A stretch of 64,000 nt of DNA from Acholoe squamosa (taxonomy: Eukaryota; Annelida; Polychaeta; Phyllodocida; Polynoidae), in the NCBI GenBank assembly GCA_949317995.1, contig OX439050.1, forward strand, positions 1,054,001-1,118,000. The letters are read 5' to 3'. The notes under the pieces are model-generated. The model saw only the letters and a program-made list of their open reading frames with translations, made no database searches and was not told the origin of the DNA. The position numbers and the translations under genes were made by a program. Of the stretch, positions 1 through 64,000 are shown piece by piece. Position 1 is the first letter of the stretch. Each line of letters begins with the position of its first letter.

Positions 1-688
1 GGTTCTATTGAACCTTTCTACTAGTCCGTCACTTTGTGGATGATACGGATTGGTCCTTGTTTTACAGATGGCGAGATATTCGCACATACTCTGCCAGAGA
101 TTGGATTCGAATTCCCTCCCCTGATCACTGTGAAGCATTAAGGGCACCCCAAAGGTGAGTACCCAACCCTTCACAAAAGCTTCCGCACAAGTGACGGCTT
201 TATGATCCGGAAGTGGGAAGACTTTAATATACTTGGTATAATAGTCACACACTACCATCATGCACGTATTGTCATTCGGCGTTTTATTTATTCCGCTAAT
301 GATATCAACTCATATCCGGGCGAACCGTACCCCGAATAGTTCTTGGGATAAAGGCAACTTACCGGGTCCGTGTCCGGGTTTGTTATTACAACAATCTGGA
401 CAACTAGCCACCCATCGGAGTAAGTCCTGCGACATACCCGGCCAGTAGTATCTTTTTGAGAGACGAGCTACAGATCGTTTCTTCACAAAGTGACCACTTG
501 TTCTGTGTCTGTGACAATAATACACAGACACAGCATGGCAGATGGAACGACAACTTGTATCTGTTTTCCACCATTATTACATGGTTTCCAACGGTACAGT
601 ATTCCTCTCTTGACCTCTAACTCTGTCCATTGGGCTAGAAATCTTCTCATTTCCCTATTCTCCAGCGAGGCTATAGGCCTAGCTGGAC
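1..688 (-). pseudogene. Gypsy A pol, integrase part
   Basis: Minus-strand reading gives the integrase zinc-binding region (YYCHRHRTSGHF ... CPDCCNNKPG) followed by the start of the DDE core, closely matching the integrase of Gypsy C. Integrase would insert the cDNA copy into the genome. The rest of the domain lies beyond the left edge. The part nearest 688 abuts a solo LTR, and the upstream pol resumes at 2042. It is a fossil fragment of a broken copy. Confidence 0.85.
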
Positions 689-692
689 ATAT
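689..692 (+). repeat. Target-site duplication ATAT (left of family-2 LTR)
   Basis: ATAT lies directly before the LTR and is repeated directly after it (2042-2045). The interrupted Gypsy A sequence supports this as a 4-bp target duplication. Confidence 0.75.
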
Positions 693-2041
693 TATCATAT
701 ACCATTTTATTATTCCATAAATTCTAACATATTAGTGTATTAATCAAAGAATATCGATGAAATTAATACATAGGTTGGTTCTAAGAGCTATAAGAGCGCT
801 CAAACTTTGTATAAGAGCGTTCATGCCCCACTGCACACCAAACCAAGTCAGTTAGACAGAGTTTATGACATCAAAGGGTCCGACCTAATGGTCCACTGCA
901 CAGTATAATAAAAATGAGGGTCTCAGTGTGCGACCTCATGGTTCAGTGCACAAACTAATAACTTGTAAGTGAATGCAAACGGCCGTTAGGGGTGCCTGGG
1001 CACCACAGACGCCGTCATGAGTGTCTGAGCACTCTAAGGACTGAACAATGGGTTACATAAGCACGACGCCATAACAGTCCGGTTGCTCTAGCGTCGCTCC
1101 TGAGCAAGCTAGGTCAAATATCAAAGCATTTATGAAAAGCCCATAATTAGACGGTCAAAATGAGCCCAACATCAAGGCGGAACTCCCATTATTAAGGAAG
1201 TTACGCCATGGAGACTGAATCGACCTCCGAGTGCACTACAGACGAACCGACACGAGTTACGCGCCTATCCAGCGGGTATTATAAACTTGGCATATTCAAC
1301 TCTGCCCATGCGCAAAATGGCGGTTATAAACGCATAAACGACCGAGTTATGAGGGTCTGAAGATGCAGAACCGACCAAGACAAAGGGGGACACAGCGGCG
1401 CCCATGGGGGTCCTTTGTCCCCCTGTGACACATGAAAGACTCCCCTCAAACAATTGTAGAGTTAGGCAGATGCTGCTGGCTCCAGTCAGTCTGGAGGTGC
1501 TTTTCCAAGATTTGCTACAAATAGCCTGTCTGCACCTCCAGGAGGACAGATCACCAAGAACCACTCCAGAGGTAACATCTCCAGTCATCTCCTGCTACCT
1601 GCTATACCACTGCACTATGGTGAAACTATGCTAGACAGGCATTGGTTTCCGTCATTAGTGGCCAGAGGCTATCTTCCTCAAGACATCCACCAGAGGGTAA
1701 AGTTATTCATTATTACATTATTCCTCTAAGCAGCAGGCCAGGAGCTAGGTGTGGGAACCCACCTAGAAATATGCTGGACATTGTATTATTATTACCTCAC
1801 AGGTGGAGTGGAACTGAACATTGTACTTTATAAATTACTGTATGTTTACTGTATGTACAAATTACCTACATACTAACTACTGTATGATTGATATTTCTTA
1901 CATGTTGCCTAAAGCTGAATAAACCAGTGATAACTGGAAATAACACTATTTATAAGAGCCTTGAGATAATTACACTATATACCACTAGTCTTATGATATT
2001 TCTCATATGACAACTTGATCATGCCAATCACTAGTATGACA
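693..2041 (+). mobile_element. Solo LTR, family 2 (copy 1, 1349 bp)
   Basis: A 1.35 kb non-coding block flanked by ATAT on both sides and inserted in Gypsy A pol. It is repeated almost entirely at 14403-15744 and partly, inverted, at 16197-16746. A polyadenylation signal AATAAA near 1918 gives the plus orientation. No coding region lies inside, which fits a solo LTR left by recombination. The ends read TATCATATACC ... GTATGACA, so only the 3' end shows a canonical CA. The parent internal region is not in this window, so the LTR assignment is inference. Confidence 0.65.
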
Positions 2042-4182
2042 ATATACCCTTTGGTACTAATTGTAGGAGCCTAGCAGTAACCGAGTCAGCTTCCTGGAAG
2101 TTCCTTATGCATTCTAAGGACCAATCCAGGACACTGCCAATACGTGTTTCGAAAGGAATTCGAATCGAGGCTGCTACTGCTCTATGGATCCCACAATCAG
2201 TACAATTCGGATTTTTACATTTCCGAATTGGTATTCGAGATAAGGCATCAGCATTCACGTGCTTATTTCCAGCACGATGCTGTATCTGGCTATTTTCTAG
2301 TCCGAATTCTGACAGATCTCCCTATCATTCCTTCGGCATCCCGGAAGTTTAATAATCATCTTAAGGAGGAATGATTCGTATGTAATGTAAAGTTGGTTCC
2401 CCATAAGAAGTGTTTAACTTTTCGGTATACACCACGACAGCTAATAATTCACGTTTAGTTGTGCAACAATTTCGCTGCGTTTCACTCAGTGTGTTGCTAG
2501 CGAATGCAATCGGAACCTCCAATCCACCCTGGACTTGGGAAAGGGCTGCTCCGATACTTTCATTGCTAGCATCCGCATCCAGTATGAAATGCCCATCCTC
2601 GGATGGATATTGCAGTACTGGAGTACTCGTGAACAAGGCTTTTAATTTTTGGAAAGCTTGTTCTTGTTTGGTTCCCCAAGGGAACTTATCCTTTCTACTT
2701 CCTTGGGTCCATGTCGTTAAGATTTGTAAGGGATAACTTACCCAAGAATAATTTGGTATAAAGTCTCTGTAATATGAACAGAATCCCAAAAATGACCTTA
2801 CTTCTTTTGGATTTTTCGGTACACCCCAGTCCGTTACTGCCTGAATTTTCTCAGGATCAGCTCTTATTCCGTCATCAGATATTATTCAGCCCAAATAATT
2901 TATGGACGTTTTAAACAAATTACATTTCTTAGGTTTAAGTTTTAAACCGTTAGATATTATTCTCTCTAAAACTAGCTTGAGGTTTTGTAAGTATTCGTCA
3001 AATGTTTTACCGAATACTATAACGTCGTCAAGGTAAACTAGGCACCTTTTCCATAATAGATCGCTCAAGAGTGTCTCCATCATGGCTTAGAAGGTTGCCA
3101 GGGCATTACATAAGCCAAAAGGCATAACATTATACTGGAACAAACCGATATGACTCGAAAAAGCGGTCTTTTCCATATCATCCGGGTTCATTCCTACCTG
3201 CCAGTATCCGGACTGCAAGTCCAGGGTACAAAACCATTTTATTACCTCCCAAGGAATTGATTGTTTCATCAATCCTTGGCAATGGGTACAAATTTTTCTT
3301 CGTTAAACCATTTAGTTTCCTATAGTCTATACAGAATCGGATAGACCCATCCTTTTTAGTCACCATACATACCGGACTACTCCAAGGACTGCTAGAGGGA
3401 ATTATTACATTCCGTTCCAACATCTTAGCTATTTCGGCTTCCGCTACCCTTTTCTTAGGTAGGGGAAGCCTCTGATACGGGATCTTAAAGGGCAACACCT
3501 CTCCCGTGTCAATGGTATGTAATACCCTCGTGGTCTTTCCGAGTGGTTCACCCGGTGCGGCAAACGCTTTCTGATATTTCACCAATAATTCTTTAAGTGT
3601 TTCTTTCTTCGAAGGATCCTCTAAACTCGTATCCTCATACATTTTCTTCAAATCTTCGGTCCATTCCTGCTCAACAGTTTCAACCGGAAGGTTCAGGGAA
3701 CAACTAGTCACTGTTTCAGCCAATGTAACGGTACCAAAAATGGATCCCTTTTCCAAATATAACGTCCTGTTACCTGTGTTGGAAACTGGTATGACTGACC
3801 AAGCCCCATTGGCTACTATCTTGTCTACCGATTCCAATCCTATAGCAGCCAGCATAACCATATCCGGCTCAATTACTGCATCCTGGTCCCTTTACTCAGA
3901 ATTACTCCGAACCAGAACATCACAGGCTACTCCCGCAGGTATCTTTACAGTCTGAGCGACGGACGCCACACTGCTGACTTGTCTTAATACATATTGTACT
4001 TTTACAGGATAAGGATGCTTCACACTCAGCTCACCCGTTCGCGGGTCCAAGACTGCCCCATACAGTGCCGCAAAGTCCAATCCCAATATCCCTTCATCCG
4101 CTATGCCGGCAATCGTAGTGGTTATCACATACTCGTGAGTACCCTCAAATTGCAATTTCACATACGTCCTACCATATGTTTG
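2042..4182 (-). pseudogene. Gypsy A pol, RNase H, RT and protease parts
   Basis: Read on the minus strand this holds the second half of the retropepsin domain (GILGLDFAALYGAVLDPR near 4050), a linker, the reverse transcriptase with its YLDD active site near 3030, and RNase H (ILDADASN near 2580) ending in the HxNADALSR signature near 2250. All align by eye with the intact pol of Gypsy C. The copy is broken at several places and interrupted at both ends, by the LINE on the right and a solo LTR on the left. Confidence 0.9.
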
Positions 4183-4797
4183 CATCTTTTTTTTAAGGAA
4201 CAATTTAACTTTATTTGGCATTTTTCAGGTATGATGAGGTTACATAAATTCTCTTTGACCTTCTGTCAGGTTGGTCCATTCATTTACATGTTCTATTAGT
4301 GGTGTATCACAGTCGTTACAAAGTGTATTTACGTAAGTACATTGCTGTAAGTATGTATTTTATCACAACATTAGAGATTGTACAATTTAATTTACTCGAA
4401 AAGTCAAACACCTCTGGATTTTATACATTTGTACTGTGCCAAATAAGTTAGGAGGACACTTCAGTGGAACTGATGTTATGAGTCCCCCCTGTTAGTATTT
4501 TAGATAAAATATAATCAAAATTGATTAGTAATTAATCCAACTATAACATGTGATTTGGAGATAATCAGAGACTTCTATTTGAAGATTTTGGAAGTTATAA
4601 ACTATTACCATCAGTTGTATATAGTGAATGTAAATGTACAGTCAGAGGGTGGACCACAAATACTGAAATCCCTGGATCTTTTTCAGAATTACTTGCATCT
4701 TCTTTTACATACTGGTCAATGAAATAACACATAGATATAATCAATTGGTCATAGAAGATTTACAGTAGATTGTTAATATAATTAACAATCTACTATG

Positions 4798-5022
4798 GTC
4801 AGGGTTTATAGCAGATGGTACATGGAATAAAAGCATTCATTTAACAACACAAGATCATATGTTTTAAGGGCAGCTTCACAAGTCTACCCCTAAGTATATA
4901 GACGATGGTCAGGGTTTATAGCAGATGTAATAATAAGGTACATGGAATAAAAGCATTCATTTAACAATACGAGATCATATGTTTTAAGGGCAGCTTCACA
5001 AGTCTACCCCTAAGTATATAGG
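4798..5022. repeat. Direct repeat in LINE 3' UTR (two units of about 110 bp)
   Basis: The block starting ATGGTCAGGGTTTATAGCAG and ending CCCCTAAGTATATA occurs twice in tandem (about 4794-4903 and 4906-5022) with few differences; the second unit has a short extra AATAAT segment. It follows the ORF2 stop and belongs to the 3' UTR, where LINE RTs usually recognise their RNA. Confidence 0.8.
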
Positions 5023-5845
5023 TTTCTTACATTTACTGGTATAGTTTTGAACATGGACAGTTTGCTTTTACATTTGAAATCTTTCAAAATTTCAATTTGT
5101 GTTAAAGTTCTATCTATTTCATTCCATAGTTGTGCTGTTAGAACTTCAATCGAGCTCTCGTAAGCAGCTGTGTTTATGATATTATATTTTAATACAGGAT
5201 ATTGTTGTAGTCTAGTGTTTCTCGTAGGTGGTTTACAAAATTCTTTTATCTTCGTTCTTTTGAAAGCTAAGATTCTTAAATGATGTAATCTTCTGTTTAC
5301 AATATAGGGAAGGCAAGCTTCTTGATGTATAAAATCAGTTGATGATAATACAGGCAATTTTAAGCAGCACTTTAAACATCTGTTTTGTATGGTTTGAATC
5401 GAGTTCAGGACAGTATCATTTGATTTATGGTATAATACATCTGCGTAATCAATTACCGGTATAATATAGGATTTATAGATTTGTAGCATGTATTTAGTGG
5501 GCACATAAGATATTATTCTGTATAATAGATAGGACTTAAAAGATATGGACTTAATCTTCTCTGAAATGTGCTGTTTAAAAGTGAGATCATAGTCTAAGGT
5601 CACACCTAAATATTTGAAAGAAGGAACAAAATGTAAGCGTTCACCATTTACTTTGATTTGGACATCATGTAATTTCAGTTTTTTATATTTCTGATCACTT
5701 GTAAAAAGCATTAATTTTTTTTTTTTTCATTCATTGTTAATTTATTGGTGGCTGACCATTGGGCATATGATAACAAACTGTCTTGTAAGTATGGTGACAC
5801 TTCTAGTATATTGTTCCCACTTACATACAAAACTGTATCATCAGC

Positions 5846-5849
5846 ATAC
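5846..5849 (+). repeat. Target-site duplication ATAC (left of family-1 LTR)
   Basis: ATAC precedes the LTR and recurs at 6525-6528. The undisturbed LINE codons (TTG TAT GCT GAT) contain the site once, which confirms a 4-bp duplication. Confidence 0.85.
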
Positions 5850-6524
5850 TGTCAGTAGACCGTTATAGGTATTGTACTTATCATATTTATTTTTCATCTT
5901 GACTCTACCATGTAACCCAGTGTCCGAGTCTACCCACAAGCCAAACCATACCAAAGACCAAAGGCTGGCGGTGTCAACTGCACTCAGTGACCCCGCCTCC
6001 TCCCACTGGAGGATACGCCGTCAATCACAAGCAGCTCGCTGCATGCTGGAAATTCCTAGCAGACAATGTTTAGACCAACTCCTCCTGCTGGAGGACATGC
6101 CCATTGATCATGAGCAGCTCACAGCATACCGGGAATTCCCAGCAACTCTATTTAGAACTATACTGAACTCTGTGAACCCCAGTGCTATGTTTGGGATCCC
6201 CCCTACATACCTGCACTGGAGTTCCCCAGTTACTATATTTAGCTCACCTGATACTATTTTTAGGATGAGCTGGGTGAGCAGCTCCTCCTACAAATACCTG
6301 TGGAGGGAGCAGCTCACTCATCTTTCCACCTTCATACTTCATACCTCACACACTCACGTGAGACCCAAGCCCTTGGCTCAAGGGCTAGGCTTGGACACTG
6401 TTGGGCACCTTTATACAGTATCACCATATATACCTCGTGGACTTCTATGAATAAAGTGGATATCAAACTGGCTTCCTGATTCGTCTGTATTCATCCTTAT
6501 TTATCATTTACGGACTCGTTGACA
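5850..6524 (+). mobile_element. Solo LTR, family 1 (copy 1, 675 bp)
   Basis: It begins TGTCAGTAG and ends GTTGACA, the TG...CA ends of an LTR, with a 4-bp ATAC duplication outside. It has an AATAAA near 6450 and no gene, so it is a solo LTR in plus orientation. It lies exactly in the YADD codons of the LINE reverse transcriptase. A second copy is at 20671-21427. Inside are two units of a repeat with the GC-rich block CTCCTCCTGCTGGAGGA, which can form a hairpin. It is a fossil; the parent family is unknown. Confidence 0.82.
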
Positions 6525-8841
6525 ATACAATAAAGTCTTCACATTGTTATTATCTACATATATGTCGTTAATATATATTAAAAAAAGAAGAGGACCTAAA
6601 ATACTACCCTGTGGTACACCACATGTTATAGGTAAACTAGTTGATACGTATCCATTTGCTAAGACTTTCTGTGTTCTATTGCTCAGGTATTCACTTATTA
6701 ATAATAGATTTTTTCCAATAATACCATATTTTTCAAGTTTCTTTTTCAAAATAAAGTGATCAACGCAATCGAAAGCCTTTTTTGTATCTATAAAAGCAGC
6801 CAGGGTCACATGACCTTCATTTCTATTTCGTAATATGTCATTTGTCAAAGTACTAATAGTATCAACTGTGGACATTTTTTTCCTATAACCTCCTTGAATT
6901 TTTGTAAGTATTTTGTTTGATTCCAGGTGATTTTCTAACTGAGTGTGTAAAATCCTTTCAAGAACTTTACCTGGTATAGGAAGTTGACTGATGGGTCTGT
7001 AATTCGATACATCTGATAAATCACCTGATTTAGGTAACGGAGTGACCTTGGCTGCCTTCCATGATTTGGGTATATGACAATTGGTAATTATTAAATTTAA
7101 CAATCGGGTAAAATGTGTTATCTGGGTTTTCACCGCTAATATGAAGACATTAGATGATATATTTTCTAAGACAGAGGATTTGTTCTTATTCATCGTATCC
7201 AAGGCATTGAGCACATTTTCATCAGTAATAATAAAATCATTCATCACCTTGTCACAGACCTGACCTGTAAAATTCCATGGGGTATTTATCTTGTAAGCTA
7301 AATTAGGACCTATGTTTGTAAAAAACTTATTTATAAAATTGGCTGTCTTATCTTCTTTAATATTGGTACATTGATCATCAGTAAGGTTAATGGAAGAACT
7401 CTTACTTTTTCCCAGTGTAAGGTTTTTCATGGCTGACCAGAATTTTCTTGCATCTTTGATGTTTTTATTGAGTTCGGAGACAACAAAAGCTTGTTTTGCC
7501 CTTTTTAAATTTGTACTACAGTTATTTTGCAAGATTTTGGCATTATGCCAATCTAAAATATTATTTGTTTTCTTGGCTTTTCTTAGTGCATTATTTTTCT
7601 CAATGATTTCTGAAATAAGTTCTGGTGTTAGCCATGGTTCTTCCTTGAATTTAATATTGAAATTCCTAATTGGGCATAGAACATCAAGAATACTGTTAAT
7701 ATTATCTTCAAAAATCTGCCAGCAGGATTCAATGTCATTGCAGGCATCAAAATTTTCCCAAGACATTTCTATAAAGTTCTGTTTAAAAGTATTTTCATTG
7801 AATAATTTGTATGAACGTCCACTAAAAGTTCTTTGTTTTCTCTGTACATACTTGGTCTCTTGAGGCTAACATACACAGCTAAATGATCGCTTAGATTTAA
7901 GGTAGCTACTCCAGATTTTTCAACTATAGTAGAATTTATAAAAATAAGATCAATACATGACATTTGACTCTTATTCTTGTGGATTAATTAATTAGTTGCA
8001 GCAGGCCAAAATCTTGTAAGGTGGAAAGCAGGTAATCTTTTGACAAGGTATTTTCAAGCATGTTGATGTTAAAGTCTCCAATCAAAAATACTTCACAGTT
8101 TTCAAGATTTTCAATTTTTGTCAGTGTGTCTTTTAAGATATTCACAAAATTGTACTTGTTCCCTTCAGGTGGCCTATAAATATTAGCTACCACCATTGAT
8201 TTGGAATGTTCTCTCGATATACTTAGCCATTGTATTTCCACATCAATATTACTTACATTAAAATTTGAGAATTTTTGACTGGAACACCTTATACCCTCTT
8301 TAATATATGCAAATAAACCTCCTCCTACTTTATCGTGTACTCTATCAAATCTATAGAGGTTGTAATTATTAAAAATATAGTTGTCGCTTTTATCAGCATC
8401 AGTCAACCAAGTCTCAGAAAAAAGTATTAAATCTATACCTTGATTTTGTAATTCGATGCATAGGTCAACAATCTTATTTCTAATGCTCTGGGCATTAAGA
8501 TGTAAAATGCATTGACCTTTAGTATTTATAAGAGATGGTATATAATTATACAGTATAAGTATTCTTATTACAACAACACTTAGGACCACCCTCAGTCTCC
8601 TCAATACAACTATTCATTAAAACCATCTTATGACAGTCTATTCTTCTCGCAGGTAGTGGACCTTCGTCTTTATGACAGTCCATACCAATTGTTGTTAGCA
8701 GTACAAGATAGCATGTGGTGGTATCTATGCTCTATATACTTTTGGTTAGAGTCTCCGAAATGCAGACATGTAACAAAAAATACATTTTAAATCTACAATC
8801 AAATCAATAGTTTTATGTACATTTTTACATAGTTTGAGATC

Positions 8842-10575
8842 CTACAAGTTTGTGGAAGTAATGGAGTCGTTGGGATCAGCTTTTGAGTCATCACTATCAA
8901 TATCTACCACTGAGTGATTATCATCAGATTCATCATTATCAGTAGCCTCAGACTCATTGTGAGTTGAGTTTTTTTCACACTTTTTTGTGTGTAATTTATC
9001 AGCCTCTGATTTTTTCTCAGCTTTTTTCCTATTCTTCTTGTCTTCTGGGTTGGTGGTGGATAGATTTTTGGACGTACATCCTGTGTAGGTAGTAGCTCTC
9101 GAGTGCCAGCTGCTGTAGCTGGTAGAGGCGGTGGGTCTGGGATTTTTCCACAAGGTGTTGGTGGTATTGGTAGTGTTTCAGTCTCTAGTGTTGGGGTTGG
9201 TGTTGGAGCTGGAGCTGGTGTTGGAGTAGGCAATGGCTGGTGTAGGTGTTGGCGTTGGTGTTGTCGCAGGCTTAGTAGGTGGTGCAAGTATTTCTGCCCT
9301 AACTTTAGCCAGAAGTTTCCCTAGAATATTACCACCTTGAACATCGTTTTCACATAGGCTGGCAATATTTCCCATGTGTCTACCTACCCCATAGATGGGG
9401 TGATAGGTACACTCATACAGGTTTCCTATGGTCTTTTGAAGATATTTACTACACTTGTCAACTTTAAACTTCAGCTGAAGGCATTCATAAATGAGACCAG
9501 TAGCATTTTTAGACCATTCTGCGGTTGGTTTGATCTGTTTTCCTATCTCCATCATCTCGAAGGGATCATCAGTGGGCAAAATATCATTAGCAGCCTTTCT
9601 GTCATCGACACTTAGGGCCTTGGTGTGCTGTATTGCTTGCTCAACTGAACTATATGTTTGTCCTTTGTATGTGAAGTCACATTTGTACAGTTTACTCAGG
9701 ATGTGATGGGGTCCTTTGAAGGCTATGCCATCTTGAGTTTTGATCGTGTAGGCTTCTAGCAAGTTTAAGTCATATGGTAGGCAGTGATATCATGGTGGGA
9801 GTATGATTTTTTTTCAATGATCAGTACTCTTTGACGAAGTTTGACATCAGTTATCCCCTTCCTTTTGGCCAGAAAGAAGAGAGCGCTAAGATCATTGTAC
9901 TGTTTTGTTTCAGTTTTTGTGAGCTCGTCCATCAGTGACACACCTTTCCATGCAGATTTTTCTGTATACATCTGCTTTAATACCACAATGTGCCAATTTA
10001 AAGACTATAGTTCTTGGCCTGGTCTGAGTAGGATCATACCTCCCCAATCTGTATATGGAGTCTACTCTTTCATTGCCATATTTGAATCCTAAGTCTTCAA
10101 ATAATGTATCACAAACTTTGCAAAGGTCTTCTTTGTGATTTTCTGGGAACCCTTCCATAAGTAGGGTTTTTTTCCTGTCATCTTCCTCGAATTTCTGAGT
10201 GGTTTTCAGAAGTGATTTAGTGAGTCTATTTGCAGTATTGACTGAAGTAGACATACAATCAACCCTCTCTTTCATAGTGTCAACTTTTTGGATAGCCTCA
10301 TTGGCCATAGGCTGAGGAATGTCTAGTCTATCTGTGAGAGCCTTAAGAATATCACTCGTAGTTCTAGCATTTTTTTCATTTTCAGCAACTCGTTTTTCAA
10401 GAGTTTCATAGTCTTCTTGGAGCAAAACAGTATTTACTGAGGTTAAATCATGATCACTTTCAAGTTCTATTAGCCTTTCTTGTAGACCATTTACAGCTTC
10501 AATAAGGTCCTTTACTGTAGCTTTGTTTGACAGATTTTTAATACGAGCCCTTCTACGTGGTTTCCCCATTGTCAC
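8842..10575 (-). pseudogene. LINE ORF1: coiled coil, RRM-like region and NADAR domain
   Basis: The reading starts MGKPRRRARIKNL at 10569. A coiled coil fills about 10520-10230, then comes an RRM-like stretch (TLLMEGFPENHK ... RPRTIVFKL, 10170-9990), the common make-up of LINE ORF1 RNA chaperones. Next, 9720-9286 is a NADAR domain (YbiA-like; known members are N-glycosidases on ADP-ribose-type or riboflavin-pathway substrates): CDFTYKGQTYSSVEQAIQ with the conserved Glu, a central W, YGVGRHMGN, and GGNILGKLLAKVRAEIL. A Pro-Thr linker and an acidic tail (DNDESDDNHS) follow. Frame changes near 9955 and 9800 and an in-frame TGA near 9178 break this copy. The coiled-coil and RRM readings are by eye; the NADAR match is strong. 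Confidence 0.82.
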
Positions 10576-10611
10576 TGATGTTTACTCGCAGAAGGTTGCT
10601 CAAATTACATC

Positions 10612-11150
10612 AGCGGTGATCAGATAAACACTATTACACTTGTATGACAATGTACATTTAGTAATATTACTCACAAGAGTCAGAATCCACGAAAAACAAT
10701 GAATTCCAGTCGGTACGTTTGTTTACCGGTGTCCATTCATGGGCGCTGCCATATTGGATTTTTCTGTGCGTGTCGCTGAAGTTTTGTTTACCTTGAGTCT
10801 CTCTCCCTCGTAAAGGATATGGGCATTTCTGTCTATTCCTGCCTATTCCCTCGAGTCTCTCTCCCTCGTAAAGGATATGGGCATTTCTGTCTATTCCTTC
10901 CTATTCCCTGTGATCAGATAAGCACTATTACACTTGTATGACCATGTACATTTAGTAATATTACTCACAAGAGTCAGAATCCACGAAAAACAATGATATC
11001 CAGTCGGTACATTTGTTTACCGGTGTCCATTCATGGGCGCCGCCATGTTGGATTTCTTTGTGCGTGTCGCTGAAGTTTTGTTTACATCGAGTCTCTCTCC
11101 CTCGTAAAGGATATGGATATTTCTGTCTATTCCTGCCTATTCCCTGTCTG
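10612..11150. repeat. Tandem 5' UTR monomers of the LINE
   Basis: A block starting GTGATCAGATAA is repeated with a period of about 296 bp (10614 and 10910). Inside the first unit the segment CTCTCTCCCTCGTAAAGG is duplicated again with a period near 56 bp. Such stacked monomers upstream of ORF1 recall the promoter monomers of some L1 families; a promoter role here is inference. Confidence 0.75.
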
Positions 11151-11262
11151 TTCATACAACTTACTGTCCATTTTGAAACATGTGGCTCATGTCTGAATCT
11201 AATAAATCAATGATTTTCTTCAGAGCTCCACCTCACGCGTTCTACTCGACGGCGGCCATCTT

Positions 11263-12926
11263 ACTACCGTCAGCCGTCTGGGCGTTTCCTCCCAATAGGA
11301 GAGTATCGCGCACATCCGGTATAAGATCCGCTATCTTCCGAGAGACACAGGAATGGCTAGCTCCTGTATTGACAAGGAATTCAGCGGGTCTTCCATTGAT
11401 ATTAAGCGAAACATACCACCGCCTTCCATGCAACATGGAAGGTACATCAGTTATTGCAGAATCCTCATTATTCGCATCCGGGTCCCGTCCACATCCTTTT
11501 AAGTATTCCAGACAAGGATGGCCCGGGGGTAGGTGAGCACTACCAACTCTGGCCAAAAAACGACCTCCTACCTCCAATCCGGTACCGGGTTTCCCCTGTG
11601 CTCCCTGGGCACTTGTCATACCGGATTCCCCAATCATCTGAGTGGGCTCCTCAGTATTGGGCGAATGTGTTACTCCATTCGGATCTGCACCACTGCTGGT
11701 GGTATCATGGCAAGTGACTTTTCTGGGACCCTGTTGCTTGCCCGTAACAGAATCCCTCTCTAGTTTTCCTTATCCTCTATGGTAGAAAAACTCATCCGTG
11801 TTCTATACACCGGTTTCTCTGCCACACATTCAGCAGTGAAATGGCCTAACTCTTGGCATCTGTAGCACCGTCTCTGTGACTTATCTACCCTTGGGCTTCG
11901 CAGAGCATCCGTTAACCGGGTAACCAGATTTTCCATAAAATCTCCCAGAGCAGTCGATACTGCTACTTGAGGAGTAGAGAATGTGGGTAACTGTGGCACC
12001 GGTAATTGTGTTACCGGTTTCTGCAGCACCGGTAGCTGAGGTGCTACGGGTAACGCATCTCCAATAGGTTTTTGGAAGTTTGTTTTCTTCTTGAAACCTC
12101 CCTTTTGGTACCTTTTCTGCTGATAATATTTACCGGCAATTTGTACTGATCCGATATATTCTCCATTATCATCGGAGGTATATTCATAATCGGAGTCCAT
12201 TGGACTGGACTCAACCGCAGCAGTGTATTCCGGTATGGGCGGATCACTTTTTACTGCTGAAGCTCTTGCAGGGGGTGCATTCGCACCTAGCAACCGCTTC
12301 TTTCTATCATAATTCTCAATAGCCAAGAACAGATCATTGAAGGAAGTATCATCCTTCCATTCATCCTAGGCCACAATCTTATGTTCCGAATCACGGAGTC
12401 TGGCAATGAATTGAGTGAATAACTCTTGTATCCAGCATTCATCGTCGTATTCCCAATTAGGCCTAGCTTCAAGTAGGTCCTGTAATTCTAGCCCAAAGAC
12501 CTTATGTGCTTCTCTGGGTTTCTGTGTCCGTCTTTTAAATGTGATCCAAGGATCTTCTCGGACAATAGAACCGAATAGGTAGCAACCACACTTTAACAAT
12601 TCGTCATAGGTACCCTTTATCCCATATTCTTTTCTCCATCTGTTCAGGGCTACTTTACCTCCCTTACTAAGCCAGCAGACTAAATACGGTAATGCTTCGT
12701 CTTTAGTCCATCTGCTACAATTTACCTCATCTACAAAGATCTGGTAGTTGTCTTTCCAGGGTTCATTCGGATCGTATGGTGGAGGTATTGGAGCCATATG
12801 ACGCGCAGGATTGGAACAGCCCCTAAGCCGATTGGCTTCCTTCAAACTCCAGTCCATTACTTCGACACCATCGGCTCCTTTACGATAGTGCCACCACTGC
12901 ATGAGCACATCAGGGAGGAGACTCAC
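11263..12926 (-). pseudogene. Gypsy A gag and start of protease
   Basis: Minus-strand gag starts at about 12926 and includes a capsid-like region (WKDNYQIFVDEVNCSRWTK, RRTQKPREA). A basic, Pro-rich linker follows, then one CCHC zinc knuckle (CYRCQELGHFTAEC near 11850) for RNA binding. Further down, a retropepsin start (RRWYVSLNINGRPAEFLV near 11400) continues until the LINE insertion at 11256. The whole aligns with gag and protease of Gypsy C. It is a broken fossil copy. Confidence 0.88.
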
Positions 12927-13526
12927 ATCTCACTCCTGACACACCTTCACTGTCAATGAAATTATCAAAGTATTAGAAAAAAAAATTTAGAAAATATACA
13001 CAGCCACTTGTTGATGTATAATATGAAAATCTATGGTATTCTCACAAAATCGATGATTAATGCGCGCATATACGCGCAAAATTGCGAAATTGCAAATTAA
13101 AAATTGTAAATTGTACAAATCCAACATTAATATACATGAATGCAGGTAGATAACTAGGACAGTTTTTGTACCCACTGGCACTTGTATACTATACCAAGAT
13201 TTACTTAAAGTAACACACCTTTAGGTATCCAAGAAAATTGTTGGAAAAATGAATGAAAAAAAAAAAAATAAATTTTGTTGAGAAAAATTGTTGACATGAA
13301 AAATGTTTACTTAAGATACTCACCAAATAATCTCTTTCAGGGACACATACTCAAGAAGGCTAGGGAAAAGTCAATTAAGCAGCGGCCCACTGCCGAAATT
13401 GCCAATTAATACACCCATATAGCAAAATCAAAGAGTAACTCAGAGACAAACAAGCCTATTGTACATGAAGTACTTTGTTTTTCCGGTCCTCGGAAAAATT
13501 TGTCTCAAATCCCAAAAATTGTATAG
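12927..13526. other. Non-coding leader of Gypsy A, nothing else recognised
   Basis: AT-rich sequence upstream of gag A. It should be the 5' untranslated region and possibly part of an LTR, but I could not find a primer-binding site or LTR boundary. I see no gene. Confidence 0.4.
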
Positions 13527-14160
13527 TGTAAACTAGATTGTACGCTTGTACCCAATTTGCACACTAAAATTGTATTTTTGCACACCAGATTGTACGCTTG
13601 TACCCAATTTGCACACTAAAATTGTATGTTTGCACACCAGATTGTACGCTTGTACGCAATTTGCACACTAAAATTGTATGTTGCACACCAGATTGTAGGC
13701 TTGTACCCAATTTGCACACTTAAATTGTATGTTGCACATTATACTGTATGTCTGTACCCAATTCATACACTAAAATCAGATTTTTTTACAAAAATCAACA
13801 TTTTTATGTGTAACCAAGCTGTACGCAAAATTATATATGTACATACAGAAATTATCAATTGAACGCAAAATTATAGATTGGCATACTAAAATTGCCAAAT
13901 GTACGCGAAATTATATATTTGCATACTAAAATTGCCAAATATACGCGAAAATTATATATTTGCATACTGAAATTGCCAAATGTACGCGAAAATTATATAT
14001 TTGCATACTAAAATTGTCAATTGAACGCAATTACACGCGAAATTGTAAATTTGCACACTAAATTGTCACTTATGTCCAATTTGCACGCTAAATTGAACAT
14101 TGAATGCCAAAATTGCACACTATTTGCCCAATTGTATGTTGTACATAAAAATGGAAAATA
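13527..14160. repeat. Two AT-rich tandem arrays (about 52-bp and 40-bp units)
   Basis: From about 13527 to 13780 a unit with GCACACCAGATTGTACGC and AATTTGCACACTAAAATTG repeats with a period of 51-52 bp, four to five times. From 13861 to 14040 a related unit with ACGCGAAAATTATATATTTG and CATACTAAAATTGCC repeats with a period near 40 bp, four times. Further diverged units reach 14160. Both arrays share the core GCAYACTAAAATTG, so they are likely derived from one another. No coding potential. Confidence 0.8.
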
Positions 14161-14402
14161 GTACCCAAACAAGCTCAGGTATGGTAAGATATAGAAACTC
14201 GGAAATGTACTTATACCCAGGAGAAAATTGTTTATACTGACAAAGCTCTACCACAAAAAATTGCATTTGAAGCACTCCCCATTACTTCAAATCCTCTTAC
14301 AAACAGTATACAACTCCAAAATAAGGTAAAAATTGTATAAATTGTACATTCCCTCGGCGAAATGACGGAGTTTCGCATTCTCTCGGGGGAGAGGGAGTAT
14401 TC

Positions 14403-15744
14403 TATGATATACCATTTTATTATTCCATAAATTCTAACATATTATTGTATTAATCAAAGAATATCTAAGAAATTAATACATAGGTTGGTTCTAAGAGCTA
14501 TAAGAGCGCTCAAACTTTGTATAAGAGCGTTCATGCCCCACTGCACACCAGCAAGAGTCAGTTAGACAGAGTTTCTGACATCAAAGGCTCCGACCTAATG
14601 GTTCACTGCACAATATAATAAAAATGAGGGTCTCAGTGTGCGACCTCATGGTTCAGTGCACAAACTAATAAGTTGTAAGTGAATGCAACCGGCCGTCACG
14701 GGTGCCTGAGCACCGCTGACGCCGTCATGAGTGTCTGAGCACTCTAATAACTGAACAATGGGTTACATAAGCACGACGCCATAAACGTCCGGTCGCTCTA
14801 GCGTCGCTCCTGGGCAAGCTAGGTCAAATATCTATGGAAAGCCCATAATTAGACGGTCAAAATGAGCCCAAGATCAAGGCGGAACTCCCATTATTAAGGA
14901 AGTTACGCCATGGAGACTGAATCAACCTCCGAGTGCACTACAGACAAACCGGCGCGAGTTACGCGCCTATCCAGCAAGCATTATAAACTTGGCATATTCA
15001 ACTCCGCACATGCGCAAAATGGCGGTTATAGCGGCGTAAACGACCGAGATATGAGGGTCTGAAATCACAGAACCGACCAAGACAAAGGGGGACACAGCGG
15101 CGCCCATGGGGGTCCTTTGTGGACCCAGTGACACATGAAAGCCTCCCCTCAAACAATTGCAGAGTTAGGCAGATGCTACTGGCCCCAGTCAGTCTGGAGG
15201 TGCATTTCCAAGATTTGCTACAAATAGCCTGTCTGCACCTCCAAGAGGACAGAACACCAAAAACCGCTCTAGAGGTAACATCACCAGTCATCTCCTACTA
15301 CCTGCTATACCACTGCACTATGGTGAAACTATGCTAGACAGGCATTGGTTTCTATCATTAGTGGCCAGAGGGTATCTTCCTCAAGACTTCCACCAGAGGG
15401 TAAAGTTATTCATTATTACATTATTCCTCTAAGCAGCAGGTCAGGAGCTAGGTTTGGAACCCACCTAGAACTATGCTGGACATTGTATTATTATTACCTC
15501 ACAGGTGGAGTGGAACAGAACATTATACTTTATAACTTACTGTATATTTACTGTATGTACAAATTACCTACATACTAACTACTGTATGATTGATATTTCT
15601 TACATGTTGCCTAAAGCTGAATAAACCAGGGACAACTGGAAATAACACTATTTTATGAGAGCTTAATGTATTTACACTATATACCACTAGTCTTATGATA
15701 TTTCTCATATGACAACTTGATCATGCACAATTACTAGTATGACA
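14403..15744 (+). mobile_element. Solo LTR, family 2 (copy 2)
   Basis: Nearly the same sequence as 693-2041, in plus orientation, with the AATAAA near the right end (about 15620) and the same GTATGACA end. Unlike copy 1, its flanks (ATTC before, ATAG after) do not form a target duplication, which suggests rearrangement or ectopic recombination after insertion. Fossil, non-coding. Confidence 0.7.
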
Positions 15745-16196
15745 ATAGCAATCGATTCCCAATCCCTGAATGCATTTACTATTATTAAAAATTTCTTGCA
15801 TTCCGGGAGACATAGAAGAATGCCTGTTCATTTTCTTAGGCCTTCCTCCGCCTCCTTGATTAGCACCATCTGGGGTATTACCCCCACCTCCTGGTCCTCC
15901 CGGTGGATATCCACCACCTCCGGATCCTCCTGATGGATAACCTCCGCCTCCGGATCCTCCTGATGGATAACCTCCACCTCAGGATCCTCCTGATGGATAA
16001 CCTCCACCTCCGGATCCTCCTGATGGATAACCTCCACCTCTGGATCCTCCTGATAGAAAACCTCCACCTCCGGATCCTCCTGATGGATAACCTCCACCTC
16101 TGGATCCTCCTGATGGATAACCTCCACCTCCGGATCCTCCTGATGGATAACCTCCACCTCCTGATCCTCCTGATGGATATCTACCACCTCCGGGTT
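15745..16196 (-). repeat. 30-bp minisatellite, Gly-rich coding potential on the minus strand
   Basis: About ten head-to-tail 30-bp units (core GGATCCTCCTGATGGATAAC, about 15898-16196). Read on the minus strand it stays open for all units and gives GGGGYPSGGS repeats, then a non-repetitive basic stretch (RPKKMNRHSS). The array lies between family-2 LTR copies 2 and 3. It could be a Gly-rich tail of a retroelement protein or simply a minisatellite whose length happens to be divisible by three. I do not assign a function. Confidence 0.6.
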
Positions 16197-16746
16197 TGTC
16201 TGTAGCGCATTCGGAGGTCAAAATCGTCCCAGTTGCATAACTTCCTTAATAATGGGAGAACGGGCTTGATCGTGGGCTCATTTTGACCGTCTAATTATGG
16301 CAATTACATAAATGCTTTCATATTTGACCTAGGTTGCTCAGGAGCAACGCTAAAGTGACCGGAAGGTTATGGCTTTGTTACTTATGTAACCTTTTGTTCA
16401 GTCTTGGGTGCTCAGACACCCATGACAGCGTCAGTGGTGCCCAGGCACCTGTGACGGCCGGTTGCATTGACTTACAAGTTATTATATTGTGCACTGGACC
16501 ATGAGGTCGGTCTCTTAGACTCTTAAAAGCATTATATTGTGCAGTGGACCATGAGGTCGGACTCTTTGATGTTGTAACCTATGTGTCTTTGACATAGCTG
16601 GTGTTCAGTGAAGCATGAACGCTCTTCTAGAATGTATGAACGCTCTTCTAGACATTCTAGACCTTCAATGTATTAATTTCCTATATATTCTTTGATTAAT
16701 ACAGTAATATGTTAAGATAATTGGAATAATAAAATGGTATATGATA
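16197..16746 (-). mobile_element. LTR family 2, truncated inverted copy (copy 3)
   Basis: The minus strand from 16746 matches the first 500-odd bases of the family-2 LTR (TATCATATACC start). The match stops at 16197 where the Gly-rich minisatellite begins. Orientation is opposite to copy 2. Divergence from copies 1 and 2 is visibly greater, so it is older or of another subfamily. Confidence 0.65.
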
Positions 16747-18679
16747 ATTGAATCCATGGTACCACCTGAGCCAATCATCTTTCCAAGTAAATGGAGGACA
16801 CTCCACAGTCCTAGTTTGAGCATGTTCATGTTCCATAGAAGTGTTTTCAAACATCAGCTTGATCGTCTTACACGATCGAGGGTGAATCTTGTACCTCTTC
16901 TAGGGATCTGATGGTCCATTACCATATTTTTCATAGTCGCATCTGCATGACTATAACTAACCCCCAAAGTATTAACAGCTTCGGACATACCTACTGGCGA
17001 ATCTGATGTCTTTATACTTCGGTGGCGCACCACGGGTATGTGGGGGAATAGGTGTTGAGAGCCGATCGATCACCCCGCTTAGACCATCAGCATGGGGTAT
17101 TGATCTCCTTGGTGGGTTTCAACTTGGTCTCAATTCAATTTTCGAGATGTTGTCTATCTTATCAACCATTCGATCGATCTCCGCCTGTTGTTTTGAGCTT
17201 TCTGCCTGTCTGAGTTCCGAAGTTAGGAAATCAAGACAGCTTTGCTCAGGTTCCGGGAGATCTTGTTGCTCCTTTAAAGCTAAAAGTTGCTTAGCCTCGG
17301 CCATAGCGTGGTTAACCGACTCAATATAATCAGGGTTATCGACTGGGACTTTCAAGGATTCTGACTTAGCAGTGCTGCACCCACTGTTATGTCGTTTCTC
17401 ATTGGCCCTAGCGGCACACACTTTCTTGTCTGTTTGCTTCTGCAGACGTTGTTCAAGTGCGAGTTCGTCACAAACTTCTTGATTTACCCTGACTGTATCG
17501 GCTTCTCTACTAGTCGATATCTCTCGTTGGAGCTTTTCATTCTCCCCTCGCATGCCTTCCAAGGTACAAGTCTTTTTTTCTTTCAGATTGGATGGCTCAG
17601 AGTTCTGCCTCCTGGCTTGCCTTCTTTTCCATTGTAATCTGGTATTCGGCCATCTTGTTGGCGTGAATGATATGCTCCTTACAGCGATGAAGCATTACTG
17701 CCTTATCCCTGGCTCGAGCTTCCTTGTCAGCTTGCATCTGACAGAGTAACGATTCCCGTTTGTGACGTAGCTTCTCCACTTGCTTCCCATATGCATTTAA
17801 GTGGCCTGCTACTTCTTCAGAATGCTTGGCTGATTTTTGGAACAGCTCCTGCTTCAACTCCTGCAGTTGACCCTCCAACATAGTTTTCTCTACTTCTTGT
17901 ATTTTCAACTTATGTTTCAGGTATGTCTGCTATTGTTCGGCATCGTGAAAATCATTTTGAGCTTTCTCACTCGCTTTGTGCAACACGTTTGATTTTAGCT
18001 TTGAGTTCTTGACATTAACAGCTGTCTTCTTACTCTGCTCAACCTCAGACTTCAATGCAAGTATCGACTCTTTCTCACTGCTTTACCTTCTCCTGAAGGC
18101 TAGACAATTCTCGATTAGCGATTTGAGTCCTGTTTGAAGCCTCCAATGCTTGCTGCCGTAGCTGTTCCAATCTCAACTCTACCTCCTTACTCTGCTCCTG
18201 GGCCTTCGCCGTGTTACATGTGAGAATCTCTAGATGATGTTGACCTTGTCATAGCTGGTACTCTTGCTCACATAAGAGTTCTTTGTTGAGCCCTCTACCA
18301 CTCCCAGTGCTACCAGGCGCTGAAAAGGCAGATGGCTCTCAAAAAGACCAAGGCATACTGGAGTTCCCACAGTCGATGCTGATTTTTCCACATAGGACAT
18401 ATTCTGTGTCCTAAGGAAAGGTTCAGCAGCCAAAGAGAGTTGTGTCCATACTCTCCAATTGAGTATTGGATGTTACTGATACAGTCCCAATGGATCAGTA
18501 GTCAGCGAAGTGGTCATCCCACCACCTATCAGTGGATCTTTAATATCCACCAATTGACCTGCAGTCGCTTGAATTTGATGATCGGGGCCATTATTGTCAT
18601 TCAAGTGACCCTGCATGTCTGAACTTAAGCTTGCAATGCTCAGATGCAGAGTAAAGCTAACAACTGGTCACGGCACCAG
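16747..18679 (-). pseudogene. Gypsy copy D, coiled-coil 5' ORF and gag remnant
   Basis: Minus-strand fragments in several frames (18430-17119) encode long charged heptad-rich helices (EVEKTMLEGQLQELKQELFQ, LRHKRESLLCQMQADKEAR), like the coiled-coil ORF upstream of gag in Gypsy C. A short capsid-like piece (CPPFTWKDDWLRWYHGF) precedes the inverted LTR at 16746. Position next to an LTR and tRNA-His primer site supports a Gypsy origin. Broken with several breaks; pol is absent. Confidence 0.7.
18667..18678 (-). other. Primer-binding site of Gypsy D, tRNA-His type
   Basis: GTCACGGCACCA on the plus strand equals the 3' end of metazoan tRNA-His (from memory), so the minus-strand RNA would pair with it. 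It is one base inside the LTR. The same site is found in Gypsy C at 59473-59484. Confidence 0.75.
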
Positions 18680-19167
18680 TGTAGTGTAGTGTTCTACCCC
18701 TTCGATTCCAATTGAATCCTTTGATAGAAAACGAGGAACAACTAATCAGGTTCCAGTTAAAACTTTATTGTCAACAACGCACTAGGCACCTGCCATTCTC
18801 CATGACAGTTACAGGCAGTAGTGTGTTCAACCACTAACAATCCGACACTAGTCGACTAGCTCAGTCGACTAGTGCCTGGTAAAAGCAATCATCATATACC
18901 TCCTCTGTGCAGAAGCACAGAAAAGTATCTAACACATAGTAGGCGGGCAGCCAATCACCATCTTGTAAGATAGTCCATCACGACTGGACTGACCCTGCGG
19001 AAGGCCGTTGTTTATACACCAGAGTCGAGGTCCATGTGACCCTGATGTGACGTGGCACTGGACTCCAGCCCCCCCCCGGCGTTGGGTAAGAGAGGTGTTC
19101 GCGACGTCGCCAATGGGGAGGCCCGACATATATCGAAGTTCCCCGAAAGTGACTCGTGACCACCACA
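18680..19167 (-). mobile_element. LTR of Gypsy copy D
   Basis: It starts TGTAGTG right after the primer-binding site and ends near CCACCACA at about 19167, just before a duplicated host segment. An AATAAAGT signal is present on the minus strand near 18765, matching the layout of the Gypsy C LTR. It holds a perfect 12-bp-arm palindrome at 18846-18874. The outer boundary is approximate. Confidence 0.65.
18846..18874. repeat. Palindrome in Gypsy D LTR
   Basis: CACTAGTCGACT and AGTCGACTAGTG are exact reverse complements separated by five bases (AGCTC), able to form a hairpin in RNA or DNA. Confidence 0.85.
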
Positions 19168-19171
19168 CTAT

Positions 19172-19860
19172 CATCTTGTATGGTGTTTCTATCATTTCTA
19201 TTTCACTATTGACATGTTTGAGTTATTGAAAAAGAGTATTTTTTTTGTATGTAAAATATATTTCTGTACGACATTGCATGCACACATTTCAAGAAGTGTA
19301 GAAATCTTGAATTTGTCCTTTTCAAAATATCAAGAGTCAGTCAAGAGAGACCTTAAGTGTATATTAATGACTCTAGACAGGTAGGAAAACCTCCTGTCAC
19401 TGTTTATGCAACCCCATTGGTATATAGTTATGTATAGCTGAGCTATGGCTCTCCTCTTAAAGGTTGATGAAACGTGAAGCGTGAGTGAATTGCGTAGGTT
19501 TTTAAGGGTTTTTGGATGGTTAAAGTTCAATTATCTTGTATGGTTTTTGTATCATTTCTATTCCAGACTAGACCTGTCTGAGTTATCAAAAAAGAGTATT
19601 TGGTGTATGTTAAGATATTTCCTCTTCCATATGGTATGTGCATCTTGCGAGAAGTGTAGTCATTTTGTCCATTTTTTTTAAGTCACAGTAGTGAGTCAAG
19701 ATGGGTCTCATGTGTGTATAAATAACTCTACATAGGTAGCACAACCTCTTTTCTCATTGTTTATCCCATTGGTATATGATGATGTATAGCTGAGCTCTGG
19801 TCTTTCTTGTAAAGATTGATGAAACATGAAGCGTGAGTGAATTTCGTGAAGTGTGAGTGA
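19172..19860. repeat. Diverged direct duplication, period about 359 bp
   Basis: ATCTTGTATGG at 19172 and 19531 starts two copies that share TATCATTTCTATT, AAAAAGAGTATTT, AGAAGTGTAG and TTGATGAAAC...GAAGCGTGAGTGAATT in order. Identity looks like about three quarters, so the duplication is old. Not coding. Confidence 0.75.
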
Positions 19861-19869
19861 ATTATATAT

Positions 19870-20404
19870 GAGTCTCAATGTAGTTGTTGAAGACACAGAA
19901 CTGATATTGTATAGGAGGCAAACTGCTATTGTTATATTAGGTACACACACTGGAGACAATGGACAGTTACTATTCTCATTGTATGAGCTAGGCTTAAGTT
20001 AGGAAATTGGACAAATAGTTCCTAATTATTCAGCTTTTCCAAAATATTTGCCAATGTGGCATTTGAGGAGTTTTTGACCATTACTTTAGCTTTTTGTTAT
20101 ACATAAAGATATATAGTGTACCGATTTGTACACTGAATTCTGTCTAGCTAGAACCAATTTAATAGTTATAATCAGGCTGCAACTGTTTCCGTTCACTCAC
20201 GCCTCATGTTTTTGGAAGGTTTCACTGCATCTGTGATAAAAACTGACATGTTAGGAGTTGGATTCCTGAATGAAACTTTTTAATAAGCCAAGATAAAGGG
20301 CTGTCCAAAAAAATAGAGTGTTGTTAAGGAATACTGAGTTTGTTTATTTCAGACCCATGTCCAGAAAATCCATATAAATATATATTTATCTATGTAGGCA
20401 TAGA

Positions 20405-20406
<2 letters not shown>
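19870..20406. other. Intergenic, nothing recognised
   Basis: AT-rich sequence without convincing coding or repeat structure. Confidence 0.5.

Positions 20407-20497
<91 letters not shown>
20407..20497. repeat. (TA)n(TG)n microsatellite
   Basis: An uninterrupted TA run from about 20407 to 20479 passes into a TG run to about 20497. Open frames across it are artefacts. Confidence 0.97.
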
Positions 20498-20666
20498 ATG
20501 CCTCTATGGATATAGTGTGTGTGCGTCCAGGTAGGAATACTCTCCTTTTCTTCCTATGCATGTGTACATGAAGGTTGATATGTTAGCTTGTAGGAAATTG
20601 TCAACAACAAATGCATTCCTCTCTTTTTTTACCATGCACTTTGTGTTTCAAAGCAAAGTAAGTGTA

Positions 20667-21431
20667 ATACTGTCAGTAGACCGTTATAGGTATTGTACTT
20701 ATCATATTTATTTTTCACCTTTGACTCTACCATGTAACCCAGTGTCCGAGTCTACCCACAAGCCAAGCCATACACATAGACGAAAGGCTGGCGGTGTCAA
20801 CTGCACTCAGTGACCCCGCCTCCTCCCACTGGAGGATACGCCTGTCAATCACGAGCAGCTCACTGCATGCTAGAATTTCCTAGCAGCTATGTTTAGACCA
20901 ACTCCTCCTGCTGGAGGACATGCCCATTAATCACGAGTAGCTCACTGCATGCCAGGAATTCCTAGTAGCTATGTTTAGACCAACTCCTCCCGCTGGAGGA
21001 CATGCCCATTGATCATGAGCAGCTCACAGCATACCAGGAATTCCCAGCAGCTATATTTAGAACCATACTGAACTTTGTGACCCCCAGTGCTATGTTTAGG
21101 ATCCACCTACATACCTGCACTGGAGTTCCCCAGTTACTATATTTAGCTCACCTGATACTATTTTTAGGATGAGCTGGGTGAGCAGCTCCTACTATAAATA
21201 CCTGAAGGTGGAGCAGTTCACTCATCTTTCTACCTTCATACTTCATACCTCACACACTCACGTGAGACAAGAGCCCTTAGCTCAAGGGCTAGGCCTGGAC
21301 ACTGTTGGGCACCTTATACTGTATCATCATCTATACCACGTGGACTTCAATGAATAAAGTGGATATCAAACTGGATTCCTGATTTGTCTGTATTCATCCT
21401 CATTCATCATTTACGGACTCATTGACAATAC
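20667..21431 (+). mobile_element. Solo LTR, family 1 (copy 2, LTR 20671-21427) with ATAC flanks
   Basis: TGTCAGTAG...ATTGACA, 757 bp, flanked by ATAC at 20667-20670 and 21428-21431. It matches 5850-6524 along its length, but the GC-rich repeat (CTGGAGGACATGCCCAT ... AGCAGCTCACTGCATGC) occurs three times instead of two, which explains its greater length. AATAAA near 21354 gives plus orientation. Non-coding fossil. Confidence 0.82.
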
Positions 21432-22657
21432 TTCGGATTCAGCATCAGAAGTCATTTGAATGGCAACTAAACCTACAGGCACACTAGGTTGTGTTAATTT
21501 AAATATGATCGGTCTGATACTCATCTGCTGGCCTGAGCGAAACTGAGACTGTTGGGTTGGGTCAGGTCTGATCTGATTAGACCTGATTGAGTGTGCTCAA
21601 AAATCAGAAAATGGTTATTGTGGCTGGGGCTTAATGCCAGGATGTTTAGCAAATATAATATCACAACCAAAAGTTTCCAAAGACAAGTAAGTGCTATAGT
21701 ACAAATAATCAGAGGCTATGTACCTCTTGTCCCACATCAAATACCAGATTCCTTTTATTTAATAGTGGCATCTTTATATCATCACCGTCATGGATATAGT
21801 TTTTATGGCTTCCAAGAATGTATCATTGTAAACTTTCCTAAACACCATTAAAATTTGTTTGTTCTTTACCTATATTGTGTTCATAAGAATTCAGCAGTCA
21901 TCCTATGGCATCCTTTTTGCCCTCCTATATATAAAATCTCTCTCCCTCATCAAAAGTATGACCAGACAGTGGTAAAGTATACTCTGGGGCAACCATCCTT
22001 TTAATTGGACACATCATATCAAGCCAATATGGAGGTTATCACAAGTTGATTACGATAGCCCCATAGGTTTAACCAAGAACCTCTGTATCACACCCCCCAG
22101 TGTGATAACCCTCCCCTTTATCACACTGCGAGGGAAAACATCTAAAATGGTCAAATAACTGATGCTAAAATAATTTCTAATGCCAAATAAATGGAATTTT
22201 TGAACATATTTGACTAGATTAACTTGAGATAAATACAAAAGACATATGCTTAAAGATAGTTGCCTCAGTATTCCAGTAATCAACTGGTTTGAAAGAAGCT
22301 TCATATTCACATTCTAAATGGTAAACAGTAAATATCTTTTCAAAATACACAGCATTATATGCTTGATGTCCATAAGGTTAAGTGTCATTTCAAGTATAAA
22401 GTATCTGCGTAGACATGATAACAAGGGCATAATGAGGTGTAGCAATTATAAAGAACTGTTATTAAAGACTACCTTTGTAAATCATCCTTTTCTAAAGATA
22501 TGATAAATGGGCCTATGTGTTTACAGATAGTAGAAGTACTAAACCGGCAGATCATTTTGACTTGTCCTAGAAATAGCATAGATAATTAGATCAAAATGTT
22601 TTTCCCTGGTCAAATATTAAAAATACATAATTCATAAGCTCGACATTATATTTTCAG
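21432..22657. other. Intergenic or upstream intron of the HtrL-like gene
   Basis: No coding match seen. It probably belongs to the 5' part of the HtrL/YibB-like gene, whose first exon I could not place. Confidence 0.4.
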
Positions 22658-22752
22658 TGGAGCAAAAAGTCATTTTGTGTGGATGTCTCATCAGTGGTGT
22701 CTACATCATTTTCTATCACTACTCTGGATGGCTTTCCTCATCTGTCTCAAAG
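22658..22752 (+). CDS. HtrL/YibB-like gene, membrane-anchor exon (predicted)
   Basis: A short exon bounded by TATATTTTCAG before it and AAAG|GTATCT after it. It encodes EQKVILCGCLISGVYIIFYHY followed by SGWLSSSVSK, that is a basic or polar start, about 18 hydrophobic residues, then a polar stretch: the look of a type II signal anchor as in Golgi glycosyltransferases. Its end is in phase 0, and so is the start of the next exon at 23429, leaving a 676-bp intron. The starting Met must be in an earlier exon that I could not identify. Joining it to the downstream exon is inference from phase and spacing. Confidence 0.55.
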
Positions 22753-23428
22753 GTATCTATAGATTACAATGATCAAAATCTTTTCTCTATGCTGCTTTTA
22801 TTGTTGCTCTGTATACCAAGAGTTTTGTTTTGTGATTTTTTTCTTTGTATTTAACTTATTTCACTAAGCAGACAGAAACAGTGAGGGTGGTATTTCCCAG
22901 TCATTACAAGGCTCTAATAAAACTTCACATGTTCGGGATATTTCTCAACTTGAACAGTTAATTTCCTGATCAAGAGGGTGTCACAGGTATTCATAGTTTG
23001 TTTCTCAAAAATATCATTTTTTTTATCTGAAGCAAATATACACAAACATTCAACTAATTGGTTCAGGCCAGATTTTCATCAAGATTCTGACAAGAAATTG
23101 GATGACAAGAGTATTGCTGCCGATTATGTGCCGGGCCTTAGCTTTGCAATCTTAACTTACCTGCCCTACTGACAAATGAGCTAACCTTGGCCATTTGGTG
23201 CAGAGGAAATCTACCCTGCTACAGTCAGGTTCTTCTTGAATCACACTCTCTTTTGAAAATTCAGGCTATCTAGCCATTTTAGGATTTATATATATAACAT
23301 CAATACCAATGGCATGGTGGTATGGTTGTCGTTATTCTATATGTCTATATTGTAGACAAATAATTAAGTGTGCAATAGGCTGATATGGAAATGAACCAAA
23401 ATAATAACTCTTTACTCTGACATTTCAG

Positions 23429-24262
23429 GTAAATGTGAATGCTATCAGGAAAGATGAAATCAAACCTTTTGGACAGCAAAGTAGCATCACTATCGTAACA
23501 GCATTTGTTAATATTAAATTTGGGAGTAAATTTCCACATAAAGTTTACCTAAAATGGATGACTGTGTTCAGGCGACTCACCAACCCAGTAGTTGCCTTCT
23601 TTTCAGATGATGAAGATATCAAGATATTTACAAATCTCCGTCAAAGCATACCAGAATCTGCTACAAAAGTAATCAAATTTCTAAAAAATGACAGTTGGTC
23701 TTTTTCTATGAAGCCATCCATAGCACAAGTTTTCTCAGAGGAGTTCTATCCCAAATACTATCCAAACACAATTCATCCTGACTATGCATGTACTATGAAT
23801 GCAAAGTATGAGTTTGTAGAACAGGCAACACGTGATAATCATTTTAAGACAGATTTCTTTGCTTGGATGGATTTGGGGTATTTGCGGAAGCTTGTTGGTC
23901 AATCAAGTTCTACCTTGTTACTTAAACTGCCACCAAATTTCAATAAAAGCTGTGTGGCATACACACAAGTCTATAATAAAAAAGACAACATCATTACAGC
24001 TGAAGACATTGTCAGAACAAACTCTGTATGGGTTGCTGGGGGATTCTTTTTAGCAGCACATGATGTGATGCTGATGATGGTTTCTCAATACAAGATGTGC
24101 TTAGAAAGGATGTTAAACATGGGCTGGGTGAGCACTGACCAACAGGTCCTCTACTATATGTTCCAACCACAACGCCCATGTTTGACTGAGGTTCAGATCC
24201 AACCATACCATGGTAAGTGGTTTCACCTTGGATTACTCTGCCTGAAAGGAACCAAGCAATAA
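23429..24262 (+). CDS. HtrL/YibB-family protein, last exon
   Basis: The acceptor CTGACATTTCAG precedes an open frame of 277 codons ending in TAA at 24260. Family signatures by eye: SSITIVTAFVNI at the start, a YLKWM...NPVVAFFSDD segment, MNAKYEFVEQATRDNHFKTD followed by FFAWMDLGYLR, then AGGFFLAAHD and STDQQVLYYMF. These are the conserved blocks of the HtrL_YibB family, known from bacterial LPS loci and many invertebrates and thought to be glycosyltransferase-like; the reaction is not established to my knowledge. The frame is clean, unlike the transposons around it, so this looks like the one functional host gene here. AATAAA overlaps the stop codon (24258-24263). Confidence 0.78.
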   Translation, partial: VNVNAIRKDEIKPFGQQSSITIVTAFVNIKFGSKFPHKVYLKWMTVFRRLTNPVVAFFSDDEDIKIFTNLRQSIPESATKVIKFLKNDSWSFSMKPSIAQVFSEEFYPKYYPNTIHPDYACTMNAKYEFVEQATRDNHFKTDFFAWMDLGYLRKLVGQSSSTLLLKLPPNFNKSCVAYTQVYNKKDNIITAEDIVRTNSVWVAGGFFLAAHDVMLMMVSQYKMCLERMLNMGWVSTDQQVLYYMFQPQRPCLTEVQIQPYHGKWFHLGLLCLKGTKQ

Positions 24263-24263
24263 A

Positions 24264-25001
24264 CTTTGACAGTTTTTTATACTAAAAGGTCAGACAAAAT
24301 GTTCACTGGATGAGTTCATATCAACATTGGTGTAACATCTTCAATTCCTGTTATAATCAATTGCTATGGGTACCAATGTTTTACATTGCTGTTATGGCCG
24401 ACTATTTAGTGTTAATGATCATGGACAGTAGGGCTGTGATATATTTGTATTGTACATACTGTCAATTCAGTGTAAATCCATGAACATGAACAGAAAATTA
24501 ATCTGTAAACGGAATGTTAACTCAGGAGTTATCTCTACACTTTTTGTGGAACATCTCCAGCATTTACCTCTACTGATAAGTAGTTATATATGGAAATAAC
24601 TTTATAAACTTTATATACAATAATACAAATTAGTATATACTGAGCAACATCCACAACTTAGGACTTAAAGTTCACTAAGGGATTTATTGACCTTTCAAAA
24701 AAAGTACAAGTAGTTGGTATCACAACGTTTTGGCAGTAGGTGCAGCCTTCCTCGGGTGATCTATATATATAACTTTATTAATCATTTTAGATGGATCAAA
24801 ATTGAAACTGAATTTAGCTGAGGCCCTCCTTTTCAAAAACATTAACAGGTAAATATTAAAAGGTGATTTGTCAGCAATGAGGTCAAACAGAGAGACCTGG
24901 GCTAATTTGTGGCCCACCAGAAGCTGGTATGCTTGTTGGTCACTCCCCCTATGTATAGCATATCGATCAAGATGTGGTTGGTAGGTACTAGGCCAGGCCA
25001 A
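24264..25001. other. 3' flank of the HtrL-like gene, nothing recognised
   Basis: AT-rich sequence, probably 3' UTR and intergenic. No open frame worth calling. Confidence 0.4.
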
Positions 25002-25073
25002 AAGGATGTGGCTCAGTGCTAGAGCGCTCACTTGCAAGTCAAAGGACCCAAGTTTGAAACCCAGCGTCTCCAG
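25002..25073 (+). repeat. tRNA-derived SINE head or tRNA pseudogene (Ala-like)
   Basis: GGATGTGGCTCAGTGCTAGAGC resembles a tRNA A box and D arm. CTCACTTGCAAG resembles an anticodon arm with TGC, and AAGTTTGAAACCC is a degenerate B box. Acceptor pairing is imperfect, so it is unlikely to be a working tRNA gene. Such heads start tRNA-derived SINEs; the tail would run to about 25150. Confidence 0.55.
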
Positions 25074-25199
25074 TCATTTTAACACTTTTAAAAGGAGCAA
25101 GGACGGAAAATATTTACTACCAATAAGACATGTTATCTGAAAAAAACCTTGACTGTCTTACTCTGCTGTATGAGAAATTACTATTAGAGAAACTTTCTA

Positions 25200-25818
25200 T
25201 ACAGAACTTAATTTCAACTGTTCCTACTAAATTAAACAGTTTAGCCTCGGTGGCCCAGGTACAGGCCATTCCTCTATTGGATGAGTGCTGGACCTATTTA
25301 TGAGACTGCACAATGTCGAATAGGCCTTAGTGATGAGGTGAAACAAACACAGGAGAGCACTGCATACTAAAAAGGATTTATTGAGTACAGAAGCTGAAGG
25401 ATTGGGTTTAGGAATGCCTTTTTTTCTATTTTGCAAATAATATACCATTAATTTTCATGACATTCGTTACATTACATGTTTGCATTAGACATTCACTGTG
25501 GCTAAACTGGGTTTAGATATAAAAATGAATTTGGAATTGACCTTAGAAATTAAACATGATCACTACACATTAATATGTATACTACACTTATTACATGCTA
25601 AATATACCATAAAATCATAGTTCATGTGAAAAACAGTGTTTGTCAGCTACTGCTGAGCAACTCTACTGGTGATACTGTGTGATGAATGAGGTGAGGTGAG
25701 TTTGTGAATTCACCGTCTATATGAAGCAGTAGTCAGCAGACAGAGAGAGAGTGTTTTAAATATCGAGGGTGAGGGGAACAAATGAGGGAAACCAGCGAGG
25801 TATGATATGAATCAAGAG
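25200..25818. other. Mostly unassigned, probably LINE 3' UTR near 25500-25818
   Basis: No coding match. The right part follows directly on the ORF2 C-terminus read from 26082 on the minus strand, so it is likely its 3' UTR. Confidence 0.35.
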
Positions 25819-26082
25819 TCAGGTAAGTAAAGAGTCAACGGACACTCCCAGGTGGTTAGTCTGGGGAGGCTTGTATTTGTTAAAGAGGTTCTTGAAGTTT
25901 GCAACTGATTTGGCTGGTTGAATGGCTGGCCTGAGCCGATCCCAGACCCTAACACCATGGTATTGCTGTGACTTTTTAAACTTTTGTTTCTTGCACTTAT
26001 AAGACAGGAATTTTAACTTGAGATCACCTCTAGTCCTTGTGTTTCTGGTACCTAGACTCTGAGTAGTTGTACTATAGCACAT
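25819..26082 (-). pseudogene. LINE ORF2 C-terminal fragment
   Basis: The minus-strand frame ends a CR1/Jockey-type ORF2: RNTRTRGDLKLKFLSYKCKK, then KFKKSQQYHGVRVWDRL followed by PAIQPAKSVANFKNLFNKY. This RxxxFxxSxxxxGxxxWNxLP...SxxxFKxxL pattern is the usual end of such proteins. The upstream RT is missing, as in 5'-truncated insertions. A different family from the LINE at 4189-11256. Confidence 0.65.
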
Positions 26083-26478
26083 ACTTGCCTTTTGAAACTC
26101 TTGGTTGTGATGTGTGGATCAATAATCTCTGTTTTGTCCTAACCCATGATATTCAGCATGTTATAACACAGCATTGTATTCCAAGGTTCTCTGATTTAAT
26201 GGTTATCATCTATGACTTGTTTGTGGGGTCTTGGTTCCAAGGCTCTTTCATGAACATTTTCAATGCAAGTAGCTATAAGCACCAAAATAATGGTCAACAA
26301 GTATCAAAAAACAAAGGTAGTGGAAGAAGAAACAAAGGATTAGAAATTTGAGACTCAATATAGCAGAGTGGAACTTATGTCACACCTGGCACATTTCTAG
26401 TTAGCTATACCATGCTAAAGAGCAACTCAATACCTTTCTATTGAGCCCTTTCATGAGTCAAACTCTAAGTATTTTTAT
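26083..26478. other. Intergenic, nothing recognised
   Basis: No gene or repeat identified between the LINE fragment and the Ngaro-type element. Confidence 0.4.
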
Positions 26479-26554
26479 ATATATGACCGCTATACTTAAC
26501 CAAGGATATATAACCAAACAGTAATTAAGTTGTCACAATTGGCACTCTTAACGC
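26479..26554 (-). repeat. Split direct repeat Y2 of the Ngaro-type element
   Basis: ATATATGACCGCTATACTTA...CTTAACGC, 76 bp, repeated at 26780-26855 with four or so differences. Confidence 0.85.
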
Positions 26555-26582
26555 TCTTAATTTATTAAGAAAAACAAAAAGA

Positions 26583-26779
26583 AAAATTGGGGTCCAACCA
26601 AAACAATATGGTGGCCTCCTTGTGTGTGTAATGGCTACCTGGGAGGGGGTCAGGTGACTTAGATGAGACTATGCAGGCCTGCCCCCTATGTGAGTCCCAG
26701 TGTAGCAGACACCTGAGTAGCAGAACCGCTACAATATATACCATTATAATAACTAGTAGGCTAGATAATTATAACACCC
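26583..26779 (-). repeat. Split direct repeat X2 of the Ngaro-type element
   Basis: AAAATTGGGGTCC...ATAACACCC, about 197 bp, nearly the same as 31454-31652. It abuts Y1 exactly at 26779/26780. Confidence 0.88.
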
Positions 26780-26855
26780 ATATATGACCGCTATACTTAA
26801 CTAAGGATATATAACCAAACAATAATTAAGTTGTCACAATTGGCGCTCTTAACGC
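26780..26855 (-). repeat. Split direct repeat Y1 of the Ngaro-type element
   Basis: Second copy of the 76-bp Y repeat, directly after the recombinase ORF in coding direction. Confidence 0.85.
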
Positions 26856-26899
26856 CCAAGACCCACAAGACAATTTTCCTAGTGTAAGGAAAAACATAA

Positions 26900-29800
26900 C
26901 TAAACACAAACACAAAGAAAGGACATTGCAACCTTGTCCTTTGACACCTTTTGAGTCAGGCTATCAACAAGATATAACAATACCGCGAGACTTTGCCAAT
27001 CGCCTCTGGATTTTATGTCGATAAGATTCCAACCGATCGAGGACAGGTAAGATGCTCCGCCTCTGCGGAGGGAATGGGTGGACACTTTGCCCACAATACC
27101 ACACAATTCTGACAGGCGATGGAGTTCCGTGGCAAAGGCTGAATAAGTCATTGGTCGTAAGCGTCCTCGCTCCCAGTACTGAAACACTTCCTGACCTGCC
27201 CCCAACCCAGTGTGGTCGATGAGCCGGCGAACATAGGAGGTGACGCATAAAGGTGATCCTGGTATGATGCTGAACGGGATTTTAAGCACCCGCTCACCAT
27301 ATTGAATCGTCTTAGTACGAGGCAAGGTCAGGAGTAGCCCCCAGTCATGGAAGGATAAATCCTGGAGACATATAGCCTTGGAGGAACTTGTTACGTGTGC
27401 TTTGCGTAGAAGGCCGCGAAAGGCAGTAATGGCTGCCTTCCACCAACACAAATGAAAAGACACTGACATGTCCAGATGCTTCTTGGCTCCTAACATTGTC
27501 CGTTTGACTATGAAATTGGTAGCATTGACTGGAGCATAACCGTGGAGGTGCTGGAGGTATGACAGGGCACTTACATACTGTTCAATGCTTGAATACTTAA
27601 GCCTCCGGGCTAGATACGCCACATATAAACAAACACTCTCCTGGGTACATGGAAGTGGCTGAATGTCAAATAAGGCACAAAATTCATGATAGTCTTTCCA
27701 CCTGGACCTGTATGATCTGTATGAGCTCTCAGCCAGGGCTTGGTCTTGCAGACCCTGGGCCTCCTGACGTAACAGGGACAGACCTACAACACATGGGAAA
27801 GGGAGGTGAGACTGCTGCAACAATTCTCGCAGGAGGTCCATGCTGACATTATTACGGCTCCTACCAGAGCTCAACATACTGCAAACCTTGGTATTATCAC
27901 TCAAGATGAGGATGGTAGTGTCCCTATACACTGGACCCCACCTGACCAGGGCCATCAGCACAGGCCAGAGTTCCTGGATGTTGATGTCATGAGACAAATC
28001 ATCAAAGGTAGGGACCGGGAAGAAATGGTCAGCATAGTAGGGGAGTGCTGGTATGTACTTGTAGAACCAGACACCATAGAGCCAATCTCCCATGTGGTAG
28101 GCCCCGAATCCGCAGGACGATGAGTCACACAAAATAACAGCAGAAGGAGTCTTGGGGCACAGAATTCTGGCCTTGCCGTTAAAGACCCCCGCAAAGGCTA
28201 TCCACCACCTTAAGTCTGCTCGGAACTGATCATTTAGTCTCACTCTATGGTGTGCTTCCTTGACGCTATTGGTCAAGTTGATCACTCTGCGACTGAAGGT
28301 ACGGCCACCCCGAACCACAGTGGAACAACGGCCGAGGATGCCCGCCAGCTGCTGAAGTTCGCGCTTAGTGGCAGTTTTCTTCGAAGCAAAATTATACAAG
28401 GTCTGATAAAGCATAAGCAACTTTTCACTTGGGAGGCTAATTTCCATCGCCTTGCTGTCGACCATGATACCGAGGCAGACTGCACTCTGAGATGGGCAAG
28501 TGACTTTGGGCCACTTTACATGGAAGCCCATACTTCTCACCACTGAAATCAGGCCATTTTGAACATAGGCACATTGATCATAAGTGGGTCCCATAACTGT
28601 CAGGTCATCGATATAATTAGAAACCTGGTAGAAACCTCGGCGATGCATACACCTGACAATCCAATCTCCCAACTGTGTGAACAGATATGGGGCACACCTG
28701 AGACCGAAGGAAAGGACTATGTCTTCAAATACTTGCTCACCCTCTCCTAAATCCCATCTGAAGCATTGGTAAGAAGCATTATCTTTATCAATGTTCACGC
28801 TCCTATAGGCTTGAGATAAGTCAATAGAACAAATATAGTCATAGGGATTAAGGATCTCCGTGAGGTAATCTACCCCTTTGTACGTGAAAGTATCACAGGT
28901 GTGGTCCATGTAGTTGTTTATGGATCTGTTTAAAGGCCTTTTACAGTCAGTGATTGGTCTGAGGGTGCCATCCTTTTTCCTGATTGCACCCAGACTATGA
29001 ATGCACCTAGGTGAGTCGATAGCTAAGGTGACCTTGCCTTCCTGCAATTCTCTGAGAATTATGTCATTCATTTCTACATTGAATTCATCATCCAGAATAC
29101 TGCAGTAGTTGCTACAATCATAGGAGTCTATGTGTGTGTTGTCTACTATAATGAAACCACTGTAAACACCAGCTAGTACAAAATCATCTTTAGCACACAT
29201 ATGGCCCTTGTATCTGTAGAATTCTGCAGCTAACCTACAAGGGCTAAGCAGAGATCGAACAGGTCCAATTTTGTGCTCGCATGCAAAAATACTGAGGACA
29301 CAGTCTCTGTAAACTACAATTGGTTCAGTGACATTAGGTATGTATACAAGGCATACAGGTGTGTTACCACACACTGGAACGGTATCTGCTACATCAATGA
29401 CAACAACATTACTAACACAAGTATCAGGATCACATACACTGCTAGTAGGGTAGCCATCACCGGCAGGTGACGCACCGTCACCCACAGGTGACAGACCAAC
29501 ATTGATATCATCACTACATACAGGGTCAGAGAAGACATTTTGTGCATCAACACATTCATGGCTGTCACCCGCCAGGAACAGTCCCGTATCCGTAACACTG
29601 CCATCACATATAGAACCTCTGGCACAGACAGTAGGGGCACCTACATCAACATTGCATACGAAATTGTTACAACTATCAACACCAGCACTGGGTTTAAATA
29701 GGGCACATTCTTGAAAATTGGGTACAGCTGGGTCATAATGAACAACATTGGGTACATTGACACTGGCAACACCTCCAATGACACTGGGGACCCCCACATT

Positions 29801-30064
29801 GGCACCAGGGACACATTCATTGACACCGGGAACACAATCAATGACACCGGGAACACAAAAGGCAGGTGGTGGAGGGTTAATAATGTCAACATTGACCAAG
29901 TTCAGGTCTGGATTTGGGTGTTCTCGACCGATTTGAGCTATTTCGATATCATTCCCCCCAAAAACAGGGGTGATTTGATCGATTCTGGGATTGGCATAGC
30001 CCGAAACCTCTCCATTTACACACAAATCCGAGAAATATCGATTTACCTTAGCGTCTTCGTGCAT
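26900..30064 (-). CDS. Ngaro-type pol: RT, RNase H, tyrosine recombinase
   Basis: A 1054-codon frame. After a long N-terminal Val/Pro/Asp-rich region (residues 1-270) comes a reverse transcriptase with YICSIDLSQAYRSV, LSFGLRCAPYLFTQL and active site YIDD near residue 486. RNase H follows (VILCDSSSCGFGAY near 650, LSDNT near 755). From about 800 to the end is a DIRS/Ngaro-type tyrosine recombinase with an N-terminal SAM-like helical part (YRSRWKDYHEFC) and the catalytic HSLRRGG box near 997, followed by the active-site Tyr. Such enzymes integrate circular cDNA without a DDE integrase. The RT resembles DIRS-superfamily enzymes. Confidence 0.88.
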   Translation of the reverse strand: MHEDAKVNRYFSDLCVNGEVSGYANPRIDQITPVFGGNDIEIAQIGREHPNPDLNLVNVDIINPPPPAFCVPGVIDCVPGVNECVPGANVGVPSVIGGVASVNVPNVVHYDPAVPNFQECALFKPSAGVDSCNNFVCNVDVGAPTVCARGSICDGSVTDTGLFLAGDSHECVDAQNVFSDPVCSDDINVGLSPVGDGASPAGDGYPTSSVCDPDTCVSNVVVIDVADTVPVCGNTPVCLVYIPNVTEPIVVYRDCVLSIFACEHKIGPVRSLLSPCRLAAEFYRYKGHMCAKDDFVLAGVYSGFIIVDNTHIDSYDCSNYCSILDDEFNVEMNDIILRELQEGKVTLAIDSPRCIHSLGAIRKKDGTLRPITDCKRPLNRSINNYMDHTCDTFTYKGVDYLTEILNPYDYICSIDLSQAYRSVNIDKDNASYQCFRWDLGEGEQVFEDIVLSFGLRCAPYLFTQLGDWIVRCMHRRGFYQVSNYIDDLTVMGPTYDQCAYVQNGLISVVRSMGFHVKWPKVTCPSQSAVCLGIMVDSKAMEISLPSEKLLMLYQTLYNFASKKTATKRELQQLAGILGRCSTVVRGGRTFSRRVINLTNSVKEAHHRVRLNDQFRADLRWWIAFAGVFNGKARILCPKTPSAVILCDSSSCGFGAYHMGDWLYGVWFYKYIPALPYYADHFFPVPTFDDLSHDINIQELWPVLMALVRWGPVYRDTTILILSDNTKVCSMLSSGRSRNNVSMDLLRELLQQSHLPFPCVVGLSLLRQEAQGLQDQALAESSYRSYRSRWKDYHEFCALFDIQPLPCTQESVCLYVAYLARRLKYSSIEQYVSALSYLQHLHGYAPVNATNFIVKRTMLGAKKHLDMSVSFHLCWWKAAITAFRGLLRKAHVTSSSKAICLQDLSFHDWGLLLTLPRTKTIQYGERVLKIPFSIIPGSPLCVTSYVRRLIDHTGLGAGQEVFQYWERGRLRPMTYSAFATELHRLSELCGIVGKVSTHSLRRGGASYLSSIGWNLIDIKSRGDWQSLAVLLYLVDSLTQKVSKDKVAMSFLCVCV

Positions 30065-30385
30065 TTCTCCGTCCGGCCGTTGCCATCTTGGATTTGAACA
30101 AGATGACAGCGGGCCGATGGGAAACCCACCAAAATTTGGAAAACTTGAAGAATTAACAGAGTTGTTCGACTCAAAAGCACTTAATCTCGAACAAGAAGAA
30201 GGAATTTGACTCGCATTTTCAATAATATCATGAACACGATCGACATTGTCGATTGCTACATCCGGGCACCGTTCTTCTCCGCGTATGCAAATGAGCTGAG
30301 AGGCGCCTTTGGGGGCGCTCAGATTTATTCCGCCCGCTAACTCACCGGCCGCGTCAGACCGAGGGGCGCTGATGGGTGTTTCCAG

Positions 30386-30829
30386 TCACGCAGACGATTT
30401 TGCCGCCGCCGCCCTTTTGACGTTGGTGCAGGCTCTCATCTTGTGGGATGCATCCCAGCAGTGGTAACAGACATGCTGCTGCTGACAGTCATCACCTGAC
30501 CTGCATTTGAAGTTGTTGTACCTCCAACAGGGCATAGAGGGGTCAGGTTCAAATTTGGATTTATTCCTTTTCTTCTTGGAACCCCCACCTTGGGCCCCTC
30601 CCTGGGTGGAGGAGGGGGTAGTAGTAGGCTTGTGTACCAGGTGTAAGTTGATCATCTCCTCATCCCCATATACAAAGGCCTGGGCATCATAGTGCTTGGC
30701 CCTTTCTCTGACTCCATAATCATAACACTGGAGCTGATCTAATGTGTACAGACCCATGGCCTCCCTGTCACACAAAAACTGAATGTGGTATTGTATGTTA
30801 CCACAATAAGGAGTCCAAGGGTCCTTCAT
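30386..30829 (-). CDS. Ngaro-type gag, zinc-binding part
   Basis: A 147-codon frame between the leader ORF and pol. It ends with a Cys/His cluster (CWRYNNFKCRSGDDCQQQHV then CYHCWDASHKMRAC), a zinc-finger pair likely to bind the element RNA, followed by a basic Ala-Lys tail. It sits downstream of the coiled-coil/acidic ORF at 30890-31477, and the two probably form gag together, as known for this group. Confidence 0.65.
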   Translation of the reverse strand: MKDPWTPYCGNIQYHIQFLCDREAMGLYTLDQLQCYDYGVRERAKHYDAQAFVYGDEEMINLHLVHKPTTTPSSTQGGAQGGGSKKKRNKSKFEPDPSMPCWRYNNFKCRSGDDCQQQHVCYHCWDASHKMRACTNVKRAAAAKSSA

Positions 30830-30889
30830 CAGGTGAATGGAGTGGAGTCTAGAGAGGGCACCTACCAGCTGTGCAAATGAAGTGACCTT

Positions 30890-31477
30890 TTAAACACCTT
30901 TAGGGAGGTGTCTGCAGAGATCAAATGGCTTCTTCTTCTTTTTCTTCTTCTTACGCTTGGCCTCCTCCTCGCTGTCAGAGCTGTCCTCACCCTCCTCCTC
31001 ATCTTCAGAGTAGGGGAGAGGCCCTGAGGGAGGCCTAGTACCCCCAAACAGAGGTGTACCTCCAGGTAGACCACCTGGCCTAGGTGTACTAGTAGTAGGT
31101 GGGTCTGTGCTGACTATGTCCAGTATCTTGGAGACTCCTCCTTGCAGGTCAGTTACAGTGTCCTTTATGGCTGAGAATTCATTGGCCAGGCCTGTAAGCT
31201 GTTGCTGTTGAGATTCCAGGCAGCCCTGGAGGGCCTGGAAATCAGAATCCTCCTCCAGGTCTGAGCGAGAGTCAGTGTCACCCTGACCAGGTGGGGTGGT
31301 CACTTTATGTAAGAGTGCCTGCTGGCTCATAGATAAATTGGCTGGATTGAAAACACACTTCTTGCCTGTAGGAGGCACATGTTTGTAACCACATGTCCTG
31401 CAGTTCCTGGGGGAACCCTTTGGTGGCATGGTAATCCAAAATCCAACTCCACCAAAATTGGGGTCCAACCAAAACAA
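30890..31477 (-). CDS. Ngaro-type gag-like N-terminal ORF
   Basis: A 195-codon frame starting inside repeat X1, likely from the Met of MPPKGSPRNCRTCGYKHVPP (31429), which has a CxxC...C cluster. Then a helical segment (ESQQQQLTGLANEFSAIKDT), a Pro/Gly region, an acidic run and a polylysine tract (KRKKKKKKKK). Function is inferred from position only: the first ORF of the element, likely a nucleic-acid-binding gag product. Confidence 0.6.
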   Translation of the reverse strand: MFWLDPNFGGVGFWITMPPKGSPRNCRTCGYKHVPPTGKKCVFNPANLSMSQQALLHKVTTPPGQGDTDSRSDLEEDSDFQALQGCLESQQQQLTGLANEFSAIKDTVTDLQGGVSKILDIVSTDPPTTSTPRPGGLPGGTPLFGGTRPPSGPLPYSEDEEEGEDSSDSEEEAKRKKKKKKKKPFDLCRHLPKGV

Positions 31478-31652
31478 TATGGTGGCCTCCTTGTGTGTGT
31501 GGTGGCTACCTGGGGGGGGGGGTCAGGTGACTTAGATGAGACTATGCAGGCCTGCCCCCTATGTGAGTCCCAGTGTAGCAGACACCTGAGTAGCAGACCC
31601 GCTACAATATATACCATTATAATAACTTGTAGGCTAGATAATTATAACACCC
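31454..31652 (-). repeat. Split direct repeat X1 (5' end) of the Ngaro-type element
   Basis: About 199 bp, nearly the same as 26583-26779. It differs mainly in a G-run length and a few substitutions, so the two copies are of recent common origin. Confidence 0.88.
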
Positions 31653-32049
31653 TTATTTGTCTATGTTAAAAACTTGAGTAGTGTTAATTTGAGCTACACA
31701 TGATCAAAGTGGACCAAGCAGTTGTTCGGCACATCAGTCACTGCTCACCCTAGCAACGGGTACTTGTATTTGAGATATCAATGTGAAATCCTCACCAGTT
31801 GTTTCTAACAGATAAATCTCATACAGTCAAAAATAGGGTAGTGCACTCCATGTTTTATAAATGTTTACACCAATGTGTATTCAAGCGGGCTCTGCTGTGT
31901 TCAATGTTTACACCAATTGAAATGATAAAATAAATAAAATAAATGCATCCAAATGTTGAGTCTAATTTTACGGATACGGGACTGTTGAAAGTTGGGATTA
32001 GCACCATAGTGTGCAGTGCATGTAATTCTAACTAGAATCACTTGTACAT
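31653..32049. other. Unassigned spacer
   Basis: Non-coding sequence between the Ngaro-type element and the LINE. I see no LTR of Gypsy B here. Confidence 0.4.
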
Positions 32050-34470
32050 GAGTTTGAGTTTGAGTTTAACAAGTTTATTGGCCAAATAACATCACACAAC
32101 ACAAAGCTTTTCAGGATCAGCCAGGAAATGACAATAATTATAACCATATACGAAGGAAAAATTATTTCACAACGCATTGCATATGGGAATACAATAAGCG
32201 CTTACTAGGTGATTCCAGGTTATGCCAGCAATTAGTCTTCATAATAAAATACATTGATATCAGAGTGGGCTCCCAACAGACACATTCTTATATTCAGTGA
32301 CATACTAATACTCAATTACTAACTAATTTTCAACATAAATTGCTTTTTGGATTCCAATTTCTGAACATCAGCATCCAGTTTATCCCAAAGCACCTTGCCT
32401 CTGACAAGTGGACTCATATCATATACAAGGCACTTAGATCGGCTAACATTTAGTTGCACTTTAACATTGCCGCGGAGTGCACATGGTGGAACATATACAT
32501 TATCTGAGTCCTTAGAGGCATCGAACATAATGCCAAGGAGACATTTATTCCTTCTCACCTGTAATAGCTTACATCTCGACCTTACATGTAATTCATGTAC
32601 CGTTATATCACGAGGGTCCCTAACCCGATAACATAATCACAGGCAATAATTCTGCATGGTCTGCAGTTTATTCACCACAGAGTTAGGACCACATTTGTGT
32701 ATAAAATTAGCATGTTCAATAGCAGGTAGCATCATTTGTTTATACAATTTTACAGCGAGGTCAGTGTCAGTATACTGAGGGATCCGTCTCAATTGGTACA
32801 TTTTTGATTGAAAAATATTTTTCACCTTATCTAAATGTTCCTTAAAATTAAGTTCTTTATCTATAAGGACCCCTAGATAATTGAAAGAGTTGACCACTTT
32901 CAAAAATACACCACCCAGACTAACTGAGCAATGCTAAAGCTGCATCCTATTATATAACAGGCTTGGTGCACACCATAATAGGTGAGTTTTATCTACATTT
33001 ACAGTAAGTTTATACATACAGCTCCAGGTATAAACATTATTCAGATCATGTTCAATATCACCAAGTACATCATTTGGATCTTTACTATGGGTATAAATTG
33101 CAAGATCATCAGCATAGAGACAAAAACTACATTTCTCAATTACAGAAACAACCTTATTGATATAAATGGTAAATAATAGTGGCCCCAAGACCGAGCCTTG
33201 GGGTACTCCGCATGTAATTGAAAGATCTTGGGAAGTTACACCATTGGCAGTTGTACATTGGGTTCTGCCAACCAAATAGGACTTTAGCCATTCAATACTC
33301 CTAGGTGATATTCGGATATTACTCAACTCACTTAGTAGTAGTGAGTGGTCGACCGTATCAAAAGCCTTTTTCTGATTGAGGAAGACTACGGTCGAGCACT
33401 CCCTCCCATAATAACCTTCAAAGAGACTATGAGTCAATTGATAACTTGCATTGGAAATGGATCTTTCTGGCATAAAACCGTACTGATTTTTACTTATAAT
33501 GTTATAGATGATCAAGTATTTGTGCATGAATTACCTTCTCAATCAGTTTGGATATTAAGTTACAGGCTGCCAATTTGAGATGTCTCGTACATTTCCAGTT
33601 TTCGGCAAAGGGATTACATTAGCCTTTTTCATGATTATATCTACTCTCGCATCAATTATTGACTGATGTATAATATATCCCTTAATAGTACCGGTTTGTA
33701 AAGCATGATGTCACGCAGTATGATAGCCCTAAGATCCTTAATACTGGATGACTTGCCAGTATTAATCCCTTTGATGAGGGTAATACAGTTTTCTATAGAT
33801 GGTGGTCATAATTCCAATATATAATCAATATCCACTCGAGCAGCTCCCATCAGTTGTCTCAGCCGGTTACAAGAATAGGCATTAGGCATCTGATAGGCTG
33901 CAGCTAACGTAGGGCCAGACATCAACCAACACCAACATAAAACTCATTCACATATTTGGCAGTAGCACAGCAAGCTATAGAGATGCCATGGATCATCAGT
34001 TTCCAGATTTAATACATTCTCCTTTTTAGGACCTTTCCAGATCTGGGATATTTCTTGTCAAAAGCACCGGGGGTCATTTCTATGTTTGTGTAATTTCGCG
34101 AATACTTCTGCCTTACGATTTTTTGATAGTTCATTTTTAATGTGGATATCTAAGTTTCGTAACAATAACAGATTTGGGTTGGGTGGAGGACCATGATATT
34201 TTCTCAATTTTTTTAAATATTTCCTTTTGTGATTAGATAAACGGTCCACAGCCACTGAGTAACCTTTCGGGGGGTTAACCTTAACCCTTTTTGACTTGAC
34301 AGAATGATGTTGATTAAGGAAGTTGTTACACAGACCAATCAGTTTACTGTAAGGACTAGGTGAAGGGACCTCAATATCTAATTCAGGCCCATCTAGGTGG
34401 TTGGTCAGAGCCTCACTGCTGTAACCTTTGTACATCCTACCAACAATTTTTTTATATCTGCGCTTCATGA
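32050..34470 (-). mobile_element. LINE, 5'-truncated (CR1/L2-group)
   Basis: Minus-strand ORF2 remnants: a pre-RT region (34468-34058), RT with NQYGFMPERS, VVFLNQKKAFDTVDHSLLL, CGVPQGSVLGPLLFTIYIN and CLYADDLAIY (33527-32934), then FNYLGVLIDKELNFKEHLDK (32900) and a C-terminal LWDKLDADVQKL near 32380. The 3' end is a short tandem tail (three AAACTC-type units at 32050-32068), typical of CR1/RTE/L2 rather than poly-A LINEs. Endonuclease is missing, so the copy is 5'-truncated, and the ORF is broken by several frame changes. It lies at the end of the zinc-finger ORF of Gypsy B and probably inserted there. Confidence 0.8.
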
Positions 34471-36978
34471 GAGGGCTCAGTTCGAACAGGTTTCAGGGTT
34501 CGGACGCCATGGTGTTTGTCCTTCATCCATTCCGAGAGTTGGACCCCGAAGACTCTAAAGAATTCGCGGTCGATTTCCTCCCAGCCTTCTATGATACCAT
34601 CCCTCTTGGTGATATCATATTGGGCTTGTGACTCGATGTTATTGAGTCGCGTGCGGACATTGGTCAGACGAGAGTCCATCTCCGTCTGAACAGTCTGACG
34701 CGCCTCTTCCCTAAGAGCCGGAAGGAGCTCGTTACGGATGGCCATGTTTGTTCTGTCAAACAGGCCGAACAAGTAGGCACTCGCTTCCTCACGGAATGCC
34801 TCACCGAAATTGTCGATAGCAGGGCTACCCATCATCTGTAGAAGTCCCTTACAACGTTCCACGAACATCTTGGGGACCCCACGTTCGACGCCATCGGCGT
34901 ATGCAGGCTGTGCCAACTCCCAACGCAAGGTTGCTGTTGGGGTGTCGGCGCCTGACATGAAGTTGGAGTAGGTGGCTCCTGCTCCCGAGGTCAGTGTCAC
35001 ACCTCCTACGTGGACACACGGCGTGGCAGCTGGGGTGCTGTCCTCTGCCGCTGTAGGTGGCTTGACAGGGGGAGACGAGTTGGTGGTCACCTCGGGTTGT
35101 CGCTCACGACTACTCCGAGATTCCACCGTCTTGCCTCCAGGCTTAGCACCACTGGTGCTGGGTTTGGCTGAACCAGTCGAAGCAGTCTTCGACTTTTTAG
35201 GAGCCGGGGCCGGGGTGGGCTTCGATGCCTGCACAGGCTTCGAGGTGGCCACCTGCGACTTAGGCTTCTTAGGTTCAGTCAAACCGGCAGACTTTCCAGC
35301 GTCCGTAGAGTGGGGTCTCTTGCTCCCACTAGTAGAGGCTGTCGGTCCTGGGTCTCGAGGACAACTAGCTTCCCGCTTCTTCCGCTGCTCTACCCTGAAG
35401 TCGGGGTAGGCGCCGTAGAAAGCGGGCATGAGTTCTGGTCTGATATACAAACGCTTCGTAGACGGAGGTGCGGGTGCCATCCGCATCCAGTGTCTAGTCG
35501 GCGCGCCTGTTTTCTCATTCCGCTCACACTTTCTGACTAGTGTCTCCACCAGTTGGATAGCGCCCTCGGCATTGTACTTATGGGGCTGCTTGTAGGACTT
35601 TAGATGACGCGCCATCAGACCCCTTCGTGTAGTCACAAAAGGAGGAGAGGTCAGGTCATCAGGGTCCTGGTAACATGGAATGGTCTTTTCCACCTTAACA
35701 CACCCAAACTGCGGACTGATGGCTCGATGCTCTTCCACCAAGTGTCGAGCATACCTGCCATCAGTCGTGTACACGCGAGGGTGGAAACCCTTACGTGTGC
35801 AGTTCTCGAAAGCACACTGCTGCCTGGGATTGAAGATGCGCCACGCAAAACCAATCCGCTGTCTCTCAGGCAGCGACACCCCCGATGAGTCCGAGGCATT
35901 CGTGATGTTCTCGATCATCCAGACATACCAGTCAATGGCATGGGTATCATCCGAATACCATTCCTCGTCATCGCTTCCATCCTTACCGATGAGGCTAGGG
36001 AGTACCACTTGACCACTCTTGCGGTAATCCTGAAGCTTGGTCAGGGGCCTGTCATCGACGTACTCAGCACGTCGCTTGGCAGTAATCCCTGACAGCCACC
36101 TCCACTCGTCGACAGCCTTGGCCGTGTCCGGGGGCGAGGATACGGTGCTCTCCACGGCACCTGCCTCAACCTCCGACGGCTCGGTTCCAGGTTCCGGGGG
36201 AGCAGTGGACTCACTGCTCTTCTCGCGGGCTGGAGCCTTCTTGGCTGCGAATTCCATCGCTTCCATCCTTACCGACGAGGCTAGGGAGTACCACTTGACC
36301 ACTCTTGCGGTAATCCTGAAGCTTGGTCAGGGGCCTGTCATTGACGTACTCAGCACGTCGCTTGGCAGTAATCCCTGACAGCCGCCTCCACTCGTCGACA
36401 GCCTTGGCCGTGTCCGGGGGCGAGGATACCGTGCTCTCCACGGCACCGGCCTCAACCTCCGACGGCTTGGTTCCAGGTTCCGGGGGAGCAGTGGACTAAC
36501 TGCTCTTCTCGCGGGCTGGAGCCTTCTTGGCTGCGGATTCCTTCTTGCTACCCTCTTTCTTAGGTACCTTGAAGTCTTTCAAGGTCCCTTTAGATGCCTT
36601 CGATTCAGCGGACTTCTCGCCCTTAGAACCCGAAGGGGTAGCAGCTTTCGATGGAGCTGGTGTTGACTGCTCGTCAACCTCCATCTCGTCGGGGGAGGAG
36701 TCCATCGAGGCTGCAGCAGCCACGACTTTCATGTCGCGCTTCTGCTGCTTAGCGGCATCTTTCGCCTTTCGGCGGAGCTCCTTCTCCCTCTCCTGGGACT
36801 CGGCCAAGGCTTTCTGTGCATCCTCGATCTGCTTCAGAAGAGCTGCACTTTTAGCTGAGCTAGACTCGAGCTCCTGCTCGGGTCTGGTCCTCTTGGATTT
36901 CTTCTTCTTCTTCTTTTTCTGAGACTTGTGGCTCGCCGAAGAGCTGTACCCTGACTGCTCGTCGGACAAGGACCCCAT
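34471..36978 (-). pseudogene. Gypsy B zinc-finger ORF downstream of pol
   Basis: Downstream of integrase, in the env position, the minus strand encodes a Lys-rich N-terminus (KKKKKKKSKRTRPEQE), a coiled-coil segment and a region of conserved length. Then come two C2H2-like fingers (CAFENCTRKGF...YARHLVEEH and CVKVEKTIPC...LMARHL), a Pro/Ser/Lys linker, and a C-terminal helical region with EFFRVFGVQLSEWM-like end. The same arrangement occurs in Gypsy C (48120-51647). No signal peptide or membrane segment is visible, so it is not an envelope gene. Broken copy. Confidence 0.72.
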
Positions 36979-38002
36979 GGTTCTTCTTGAACTATGGGCT
37001 CAGATGGAGAAGCTAGACTCCGGGCCTCGAACTGTTCTCAGACGGAAGGAGGCGTCTAAGAGAGTCTTCGAGGTGTTTCGATCCACACTCTGGCGGGTCG
37101 AAGCCTCGAAGGTGTCTTTGATGTACTTCGAACCGCACTCAGGCGGCTCGAAGGATCGAAGACAGGGTTCGAGAGTACACAAACCTGCACACAGGCAGGT
37201 CGTGTCTCTCGACACATGGTGTGGGAGACCTCCTACACTGAGGTAGGAAGTCCCCAGGCGGAGGCGTACCAGCTGGGCTAAGCTAGGCCTAGTCCAGCTA
37301 ATCTGCGTCCGACTCTCACAACACGGGCGCAAATGTGACCTCCGAGGTATGCGACGCGGCCTTTTATCCCTGTGGCGCACGCCTCTGATTGGAGGAAGGG
37401 CCTACGTGACCGAGGCGGGCAAACCCTATTGGTCCACAGCGGATCACGCCATGACCAAATAAGGTAATGCTCAAAAAGTGGAATGACTCACTCTCCTCTT
37501 GCTTTGGTTTCTCCAATCGCATTGTTTGCATATGCCGTTACTTTTTATGCGGGCTATGGGGCTCCAACACTGTCAACATGGGCAACTAGGGCACCCCCGT
37601 TCTACCAGACTACCGGGATTAAAAATGATCCCAATATGGATCTACCCATCGGGCAGAATCCACCAGCCTATGCTGGGAACCCATCCACACAGTCTGATTA
37701 AACAAAAGGGCCCATGTTTTTCATGTTTCTAGTGTCGAATTGTCTCAAACTAAGAGGCAATCGCATGACTTCTCGTTGTGTAATTTTTTATTCACCGTCG
37801 GTATCACGTCCACAGACAGATTTACCCAAGAACGGCACCCGTTATTTAAATCCTTATTAAAAGACAGGTTGGTAAAGCTGCTGCTTAGTTTTGTGCGAAA
37901 CATCAATTACTGAGTAGGGTTTAATCTAGGACTTTTCCTGATTTTAAGGAACAAGTGTAGGAACAAGTGTTGAGCCTCGGGGTGGGTTACTATCACCCCC
38001 TC
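36979..38002 (-). other. Spacer between pol and zinc-finger ORF of Gypsy B
   Basis: About 1 kb without a convincing frame; in Gypsy C the equivalent gap is about 0.5 kb. It may hold the leader or splice acceptor for the downstream ORF, but I see no decisive site. Confidence 0.4.
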
Positions 38003-41000
38003 CTAGCTCACCAGGTTATTAACCCGTTTCCGTCGGCGTCTGCCTCCCATCACTTGTGGCGACGTGGATGTAGGGGCCACAGTGTTTGCTCTGGGCTTCC
38101 TTTCATCCTCGACACTTGTTGACCGTTCCTTTGATGAGCCTTGGCGCTTAAGCCTTGCTCGAGTCATAGGTCCGGTCTGGAGTGACTGATCTCCCACTCG
38201 AAACGTTTCGATGTGAAGTTTGTTCAGTCGTTTGCACCTTCGAGGGGGGGTCGGGCTTCCGATGTTCCTTCAAAGGCGGTTTAGACACTTTCGACTTATC
38301 TCGATGAGCCGGTCGACCACGGCGTCGCTTTGATGGTTTACTCGCGTCCAACACCTCCACCTTGCTCAGCTTTCGAGCCTTTTGCTGTCATTTTCGATGA
38401 CCGTGCTTAGTTTTTTTTAGACTGAACTTCCGGCCACGACCTTTCGATCTCTATTTCGACCTGTTCAGAAACAGACTTAGCCCTTTTTGTGGCCTTACGA
38501 GAAGGTGAATCATCATCAAGTTGTGGCTGCAACAACTCGACAGTCTGTGATAGTTCCACGCCCAACCACCGGCATACTCTATCAACATTTCTCTTTTGCA
38601 ACCGCCCGCGGGATGATCAAAATGATAGTGTCGACTCAGAGAGGACAGAATCCACTACGAACGGCCCATCCCAGTTGGGAGCAAGCTTCATAGCTGCTTG
38701 GGGGGTGTGGTACCTCACCACCTGTTCCCAAACTGAGTATCTTCTCTGCTTCAGCCTATAGTCATACCTGACTTTCTGGCGTTCCGCAGATTTACCTAGA
38801 TTTTCTCTTACCATGCTGTAACTTTCTCTCAACCGATCTCGAAGCTGTTCCACGAAAGTAACGGAACAAGGGACCTCAAGTGGGTTCTCGATTGAGCCGA
38901 AAATCACATCCGCTGGCATGAGAATTTCTTCCCCGAATACCATAATATTTGGACTGCATCCAGTAGAACTGTGTTCAGAGCTGTTATATGCGGACACGAC
39001 ATATTTAGCCTGTTCATCCCAGTCGTCCATATGTTTGTCTACCAACATAGTCAGACTCTGAATCAGTGTTCTGTTGAACCTTTCCACCTGGCCATCGCTC
39101 TGCGGCCTGTACGGATTGGTCCTCTGTTTTACAATCGTCAAATATTCACACATCTCAGAGAAGAGACGAGACTCGAATTCTCGACCTTGGTCGGAATGCA
39201 GAAGCAGCGGGATGCCAAAGGTCAATACCCATTCGTCCACGAAGGCTTCTGCATAGGTCTCTGCTGTGTGATTTGGTAAGGGAATAGCGTGCACATACTT
39301 GGTGAAGTAATCCTGGATTACTAACCTACAAGTATTCTTGTTTGGCGTGGGTGCAAATCCTGAGATGATGTCCATAGCTATCCTCCCGAATCTCACCCCG
39401 AACAACTCTTGGTGCAAAGGAGACTTACCCATGTCCTCACCGGGCTTTACCAAACAACAGGTAGGACAATGTCGAACCCAACGACCTATGTCCTTCCCCA
39501 TTCCAGGCCAGTAATATCTCCGCTTCACATTTTCGAGTGTTTGTTTTCGACCAAAATGTGCCGCTGTTCGGTGTCCGTGGCAAAAGGAGAGTACCTAACC
39601 CCTCAGTTGGCGTGGTATCACTACTTGGATCGTGCTTCTTGCGCGACCCGCCTCGACTTTCCAGCGACATAACAAACCTTCATGGAAAGTTAATAGAGGC
39701 CATTGCCCAGTTAATTTCCGTACCTCGGCGCTCTCGCTTGATACCTCAGGCCTAGTGAGTTTAGCCCCCTTAACTAGCCATTCGGCAACCCGTCTGATGT
39801 CAGCGTCCGCTTTCTGAGCATCGATGATTTCATCGAGAGACCAAAATGCAACACCCACCCGGCTGTCTACTAGACTACCTACAGCCGCCAAAACAGCGTT
39901 GTGACTGCCGCAGTCTGTGCAATCTGACCTTTGGCATAGCCGCACAGGGATACGACTAAGGCCATCGGCATTCAGATGCTTGGCACCACTTCAATGTTCG
40001 ATCTTAGAGTTTTTGAGACCGATCTCCGAAAGGTGGGCAAGCCACCTACCCATCATTCCTTCTGCTTCTTTGAAATTCAGGAGCCATTTCAAAGAAGAAT
40101 GATCGGTGCGGATAGTGAAATTACCACCATAAAGGTAGTGCCTAAACTTCCTTGTGTACATGACAACTGCCAACAGTTCACTTTTGGTGGTGCAGTAGTT
40201 TCGTTGTGTCTTACTTAGAGTGTTGCTAGCAAAGGAGATCGGGACCTCCATTCCATCCTGTTCTTAGGATAGAACAGCCCCAATCGCCGTGTTGCTAGCA
40301 TCAGTGTCTAAGATAAAACAACCGTCGGGTGTGGGGAATCGAAGCACAGGAGTCTCCTTGAAACTTCGTTTTAACTCGACAAAAGCATGTTCAGCTCTTT
40401 CTGTCCATGCGAATGCCTCGTAACGACTTCTACTACCTTTAGGTTTTTGGATCACTTAGTCCTGCAACGGACTTACTAGTTCCGCAAACCCCGGGATGAA
40501 CTCTCGGTAGTAGGAACAAAAGCCAATGAAGGATCAAATTTCCTTCACTGTGGTGGGCCTAGCCCAAGTCATTACGTCGCTAATTTTCCACGGGTTGGCT
40601 TCTATACCCTGTTCAGACACGATTCGGCCCAGGTACTGGACTGAAGTCCTAAAAAGCTTCTTAGGTTTCAACTTCAGTCACCATGCTCGAATCCTGTTGA
40701 AAACTTCTTCCAGATTTGCCATTGCTTCATCCGTCGTTTTGCCGAAGACGATGATATCATCGAGGTAAACCAGGCAACTCTTACCTAGCAAACCCCTCCT
40801 CCATCATTCGCTCGAATGTGGCGGGGGCGTTACACAAACCAAACGCCATTCGATCGAAGTCATAGAGCCCCCTCTGGTAGCAAAAAGCATTTTTTTCGAC
40901 ATCGTCGGGATTCATCCCGATCTGCCAATATCCAGATTGGAGATCGAGACAACTAAACCAATTGTTTCCTCCCAAGGCATCTAAGGATTCGTCGATGCGC

Positions 41001-41373
41001 TGGAGAGGATAGGCATTTTTCTTAGTCACACCATTCGGACATTGATAATCGATGCAGAATCTCATGGTCCCATCCTTCTTCGTCACCATCTGGACGGGAC
41101 TGGACCAGGGACTAGTACTTGGCCTAACCACCCCCGTATCCAACATCTCCTTAAGTTGTTCATCCGCAGCAGCTTTCTTGCTGAGCGGTATCCTCCTGTA
41201 AGGGACTCGGATAGGTTGTGCATCACCAGTATCGATGTTATGCAGACATCGATCAGTGCGCCCTGACGGTTCGTCTGGACTCTTAAAGACATCCACGCGC
41301 TTACGTAGTAAGGCGGACAGCTTCAGTCTTTCTTCTGGTTGGGTCAGGTGGGTGTCACCATACATGGTGCAAT
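38003..41373 (-). pseudogene. Gypsy B pol: RT, RNase H, integrase, basic tail
   Basis: Read on the minus strand: RT (PYRRIPLSKKAAADEQLKEM near 41200, [18 protein letters not shown]-like box near 40930, LDD active site near 40760), RNase H (ILDTDASNTAIGAVLS near 40300), the integrase zinc-binding region (CPTCCLVKPGEDMGK near 39450) and DDE core (AMDIISGF, HSDQGREFESRLFSEM, NPYRPQSDGQVERFN). It ends in a basic tail with an AT-hook-like RRRGRPAHR near 38310. Broken, with several breaks. Confidence 0.88.
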
Positions 41374-41380
41374 TCAGTGA
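41374..41380 (+). repeat. Target-site duplication TCAGTGA, left
   Basis: Exact direct repeat of 62818-62824, flanking the DNA transposon in Gypsy B pol. Confidence 0.85.
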
Positions 41381-41387
41381 GCGATGT
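41381..41387 (+). repeat. Terminal inverted repeat, left (GCGATGT)
   Basis: Inverse of 62811-62817. Very short; beyond seven bases the two ends differ (TCACCAG against ATGGGCC). Confidence 0.65.
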
Positions 41388-41550
41388 TCACCAGCCTGCG
41401 AACCAATAAATTCAAAAACTCAATATTACTTTATGCCACTTTTATTTATTGATAGCCCTATATCTTGGCTTATTAGAAAGGTTGATTCAAGTCACCAACT
41501 CCAAACGGGTCAGTTTTTATAGCCCGCAGCGTAAAACCATATATTTTTAA

Positions 41551-41566
41551 CCTCACGTACGTAACG
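41551..41566. repeat. Subterminal ACGTACGT motif, left end
   Basis: CCTCACGTACGTAACG. Further left-side copies are at 41919, 42291, 42663, 43035 and 43397 (as CGTTACGGACGTGAGG or CGTTACGTATGTGAGG). A set at the right end is annotated separately. None was seen outside the transposon. Confidence 0.85.
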
Positions 41567-41918
41567 TTTTTATTCAGACAGTCATTAAAGCTATTAAATA
41601 TCATGCTATCTACATCATATTTCATGTCCATAATGGTACAATATATGTCTTTAAGTGTAGTGAAAATCAAATCCCTCAGTCAATAACTTCTTTTGTCACA
41701 CTTCATCGCCAACTTTGTAGATTATCGAAATTTTTTAAAATGTAGATTAGTATTCTTAACTTTACCCTCATACCTTCAAAAAAGACTAAATCTGTCTGAA
41801 AATGAATCTCCACCATCTAGAATGTTCATACTTTCAAGATATGTTGCTCTTTTGCAACAATATTCGATATGGCCGGTATGGTCCAAATTTGCGTGGACCC
41901 TTCCGAATGCCGAAAAAA

Positions 41919-43396
41919 CGTTACGGACGTGAGGTTTTCAGTAGAACTTTCCAAGTCCACCTGAGCAGTACGTATAAACATCACAGATCACCTTCATTAC
42001 TTTATCTTGTACAGAATGATTTAAATTGCTATTTTAAAGCCATATCCAGACACTTTGAGTGTATTATGGGTCATTATGACTGCTCGGAAAAAAAATTCTC
42101 CCAATTTTGCAACACTTCCAACATTGAGTGGGAGTCCAGTCCTACCTAAATACAGACTAGGGTAACTCAAATACTCTTTTTATACAAGGCACATATCTCT
42201 ATTAATCATTGCAAACAGGAGAATTAATATACAACATCAATCAGGACCATATTGTTCATTCTACTATGACATGTCTAAAACACCCGAAAACGTTACGGAC
42301 GTGAGGTTTTCGGTAGAACTTTTCAAGTCCACCTGAGCAGTACGTATAAACATCACAGATCACCTTCATCACTTTATCTTGTACAGAATGATTTAAATTG
42401 CTATTTTAAAGCCATATCCAGACACTTTGAGTGTATTATGGGTCATTATGACTGCTCGGAAAAAAAATTCTCCCAATTTTGCAACACTTCCAACATTGAG
42501 TGGGAGTCCAGTCCTACCTAAATACAGACTAGGGTAACTCAAATACTCTTTTTATACAAGGCACATATCTCTATTAATCATTGCAAACAGGAGAATTAAT
42601 ATACAACATCAATCAGGACCATATTGTTCATTCTACTATGACATGTCTAAAACACCCGAAAACGTTACGGACGTGAGGTTTTCGGTAGAACTTTTCAAGT
42701 CCACCTGAGCAGTACGTATAAACATCACAGATCACCTTCATCACTTTATCTTGTACAGAATGATTTAAATTGCTATTTTAAAGCCATATCCAGACACTTT
42801 GAGTGTATTATGGGTCATTATGACTGCTCGGAAAAAAAATTCTCCCAATTTTGCAACACTTCCAACATTGAGTGGGAGTCCAGTCCTACCTAAATACAGA
42901 CTAGGGTAACTCAAATACTCTTTTTATACAAGGCACATATCTCTATTAATAATTGCAAACAGGAGAATTAATATACAACATCAATCAGGACCATATTGTT
43001 CATTCTACTATGACATGTCTAAAACACCCGAAAACGTTACGGACGTGAGGTTTTCGGTAGAACTTTCCAAGTCCACCTGAGCAGTACGTATAAACATCAC
43101 AGATCACCTTCATCACTTTATCTTGTACAGAATGATTTAAATTGCTATTTTAAAGCCATATCCAGACACTTTGAGTGTATTATGGGTCATTATGACTGCT
43201 CGGAAAATAAATTCTCTCAATTTTGCAACACTTCCAACATTGAGTGGGAGTCCAGTCCTACCTAAATACAGACTAGGGTAACTCAAATACTCTTTTTATA
43301 CAAGGCACATATCTCTATTAATAATTGCAAACAGGAGAATTAATATACAACATCAATCAGGACCATATTGTTCATTCTACTATGACATGTCTAAAA
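41919..43396. repeat. Tandem array, four units of 372 bp
   Basis: Each unit begins CGTTACGGACGTGAGG (41919, 42291, 42663, 43035) and continues with AGTCCACCTGAGCAGTACG ... AGGACCATATTGTTCATTC. The middle two units look identical or nearly so; the fourth is 362 bp long and is followed by one more motif copy at 43397. It lies between the transposase stop codon and the left end of the transposon. Only short frames, so non-coding. Confidence 0.93.
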
Positions 43397-43521
43397 CGTT
43401 ACGTATGTGAGGTTTTCGATAGAATTCCAGAAATCATAGAACATCTGCATCATAAAAATACACTTGTGAACGACAGACAACTGATCTGGGAGAATGATGT
43501 GATATGAAGCATGACAGCCGG

Positions 43522-46180
43522 TTAGGAGGTCAAATCGTCGCGCTTCTTCTTTAGCTTCATGTTGGCAATTTTGATGGTGAGGCCTGCGATCTGGTATGAG
43601 ACAGTGCGTGATGAGGTGCCAAACCTCTTTGGGGTATACTGTACCCTTCCCATGATGTCATCACTTTCCAGACACCAGACGTTCTTCTCCCGCGGCCAAT
43701 GGAAGGCAGTAGCGTCCTTCTCGTGCCGCACCATCATGCTGACCTCATATCCGGCGTCATGCCTACATATCACTTTCCCCAAGTACCAGGTGTCCTCCTT
43801 GGGAATAGATTCATGCAGGAAGGGCACGGCGACAAAGTCACCATAGTCGTACTCCTCCTGCCATAGAATCTGGGCTTGTTCGATGGCCACGGGCTTTGGG
43901 TCGTCAAATCCTGGAGGGGACGTTGGTAGATCTGGTCGCACTCGCTTGTTGATTGGGACGGCGACGGCATTCTCCGCGGCACGCTTTCGTGCTGTGCACG
44001 GAGGGACATTCTCCTTGTTGGTTGTGGCAGCAGTAGGCACGCGTTCACTTCGAGTGCCCTTACGTGCCACAATTGGAGAGCCGTCCCTAGGGCGCTTGTT
44101 ACACGCGACCGGATTGTAGTCAGGGTCCACCTGCTTTGGTGGGGGAGGAGTGGTGACATCCGCGACGTCCACCGTAGTAGGAGCACGGACGGGTCGGGTG
44201 TTTTTCCGCCGTGTGCCTCGTGTCTGCTTTGGTGGGGGAGAGTCCTTCTTGGTGAACTTGAGTTGATGTGTCACCCATCCCGGACATCCACGTTTGGACT
44301 CACAGGTTTCATGGTCCCAGCAGCAGCTACCAAAGCAAGATGTGTCACGGACAGCGAGTGACTTTCCAGCTTCGGCAGGGACAGCAGCATGGACCTGCAT
44401 GGTGCCCTTCACTGCCTTGTCTGCTTTTGCTGAGACCATGGTAAGGCGGGCGGCAGCGATGTCTACAACTGGAACGCAGACGTAGTGGACAAGGCTGTCG
44501 AGTTGGTTTCCCTCGTCGACGAACTCTGCTGCGTTCCTGATAAGGTGTTTCCTGGCAACGAGGTTGTCTGCATTACGCTTTGCAGCAGCGCCGACCCCGT
44601 CACAGGGACCTTTACCATGGCCCGCCTCAAAGTAAGTCCAAGTCGCTTGGAGACCGCCAAGTAGCTCTTTGTGGCGTACCAGCAACGAGAACACTGAAAT
44701 GTTCCGGTACTGGCTAGAGGGAGAGTCCGATGTGTAGTGGACCATCCTGACCTCGGGCAGGTTTTCACGGAGGAACACTGCCAGGACTTGTAGAAAGGCC
44801 AGGATGGCACCAGTGTCATGTTTCCTGTCGTCAGTACAGAGCGCCAGAGAGTGGTGTTTGGTGGTACCAGTGGGTTCATCTCTATAGTGGATGACTGCAG
44901 GGTGTAGCGTCACCGGCTCCTTGGAGTAGTACACACTCTGTGGCGACTCGGGGTATGTTACGAGCCAGTTTTCGGCAAAGTCCATCTGGATCGTAACTTC
45001 CACTGAAGACAGGGTCTCCCTCAGCTGTCGCATGACGCGGTGTTGGTTACGAGCACGGGACACATGTTATGCCATGGTGCCAAAATCATCTGTGAGGTTT
45101 TGGATGAATTCAGCTCTAGGCTCTGCCTCAACAACATGTGGGCGGAGCTTCATCACTGTTTTGTTGTCCTTCCCATATACAACAGCCTGATGGATCCACG
45201 TCATGTACTTGATGGTCTCCTTGCGCACCTCGGTGTTCAATCTGTGTGTAAACTGCTCTAAGGTGGTAGATGTCACAAGGTCGTCCGGACAGTCATTTAT
45301 GCCAGCAGCTCGGAGCCTGAGCACAAAGTTCTGGTGCTTTTCGCACAGGCACTCATTGACGGGCTGGTCTTCGATTATGACAAACCATGGCGGTGCCTGT
45401 CTGATTTTGTAGAATGTTGTGCGGCCAATGGTCAGGTCAGGGTTGGCTTCATTGTACTTGTCTGCGAGTACATGCACAAAGTCCCGCAGATTCCTCTTTT
45501 GGTGCTGAATGCCGTTGACTGTCTTATAGTCCTTTTTCCCTGCCAGCATGGTGGAGTTCTCTGGGTCTGACAAGAACTCCACCACGCGCCTGACCTTTGC
45601 CTCTTGGTCCACCAAACGCTTGTTAGGTTTGTCCACAGGGGCTTTGGCAACAGTGCGTTTATCAACCCCCATAATCCCTGCCAAGTCCTTAGCATTTTCC
45701 TTACGGACTTCGAGTGGCAGTGCTTGGCGGAGGAGGTTAATCTTGGCACGGCTGTCCAACTGTGTGATGCCCTGCAGCAAAACGTCACAGACAACTGGCT
45801 GAGCTGAAGTGTGGGGTAGTTCGCCGTCGGTTGCAACGCGCTCCTCCATGTGCGCTACAGCCGGGGGTAGTTCGTCGTCCGGTGCAACACCCTCCTCCAT
45901 GTGCGCTACAGCCGGGGGTAGTTCGCCGTCCGGTGCAACACGCTTATCACTGTGTGCAACACCGGGGGTGTGAGTGGCCTTGGCAATCTGGGTGCGCAGT
46001 TTCACCACCTCCCGTTCGGCTTCCTCCGCCCGCCTTCCGAGCAACCGTTTCTGGTAGTTGCGCCGGTTTGTTCTTGGGGTTGTAGTTTTACGTGATGTAT
46101 ACTTCAGGTTTGGTGGGGTGTTCTGGGTCGTTTCGGGGGGCGGTCCTGGGGTTGTCATCTCACCAATCCATATGCGTGGG
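43522..46180 (-). CDS. Transposase-like protein, exon 4 (catalytic part)
   Basis: The acceptor ACCTTCCAG at 46181 joins in phase with exon 3. In order: a basic, Leu-heptad segment (KRLLGRRAEEAEREVVKLRT), three 17-residue repeats (VAHMEEGVAPDDELPPA type, 45960-45810), and a helix-turn-helix-like stretch (AKDLAGIMGVDKRTVAKA). Next is a CLCEKHQNFVLRL block, then a probable RNase H-like DDE core: MDFAENWLVTY, YTSDSPSSQYRN and EAGHGKGPCDGVG. A Cys cluster (CFGSCCWDHETCESKRGC) and a C-terminal SH3-like segment (GDFVAVPFLHE ... WYLGKVICRH) follow. The blocks recall uncharacterised transposon proteins in many invertebrates (from memory). A single in-frame TAA at 45067-45069 lies before the core. Confidence 0.75.
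45067..45069 (-). other. In-frame TAA within transposase exon 4
   Basis: The frame is open for 377 codons before and 513 after this stop, in the same phase and without an obvious intron around it. It would fit a single CAA-to-TAA change, or, less likely, two separate proteins. The second part has no good ATG at its start. Confidence 0.8.
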
Positions 46181-46320
46181 CTGGAAGGTATAGAGTACAT
46201 GTTAGTGATAAATCATGGCATATTGAAAGGATGAAGTCAATTCAAGCAGTCTGATTATTTCATGCACTGTTACACTGTCAATATCTTTCTAATCAAAGAA
46301 ATATACTCTACAGTTGAAAA

Positions 46321-46411
46321 CCTCACATACGTAACGAAACCTCACATACATAACGAAACCTCACATACGTAACGAAACCTCACATACGTAACGAAACCTC
46401 ACATACGTAAC
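46321..46411. repeat. Five 19-bp units CCTCACATACGTAACGAAA in intron 3
   Basis: Head-to-tail units start at 46321, 46340, 46359, 46378 and 46397, with one variant base in the second. The unit contains the same motif as the transposon ends. It lies between exons 3 and 4, 140 bp upstream of exon 4 in coding direction. Confidence 0.92.
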
Positions 46412-46713
46412 ATTTTGAAACAATTGAACTCATTTAACAGGTAGGTAATTAAACATGCAACTATTAAACATGCTTTCCAACTATTTACTAGAACTATGGA
46501 TAGTTACATTTCACTTATCACTGGCATTTTTACGGATGGTCTTCCTGTAAATAATTGCAACATTTAAAAACATAAATTACTTTAAGGTTGATAAGTCAGA
46601 AATGCACAATTTTGATTTAAAATATATTATAATGCCAGCACTTCATTGGTGCATCAATCCCATAAGACCAGCATGATGCATCAATGTAGCAAGGGCAATT
46701 TTATAATACTTAC

Positions 46714-46958
46714 ACTATCTCCTCCATCAGGGGCAGGTTGTGAGGCGGTGGAGGAGAGGCATCGTGCGGCCGATGGCCGGTCGATCTGCCGCTGCTTCTC
46801 CGTTCCCGGGGGGCTGGGATTGCAGCCTGCCGGACCGGTCGTGTACGGGCGCATGCGCCCTCATCCTCCACACCTGCGTCTGCTGCCTTGGCTGCGGCGG
46901 GGACCGTGGGTGCCTCCTCATCCTCTGATGACAGGAGTAGTGGGTTCTGCAGAGTATC
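46714..46958 (-). CDS. Transposase-like protein, exon 3
   Basis: The acceptor TTTTTTACATTTCAG precedes GATACTCTGC (46958), and the donor GTAAGT follows 46714. The exon encodes DTLQNPLLLSSEDEEAPTVP and a basic, Pro-rich part ending LPLMEEI. It starts in phase 0 and ends two bases into a codon, which fits the single base C before the first full codon of exon 4. No domain recognised. Confidence 0.75.
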
Positions 46959-46999
46959 CTGAAATGTAAAAAAATACATTAGGATAGCTTAAATACACC

Positions 47000-47363
47000 T
47001 GTAATGGTTCGTATTGACTTATATGTTGGGTGGCTCTTTGGCTCGCTTACCACTAGATGTACCAACACAACACGAGTAGTTCGGGTTGGGCAAAGCCCCA
47101 GAAACCCCTACCTCTCGGGTAGGACTTTATTCAATCTCTCTGATGTCAAAGTATTAGCGTCTGGACTGGACCATGTCCAGTCCCCTTCTGCCGCTCGTCC
47201 GGCTCCTTAGTAGGAGCTGGACGCGAGGCATGGTGCTGCCCCCTCTTGTACCAACGAGGTATCGCAAAGCGACACCTAGCTAGCATAGAAGGAACAAGCA
47301 CCACACGAACACGTCTCTCGGATGAACGGCACTAATATATATACAATGATGCCGGCCCCTACA
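47000..47363 (-). repeat. LTR of Gypsy C (3' LTR in coding direction)
   Basis: 364 bp, same as 59486-59849. AATAAAGT is on the minus strand near 47130. Contains GGACTGGAC-CAT-GTCCAGTCC and GCTCCT-TAGT-AGGAGC, two perfect short hairpins. Confidence 0.95.
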
Positions 47364-47375
47364 CCACCCCCACTA
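47364..47375 (-). other. Polypurine tract of Gypsy C
   Basis: AGTGGGGGTGG on the minus strand directly before the 3' LTR; the expected site of plus-strand priming. Confidence 0.75.
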
Positions 47376-48119
47376 GACTTTACCTAGGGTTGTGTGTAAT
47401 TAACAAGTAACTATTGTTGACTTCATACAGTGGTGTTATAAATAAATAGGTAAGTCTATATATACACAGTTCGTATTAAATATAGAACATTTAAGGGGCA
47501 TTATAAGTTATATGTACACAATAAGGCATCATCGTATATAACCCGAAGTGTTTATAAATAATAACAAAAATAGGAAGTGGCCCCTTATGGACCATCGACC
47601 TATGGTGATAATATTACACATGTGTTATTATTAAACATGAGACGCGACGAAGAATATTCGATGTGTAGTAAGGTGATATTGAAAAAATTTTTACAATGTT
47701 TTTACCGACCCGAGGTGGGGTAAATAACCCGAAAAAAATTTTGACTTTTACTTACAAGAATATAATATAAGATATAAAAATAGATTTATACAAAATATGA
47801 AATATAGGTGTCCTACCAGGGTAGCAGGATCACCCTTACAATATACCGGACTTCCGGCGAACCTGGAACGACTGGTTTCTGCAGCTCCATCCGGCGACAT
47901 ATGTGTGGTGGCAAACCACGTTGCTGTTATGATGTGCCCTGATGAAGATGGGAAGATGGAGACCCGGTTAGATGTTGTAGTCCATTGGGTGTTCGGGTTA
48001 GCGTCCATCCTCGCTGCAGGTTACGATCCAGGTATCAGGAGTCCAGCGTAAGGAACAGTGCCTCTGGCATATTAAATGCATTTACCCTCGGGTACCAGGA
48101 GACACCAACAGATGGACAC
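47376..48119 (-). other. 3' untranslated region of Gypsy C
   Basis: About 0.74 kb between the stop of the zinc-finger ORF and the purine tract. AT-rich; no frame. Confidence 0.6.
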
Positions 48120-51100
48120 TCAAAGATCTTCAGGATCTGTGTCCATCTTCTCAGCCGGCTCCACTGAGGCAGATGGAGCCGAGCTGCTACAGCTGCTCGT
48201 AGAGAGCGCCGCTGAAGCCTCGCTGGGAGTCTCGCTCCCCAAGCTCAAGGCCCTCATCACTGCGGACGGACTGTCCATTGCCTCGGATGCTGGTGCAGCA
48301 ACCGTGGCAGTTGGGACAGCCCGGTTCCAAGTGGGGGGCGGGAGCAAGAGAGCTGCCGGAATCGGCGGAGCAGCCGGGACCGGTGGAGTGGCCAGGACCG
48401 GTGGAGTAGCCGGGGCTGGCGGGGCATCCGGGGGTATCTCTGGAACGAAGATGAGAGACGACGGTAAGCCGTCCCACTCCTCCAGATGTTTCCCGAATGC
48501 CAGGAAAAACTTGAGGTCCGCCTCCTTAAATCGATGGATATATCTGGAGTTTTCAGCTTCGTGAAACTCTTTAAGCTTTTCGGCTTCCTTCTGTTTTCGC
48601 CGGCAGGACTCGAGGGCCTCCTCGACCTTCTTCCTTTCCAGCTCCCTGATTTTATCTTCCTCCCGCCTCTGGATCTCGTAGACCAGATTGACGGTGGCTT
48701 CAGTCATCACACGCCAGTAGTCAACAGACTTCTGGCGGTGCAATGCCTGCCATTCTTCCATCAGCTCATTCTGGATCTGAACCGTTCGGACATCGCGGTG
48801 GTCGACGAACGTGTTCGGATCCTGAAGACCTGACAGGGTACCGGAGATTAGTTCCATTAGGGGTACCCGAGGACCTGTTGGTGGAACTATCACTGGTGGT
48901 GGCGCTGGGGCCTCCACTGAGACAGGCGGGGTGCCTGTTGGAGGAGCAGACGGGCCCTCTACCGTGATGCCTCCTCGGCCTCGGCCACCACCCGGAGAGC
49001 CTCGGGTGGACTCCAGTCCACCGCGGCCCCTACCACGAGCTTTGGCCCGGCCCAAGGGGGTAAGGACCTGCGACTCGGGTCCAGCCGGTCCCATTGAAGG
49101 GAACTTCGCCGCGTACTCACTGTACGTGGGGCGTTTGCCGGAGGATCCCTCTCCAGCCCACCAAGTAGAATACCCGGATGGGGGAGCGAACAGTTCGCCC
49201 CCATCATCCTGGCCGCCAGAGGCTTCGCCCGGGCGTTGTTCCGCGGGTGCAGGTGTGGAGGTGGCTGGAGTCGCCGATGCGGTCGCCTGGCTACCCGACC
49301 TGCGGGCCTGGTTGCCAGGCATCTCCAGAGCCGAGACCTGTTGTCCCGACTCGCGACGATCAGCTGGGTTGGCTGGTCTGGGCTGGTCCTTGCCACCCGA
49401 AGGGCTCACGGACCGGTCTGCTCGGGTCCTCTTGGAAGCAGTAGTCGTGACTGTGCCTCCGTTTGGACCTTTAGAGCGGGCTTTGGCCTTCTCTCGCTTG
49501 TCGTCTCCTCGCCACTTTTTCACCTTCAGGTGCACCTCGCTGGGCATCCCGAATTTTGTGGACGAGGAGTTCGTCTGGAAGTAAGTCAGCAAGTTGCCGC
49601 TCTTCCACGAGCAGAATCCGGTCTCGAATGCCTGCTCTTTCACTTCCTTGATGCTCAGCGCGGACCAATTTGCAAGGAGCTCGCTGAAGCACTTGATGGC
49701 TCGTTTCCTGGTCTTCTCCAGGCCGATGCCATGGGCCTTCTGCAAATGCAGAGCCATGTCTCGGCGCCGGTGAGTGCTGAACGAGCCATCACAATGTTTA
49801 CTCGGACGGTCCCCGAGCACACACATCATCACAGGCTTGTGATGCATATGGAATTCAACGATGTGTCGAGCGAAGCGGGGCTTCGTCTCGAACATCTTCT
49901 CACCCGTGAGAGACAGCTGGCAAGACTCAAACGGGCACCTTCGGCGGTTGCCGGTTGGTCCCCATTGGGTCATTGCCCACTGGACTTTCGTCCGGGCCTC
50001 GTAGCTGTAGATCGAGCCTAATTTGGATTTGAGCTGGTCAATCCAAATCAGGTAGAACTTGCCTACTGGCGTATCCGAGGGGCCGGACTTCATCCACTCC
50101 TCGTCATCGCTGTCACCGTCCTTATTGACGGCGCTCGGACACATATAATGGACTGTGTCGTAAGCACAGTCCGCGAAGCAGCGGGGAGTCCGTTCCTTGA
50201 ACCCCTCGGCTGCATTCTTCCACATCCACTTCTGATTGTCGTCCTTGGGAACATCCGTGGTCATTTCTTCCCACGTTGTCACGGACTCCAAATCAGATTT
50301 GGCAGACTCGGGCAGCTCTGGATCGCTTTCGCTTTCCTCGCTGTCCGTGTATATGTCAGCTCCCCTACGGCCGGCTCGGCTGGAGGTGGTAGTACCAGTC
50401 GGAGCCTTGGTAGGGGACTTCGTCTTTGCACCCGACGTGCTGGCTGCAGAAGATGCAGTAACCGAGGTGGCTACCGTGGTGGTTGTAGTGGTGGGAGCGG
50501 GCGTCTTCGGTTTGCCCTTACCCCTCGGCTTGGTGGGGGGCGTGGGCTCTACCGGAGACGCTTTCGCTCCATTCTTCTTCTTCCGGCGCACAACCTTAGT
50601 CGGTTGGGCCGGAACTTCGGGACTGGAATCCGACTCGTGTCGGCTCCTGTCCCCTGTCCGAGGGCTCCTCCTTCCGCTGACTGGGGAGTCAGAGTCGGAA
50701 GAGATCTCTGTTTTTCGTTGGGCCTGCTGCTTGCGATGGGCCCGGCGAGCTGCGGTGAGCTCCTTCTGCTGCTTGGCAAGCTCGATTCGCTTTGCCTCTA
50801 CAGCAGCCTGCTGGCGTGAGATGTCCTCTTCAGAGATCTCGCCAGGTGCCTCTGGGATGTCGGCAGCTGGGTCGGTCTCGGTCGTGGACCTCTCGACGGC
50901 GATGCGGACATCTTCAGCCTCCAGGTCGCTCTCAGTGAGAGGACCCTTGGGTGCAGGTTTACGGGTCAATCGCTTGACCCGGTCGGTTTCCACCGACGAC
51001 AAGGTTACCGTGGAGTCTGTATCCATGTCGGATTCGGACTCCCTTAACTCCGTGGCCTTCTGGATGATGCCCGCAGAGATCAAGACGGCTCGAGCTAAAT

Positions 51101-51647
51101 TCTCGTTAGTCGCCATATTCTCCGCCAACTTTAGGTAGTTGCGGAGCCAAGAAACTGGCATGTTGTCAGCCAGCTCGTCACTACACGAGTCCATTACCAT
51201 AGTTTTGAGTTCATCTGGTATGGGCTCGGGCACGCCCTGCTCCACCGCCATGGGCCCGCATCCGAACATGGAGGCGTGCATAGGGATGTACGTACCCCAG
51301 GAGGTATACACGATACCTTCCTGGCGATCGACGTGTGCTAGACGTCTGATCTGCGTCCTGAATCCCGGAGGATACATTGGAATGTCCAGGACATCCACTT
51401 TGCTACCCGAAGCGTCTGTTGTAGACGGGCGCTCCGGGCGTGGCGGGGGTGGAGGTGGCATCCTCTCCCGGTCGGTTGCCTCGGCCATAGCCGTGAGCGT
51501 CCGGGCGGCCTCCTCTGTCGAAGAATCCATAGATTCCTCGACCCGAGACGGGACCTTCGGGTCCTCGTCTTGTTCCAACGGAATGTTGGCTGTTTGACGC
51601 GCAGCGTCAATCGTTCCCTGTGCCATGGCACCGGGTTCGACTTCCAA
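48120..51647 (-). CDS. Gypsy C extra ORF with zinc fingers (env position)
   Basis: A 1175-codon frame after pol. N-terminal acidic and Pro-rich part (PPPPPPRPERP), a conserved block with RTQIRRLAHVDRQEGIVYTS near residue 95, and a coiled coil (AVEAKRIELAKQQKELTAAR). A Ser/Lys/Thr-rich linker follows, then around residue 590-670 two C2H2-like fingers (CPFESCQ...FARHIVEFH, and CDGSFSTHRRRDMALHLQ ending in KAH). Next are Gly/Arg-rich stretches (GRGRGG), a second coiled coil (RREEDKIRELERKKVEEALE) and a Pro/Ala tail. No signal peptide or membrane span, so not an envelope. DNA- or RNA-binding is inferred from the fingers. Gypsy B has a related ORF at 34471-36978. Confidence 0.78.
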   Translation of the reverse strand: MEVEPGAMAQGTIDAARQTANIPLEQDEDPKVPSRVEESMDSSTEEAARTLTAMAEATDRERMPPPPPPRPERPSTTDASGSKVDVLDIPMYPPGFRTQIRRLAHVDRQEGIVYTSWGTYIPMHASMFGCGPMAVEQGVPEPIPDELKTMVMDSCSDELADNMPVSWLRNYLKLAENMATNENLARAVLISAGIIQKATELRESESDMDTDSTVTLSSVETDRVKRLTRKPAPKGPLTESDLEAEDVRIAVERSTTETDPAADIPEAPGEISEEDISRQQAAVEAKRIELAKQQKELTAARRAHRKQQAQRKTEISSDSDSPVSGRRSPRTGDRSRHESDSSPEVPAQPTKVVRRKKKNGAKASPVEPTPPTKPRGKGKPKTPAPTTTTTTVATSVTASSAASTSGAKTKSPTKAPTGTTTSSRAGRRGADIYTDSEESESDPELPESAKSDLESVTTWEEMTTDVPKDDNQKWMWKNAAEGFKERTPRCFADCAYDTVHYMCPSAVNKDGDSDDEEWMKSGPSDTPVGKFYLIWIDQLKSKLGSIYSYEARTKVQWAMTQWGPTGNRRRCPFESCQLSLTGEKMFETKPRFARHIVEFHMHHKPVMMCVLGDRPSKHCDGSFSTHRRRDMALHLQKAHGIGLEKTRKRAIKCFSELLANWSALSIKEVKEQAFETGFCSWKSGNLLTYFQTNSSSTKFGMPSEVHLKVKKWRGDDKREKAKARSKGPNGGTVTTTASKRTRADRSVSPSGGKDQPRPANPADRRESGQQVSALEMPGNQARRSGSQATASATPATSTPAPAEQRPGEASGGQDDGGELFAPPSGYSTWWAGEGSSGKRPTYSEYAAKFPSMGPAGPESQVLTPLGRAKARGRGRGGLESTRGSPGGGRGRGGITVEGPSAPPTGTPPVSVEAPAPPPVIVPPTGPRVPLMELISGTLSGLQDPNTFVDHRDVRTVQIQNELMEEWQALHRQKSVDYWRVMTEATVNLVYEIQRREEDKIRELERKKVEEALESCRRKQKEAEKLKEFHEAENSRYIHRFKEADLKFFLAFGKHLEEWDGLPSSLIFVPEIPPDAPPAPATPPVLATPPVPAAPPIPAALLLPPPTWNRAVPTATVAAPASEAMDSPSAVMRALSLGSETPSEASAALSTSSCSSSAPSASVEPAEKMDTDPEDL

Positions 51648-52146
51648 AATTAATTGGCAAGTTTTGTTGGACTCCTCCCGAAGGATTCGTCCAACAGAAA
51701 GGCTTTTGGGGGGTTAGCTAGGCTAACACGACAGCTACAGGCTGTATAACCGCCGACAAATAACTAGAGCAAAAACGGGTGGCGTCTAACCACCACGAGT
51801 CCGCTCTAGTTATGACCAGTATGACGTCAGACCTCTCGTCTCGCGAGATCCCGCCATGGCTATCCGGTGACCTAGTTCCGCGCTTTCCCGCCACACCAGC
51901 AGCGCCACCTAGGGAACTAGATCCGAACCAACATTCGACTCGACATGTGAGACGCGACCTACTACCCGAGTGCTATCGTCTGGAGCTTAGCGGTGTATAC
52001 AACGCTTCAAAGCGAATGTACCGGTTAATCCGACCGCCACTCACGGGATACAGCCACCCGGGGAGGGCGCGTTCGACATCTCAGGCCGTGGAACGTATGT
52101 TGCCTGCCTATGGCGGACAACACGCAGCAGCTCGTTGTGTACTGAG
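51648..52146 (-). other. Spacer between pol and extra ORF of Gypsy C
   Basis: About 0.5 kb, no minus-strand frame. The extra ORF probably needs a spliced or separate transcript; I could not fix a splice site. Confidence 0.45.
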
Positions 52147-55100
52147 TTAGGTTACAGCAGACCTCAACCGGGGGCTGCGTCTAACGCCTTCGGTTAGCAT
52201 TTTATTTTTCCCGGCTTTACGTACGGCCTTTTCTGGATCTCGCTTAGTCAGAGCGGGACCCTTCCCATACGTAATGCCTTCACTCAGCGAGACTTTCTTC
52301 CATTTCTTACGATTAGGTCGTTTCCTGGCCTTCGTCTTCTTTTTTACTATAACCTCGTCTCCCGGCGTCTTTCTCGGCCGGCCTCTAGGGCGTTTCGTCG
52401 GTACTACCACGCTCGGTCCGCTAGGGACAGATACAGGTGGTTTGTAACCGAACTCCCTCTCCGCCTCTTCGCGCCCCTTCCAGGGCCGAAGTTTTCCGAC
52501 ATTTGTCTTCCATTTCCTACCCGTCAGGCAGTCCTCTATCATCACCGTGGACTCGGAGATGACGCGAACGATTTTAAATGGACCTTCCCAAGGCGTTACG
52601 AGCTTCAGCTTATCCAGCGGCTCGTAGTACCTTAGTACTTTGTCCCCAACATTAAAACGAATTCGTTTAGCATTGGTGTCATAGCCCACCTTCTGCCACT
52701 TCGCACTCTTCAGCAGTTCTTTCCGAACGGCCTCGTATGCCTGTTTGAACCGGTCCCTTAATGACTCTACAAACAGCACCGTGCAAGGCGCCTCCGGGTC
52801 TATTCCAACCACTCCATACACTAAGTCGGCGGGCATTATGATGTCCTCGCCGAACACTAGCATGTTTGGGGTGCAGTTAGTTGATGAATGGACAGTGTTG
52901 TTGTAGGCATGTACTACAAACTCGCACTGTTCATCCCAGTCATCCTGGTGGGTATTAACCAGGGGCTTTAGTACTTGTATGAGGGTTCTATTGAAGCGTT
53001 CTACCTGCCCATCCGACTGTGGTCGGTACGGGTTTGTTCGGGTCTTACAAATGGCTAGGTAATGGCACATTTCCTGCCAAAGTTCTGACTCGAACTCCCT
53101 TCCCTGGTCACTGTGCATCATAAGGGGAACACCCAAATGCAGCACCCAGCCTTTCACAAATGCCTCCGCGCATGTGGCGGCTTTGTGGTTGGGAAGGGGG
53201 AACACCCGAGTGTACTTAGTATAATAGTCAGTTACGACCATCATACAAGTATTGTCTCGCGGCGTCGTCTTAATCCCACTGATGATGTCTATCGCTATTC
53301 GAGCAAATCTGACACCAAACAATTCCTGTGATAAGGGTTGCTTACCCAGGCCGGGTCCCGGTTTGTTTTTACAACAATCCGGGCAAGTGGCGATCCACCG
53401 GAGCAGGTCGCCTCTCATACCGGGCCAGTAGTAACGCCTTTGTAGACGCTCTATCGACCTTCTCTTACCGAAATGGCCACTCGTTTGGTGGCCATGGCAA
53501 TAATACATGATATCCCTCCTCATCGGGGCGGGTATCACTATTTGCAACAACCTACCGTTGGTGGGAGTTGTCTTCCACCTACATAGTATGTCGTCTCGGA
53601 TCTCTAGCTCGGCCCATTGAGCCAGCAACCGCCTCGCTTCCCTATCCTCCAAGGAAACTAGAGGCCTTGCCGGTTTAATGCCTGACCGTAGGTATTCCAT
53701 TGTGCGCGCAGTGGTGGGGTCTGACTGTTGAAACTTCTTGATGGTCTCCGGGGACCAATCGAGATAGCTGCATACAGCCTCCTCCCAGGGGATACGGGGG
53801 ATGGTATAATTAAATACCAACCCGGCTACCACAGCATTGTGGGCCCCGCAGTCTTCACATGTGGCATTTTGGCACCTTCGGATAGGCCGTCTTGACAAGG
53901 CATCCGCATTGATGTGTTTAGCACCGGGTCGGTGCTCTATTTGTTTATGCTCTAATCCGAATTCGGATAGGTGAGCTAACCAACGTCCAATCATCCCCTC
54001 GGCGTCCTTGAAGTTAAGGAGCCACCTAAGAGACGAATGGTCTGTTCTTAAAGTAAAGTCACTTCCCCAAAGGAAATGCTTAAACTTCTTCGTATACACC
54101 ACCACAGCGAGGAGTTCTCGCTTGGTGGTACAATAATTTCGCTGTGTCTTGCTTAACGTGTTGCTAGCAAATGCTATTGGCACTTCGACTCCCTCTTGGA
54201 CCTGAGAGAGAGCTGCCCCAATCGCGTCATTGCTCGCATCGGTGTCTAGGATGAAATGTCCCTCGGGAGTGGGATATTTCAACACGGGTGTATTCCTAAA
54301 TAAATCTTTTATTTTATTAAAAGACTCTTCTTGCTCGCTGGTCCATGGGAATGGGTCCCGTGCCCTACCCGGGGTCCAGTGAGCTAAGCACTGCATGGGG
54401 AAGCTGACACGAGAGTAATTCGGTATGAAATCACGATAATAGGAACAAAATCCTAAAAATGATCTCACCTCCTTAGCACTCGTGGGTCTTTCCCAATTTT
54501 CTACAGCTTCTAATTTTTCCGGATCCGCACTTACCCCGTTAGGAGTAATGATCCTTCCCAAGTATGTAATGGTTTTCTTAAACAAATTACATTTCTTGGG
54601 TTTAAGTTTAAGACCGTTTGATAGTATCCGGTCGAGGACTAATTGCAGATTTGCCAGGCATTCCTTGAATGACTTGCCGAACACGACCACATCATCCAAG
54701 TAAACCAGGCATTTCTTCCACAAAAGGTCACTCAGTAAGGATTCCATCATAGCCTCGAATGTAGCGGGGGCGTTACACAATCCGAAGGGTAGGACATTAT
54801 ACTCAAACAGCCCCATATGACTGGAGAATGCTGTCTTCTCCTTGTCTTTGGGGTGCATTGGTATTTGCCAATATCCGGACTGTAAATCCAAGGTACAGAA
54901 CCATTGGTTTCCGCCCAAGCTATCTAAAGTCTCGTCTATCCTTGGTAAAGGATACGAGTTCTTCTTTGTTATACCGTTCAATTTCCGGTAGTCGACACAA
55001 AAGCGGATTGTACCGTCTTTCTTAGTAGTCATACAAACAGGGCTGGACCAGGGACTCGAGCTAGGCACGATTACCCCTAGGTCCAACTGTTTTTGTATTT

Positions 55101-56382
55101 GCTCTTCACAGATTAACTTCTTTTTAAGGGGAAGTCTACGATACGGGATTTTAAAAGGTTTCTCGCTGCCCACATCTATGGTGTGCAACACCTTATCGGA
55201 TCTACCCACCGGCCCTCCTTCCCTACCAAAAGCACCTTCGTACTTTTGTAGAAGTCTCGCTAGGCAATCCTTATCGTCCGTATTCTTTAAATCTGACTGA
55301 TCAATCAGCTTTTGGAATTCTTCATCCATAGGATGCTGACTAACTGGGTTTAGTGGTTTGTTAAATTTAGCCTCGGCGACATGTTCTACCGAACTCATCC
55401 TTCCAACACTGTCGCCTCGCCTCAAATAAACCACTGAACCACTTCGGTTAGTTATGGGTAATACGGACCAAGCTGCATTAGCCACTAATGTATCCACTGA
55501 GTCTAACCCGATGCTTGACAAATACACCGTGTCGGGTTCGTAGACTCCAGCTTCATTCCTCTGAGCCATGGATCCGCCACAAAGGACATCGCAAGTGGTA
55601 CCCGGTGGGATCTTCACCGTATGTACCACTGCTGCGACCGAAGACACCTGTCTCAATACGCATTGGACATGCAAGCCATACGGGCTCCGTATACCCATAC
55701 TACCGTCCCTCGGGTCCAAGACGGCCCCGTATAAGCTTGCAAAATCCAATCCGAGGATTCCGTCATCACTAACCTCTGCTATAGTTGGCGAAAGAACAAA
55801 CTCTTTGCCTCCTATATGGATAGGCATAAACGTCCTACCAAATGTACGCATACTGCTTCCGTCGGCCGTGCAAGCATTTACCCCCGTTTTGAGGTTTTCA
55901 TGGCTGCCGGCCACCGAATCGAAGAATCTTTTGGACACACATGAATGACTAGCTCCAGTATCCACCAAGAATTCCCCCACCCGGCCTTCCACAGATATGG
56001 GTACATACCACCGTCTCCCCCCTAAAGGCGAGGGGTTACTGGTAAACTGGTGAAAGTCTCCCGAATCACCAAGATTCAATCCGAGTCCTCTCAGGAATTC
56101 CAGACACGGATGACTTGGGGGAAGGCGTGTCCCACACACTCGAATCAACTCTTTGATCCATCCTTCCTCTCCCCTAGTGTGGCCACTCGCCTCCATATGA
56201 TTGCTCCTGCACATATCAACACTAGGGTCCCTGGCCCCGGCCGAGGTGCAGGGGTGCGCACCCTCAGCCACCCGGCCTCCAGGTGTAATTGACTCGAAAT
56301 CTTCCACCGGGATACCCCCGGTAGCATTTTGGCATTCGTTCCCACTCGGGGCCATGTCAGATGCCGTTGACACAACCCCCAC
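52147..56382 (-). CDS. Gypsy C pol polyprotein
   Basis: A 1411-codon frame. Retropepsin with DTGAS at residues 141-145 and ILGLDFASLYG near 225; RT with VDYRKLNGITKKNSYPLPRI and YLDD near 563; RNase H starting ILDTDASND near 712 and ending INADALSRR; integrase with zinc-binding YYCHGHQTSGHF...CPDCCKNKPG near 957. The DDE core follows (AIDIISGI, HSDQGREFESEL, NPYRPQSDGQVERFN), then a GPF module (WEGPFKIV near 1264) and a basic tail with an AT-hook-like RPRGRPRKTP near 1330. It lies in another frame than gag, whose stop overlaps the start of the pol frame, as in Gypsy elements that use ribosomal frameshifting. Confidence 0.95.
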   Translation of the reverse strand: MGVVSTASDMAPSGNECQNATGGIPVEDFESITPGGRVAEGAHPCTSAGARDPSVDMCRSNHMEASGHTRGEEGWIKELIRVCGTRLPPSHPCLEFLRGLGLNLGDSGDFHQFTSNPSPLGGRRWYVPISVEGRVGEFLVDTGASHSCVSKRFFDSVAGSHENLKTGVNACTADGSSMRTFGRTFMPIHIGGKEFVLSPTIAEVSDDGILGLDFASLYGAVLDPRDGSMGIRSPYGLHVQCVLRQVSSVAAVVHTVKIPPGTTCDVLCGGSMAQRNEAGVYEPDTVYLSSIGLDSVDTLVANAAWSVLPITNRSGSVVYLRRGDSVGRMSSVEHVAEAKFNKPLNPVSQHPMDEEFQKLIDQSDLKNTDDKDCLARLLQKYEGAFGREGGPVGRSDKVLHTIDVGSEKPFKIPYRRLPLKKKLICEEQIQKQLDLGVIVPSSSPWSSPVCMTTKKDGTIRFCVDYRKLNGITKKNSYPLPRIDETLDSLGGNQWFCTLDLQSGYWQIPMHPKDKEKTAFSSHMGLFEYNVLPFGLCNAPATFEAMMESLLSDLLWKKCLVYLDDVVVFGKSFKECLANLQLVLDRILSNGLKLKPKKCNLFKKTITYLGRIITPNGVSADPEKLEAVENWERPTSAKEVRSFLGFCSYYRDFIPNYSRVSFPMQCLAHWTPGRARDPFPWTSEQEESFNKIKDLFRNTPVLKYPTPEGHFILDTDASNDAIGAALSQVQEGVEVPIAFASNTLSKTQRNYCTTKRELLAVVVYTKKFKHFLWGSDFTLRTDHSSLRWLLNFKDAEGMIGRWLAHLSEFGLEHKQIEHRPGAKHINADALSRRPIRRCQNATCEDCGAHNAVVAGLVFNYTIPRIPWEEAVCSYLDWSPETIKKFQQSDPTTARTMEYLRSGIKPARPLVSLEDREARRLLAQWAELEIRDDILCRWKTTPTNGRLLQIVIPAPMRRDIMYYCHGHQTSGHFGKRRSIERLQRRYYWPGMRGDLLRWIATCPDCCKNKPGPGLGKQPLSQELFGVRFARIAIDIISGIKTTPRDNTCMMVVTDYYTKYTRVFPLPNHKAATCAEAFVKGWVLHLGVPLMMHSDQGREFESELWQEMCHYLAICKTRTNPYRPQSDGQVERFNRTLIQVLKPLVNTHQDDWDEQCEFVVHAYNNTVHSSTNCTPNMLVFGEDIIMPADLVYGVVGIDPEAPCTVLFVESLRDRFKQAYEAVRKELLKSAKWQKVGYDTNAKRIRFNVGDKVLRYYEPLDKLKLVTPWEGPFKIVRVISESTVMIEDCLTGRKWKTNVGKLRPWKGREEAEREFGYKPPVSVPSGPSVVVPTKRPRGRPRKTPGDEVIVKKKTKARKRPNRKKWKKVSLSEGITYGKGPALTKRDPEKAVRKAGKNKMLTEGVRRSPRLRSAVT

Positions 56383-57827
56383 TAGTTTTCCACATCTGAG
56401 GAACCTCTAGCATTCTCCCTTTCTACGTCGTCGTCTTCGGCTTCATAGAAGGCAGCCATTACCGGCTTAGTAGCGGTACATTCGGATGAGTAGTGTCCCA
56501 TGCGCTGGCACCTGAAACACTTAACCGTTCGGCGATCCACCCGGGGTCTTTGCCGATTGGCTTGGATGGCATCTGTAATTTTCTTACACATGTCTTCCAG
56601 AAGTTTAGTCATGTCCGGGGACTGAGTCTTCACGTTGTCAGTGCTTACAATGGACTTGACCGCCTTATCGGCAGCCTTCGAGTCACTCTTGACCTCGGAT
56701 GAAGGTCTAGAGTCCCTTTGTTTATTGAAAGATTTCCTGGGAATATACTTCCTACCTGAAGTATTCTTCCTTAATTGCATCGAACAGAAGGTGCCGTCTT
56801 CCTGTTCGATATCAATCAATTCGAAGTCGTCTGATGGAGTATCGACCTCCGACTGCTGGGTCACCGATGCCAGGGGTACCAAGCCGCTGGCATTAGGTAT
56901 GTCCCCAGCTAACATAGCTCGCTTCTTCACGGCCATATCTATACCATTAAATATGCCGTGTAGTGTTATGCCCTCCTTCCAGGCATCCCTCGCTGCTATT
57001 TGTTCATCTCGGTCTCTTAGACCCTTGACGAATTGAGTGATCAAATCGTCCATATACCAGTCCTGGTTTTCAGTACCGGGTCTGGCCTTACTTAGCAGGG
57101 CATGGAGTTCCATACCGTATGCTCTGAAAGCTTCATTCGGCTTCTGTGTGCGTTTCTTAAAACGGACCATCGGGTCTTCCTTGACCATATTGCATAACAG
57201 TCCACTAGCAGTTTCTACTAACTGCTCAAAACTCCCAACGAGGCCATACCAGGTACGCCATTGCTCTACAGCCATGCGACCCGGCCCGCCTTTCAGACAT
57301 CTCACCAGATGTGGCTTGGCCTCGTATGGGGTCCATCCATTACAGTTCATCACATCGATGAAATCTTCAAACCACTCTTTCCATGGTCGAGTACCGTCAT
57401 ATTCTTTAGGAATAACGGCTACCCTTCGGGCAGAATTGGGAGCATACATCAATCTAGTGCATTGCTGTTTGCTCCATTCAATCGCCTTGGTTTCATTCAA
57501 GGTCCGATTGCCCCCTATACCACCGAAGCTCGAATTGCCAGGTGGAGGAGGTGGTGGAGGTTGAGTATACGTCCACTGTGCACCACCGTGGTTCGTATAA
57601 CTCGCACTACCTTGGTTGGGGCCGGTACCCGAGGTACCACTATAGCTTGTGGCACCCGAAGCAGCGCCCCCCCCCTTGCGCGCCTTGGTACCCGCCATCG
57701 GATGGCTGGTTTCCCGTTGACTGGCCGCCATCGTTTGATGGATTCGGTTGGGTGTTGTCATTACCAGCACCCAGCCCCGGGTCGTTACTAGGATCCACAT
57801 GAATGTGGAACCCACTGGTCTCCGCAC
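56382..57827 (-). CDS. Gypsy C gag
   Basis: A 481-codon frame with a Pro-rich start (QPPPPPPPGNSSF), a capsid-like region (RPWKEWFEDFIDVMNCNGW, VRFKKRTQKPNEAFRAYGME) and one CCHC zinc knuckle (CFRCQRMGHYSSEC near residue 439). It would assemble the particle and bind the RNA. Its first 188 bases overlap the end of the coiled-coil ORF in a different frame. The gag of copy A (11760-12926) matches it. Confidence 0.9.
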   Translation of the reverse strand: MRRPVGSTFMWILVTTRGWVLVMTTPNRIHQTMAASQRETSHPMAGTKARKGGGAASGATSYSGTSGTGPNQGSASYTNHGGAQWTYTQPPPPPPPGNSSFGGIGGNRTLNETKAIEWSKQQCTRLMYAPNSARRVAVIPKEYDGTRPWKEWFEDFIDVMNCNGWTPYEAKPHLVRCLKGGPGRMAVEQWRTWYGLVGSFEQLVETASGLLCNMVKEDPMVRFKKRTQKPNEAFRAYGMELHALLSKARPGTENQDWYMDDLITQFVKGLRDRDEQIAARDAWKEGITLHGIFNGIDMAVKKRAMLAGDIPNASGLVPLASVTQQSEVDTPSDDFELIDIEQEDGTFCSMQLRKNTSGRKYIPRKSFNKQRDSRPSSEVKSDSKAADKAVKSIVSTDNVKTQSPDMTKLLEDMCKKITDAIQANRQRPRVDRRTVKCFRCQRMGHYSSECTATKPVMAAFYEAEDDDVERENARGSSDVEN

Positions 57828-59442
57828 TACTGTCGGAAGCCTCTCTAGGGGTATAGTCCGGATCCAGGTTGTGGACTATGGGCACCTCACTTATCCGGAC
57901 TCTACTAGTTCGGCCATGCTTATCCTGGGTTCTGATGTAAACACCCCCTTGATCTACGTTCCGCGAAGCATTATCATTTACAAAAGGATTATACTGCGGA
58001 TTCTTCGGTGTAGAACAGGAGACCGGGTCGCCCTGTTTCACGAACGTCAAGTTCGGGTTTGTCACCCTACTCGCCGGAGGGGCATGTGTTTCCTCTTGCT
58101 CCTGTAAATAACTCTCCATAGCGGACTTATTTATTGTGAGGGTAGCTACGTCTGTAGTCAGGTTTCGCTGTTCCTCCCTAAGCTGTGCGTTTTCTGCCAA
58201 GATTTCGGATCGAATCTTTTCATTTTCAGCCACAGCTCGGTTTCTTTCTTCTTGGGCGATCATTGCCTCTCGCTTAAAAGTATCCTTAAGTAGGCGGTAC
58301 TTTTCACCCTTCTCTTTCTGAGACCTGTTATATTCAGTAGTCTCCTTCCTGATCTCGGCTTGTTCCGAGACCATCTTGGCTTCTGTCTCAGCTTTCCGGA
58401 GTTGAAGTTTCTTAAGCTTCTCCTCCATTGCGTGCAACTCAGTTTGTAATTTATTTACATCCCGAGCCTTAGCAACCTCCTCGGCTCTAGCCTTGTCGAT
58501 TGCTCTAAGTTTATTGGCTTCCTCGATTTCCAACTCAGCCAGCCTCTTTTCTTTTTCCTGTGCGTCTCTTTCCTTCCGCTCCAACCGATGGGATACGGAG
58601 GATAGACGATATTTGAGGTCGGATTCTTTTAGAATCGCCTCCTGCTCAACGGATCGTAATTTTCCGATCCGGGACTTAGCTTCCTCCTCTATTTTGGATT
58701 GGGCTAACATGAATTGTTCATGTTGCCTCTTTGCCTGTAACTCTACCTGTTCCTTGGCTTTCAAATAGGCCTGAGTATTTTTATACCCGGGACCCATCCG
58801 ACGTCCGTAGATAGACTTGCGATTGCCTCCAGGGTAAAACATGGAGTCAGACAAGCCTTCGTCTAGAGATCGGCCTAGGTGATGCCTTTCCGAGCTTTTC
58901 GGTCCGGTACCACTAGGCTTATCTCTTGATTTCGCGTCTGGGACTATTGCGTCCCTTTTGGTTTTACCATCGTCGCTGTCATGATCCGACGATGTCATTA
59001 GTGGGGCTACTTCGGTTCCACCACCGGGTGCTGAACCCTGGGGGGTTGCAGTACGCTGCATAGGGCTTTGTGCAATTGGTGTACCCAAGCCGCTAGCCGA
59101 GCCTGTTGGTACCATAGGACCTAGCTGGCGTCTGCTAGTTATAACTTGGGACCAATCGCTCAAGTCTAAAGTTGGGGGTCTTAACACTCCCCTGAACAAT
59201 CCGGTATCCGGTACTCCTGTCTGGGGTGTAGCCGGATACAATTTTACGATGCCATCTCTGGTGGCATTGTCCCTAAGGTCGGGTGTAGAAAAAATATTTC
59301 GTACACCCTCCTGATTAAACATTTGTTGTTGACCGGGTTTCCAGTCTAACAACAGATGCTGGGATGTATAATCATCCTCTTCGAATCCCTCTAGCCCAGG
59401 GCTGGGGGGATCCGCTTCGGGTTTCCCGAGGTTTTCGGCCAA
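57640..59442 (-). CDS. Gypsy C first ORF, coiled-coil protein
   Basis: A 600-codon frame from MAENLGKPEADPPSPGLEGF, about 40 bp after the primer-binding site. Residues about 220-470 are a long charged coiled coil (KAKEQVELQAKRQHEQFMLA, KEKRLAELEIEEANKLRAID), flanked by Ser/Pro/Gly-rich segments, with a short Cys-containing end (GGRCFGCHKL). Gypsy D retains a similar coiled coil upstream of gag. Most Ty3/Gypsy elements lack such an ORF; a matrix- or assembly-type role is a guess from position. Confidence 0.8.
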   Translation of the reverse strand: MAENLGKPEADPPSPGLEGFEEDDYTSQHLLLDWKPGQQQMFNQEGVRNIFSTPDLRDNATRDGIVKLYPATPQTGVPDTGLFRGVLRPPTLDLSDWSQVITSRRQLGPMVPTGSASGLGTPIAQSPMQRTATPQGSAPGGGTEVAPLMTSSDHDSDDGKTKRDAIVPDAKSRDKPSGTGPKSSERHHLGRSLDEGLSDSMFYPGGNRKSIYGRRMGPGYKNTQAYLKAKEQVELQAKRQHEQFMLAQSKIEEEAKSRIGKLRSVEQEAILKESDLKYRLSSVSHRLERKERDAQEKEKRLAELEIEEANKLRAIDKARAEEVAKARDVNKLQTELHAMEEKLKKLQLRKAETEAKMVSEQAEIRKETTEYNRSQKEKGEKYRLLKDTFKREAMIAQEERNRAVAENEKIRSEILAENAQLREEQRNLTTDVATLTINKSAMESYLQEQEETHAPPASRVTNPNLTFVKQGDPVSCSTPKNPQYNPFVNDNASRNVDQGGVYIRTQDKHGRTSRVRISEVPIVHNLDPDYTPREASDSSAETSGFHIHVDPSNDPGLGAGNDNTQPNPSNDGGQSTGNQPSDGGYQGAQGGGRCFGCHKL

Positions 59443-59472
59443 TGTGGCCGCGCACCACCCCCGAACCGACTG

Positions 59473-59484
59473 GTCACGGCACCA
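59473..59484 (-). other. Primer-binding site of Gypsy C, tRNA-His type
   Basis: GTCACGGCACCA on the plus strand, one base from the LTR, equals the 3' end of tRNA-His including CCA (from memory). Same site as in Gypsy D. Confidence 0.8.
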
Positions 59485-59485
59485 G

Positions 59486-59849
59486 TGTAATGGTTCGTAT
59501 TGACTTATATGTTGGGTGGCTCTTTGGCTCGCTTACCACTAGATGTACCAACACAACACGAGTAGTTCGGGTTGGGCAAAGCCCCAGAAACCCCTACCTC
59601 TCGGGTAGGACTTTATTCAATCTCTCTGATGTCAAAGTATTAGCGTCTGGACTGGACCATGTCCAGTCCCCTTCTGCCGCTCGTCCGGCTCCTTAGTAGG
59701 AGCTGGACGCGAGGCATGGTGCTGCCCCCTCTTGTACCAACGAGGTATCGCAAAGCGACACCTAGCTAGCATAGAAGGAACAAGCACCACACGAACACGT
59801 CTCTCGGATGAACGGCACTAATATATATACAATGATGCCGGCCCCTACA
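59486..59849 (-). repeat. LTR of Gypsy C (5' LTR in coding direction)
   Basis: 364 bp, no difference from 47000-47363 noticed by eye. Confidence 0.95.
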
Positions 59850-60066
59850 CCCCTAAACTACACAGGTTATGGAATATCTAGTTTCATGAATTCATTTAGA
59901 TCAATTGTTCTATTTAAATCACAACATTTAAAAATGTATAGATTATGGAATATTTTGTTTCATCATGAAGTTGAATGAACATGAATCCTTTAAAATGACA
60001 AAGCATCCTTATTTCATAAATGATAATGCATATCAATCATTGAAGGCTGTCTTAATTCTCACTTAC

Positions 60067-60378
60067 ACCAGTAGTGTCCTTTTCCTTGTGGGTGCTCGAC
60101 ACCTGCTGGAACCGTGGGCGCCGGGTAGAACCGTGGGTGAAGAGCGCCACAGGCATGCGGGAGCCCCGGCCTTGGCTGGGTCGGCCCGCAGGCGTGGCGC
60201 TCGTCTTCCCACGGCCCTTCCCTTTACCCACGTTACCTGCAGGTGTCTTACTAACCCCTGTGGCCTGAGGAGTAGGTGCCTCTGCTGCTGGTCCTGTGGA
60301 GGAGCCCTCTCCAGGGTCAGTGGCAGGTGTCACTGGTCCTGCATAGGTGCCCTCAGTGCCAGGAAGGGTAACCACCCC
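60067..60378 (-). CDS. Transposase-like protein, exon 2
   Basis: The acceptor TTTTCCATTTCAG precedes 60378, and the donor GTAAGT follows 60067. Both ends are in phase 0. It encodes GVVTLPGTEGTYAGP, a Pro/Ala/Gly-rich stretch and a basic part (GKGKGRGKTS, RPSQGRGSRMP), ending KEKDTTG. The next exon in this gene is at 46958, after an intron now enlarged to 13 kb by Gypsy C. Confidence 0.75.
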
Positions 60379-60584
60379 CTGAAATGGAAAAGTAGCATTG
60401 AATACAAAATGAATGCAATGATAGCAAATGACATACCTGCATTGCTATTGAACTTTAAAAATATTCAATCAAGGAATTTATATACTTATTACCTTCTTAA
60501 TCTCACATTACATAAATACATTACTATATCAGATAACAACAGATACAAATGTTGCAGATTAGGGAAATATAAACAAATAGTTAC

Positions 60585-60857
60585 CCTTTCACGCCAGTAC
60601 TTGGTCTTTTGACGTAGGGCGGCCTGTGCCCTCTTCTTGGCGGCGTTGGGATCACCCTCCTTCTTCAGTCTTTCACGCAGGTCCTTCTGCCTTTTCGCTT
60701 CATCAGCCTTATCCTGCACCTCCCCTTTCTGGGCTCTCACTTTGGCACGATGCTTCGCTGCCCGCTCGGCCGGGGTCATGGGGACCTTTTTCTTCTGGTC
60801 ATCAACTCCATCATTGGGTGGCTTGTCACCGCCTGTCGCAGACATACTGCCAAACAT
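60585..60857 (-). CDS. Transposase-like protein, exon 1
   Basis: It starts at ATG 60857 (MFGS) or more likely at 60845 (MSATGG), which has A at -3. It encodes an acidic start, then a Lys/Arg/Ala-rich helical region (TPAERAAKHRAKVRAQKGEV, QKDLRERLKKEGDPNAAKKR) ending KTKYWRER. A donor GTAACT follows 60585 at a codon boundary. The basic helix could bind DNA or act as a nuclear signal; this is inference. Confidence 0.72.
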
Positions 60858-62810
60858 AAGGACAAATTATTGAACAACAAAGGTGTGTAAGCTCAATGAA
60901 AAATACTTCTATATTAACAGAATATGTATGGATGATGATGACAAAGTAGGAGTAAAAAATTATGTATGGATAGAACAATAGACAGGTCATTACTGTCCAG
61001 TAGTTCAGCAGAACCCTAAAAATTGGCCACCATGAAAAATGTTGGGATTTTTTTTTTTCAGAATTGCTACAACCAACATCATTTAGGATGAGGGGCCCAT
61101 AGGCGCATCTAATGGTGAATTTAAAATAGTCTGGGTGTGTCTGAGGTACATATAGCAATCAAAACGAACAAAACCTCACGTACGTAACGTTTTCAAATTT
61201 GTGTAGAACTTGCATAAAATAAGGTGGTAAGTGCTTTAATTCTGTCCAGCATATTAGGTATGGCCACTAGGGTGTACATTGTGAAGCAATTTAATGGAAA
61301 AAAGTGACATGGAGGTCTATAGGGCAACATATCTAGATAACGACTCACGTACGTAACGAAATTTGAGGAATGATGAAAAATAGTCATTGCTGGCAAAATA
61401 CATACCAAATGTCAGGTTATATGAACTAGAATGATTGATTGTAGATCTTGGGGCACATACACCATGGTAAAAACAGGTAATTATGCAAAATACTGCCATT
61501 TTGGGGGTCAGCAAGTAAAAAATTCAACAAAAAAATCAGCCCTGCCCCTCCAAACAAGCTGGGGGGTCATCCCAAAATATCCAAAGATGGTCTAATGCAC
61601 CCTAGTAGCAATGGTAGACCCTAATTTCAACATATAACAATGATTTGGGGCTAAATATACAGCGTGAGTTGCTCAGCAGAGCCATTTCCACAACCTGGCG
61701 AAAACGTTACATACGTGATAAAAACAAATAATCGAAGTTCAGGGAGGTCCGGGGCCCAAAAAAATGGCGTCAACCGGCCGAGATGGCAAGAGAATTTGAC
61801 TGTGGTCGATTCTACGTCCACATACATCATTTCTGCGTATTATTTGCACAATCAAAGCCATCTACGGACACTCACATACGTAACAATCGATATTCCATCA
61901 CACTTTCATGGGAATTACCTACCTTTTTTGTGGTTTTAGGAAGAAACAAGGACAAGTAAACTTCACTATTTGCAAGTTCGAGATCCTCTGAGCATGTTGC
62001 AAAAGTTCCCGGATGTGGGTCACTTCCGCCCGGTTAACAGGAAGCGTCTTCGTTTGGCGCCATAAATTTTCGTTACGTAGGTGAGGTTTGCCGCGAGCAA
62101 GACAAAGACACCCACTGTGGCCATACTACACGGTCTGTGGCTTTGATTTTTGCTTCAATTATTCCATTTATATTTAAATTAATCCAAAATAGACTAGAAA
62201 TGAAGAATTATAAATTTATGTAGCAAGTAGACTTGTAAAAGTATACCTCACGTACGTAACATTGTCGGGAGTTGAATTTTGGTTTATGAGATCTAGCTCG
62301 TATCTGCGACAGACCAGCAGTTTTATTTATTTAACATCAGAACCCCCCTAGGGACCCTGTTGAACACAATTAATAGAGAAAGGGAGGATACATTTTTATT
62401 ATGGTAGTTAGGGGCATAAAAAAAAAGTTACGTACGTGAGGTCGCTCATAGTTCCATATTATAAGACATGCGGGACAGAGGGTTGAGGCTGTGACATGAC
62501 CAAAGCATTTTTGATAGATGGCTACGACCCCCCACCTATGTTTAAAGAGGTTTATGGCACTGTAACACTGTCTACCTTGATAAAATATTGGTGGGAAGGA
62601 TGAAAAATTGGCAAAAAAAAGGCATTTTTGGTGTGTCATCCAACTTCAAGACTCTGTAACTCATCAAATTATAGGCCGATATACATTAATCTGCCCTCTG
62701 CTTGAAGCTCAAGATGTTTTCTATCAAATGTCATTAAAATAAGGAAGAATGGTAATCTACATTTTATACTGTAGCTCCCCAAAGCTAACTAATACCCAAA
62801 ATAGGCCCAT
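60858..62810. other. Right subterminal region of the DNA transposon
   Basis: Non-coding, 5' of the transposase gene in its own direction, so it should hold the promoter. It contains seven copies of the ACGTACGT-type motif in both orientations at 61174, 61344, 61705, 61871, 62071, 62246 and 62427. No gene is visible. Confidence 0.75.
61174..62441. repeat. Subterminal ACGTACGT motifs, right end (seven copies)
   Basis: CCTCACGTACGTAACG (61174), CTCACGTACGTAACG (61344), CGTTACATACGTGA (61705), CTCACATACGTAAC (61871), CGTTACGTAGGTGAGG (62071), CCTCACGTACGTAAC (62246), GTTACGTACGTGAGG (62427). Four are in one orientation and three in the other. Confidence 0.88.
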
Positions 62811-62817
62811 ACATCGC
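62811..62817 (-). repeat. Terminal inverted repeat, right (ACATCGC)
   Basis: Inverse of 41381-41387; followed at 62818-62824 by the second TCAGTGA. Confidence 0.65.
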
Positions 62818-62824
62818 TCAGTGA

Positions 62825-63915
62825 ATCCCCCCACATATCTAACAACCAGGTAGGGAGCTCCCCCGTGTGGGTGCTCGCGATTTCTGCCGTCTCGACGTCT
62901 GCAGCTTCTTGCTCGAGTCGCATCATCACAGATCCTACCTCCGGTGAAGAGAATTCACCATTCCTGTCAGCATACTGTACGGTATCGACCACCTGGCCTT
63001 TCTCCAGGACAATGTCTCGATTCAGTGAATTACAGACGGGAAACACTGTTCGACGGACATTGCTGACAAGGGCAGCCTCACCAACCAACCCAAAACTTCT
63101 CAGAGTTTTCAGATCGGGTTTGACTATGCCCTGTCGATCTCTTTCCAGACCTTTGGATTTCACTAGGACATTGCATCGATGTCTAGCTGGTATCCTCGTG
63201 GTCTGTGCTACTGAGGCAACCGATGACACTCTTTTCAGTTTACACTGATGGTGCTCTTCTGTCGGCTCAGTCATGACCAATTGACCCGTCCTCGGGTTAA
63301 GGATCATGCCGTATAACGCAGCAAAGTCAAGCCCCAGAATGCCATCGTCAGCCACATCGGCCACTATTGGGCTAAACACATAGTGGGTTGATGTGACCTT
63401 CAGAGGTAGAACCAATCGACCATTGACTACTAAGAAAGATGGAAGCATTCGCATTTCAGCTCCAGATGCAGTGCACGCCGTTATTCCCTCGTAGAGATTA
63501 TCTGACAGCACCACTAACGTCCTCGCGAGTTCCCGGGAGACAATGGTGTGGCTGGCACCAGTATCTATCAGGAAGTCTAAAGAACGCCCTCAAATCTCTG
63601 CAGACAGGTACCATCGTTTCCCCGACAAGTGGGCGGTTCCTGCTAGCATTCTCAACCCTACGTCAGTACTCAGATCGATCCCTCTCTTCTTCAGGAAAGA
63701 GAGACAGGGATCATCTGAGGGAAGCTCTGTTGCGCAGACTCTGGCAAGCTGCTGCATCAGGGCTTCTCTCCTGGCGTCGACTTTCACTTTCGATCCAGTC
63801 AAACCCTCAACCTCGGAGGTCGGGCTGCCAGCGCCCTGTTCCTTGGCCATTGAGTCTTTTTCTACACCGACATCTTTGGAACCCGACCAGTGATCAACCG
63901 GTGCCGCTGTGGTAA
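62825..63915 (-). pseudogene. Gypsy B pol, protease part
   Basis: The minus strand holds the start of pol with EVEGLTGSKVKVDARREALM near 63800 and CATELPSDDPCLSFLKKRGI near 63700. The retropepsin region runs through 63570-63280 (DDGILGLDFAALYG near 63340), with the linker RVSSVASVAQTTRIPA near 63220. It aligns with copies A and C. The remainder of pol is at 38003-41373, on the other side of the DNA transposon. Broken copy. Confidence 0.85.
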
Positions 63916-64000
63916 AGGGCTGGGACGGCCCTACCGGGACCTTACCTAGTTCCCTCGAATCTACTGTCGTCTGATCAGGAGTGCCAGAGGTGCTGATACC

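Follow-up and report, generated by a model that had tools for sequence, protein, structure and literature searches.

Inside the ORF1 of a LINE insertion in the window (the whole stretch of Acholoe squamosa DNA that was analysed, 64,000 nucleotides) lies a NADAR domain, placed between a core of coiled coil, RRM and CTD, which is L1-type by predicted fold, and an acidic tail; four full-length relatives carry it uninterrupted in the same place. Our main reading, to which we give a probability of roughly 45%, is that this is a non-LTR retrotransposon whose L1-type ORF1p, with its C-terminal NADAR and acidic tail, erases guanine-ADP-ribose from the element's own nucleic acid.

A broken LINE inside a Ty3/gypsy-like element

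Both ends of the LINE could be fixed because the Ty3/gypsy-like neighbour that it interrupts shows the frame of the empty site. That element (1-4188 and 11257-12929, minus strand) is split inside its protease domain: it stops at 11257 and restarts at 4188, with the LINE at 11256-4189 between, and joining the flanks restores a single continuous protease frame, with AAGATG on both sides. Pfam placed its aspartyl protease at 11242-11637 above cut-off and a zinc knuckle at 11760-12326 just below cut-off. The LINE itself runs in the order 5' UTR, ORF1, APE-type endonuclease, reverse transcriptase, 3' region, AATAAA and short poly-A; with endonuclease and reverse transcriptase 3' of ORF1, and with a poly-A tail and a target-site duplication, it is a non-LTR retrotransposon, and a complete insertion of the target-primed reverse transcription type. 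Its features, all on the minus strand (-), are:

4189..11256 (-): whole LINE insertion, 5' junction to poly-A end; junctions set by the interrupted Ty3/gypsy protease frame
11257..11262 (-): target-site duplication AAGATG, 5' copy (at most 6 bp; the first As are ambiguous with poly-A)
10616..11145 (-): 5' UTR tandem monomers, 294-bp period x 1.8 (Tandem Repeats Finder)
10791-10909 (-): inner 58-bp repeat within the 5' UTR monomers (Tandem Repeats Finder)
8842..10569 (-): ORF1, broken, with coiled coil, RRM, CTD, NADAR and proline-rich/acidic tail (frame map; collinear with four uninterrupted relatives)
10183..10569 (-): ORF1 N-terminus and coiled coil (aligned to long helix 10-124 of the model of relative P0010)
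9958..10182 (-): RRM (frame map and alignment)
9786..9950 (-): CTD, frameshifted to another reading frame (frame map and alignment)
9289..9711 (-): NADAR domain (Pfam; residue mapping; fold)
9642-9640, 9621-9619, 9516-9514, 9414-9412 (-): NADAR key residues Glu, Lys, Trp and Glu, respectively (residue mapping)
8842..9288 (-): proline-rich then acidic tail, with in-frame stop at 9180-9178 (frame map)
7769..8604 (-): ORF2 APE-type endonuclease in two frames, 8604-7984 and 7963-7769 (Exo_endo_phos E 3e-4; 21.0 bits, below the Pfam cut-off of 24.5)
6504..7766 (-): ORF2 reverse transcriptase, interrupted before YADD by a later insertion (RVT_1 E 4.6e-22)
5010..5850 (-): ORF2 past the insertion, YADD motif and C-terminal part (5711-5010 in a single frame)
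4187..4215 (-): AATAAA signal (4215-4210) and poly-A run (4194-4187)
4183..4188 (-): target-site duplication AAGATG, 3' copy

This copy is dead, with both ORF1 and ORF2 broken. ORF1 is frameshifted between RRM and CTD and again between CTD and NADAR, and has a stop codon within its proline-rich tail, so the frame 9762-9178 is a fragment of a longer fused protein. A separate NADAR ORF after ORF1 was first suggested because a stop precedes the NADAR in the window and one relative (P0002) starts there; it is rejected on the four full-length relatives found, which are uninterrupted fusions and, being each in one frame, also make a programmed frameshift unneeded. The first-pass annotation had described a coiled-coil/RRM-like ORF1 5' of the NADAR and an acidic tail 3' of it, the whole being a LINE ORF1; the frame map and Pfam bear this out, with an APE-type endonuclease and RVT_1 further downstream.

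The fold of the ORF1 core was judged on relative P0010, whose first ~270 residues model as the coiled coil, RRM and CTD fold of human LINE-1 ORF1p; on this model the RRM part is an L1-type RRM plus CTD, and coiled coil, one RRM and CTD together are the composition of a type II (L1-like) ORF1p. Pfam Transposase_22 matched neither the window piece (E <= 1) nor the four intact relatives (E <= 0.1), where divergence may hide a match. A comparison of the ORF1 core with PDB sequences at E <= 10 returned no L1 ORF1p and four matches (best E 0.74), which we took as chance.

ORF2 carries an insert of ~0.7 kb just before YADD (about 6525-5850), which resembles the sequence at 20667-21431 (90-92%). The nearest solved reverse transcriptase structures are LINE-1 ORF2p (E 9.6e-16) and then R2, with no other LINE kinds among the matches. 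The 20-residue motif of the catalytic region is unlike the corresponding L1 stretch and may point to a clade other than Tx1/L1; such a motif is typical of LINEs on the Jockey/CR1/L2 side. Elsewhere in the window, 32286-33629 (-) encodes another, diverged LINE reverse transcriptase, 38.6% identical to that of the NADAR-bearing element over 166 residues.

The rest of the window is also rich in mobile DNA. A second Ty3/gypsy-like element at 52150-57875 (-) has a 1419-aa pol frame (protease, reverse transcriptase, RNase H, integrase) with a gag-like frame upstream, and a third, partial one seems by eye to be present at 62792-64000. The 1161-aa frame at 26903-30385 (-), with RVT_1 at 53.3 bits and sub-threshold tyrosine-recombinase matches, resembles a DIRS/Ngaro-type element. 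Amid these eukaryotic-type retrotransposons, 23408-24259 (+) matches HtrL_YibB (PF09612, E 7.2e-17), a family described as bacterial, and a minisatellite at 15831-16217 encodes in-frame repeats of about ten residues (QEDPEVEVIH-like). Four long minus-strand frames have no Pfam match at E <= 0.001: 34455-36326 (624 aa), 48123-51713 (1197 aa), 57643-59532 (630 aa) and 45070-46212 (381 aa). Rfam and tRNA scans of the 64 kb gave no matches.

The NADAR domain and its conservation

An HMM search of the frame 9762-9178 (-) confirmed the domain, which the first-pass annotation had placed at 9720-9286: Pfam NADAR aligns to residues 18-158, that is 9711-9289 (model 9-162 of 163; E 1.4e-19), at 71.3 bits against a cut-off of 35.1. 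The fold is that of YbiA/NADAR, with matches to 8bau (Phytophthora nicotianae NADAR) and 2b3w (E. coli YbiA), and score and fold match together exclude a chance match. Further structural matches were to the replicase polyproteins of Ingleside virus and Wenling nido-like virus 1 and to many phage and giant-virus NADARs. We call the domain NADAR and do not file it as YbiA, because the YbiA equivalog model TIGR02464 (cut-off 73.7 bits) was not reached by the window frame (68.3) nor by relatives P0002 (71.2) and P0003 (29.9; N-terminally truncated). The NADAR family anti-phage model NF053876 gave weak matches far below cut-off (frame 9178-9762 (-), E 0.013; P0002, E 0.0011).

In a HMMER alignment mapped by hand, E41, K48 and E117 of the window domain stand at the catalytic positions of the Phytophthora enzyme (E43, K50 and E125; the 8bau chain numbering is offset by two from that of its paper); the window domain thus has the catalytic Glu and Lys and the Glu/Asp/His position of the NADAR superfamily. 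Both Glu and the Lys are kept in the window copy and in the four full-length relatives (5/5), P0002 has Arg for the Lys, and in P0003 the second Glu alone is readable among these positions. On these residues the fused NADAR looks catalytically competent. The YGVGRHMGN motif picked out by the first-pass annotation is present in the window copy, and is not fixed, varying among the relatives. The pyrophosphate contacts of 8bau, compared by eye from the alignments, are less well kept: R79 becomes K75 in the window (K, K, A and S in P0010-P0013), R93 becomes A (V, A, A and E), W133 becomes Y (F, Y, Y and Y), and D130 is aligned to a gap. As several contacts to the ADP-ribose pyrophosphate have changed, the substrate may differ from that of 8bau.

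Published mutants bear on how these residues are read. In the E. coli C7 NADAR, changing the first Glu to Ala reportedly had a minor effect in vitro and changing it to Gln abolished activity, and both mutants failed in cells (PMC11543638), so a conserved first Glu counts for less than a conserved Lys and second acidic residue. K95R, a substitution that P0002 shows as well, is reported as active in vitro without rescue in cells (PMC11543638), and YbiA and phage NADARs as cleaving a test substrate in vitro without protecting cells from DarT1 (PMC11125620).

With the NADAR frame as query, one protein was found from 104 candidates (P0002; 50% identity, NADAR and acidic tail), and a profile of the window NADAR and P0002 added P0003 (the C-terminal half of a NADAR and an acidic tail) and six distant NADARs from 3982 candidates. 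The whole ORF1, with X at the breaks (E <= 1e-3; 3088 candidates), recovered P0010 (527 aa), P0011 (504), P0012 (644) and P0013 (511), at 38-46% identity over 84-99% coverage. These are proteins from ENA contigs, called LINE proteins from their ORF1p core alone, and all four run uninterrupted through coiled coil (P0011 starts late in it), RRM, CTD, an LPYGLN-like linker, NADAR and tail. Pfam NADAR scores are 76.5, 70.8, 76.0 and 63.4 bits for P0010-P0013 and 67.6 for P0002; truncated P0003, at 28.1, falls below the cut-off. A one-off capture, which the first-pass annotation would have read from copies lacking the domain, or a pseudogene fusion, is rejected, since four of four full-length relatives found carry NADAR in the same place as uninterrupted fusions; as the query held the NADAR and candidates were ~237-754 aa, this count is not an unbiased census. 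Scans of IMG/VR (with the NADAR motif, the full ORF1 profile with patterns inside NADAR, and the reverse transcriptase piece) gave no relative; in GTDB genomes 17 stretches matched the pattern and one passed tblastn, a bacterial locus (36% over 50 residues). In the window itself, tblastn of the NADAR frame found only that frame.

Across the window copy and the four intact relatives, linker plus NADAR has 49/165 invariant columns. The RRM (26/77) and the CTD (17/64) are comparable, whereas the coiled coil has 6/120 and the tail 0/101; P0002 and P0003, which have no ORF1 core, are outside the count, and the P0011 coiled-coil rows and the tail rows rest on fewer columns. By this comparison of sequences constraint on the NADAR is close to that on the RNA-binding core, whereas the flanking parts drift; the acidic tails of six relatives hold 19-30% D+E. 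Of the columns invariant among the relatives the window keeps 49/57 in the NADAR, 26/30 in the RRM and 17/18 in the readable CTD, losses that might be those expected for a decaying or diverged copy. In a tree built from six LINE NADARs with seven other NADARs (P0003, with half the domain missing, left out) the LINE NADARs fall on one side of a branch (96/99), which is compatible with one acquisition; a single origin is not firm, since there are only seven other NADARs and one of them (P0006) sits on a long branch. Pairwise identities of RRM/CTD and of NADAR were not significantly correlated (Spearman 0.30, p 0.39, 10 pairs), so co-inheritance of the two as one unit is unsupported by this test.

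Readings of the NADAR's role

NADARs strip ADP-ribose from guanine in DNA and, among the hydrolase families tested, are the only one reported to clear guanosine ADP-ribose in RNA (PMC11543638, PMC11833690, PMC11125620); they are reported inactive on phosphate-linked ADP-ribose and RNA phosphate ends (PMC11833690). The substrate range in print is narrower than that given by the first-pass annotation: ADP-ribose linked to guanine on DNA and RNA, not to phosphate (PMC11543638, PMC11833690). Makers of guanine ADP-ribose in some invertebrates are described, namely pierisins and, in clams, CARP-1 (PMC11209040), which are the sources of guanine ADP-ribosylation known in animals from the literature found. 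NADARs also occur in invertebrate RNA viruses, including annelid and bivalve picornaviruses, where they are argued to counter host ADP-ribosylation (PMC9503650).

ORF1p packages LINE RNA and the NADAR is fused to it, which makes clearing guanine-ADP-ribose from the element's RNA or cDNA the most economical role. ORF1p would coat the element RNA and hold the NADAR on it, and likewise on the cDNA or target-DNA strand during priming; so held, the NADAR would hydrolyse ADP-ribose off guanine bases, and a template could still be read where host ADP-ribosyltransferases put the mark on nucleic acid that is foreign or unpackaged. We infer that the window NADAR is of an active kind, that it acts on guanine-ADP-ribose carried by the element's nucleic acid, and that this mark comes from a host enzyme. 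That the relatives keep the NADAR hints at a use for it in the element, possibly in reversing a host defence. A bolder proposition, and a doubtful one, is that in this LINE lineage ORF1p has become a nucleic-acid-guided eraser of host-applied guanine-ADP-ribose on retrotransposon RNA or cDNA. If true, it would mean that hosts have a still undiscovered defence, in which ADP-ribosylation of retroelement nucleic acid holds the elements in check, and that retrotransposons answer it with a type of counter-defence undescribed in the literature found. If the NADAR is active, the element would point to guanine ADP-ribosylation of nucleic acid as a pressure on retrotransposons.

Unlikely, though the best placed of the alternatives, is a docking role, in which the NADAR pocket would hold on to ADP-ribose at target sites that are nicked and PARP-activated and so help to bring the ORF1p-RNA particle there. 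PARP marks lie mostly on protein side chains and phosphate ends, which argues against such docking. So does the conservation of Glu/Lys/Glu across the four full-length relatives, although bound ADP-ribose is contacted by the same residues; some pyrophosphate contacts differ from the solved hydrolase, so binding without turnover is possible. PARP1 and PARP2 are reported to gather at LINE-1 integration sites, with retrotransposition lowered on their loss (PMC8535693), while the published inactivity of NADARs on phosphate-linked ADP-ribose (PMC11833690) again weighs against docking.

Next in probability, and improbable, is a step of RNA processing or end repair that belongs to the life cycle of the element and has nothing to do with defence. 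Processing of RNA intermediates is suggested for Gypsy and oyster elements (PMC12477816), and an association of NADARs with RNA repair is described for some systems (PMC9503650); against this, Pfam found no RNA ligase, KptA-like or other repair domain in the window ORF1 and ORF2 pieces or in the relatives' ORF1, and RNA phosphate ends are not a reported NADAR substrate (PMC11833690). Lower again we place the degradation of soluble NAD-derived immune messengers: phage NADARs are argued to act mainly on soluble ADP-ribose derivatives (PMC9503650) and the changed pyrophosphate contacts leave the substrate open, but every full-length relative found has the domain fused to an L1-type ORF1p (the fold being modelled on P0010), which points to a nucleic-acid-bound substrate, and the NADARs of eukaryotic RNA viruses are argued to target macromolecular marks (PMC9503650). 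Least probable is a catalytically inert NADAR that persists merely to bind RNA or to aid folding. The partly changed ADP-ribose pocket speaks for it; against it, the share of invariant columns in the NADAR is comparable to that in RRM and CTD, and the catalytic positions are among the residues kept in the five sequences. For guanine-ADP-ribose erasure, our main reading, the intact relatives provide a protein suited to direct assay on substrates already published.

Comparison with known systems

L1 ORF1p ends after its CTD; the window ORF1p adds a NADAR and an acidic tail there, and differs also in having no sequence-level match at E <= 10 to human LINE-1 ORF1p (2yko, 2ykp, 2w7a, 2ldy), which shares its coiled coil, RRM and CTD fold with the first ~270 residues of P0010. 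The Phytophthora nicotianae NADAR (8bau) and E. coli YbiA (2b3w) share the NADAR fold, and 8bau also the catalytic Glu/Lys/Glu; both were solved without an ORF1p part, and the pyrophosphate contacts of 8bau differ from those of the window domain.

The idea of the first-pass annotation has some precedent, as a brief passage on oyster LINEs is already in print: the ORF1 proteins of several Crassostrea gigas Tx1 LINEs from Repbase have a YbiA/NADAR-type domain (PMC12477816), as does the window LINE, a likeness drawn from the short published description and not residue by residue. This was the only open-access source joining NADAR with LINEs among the matches listed. Tx1 is counted with L1 under the label L1-Tx1 (PMC10294476), while the window reverse transcriptase is unlike L1 in its catalytic-region motif. 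It has been proposed that whole ORF1s can pass from one LINE lineage to another (PMC4120745). Ectocarpus Gypsy elements also bear a NADAR, but these are LTR elements with the domain at the Pol N-terminus and best matches that are almost exclusively bacterial (PMC12477816).

Esterase-type ORF1ps (type IV, ZfL2-1; PMC3905857, PMC4120745) likewise end in a hydrolase domain, which is an SGNH esterase and not a NADAR; none of the Repbase esterase ORF1ps examined there is described with an RRM (PMC3905857), whereas the window ORF1p combines its enzyme-like domain with RRM and CTD. The enzyme-bearing ORF1p detailed in the literature found is thus the esterase type without RRM, and an enzyme-like domain on an RRM-bearing, L1-type ORF1p is a different design. 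As far as our searches show, what appears to be new is a resolved architecture of L1-type ORF1p with NADAR that is conserved among uninterrupted relatives, together with the retained putative catalytic residues and an ORF2 whose reverse transcriptase motif is unlike L1.
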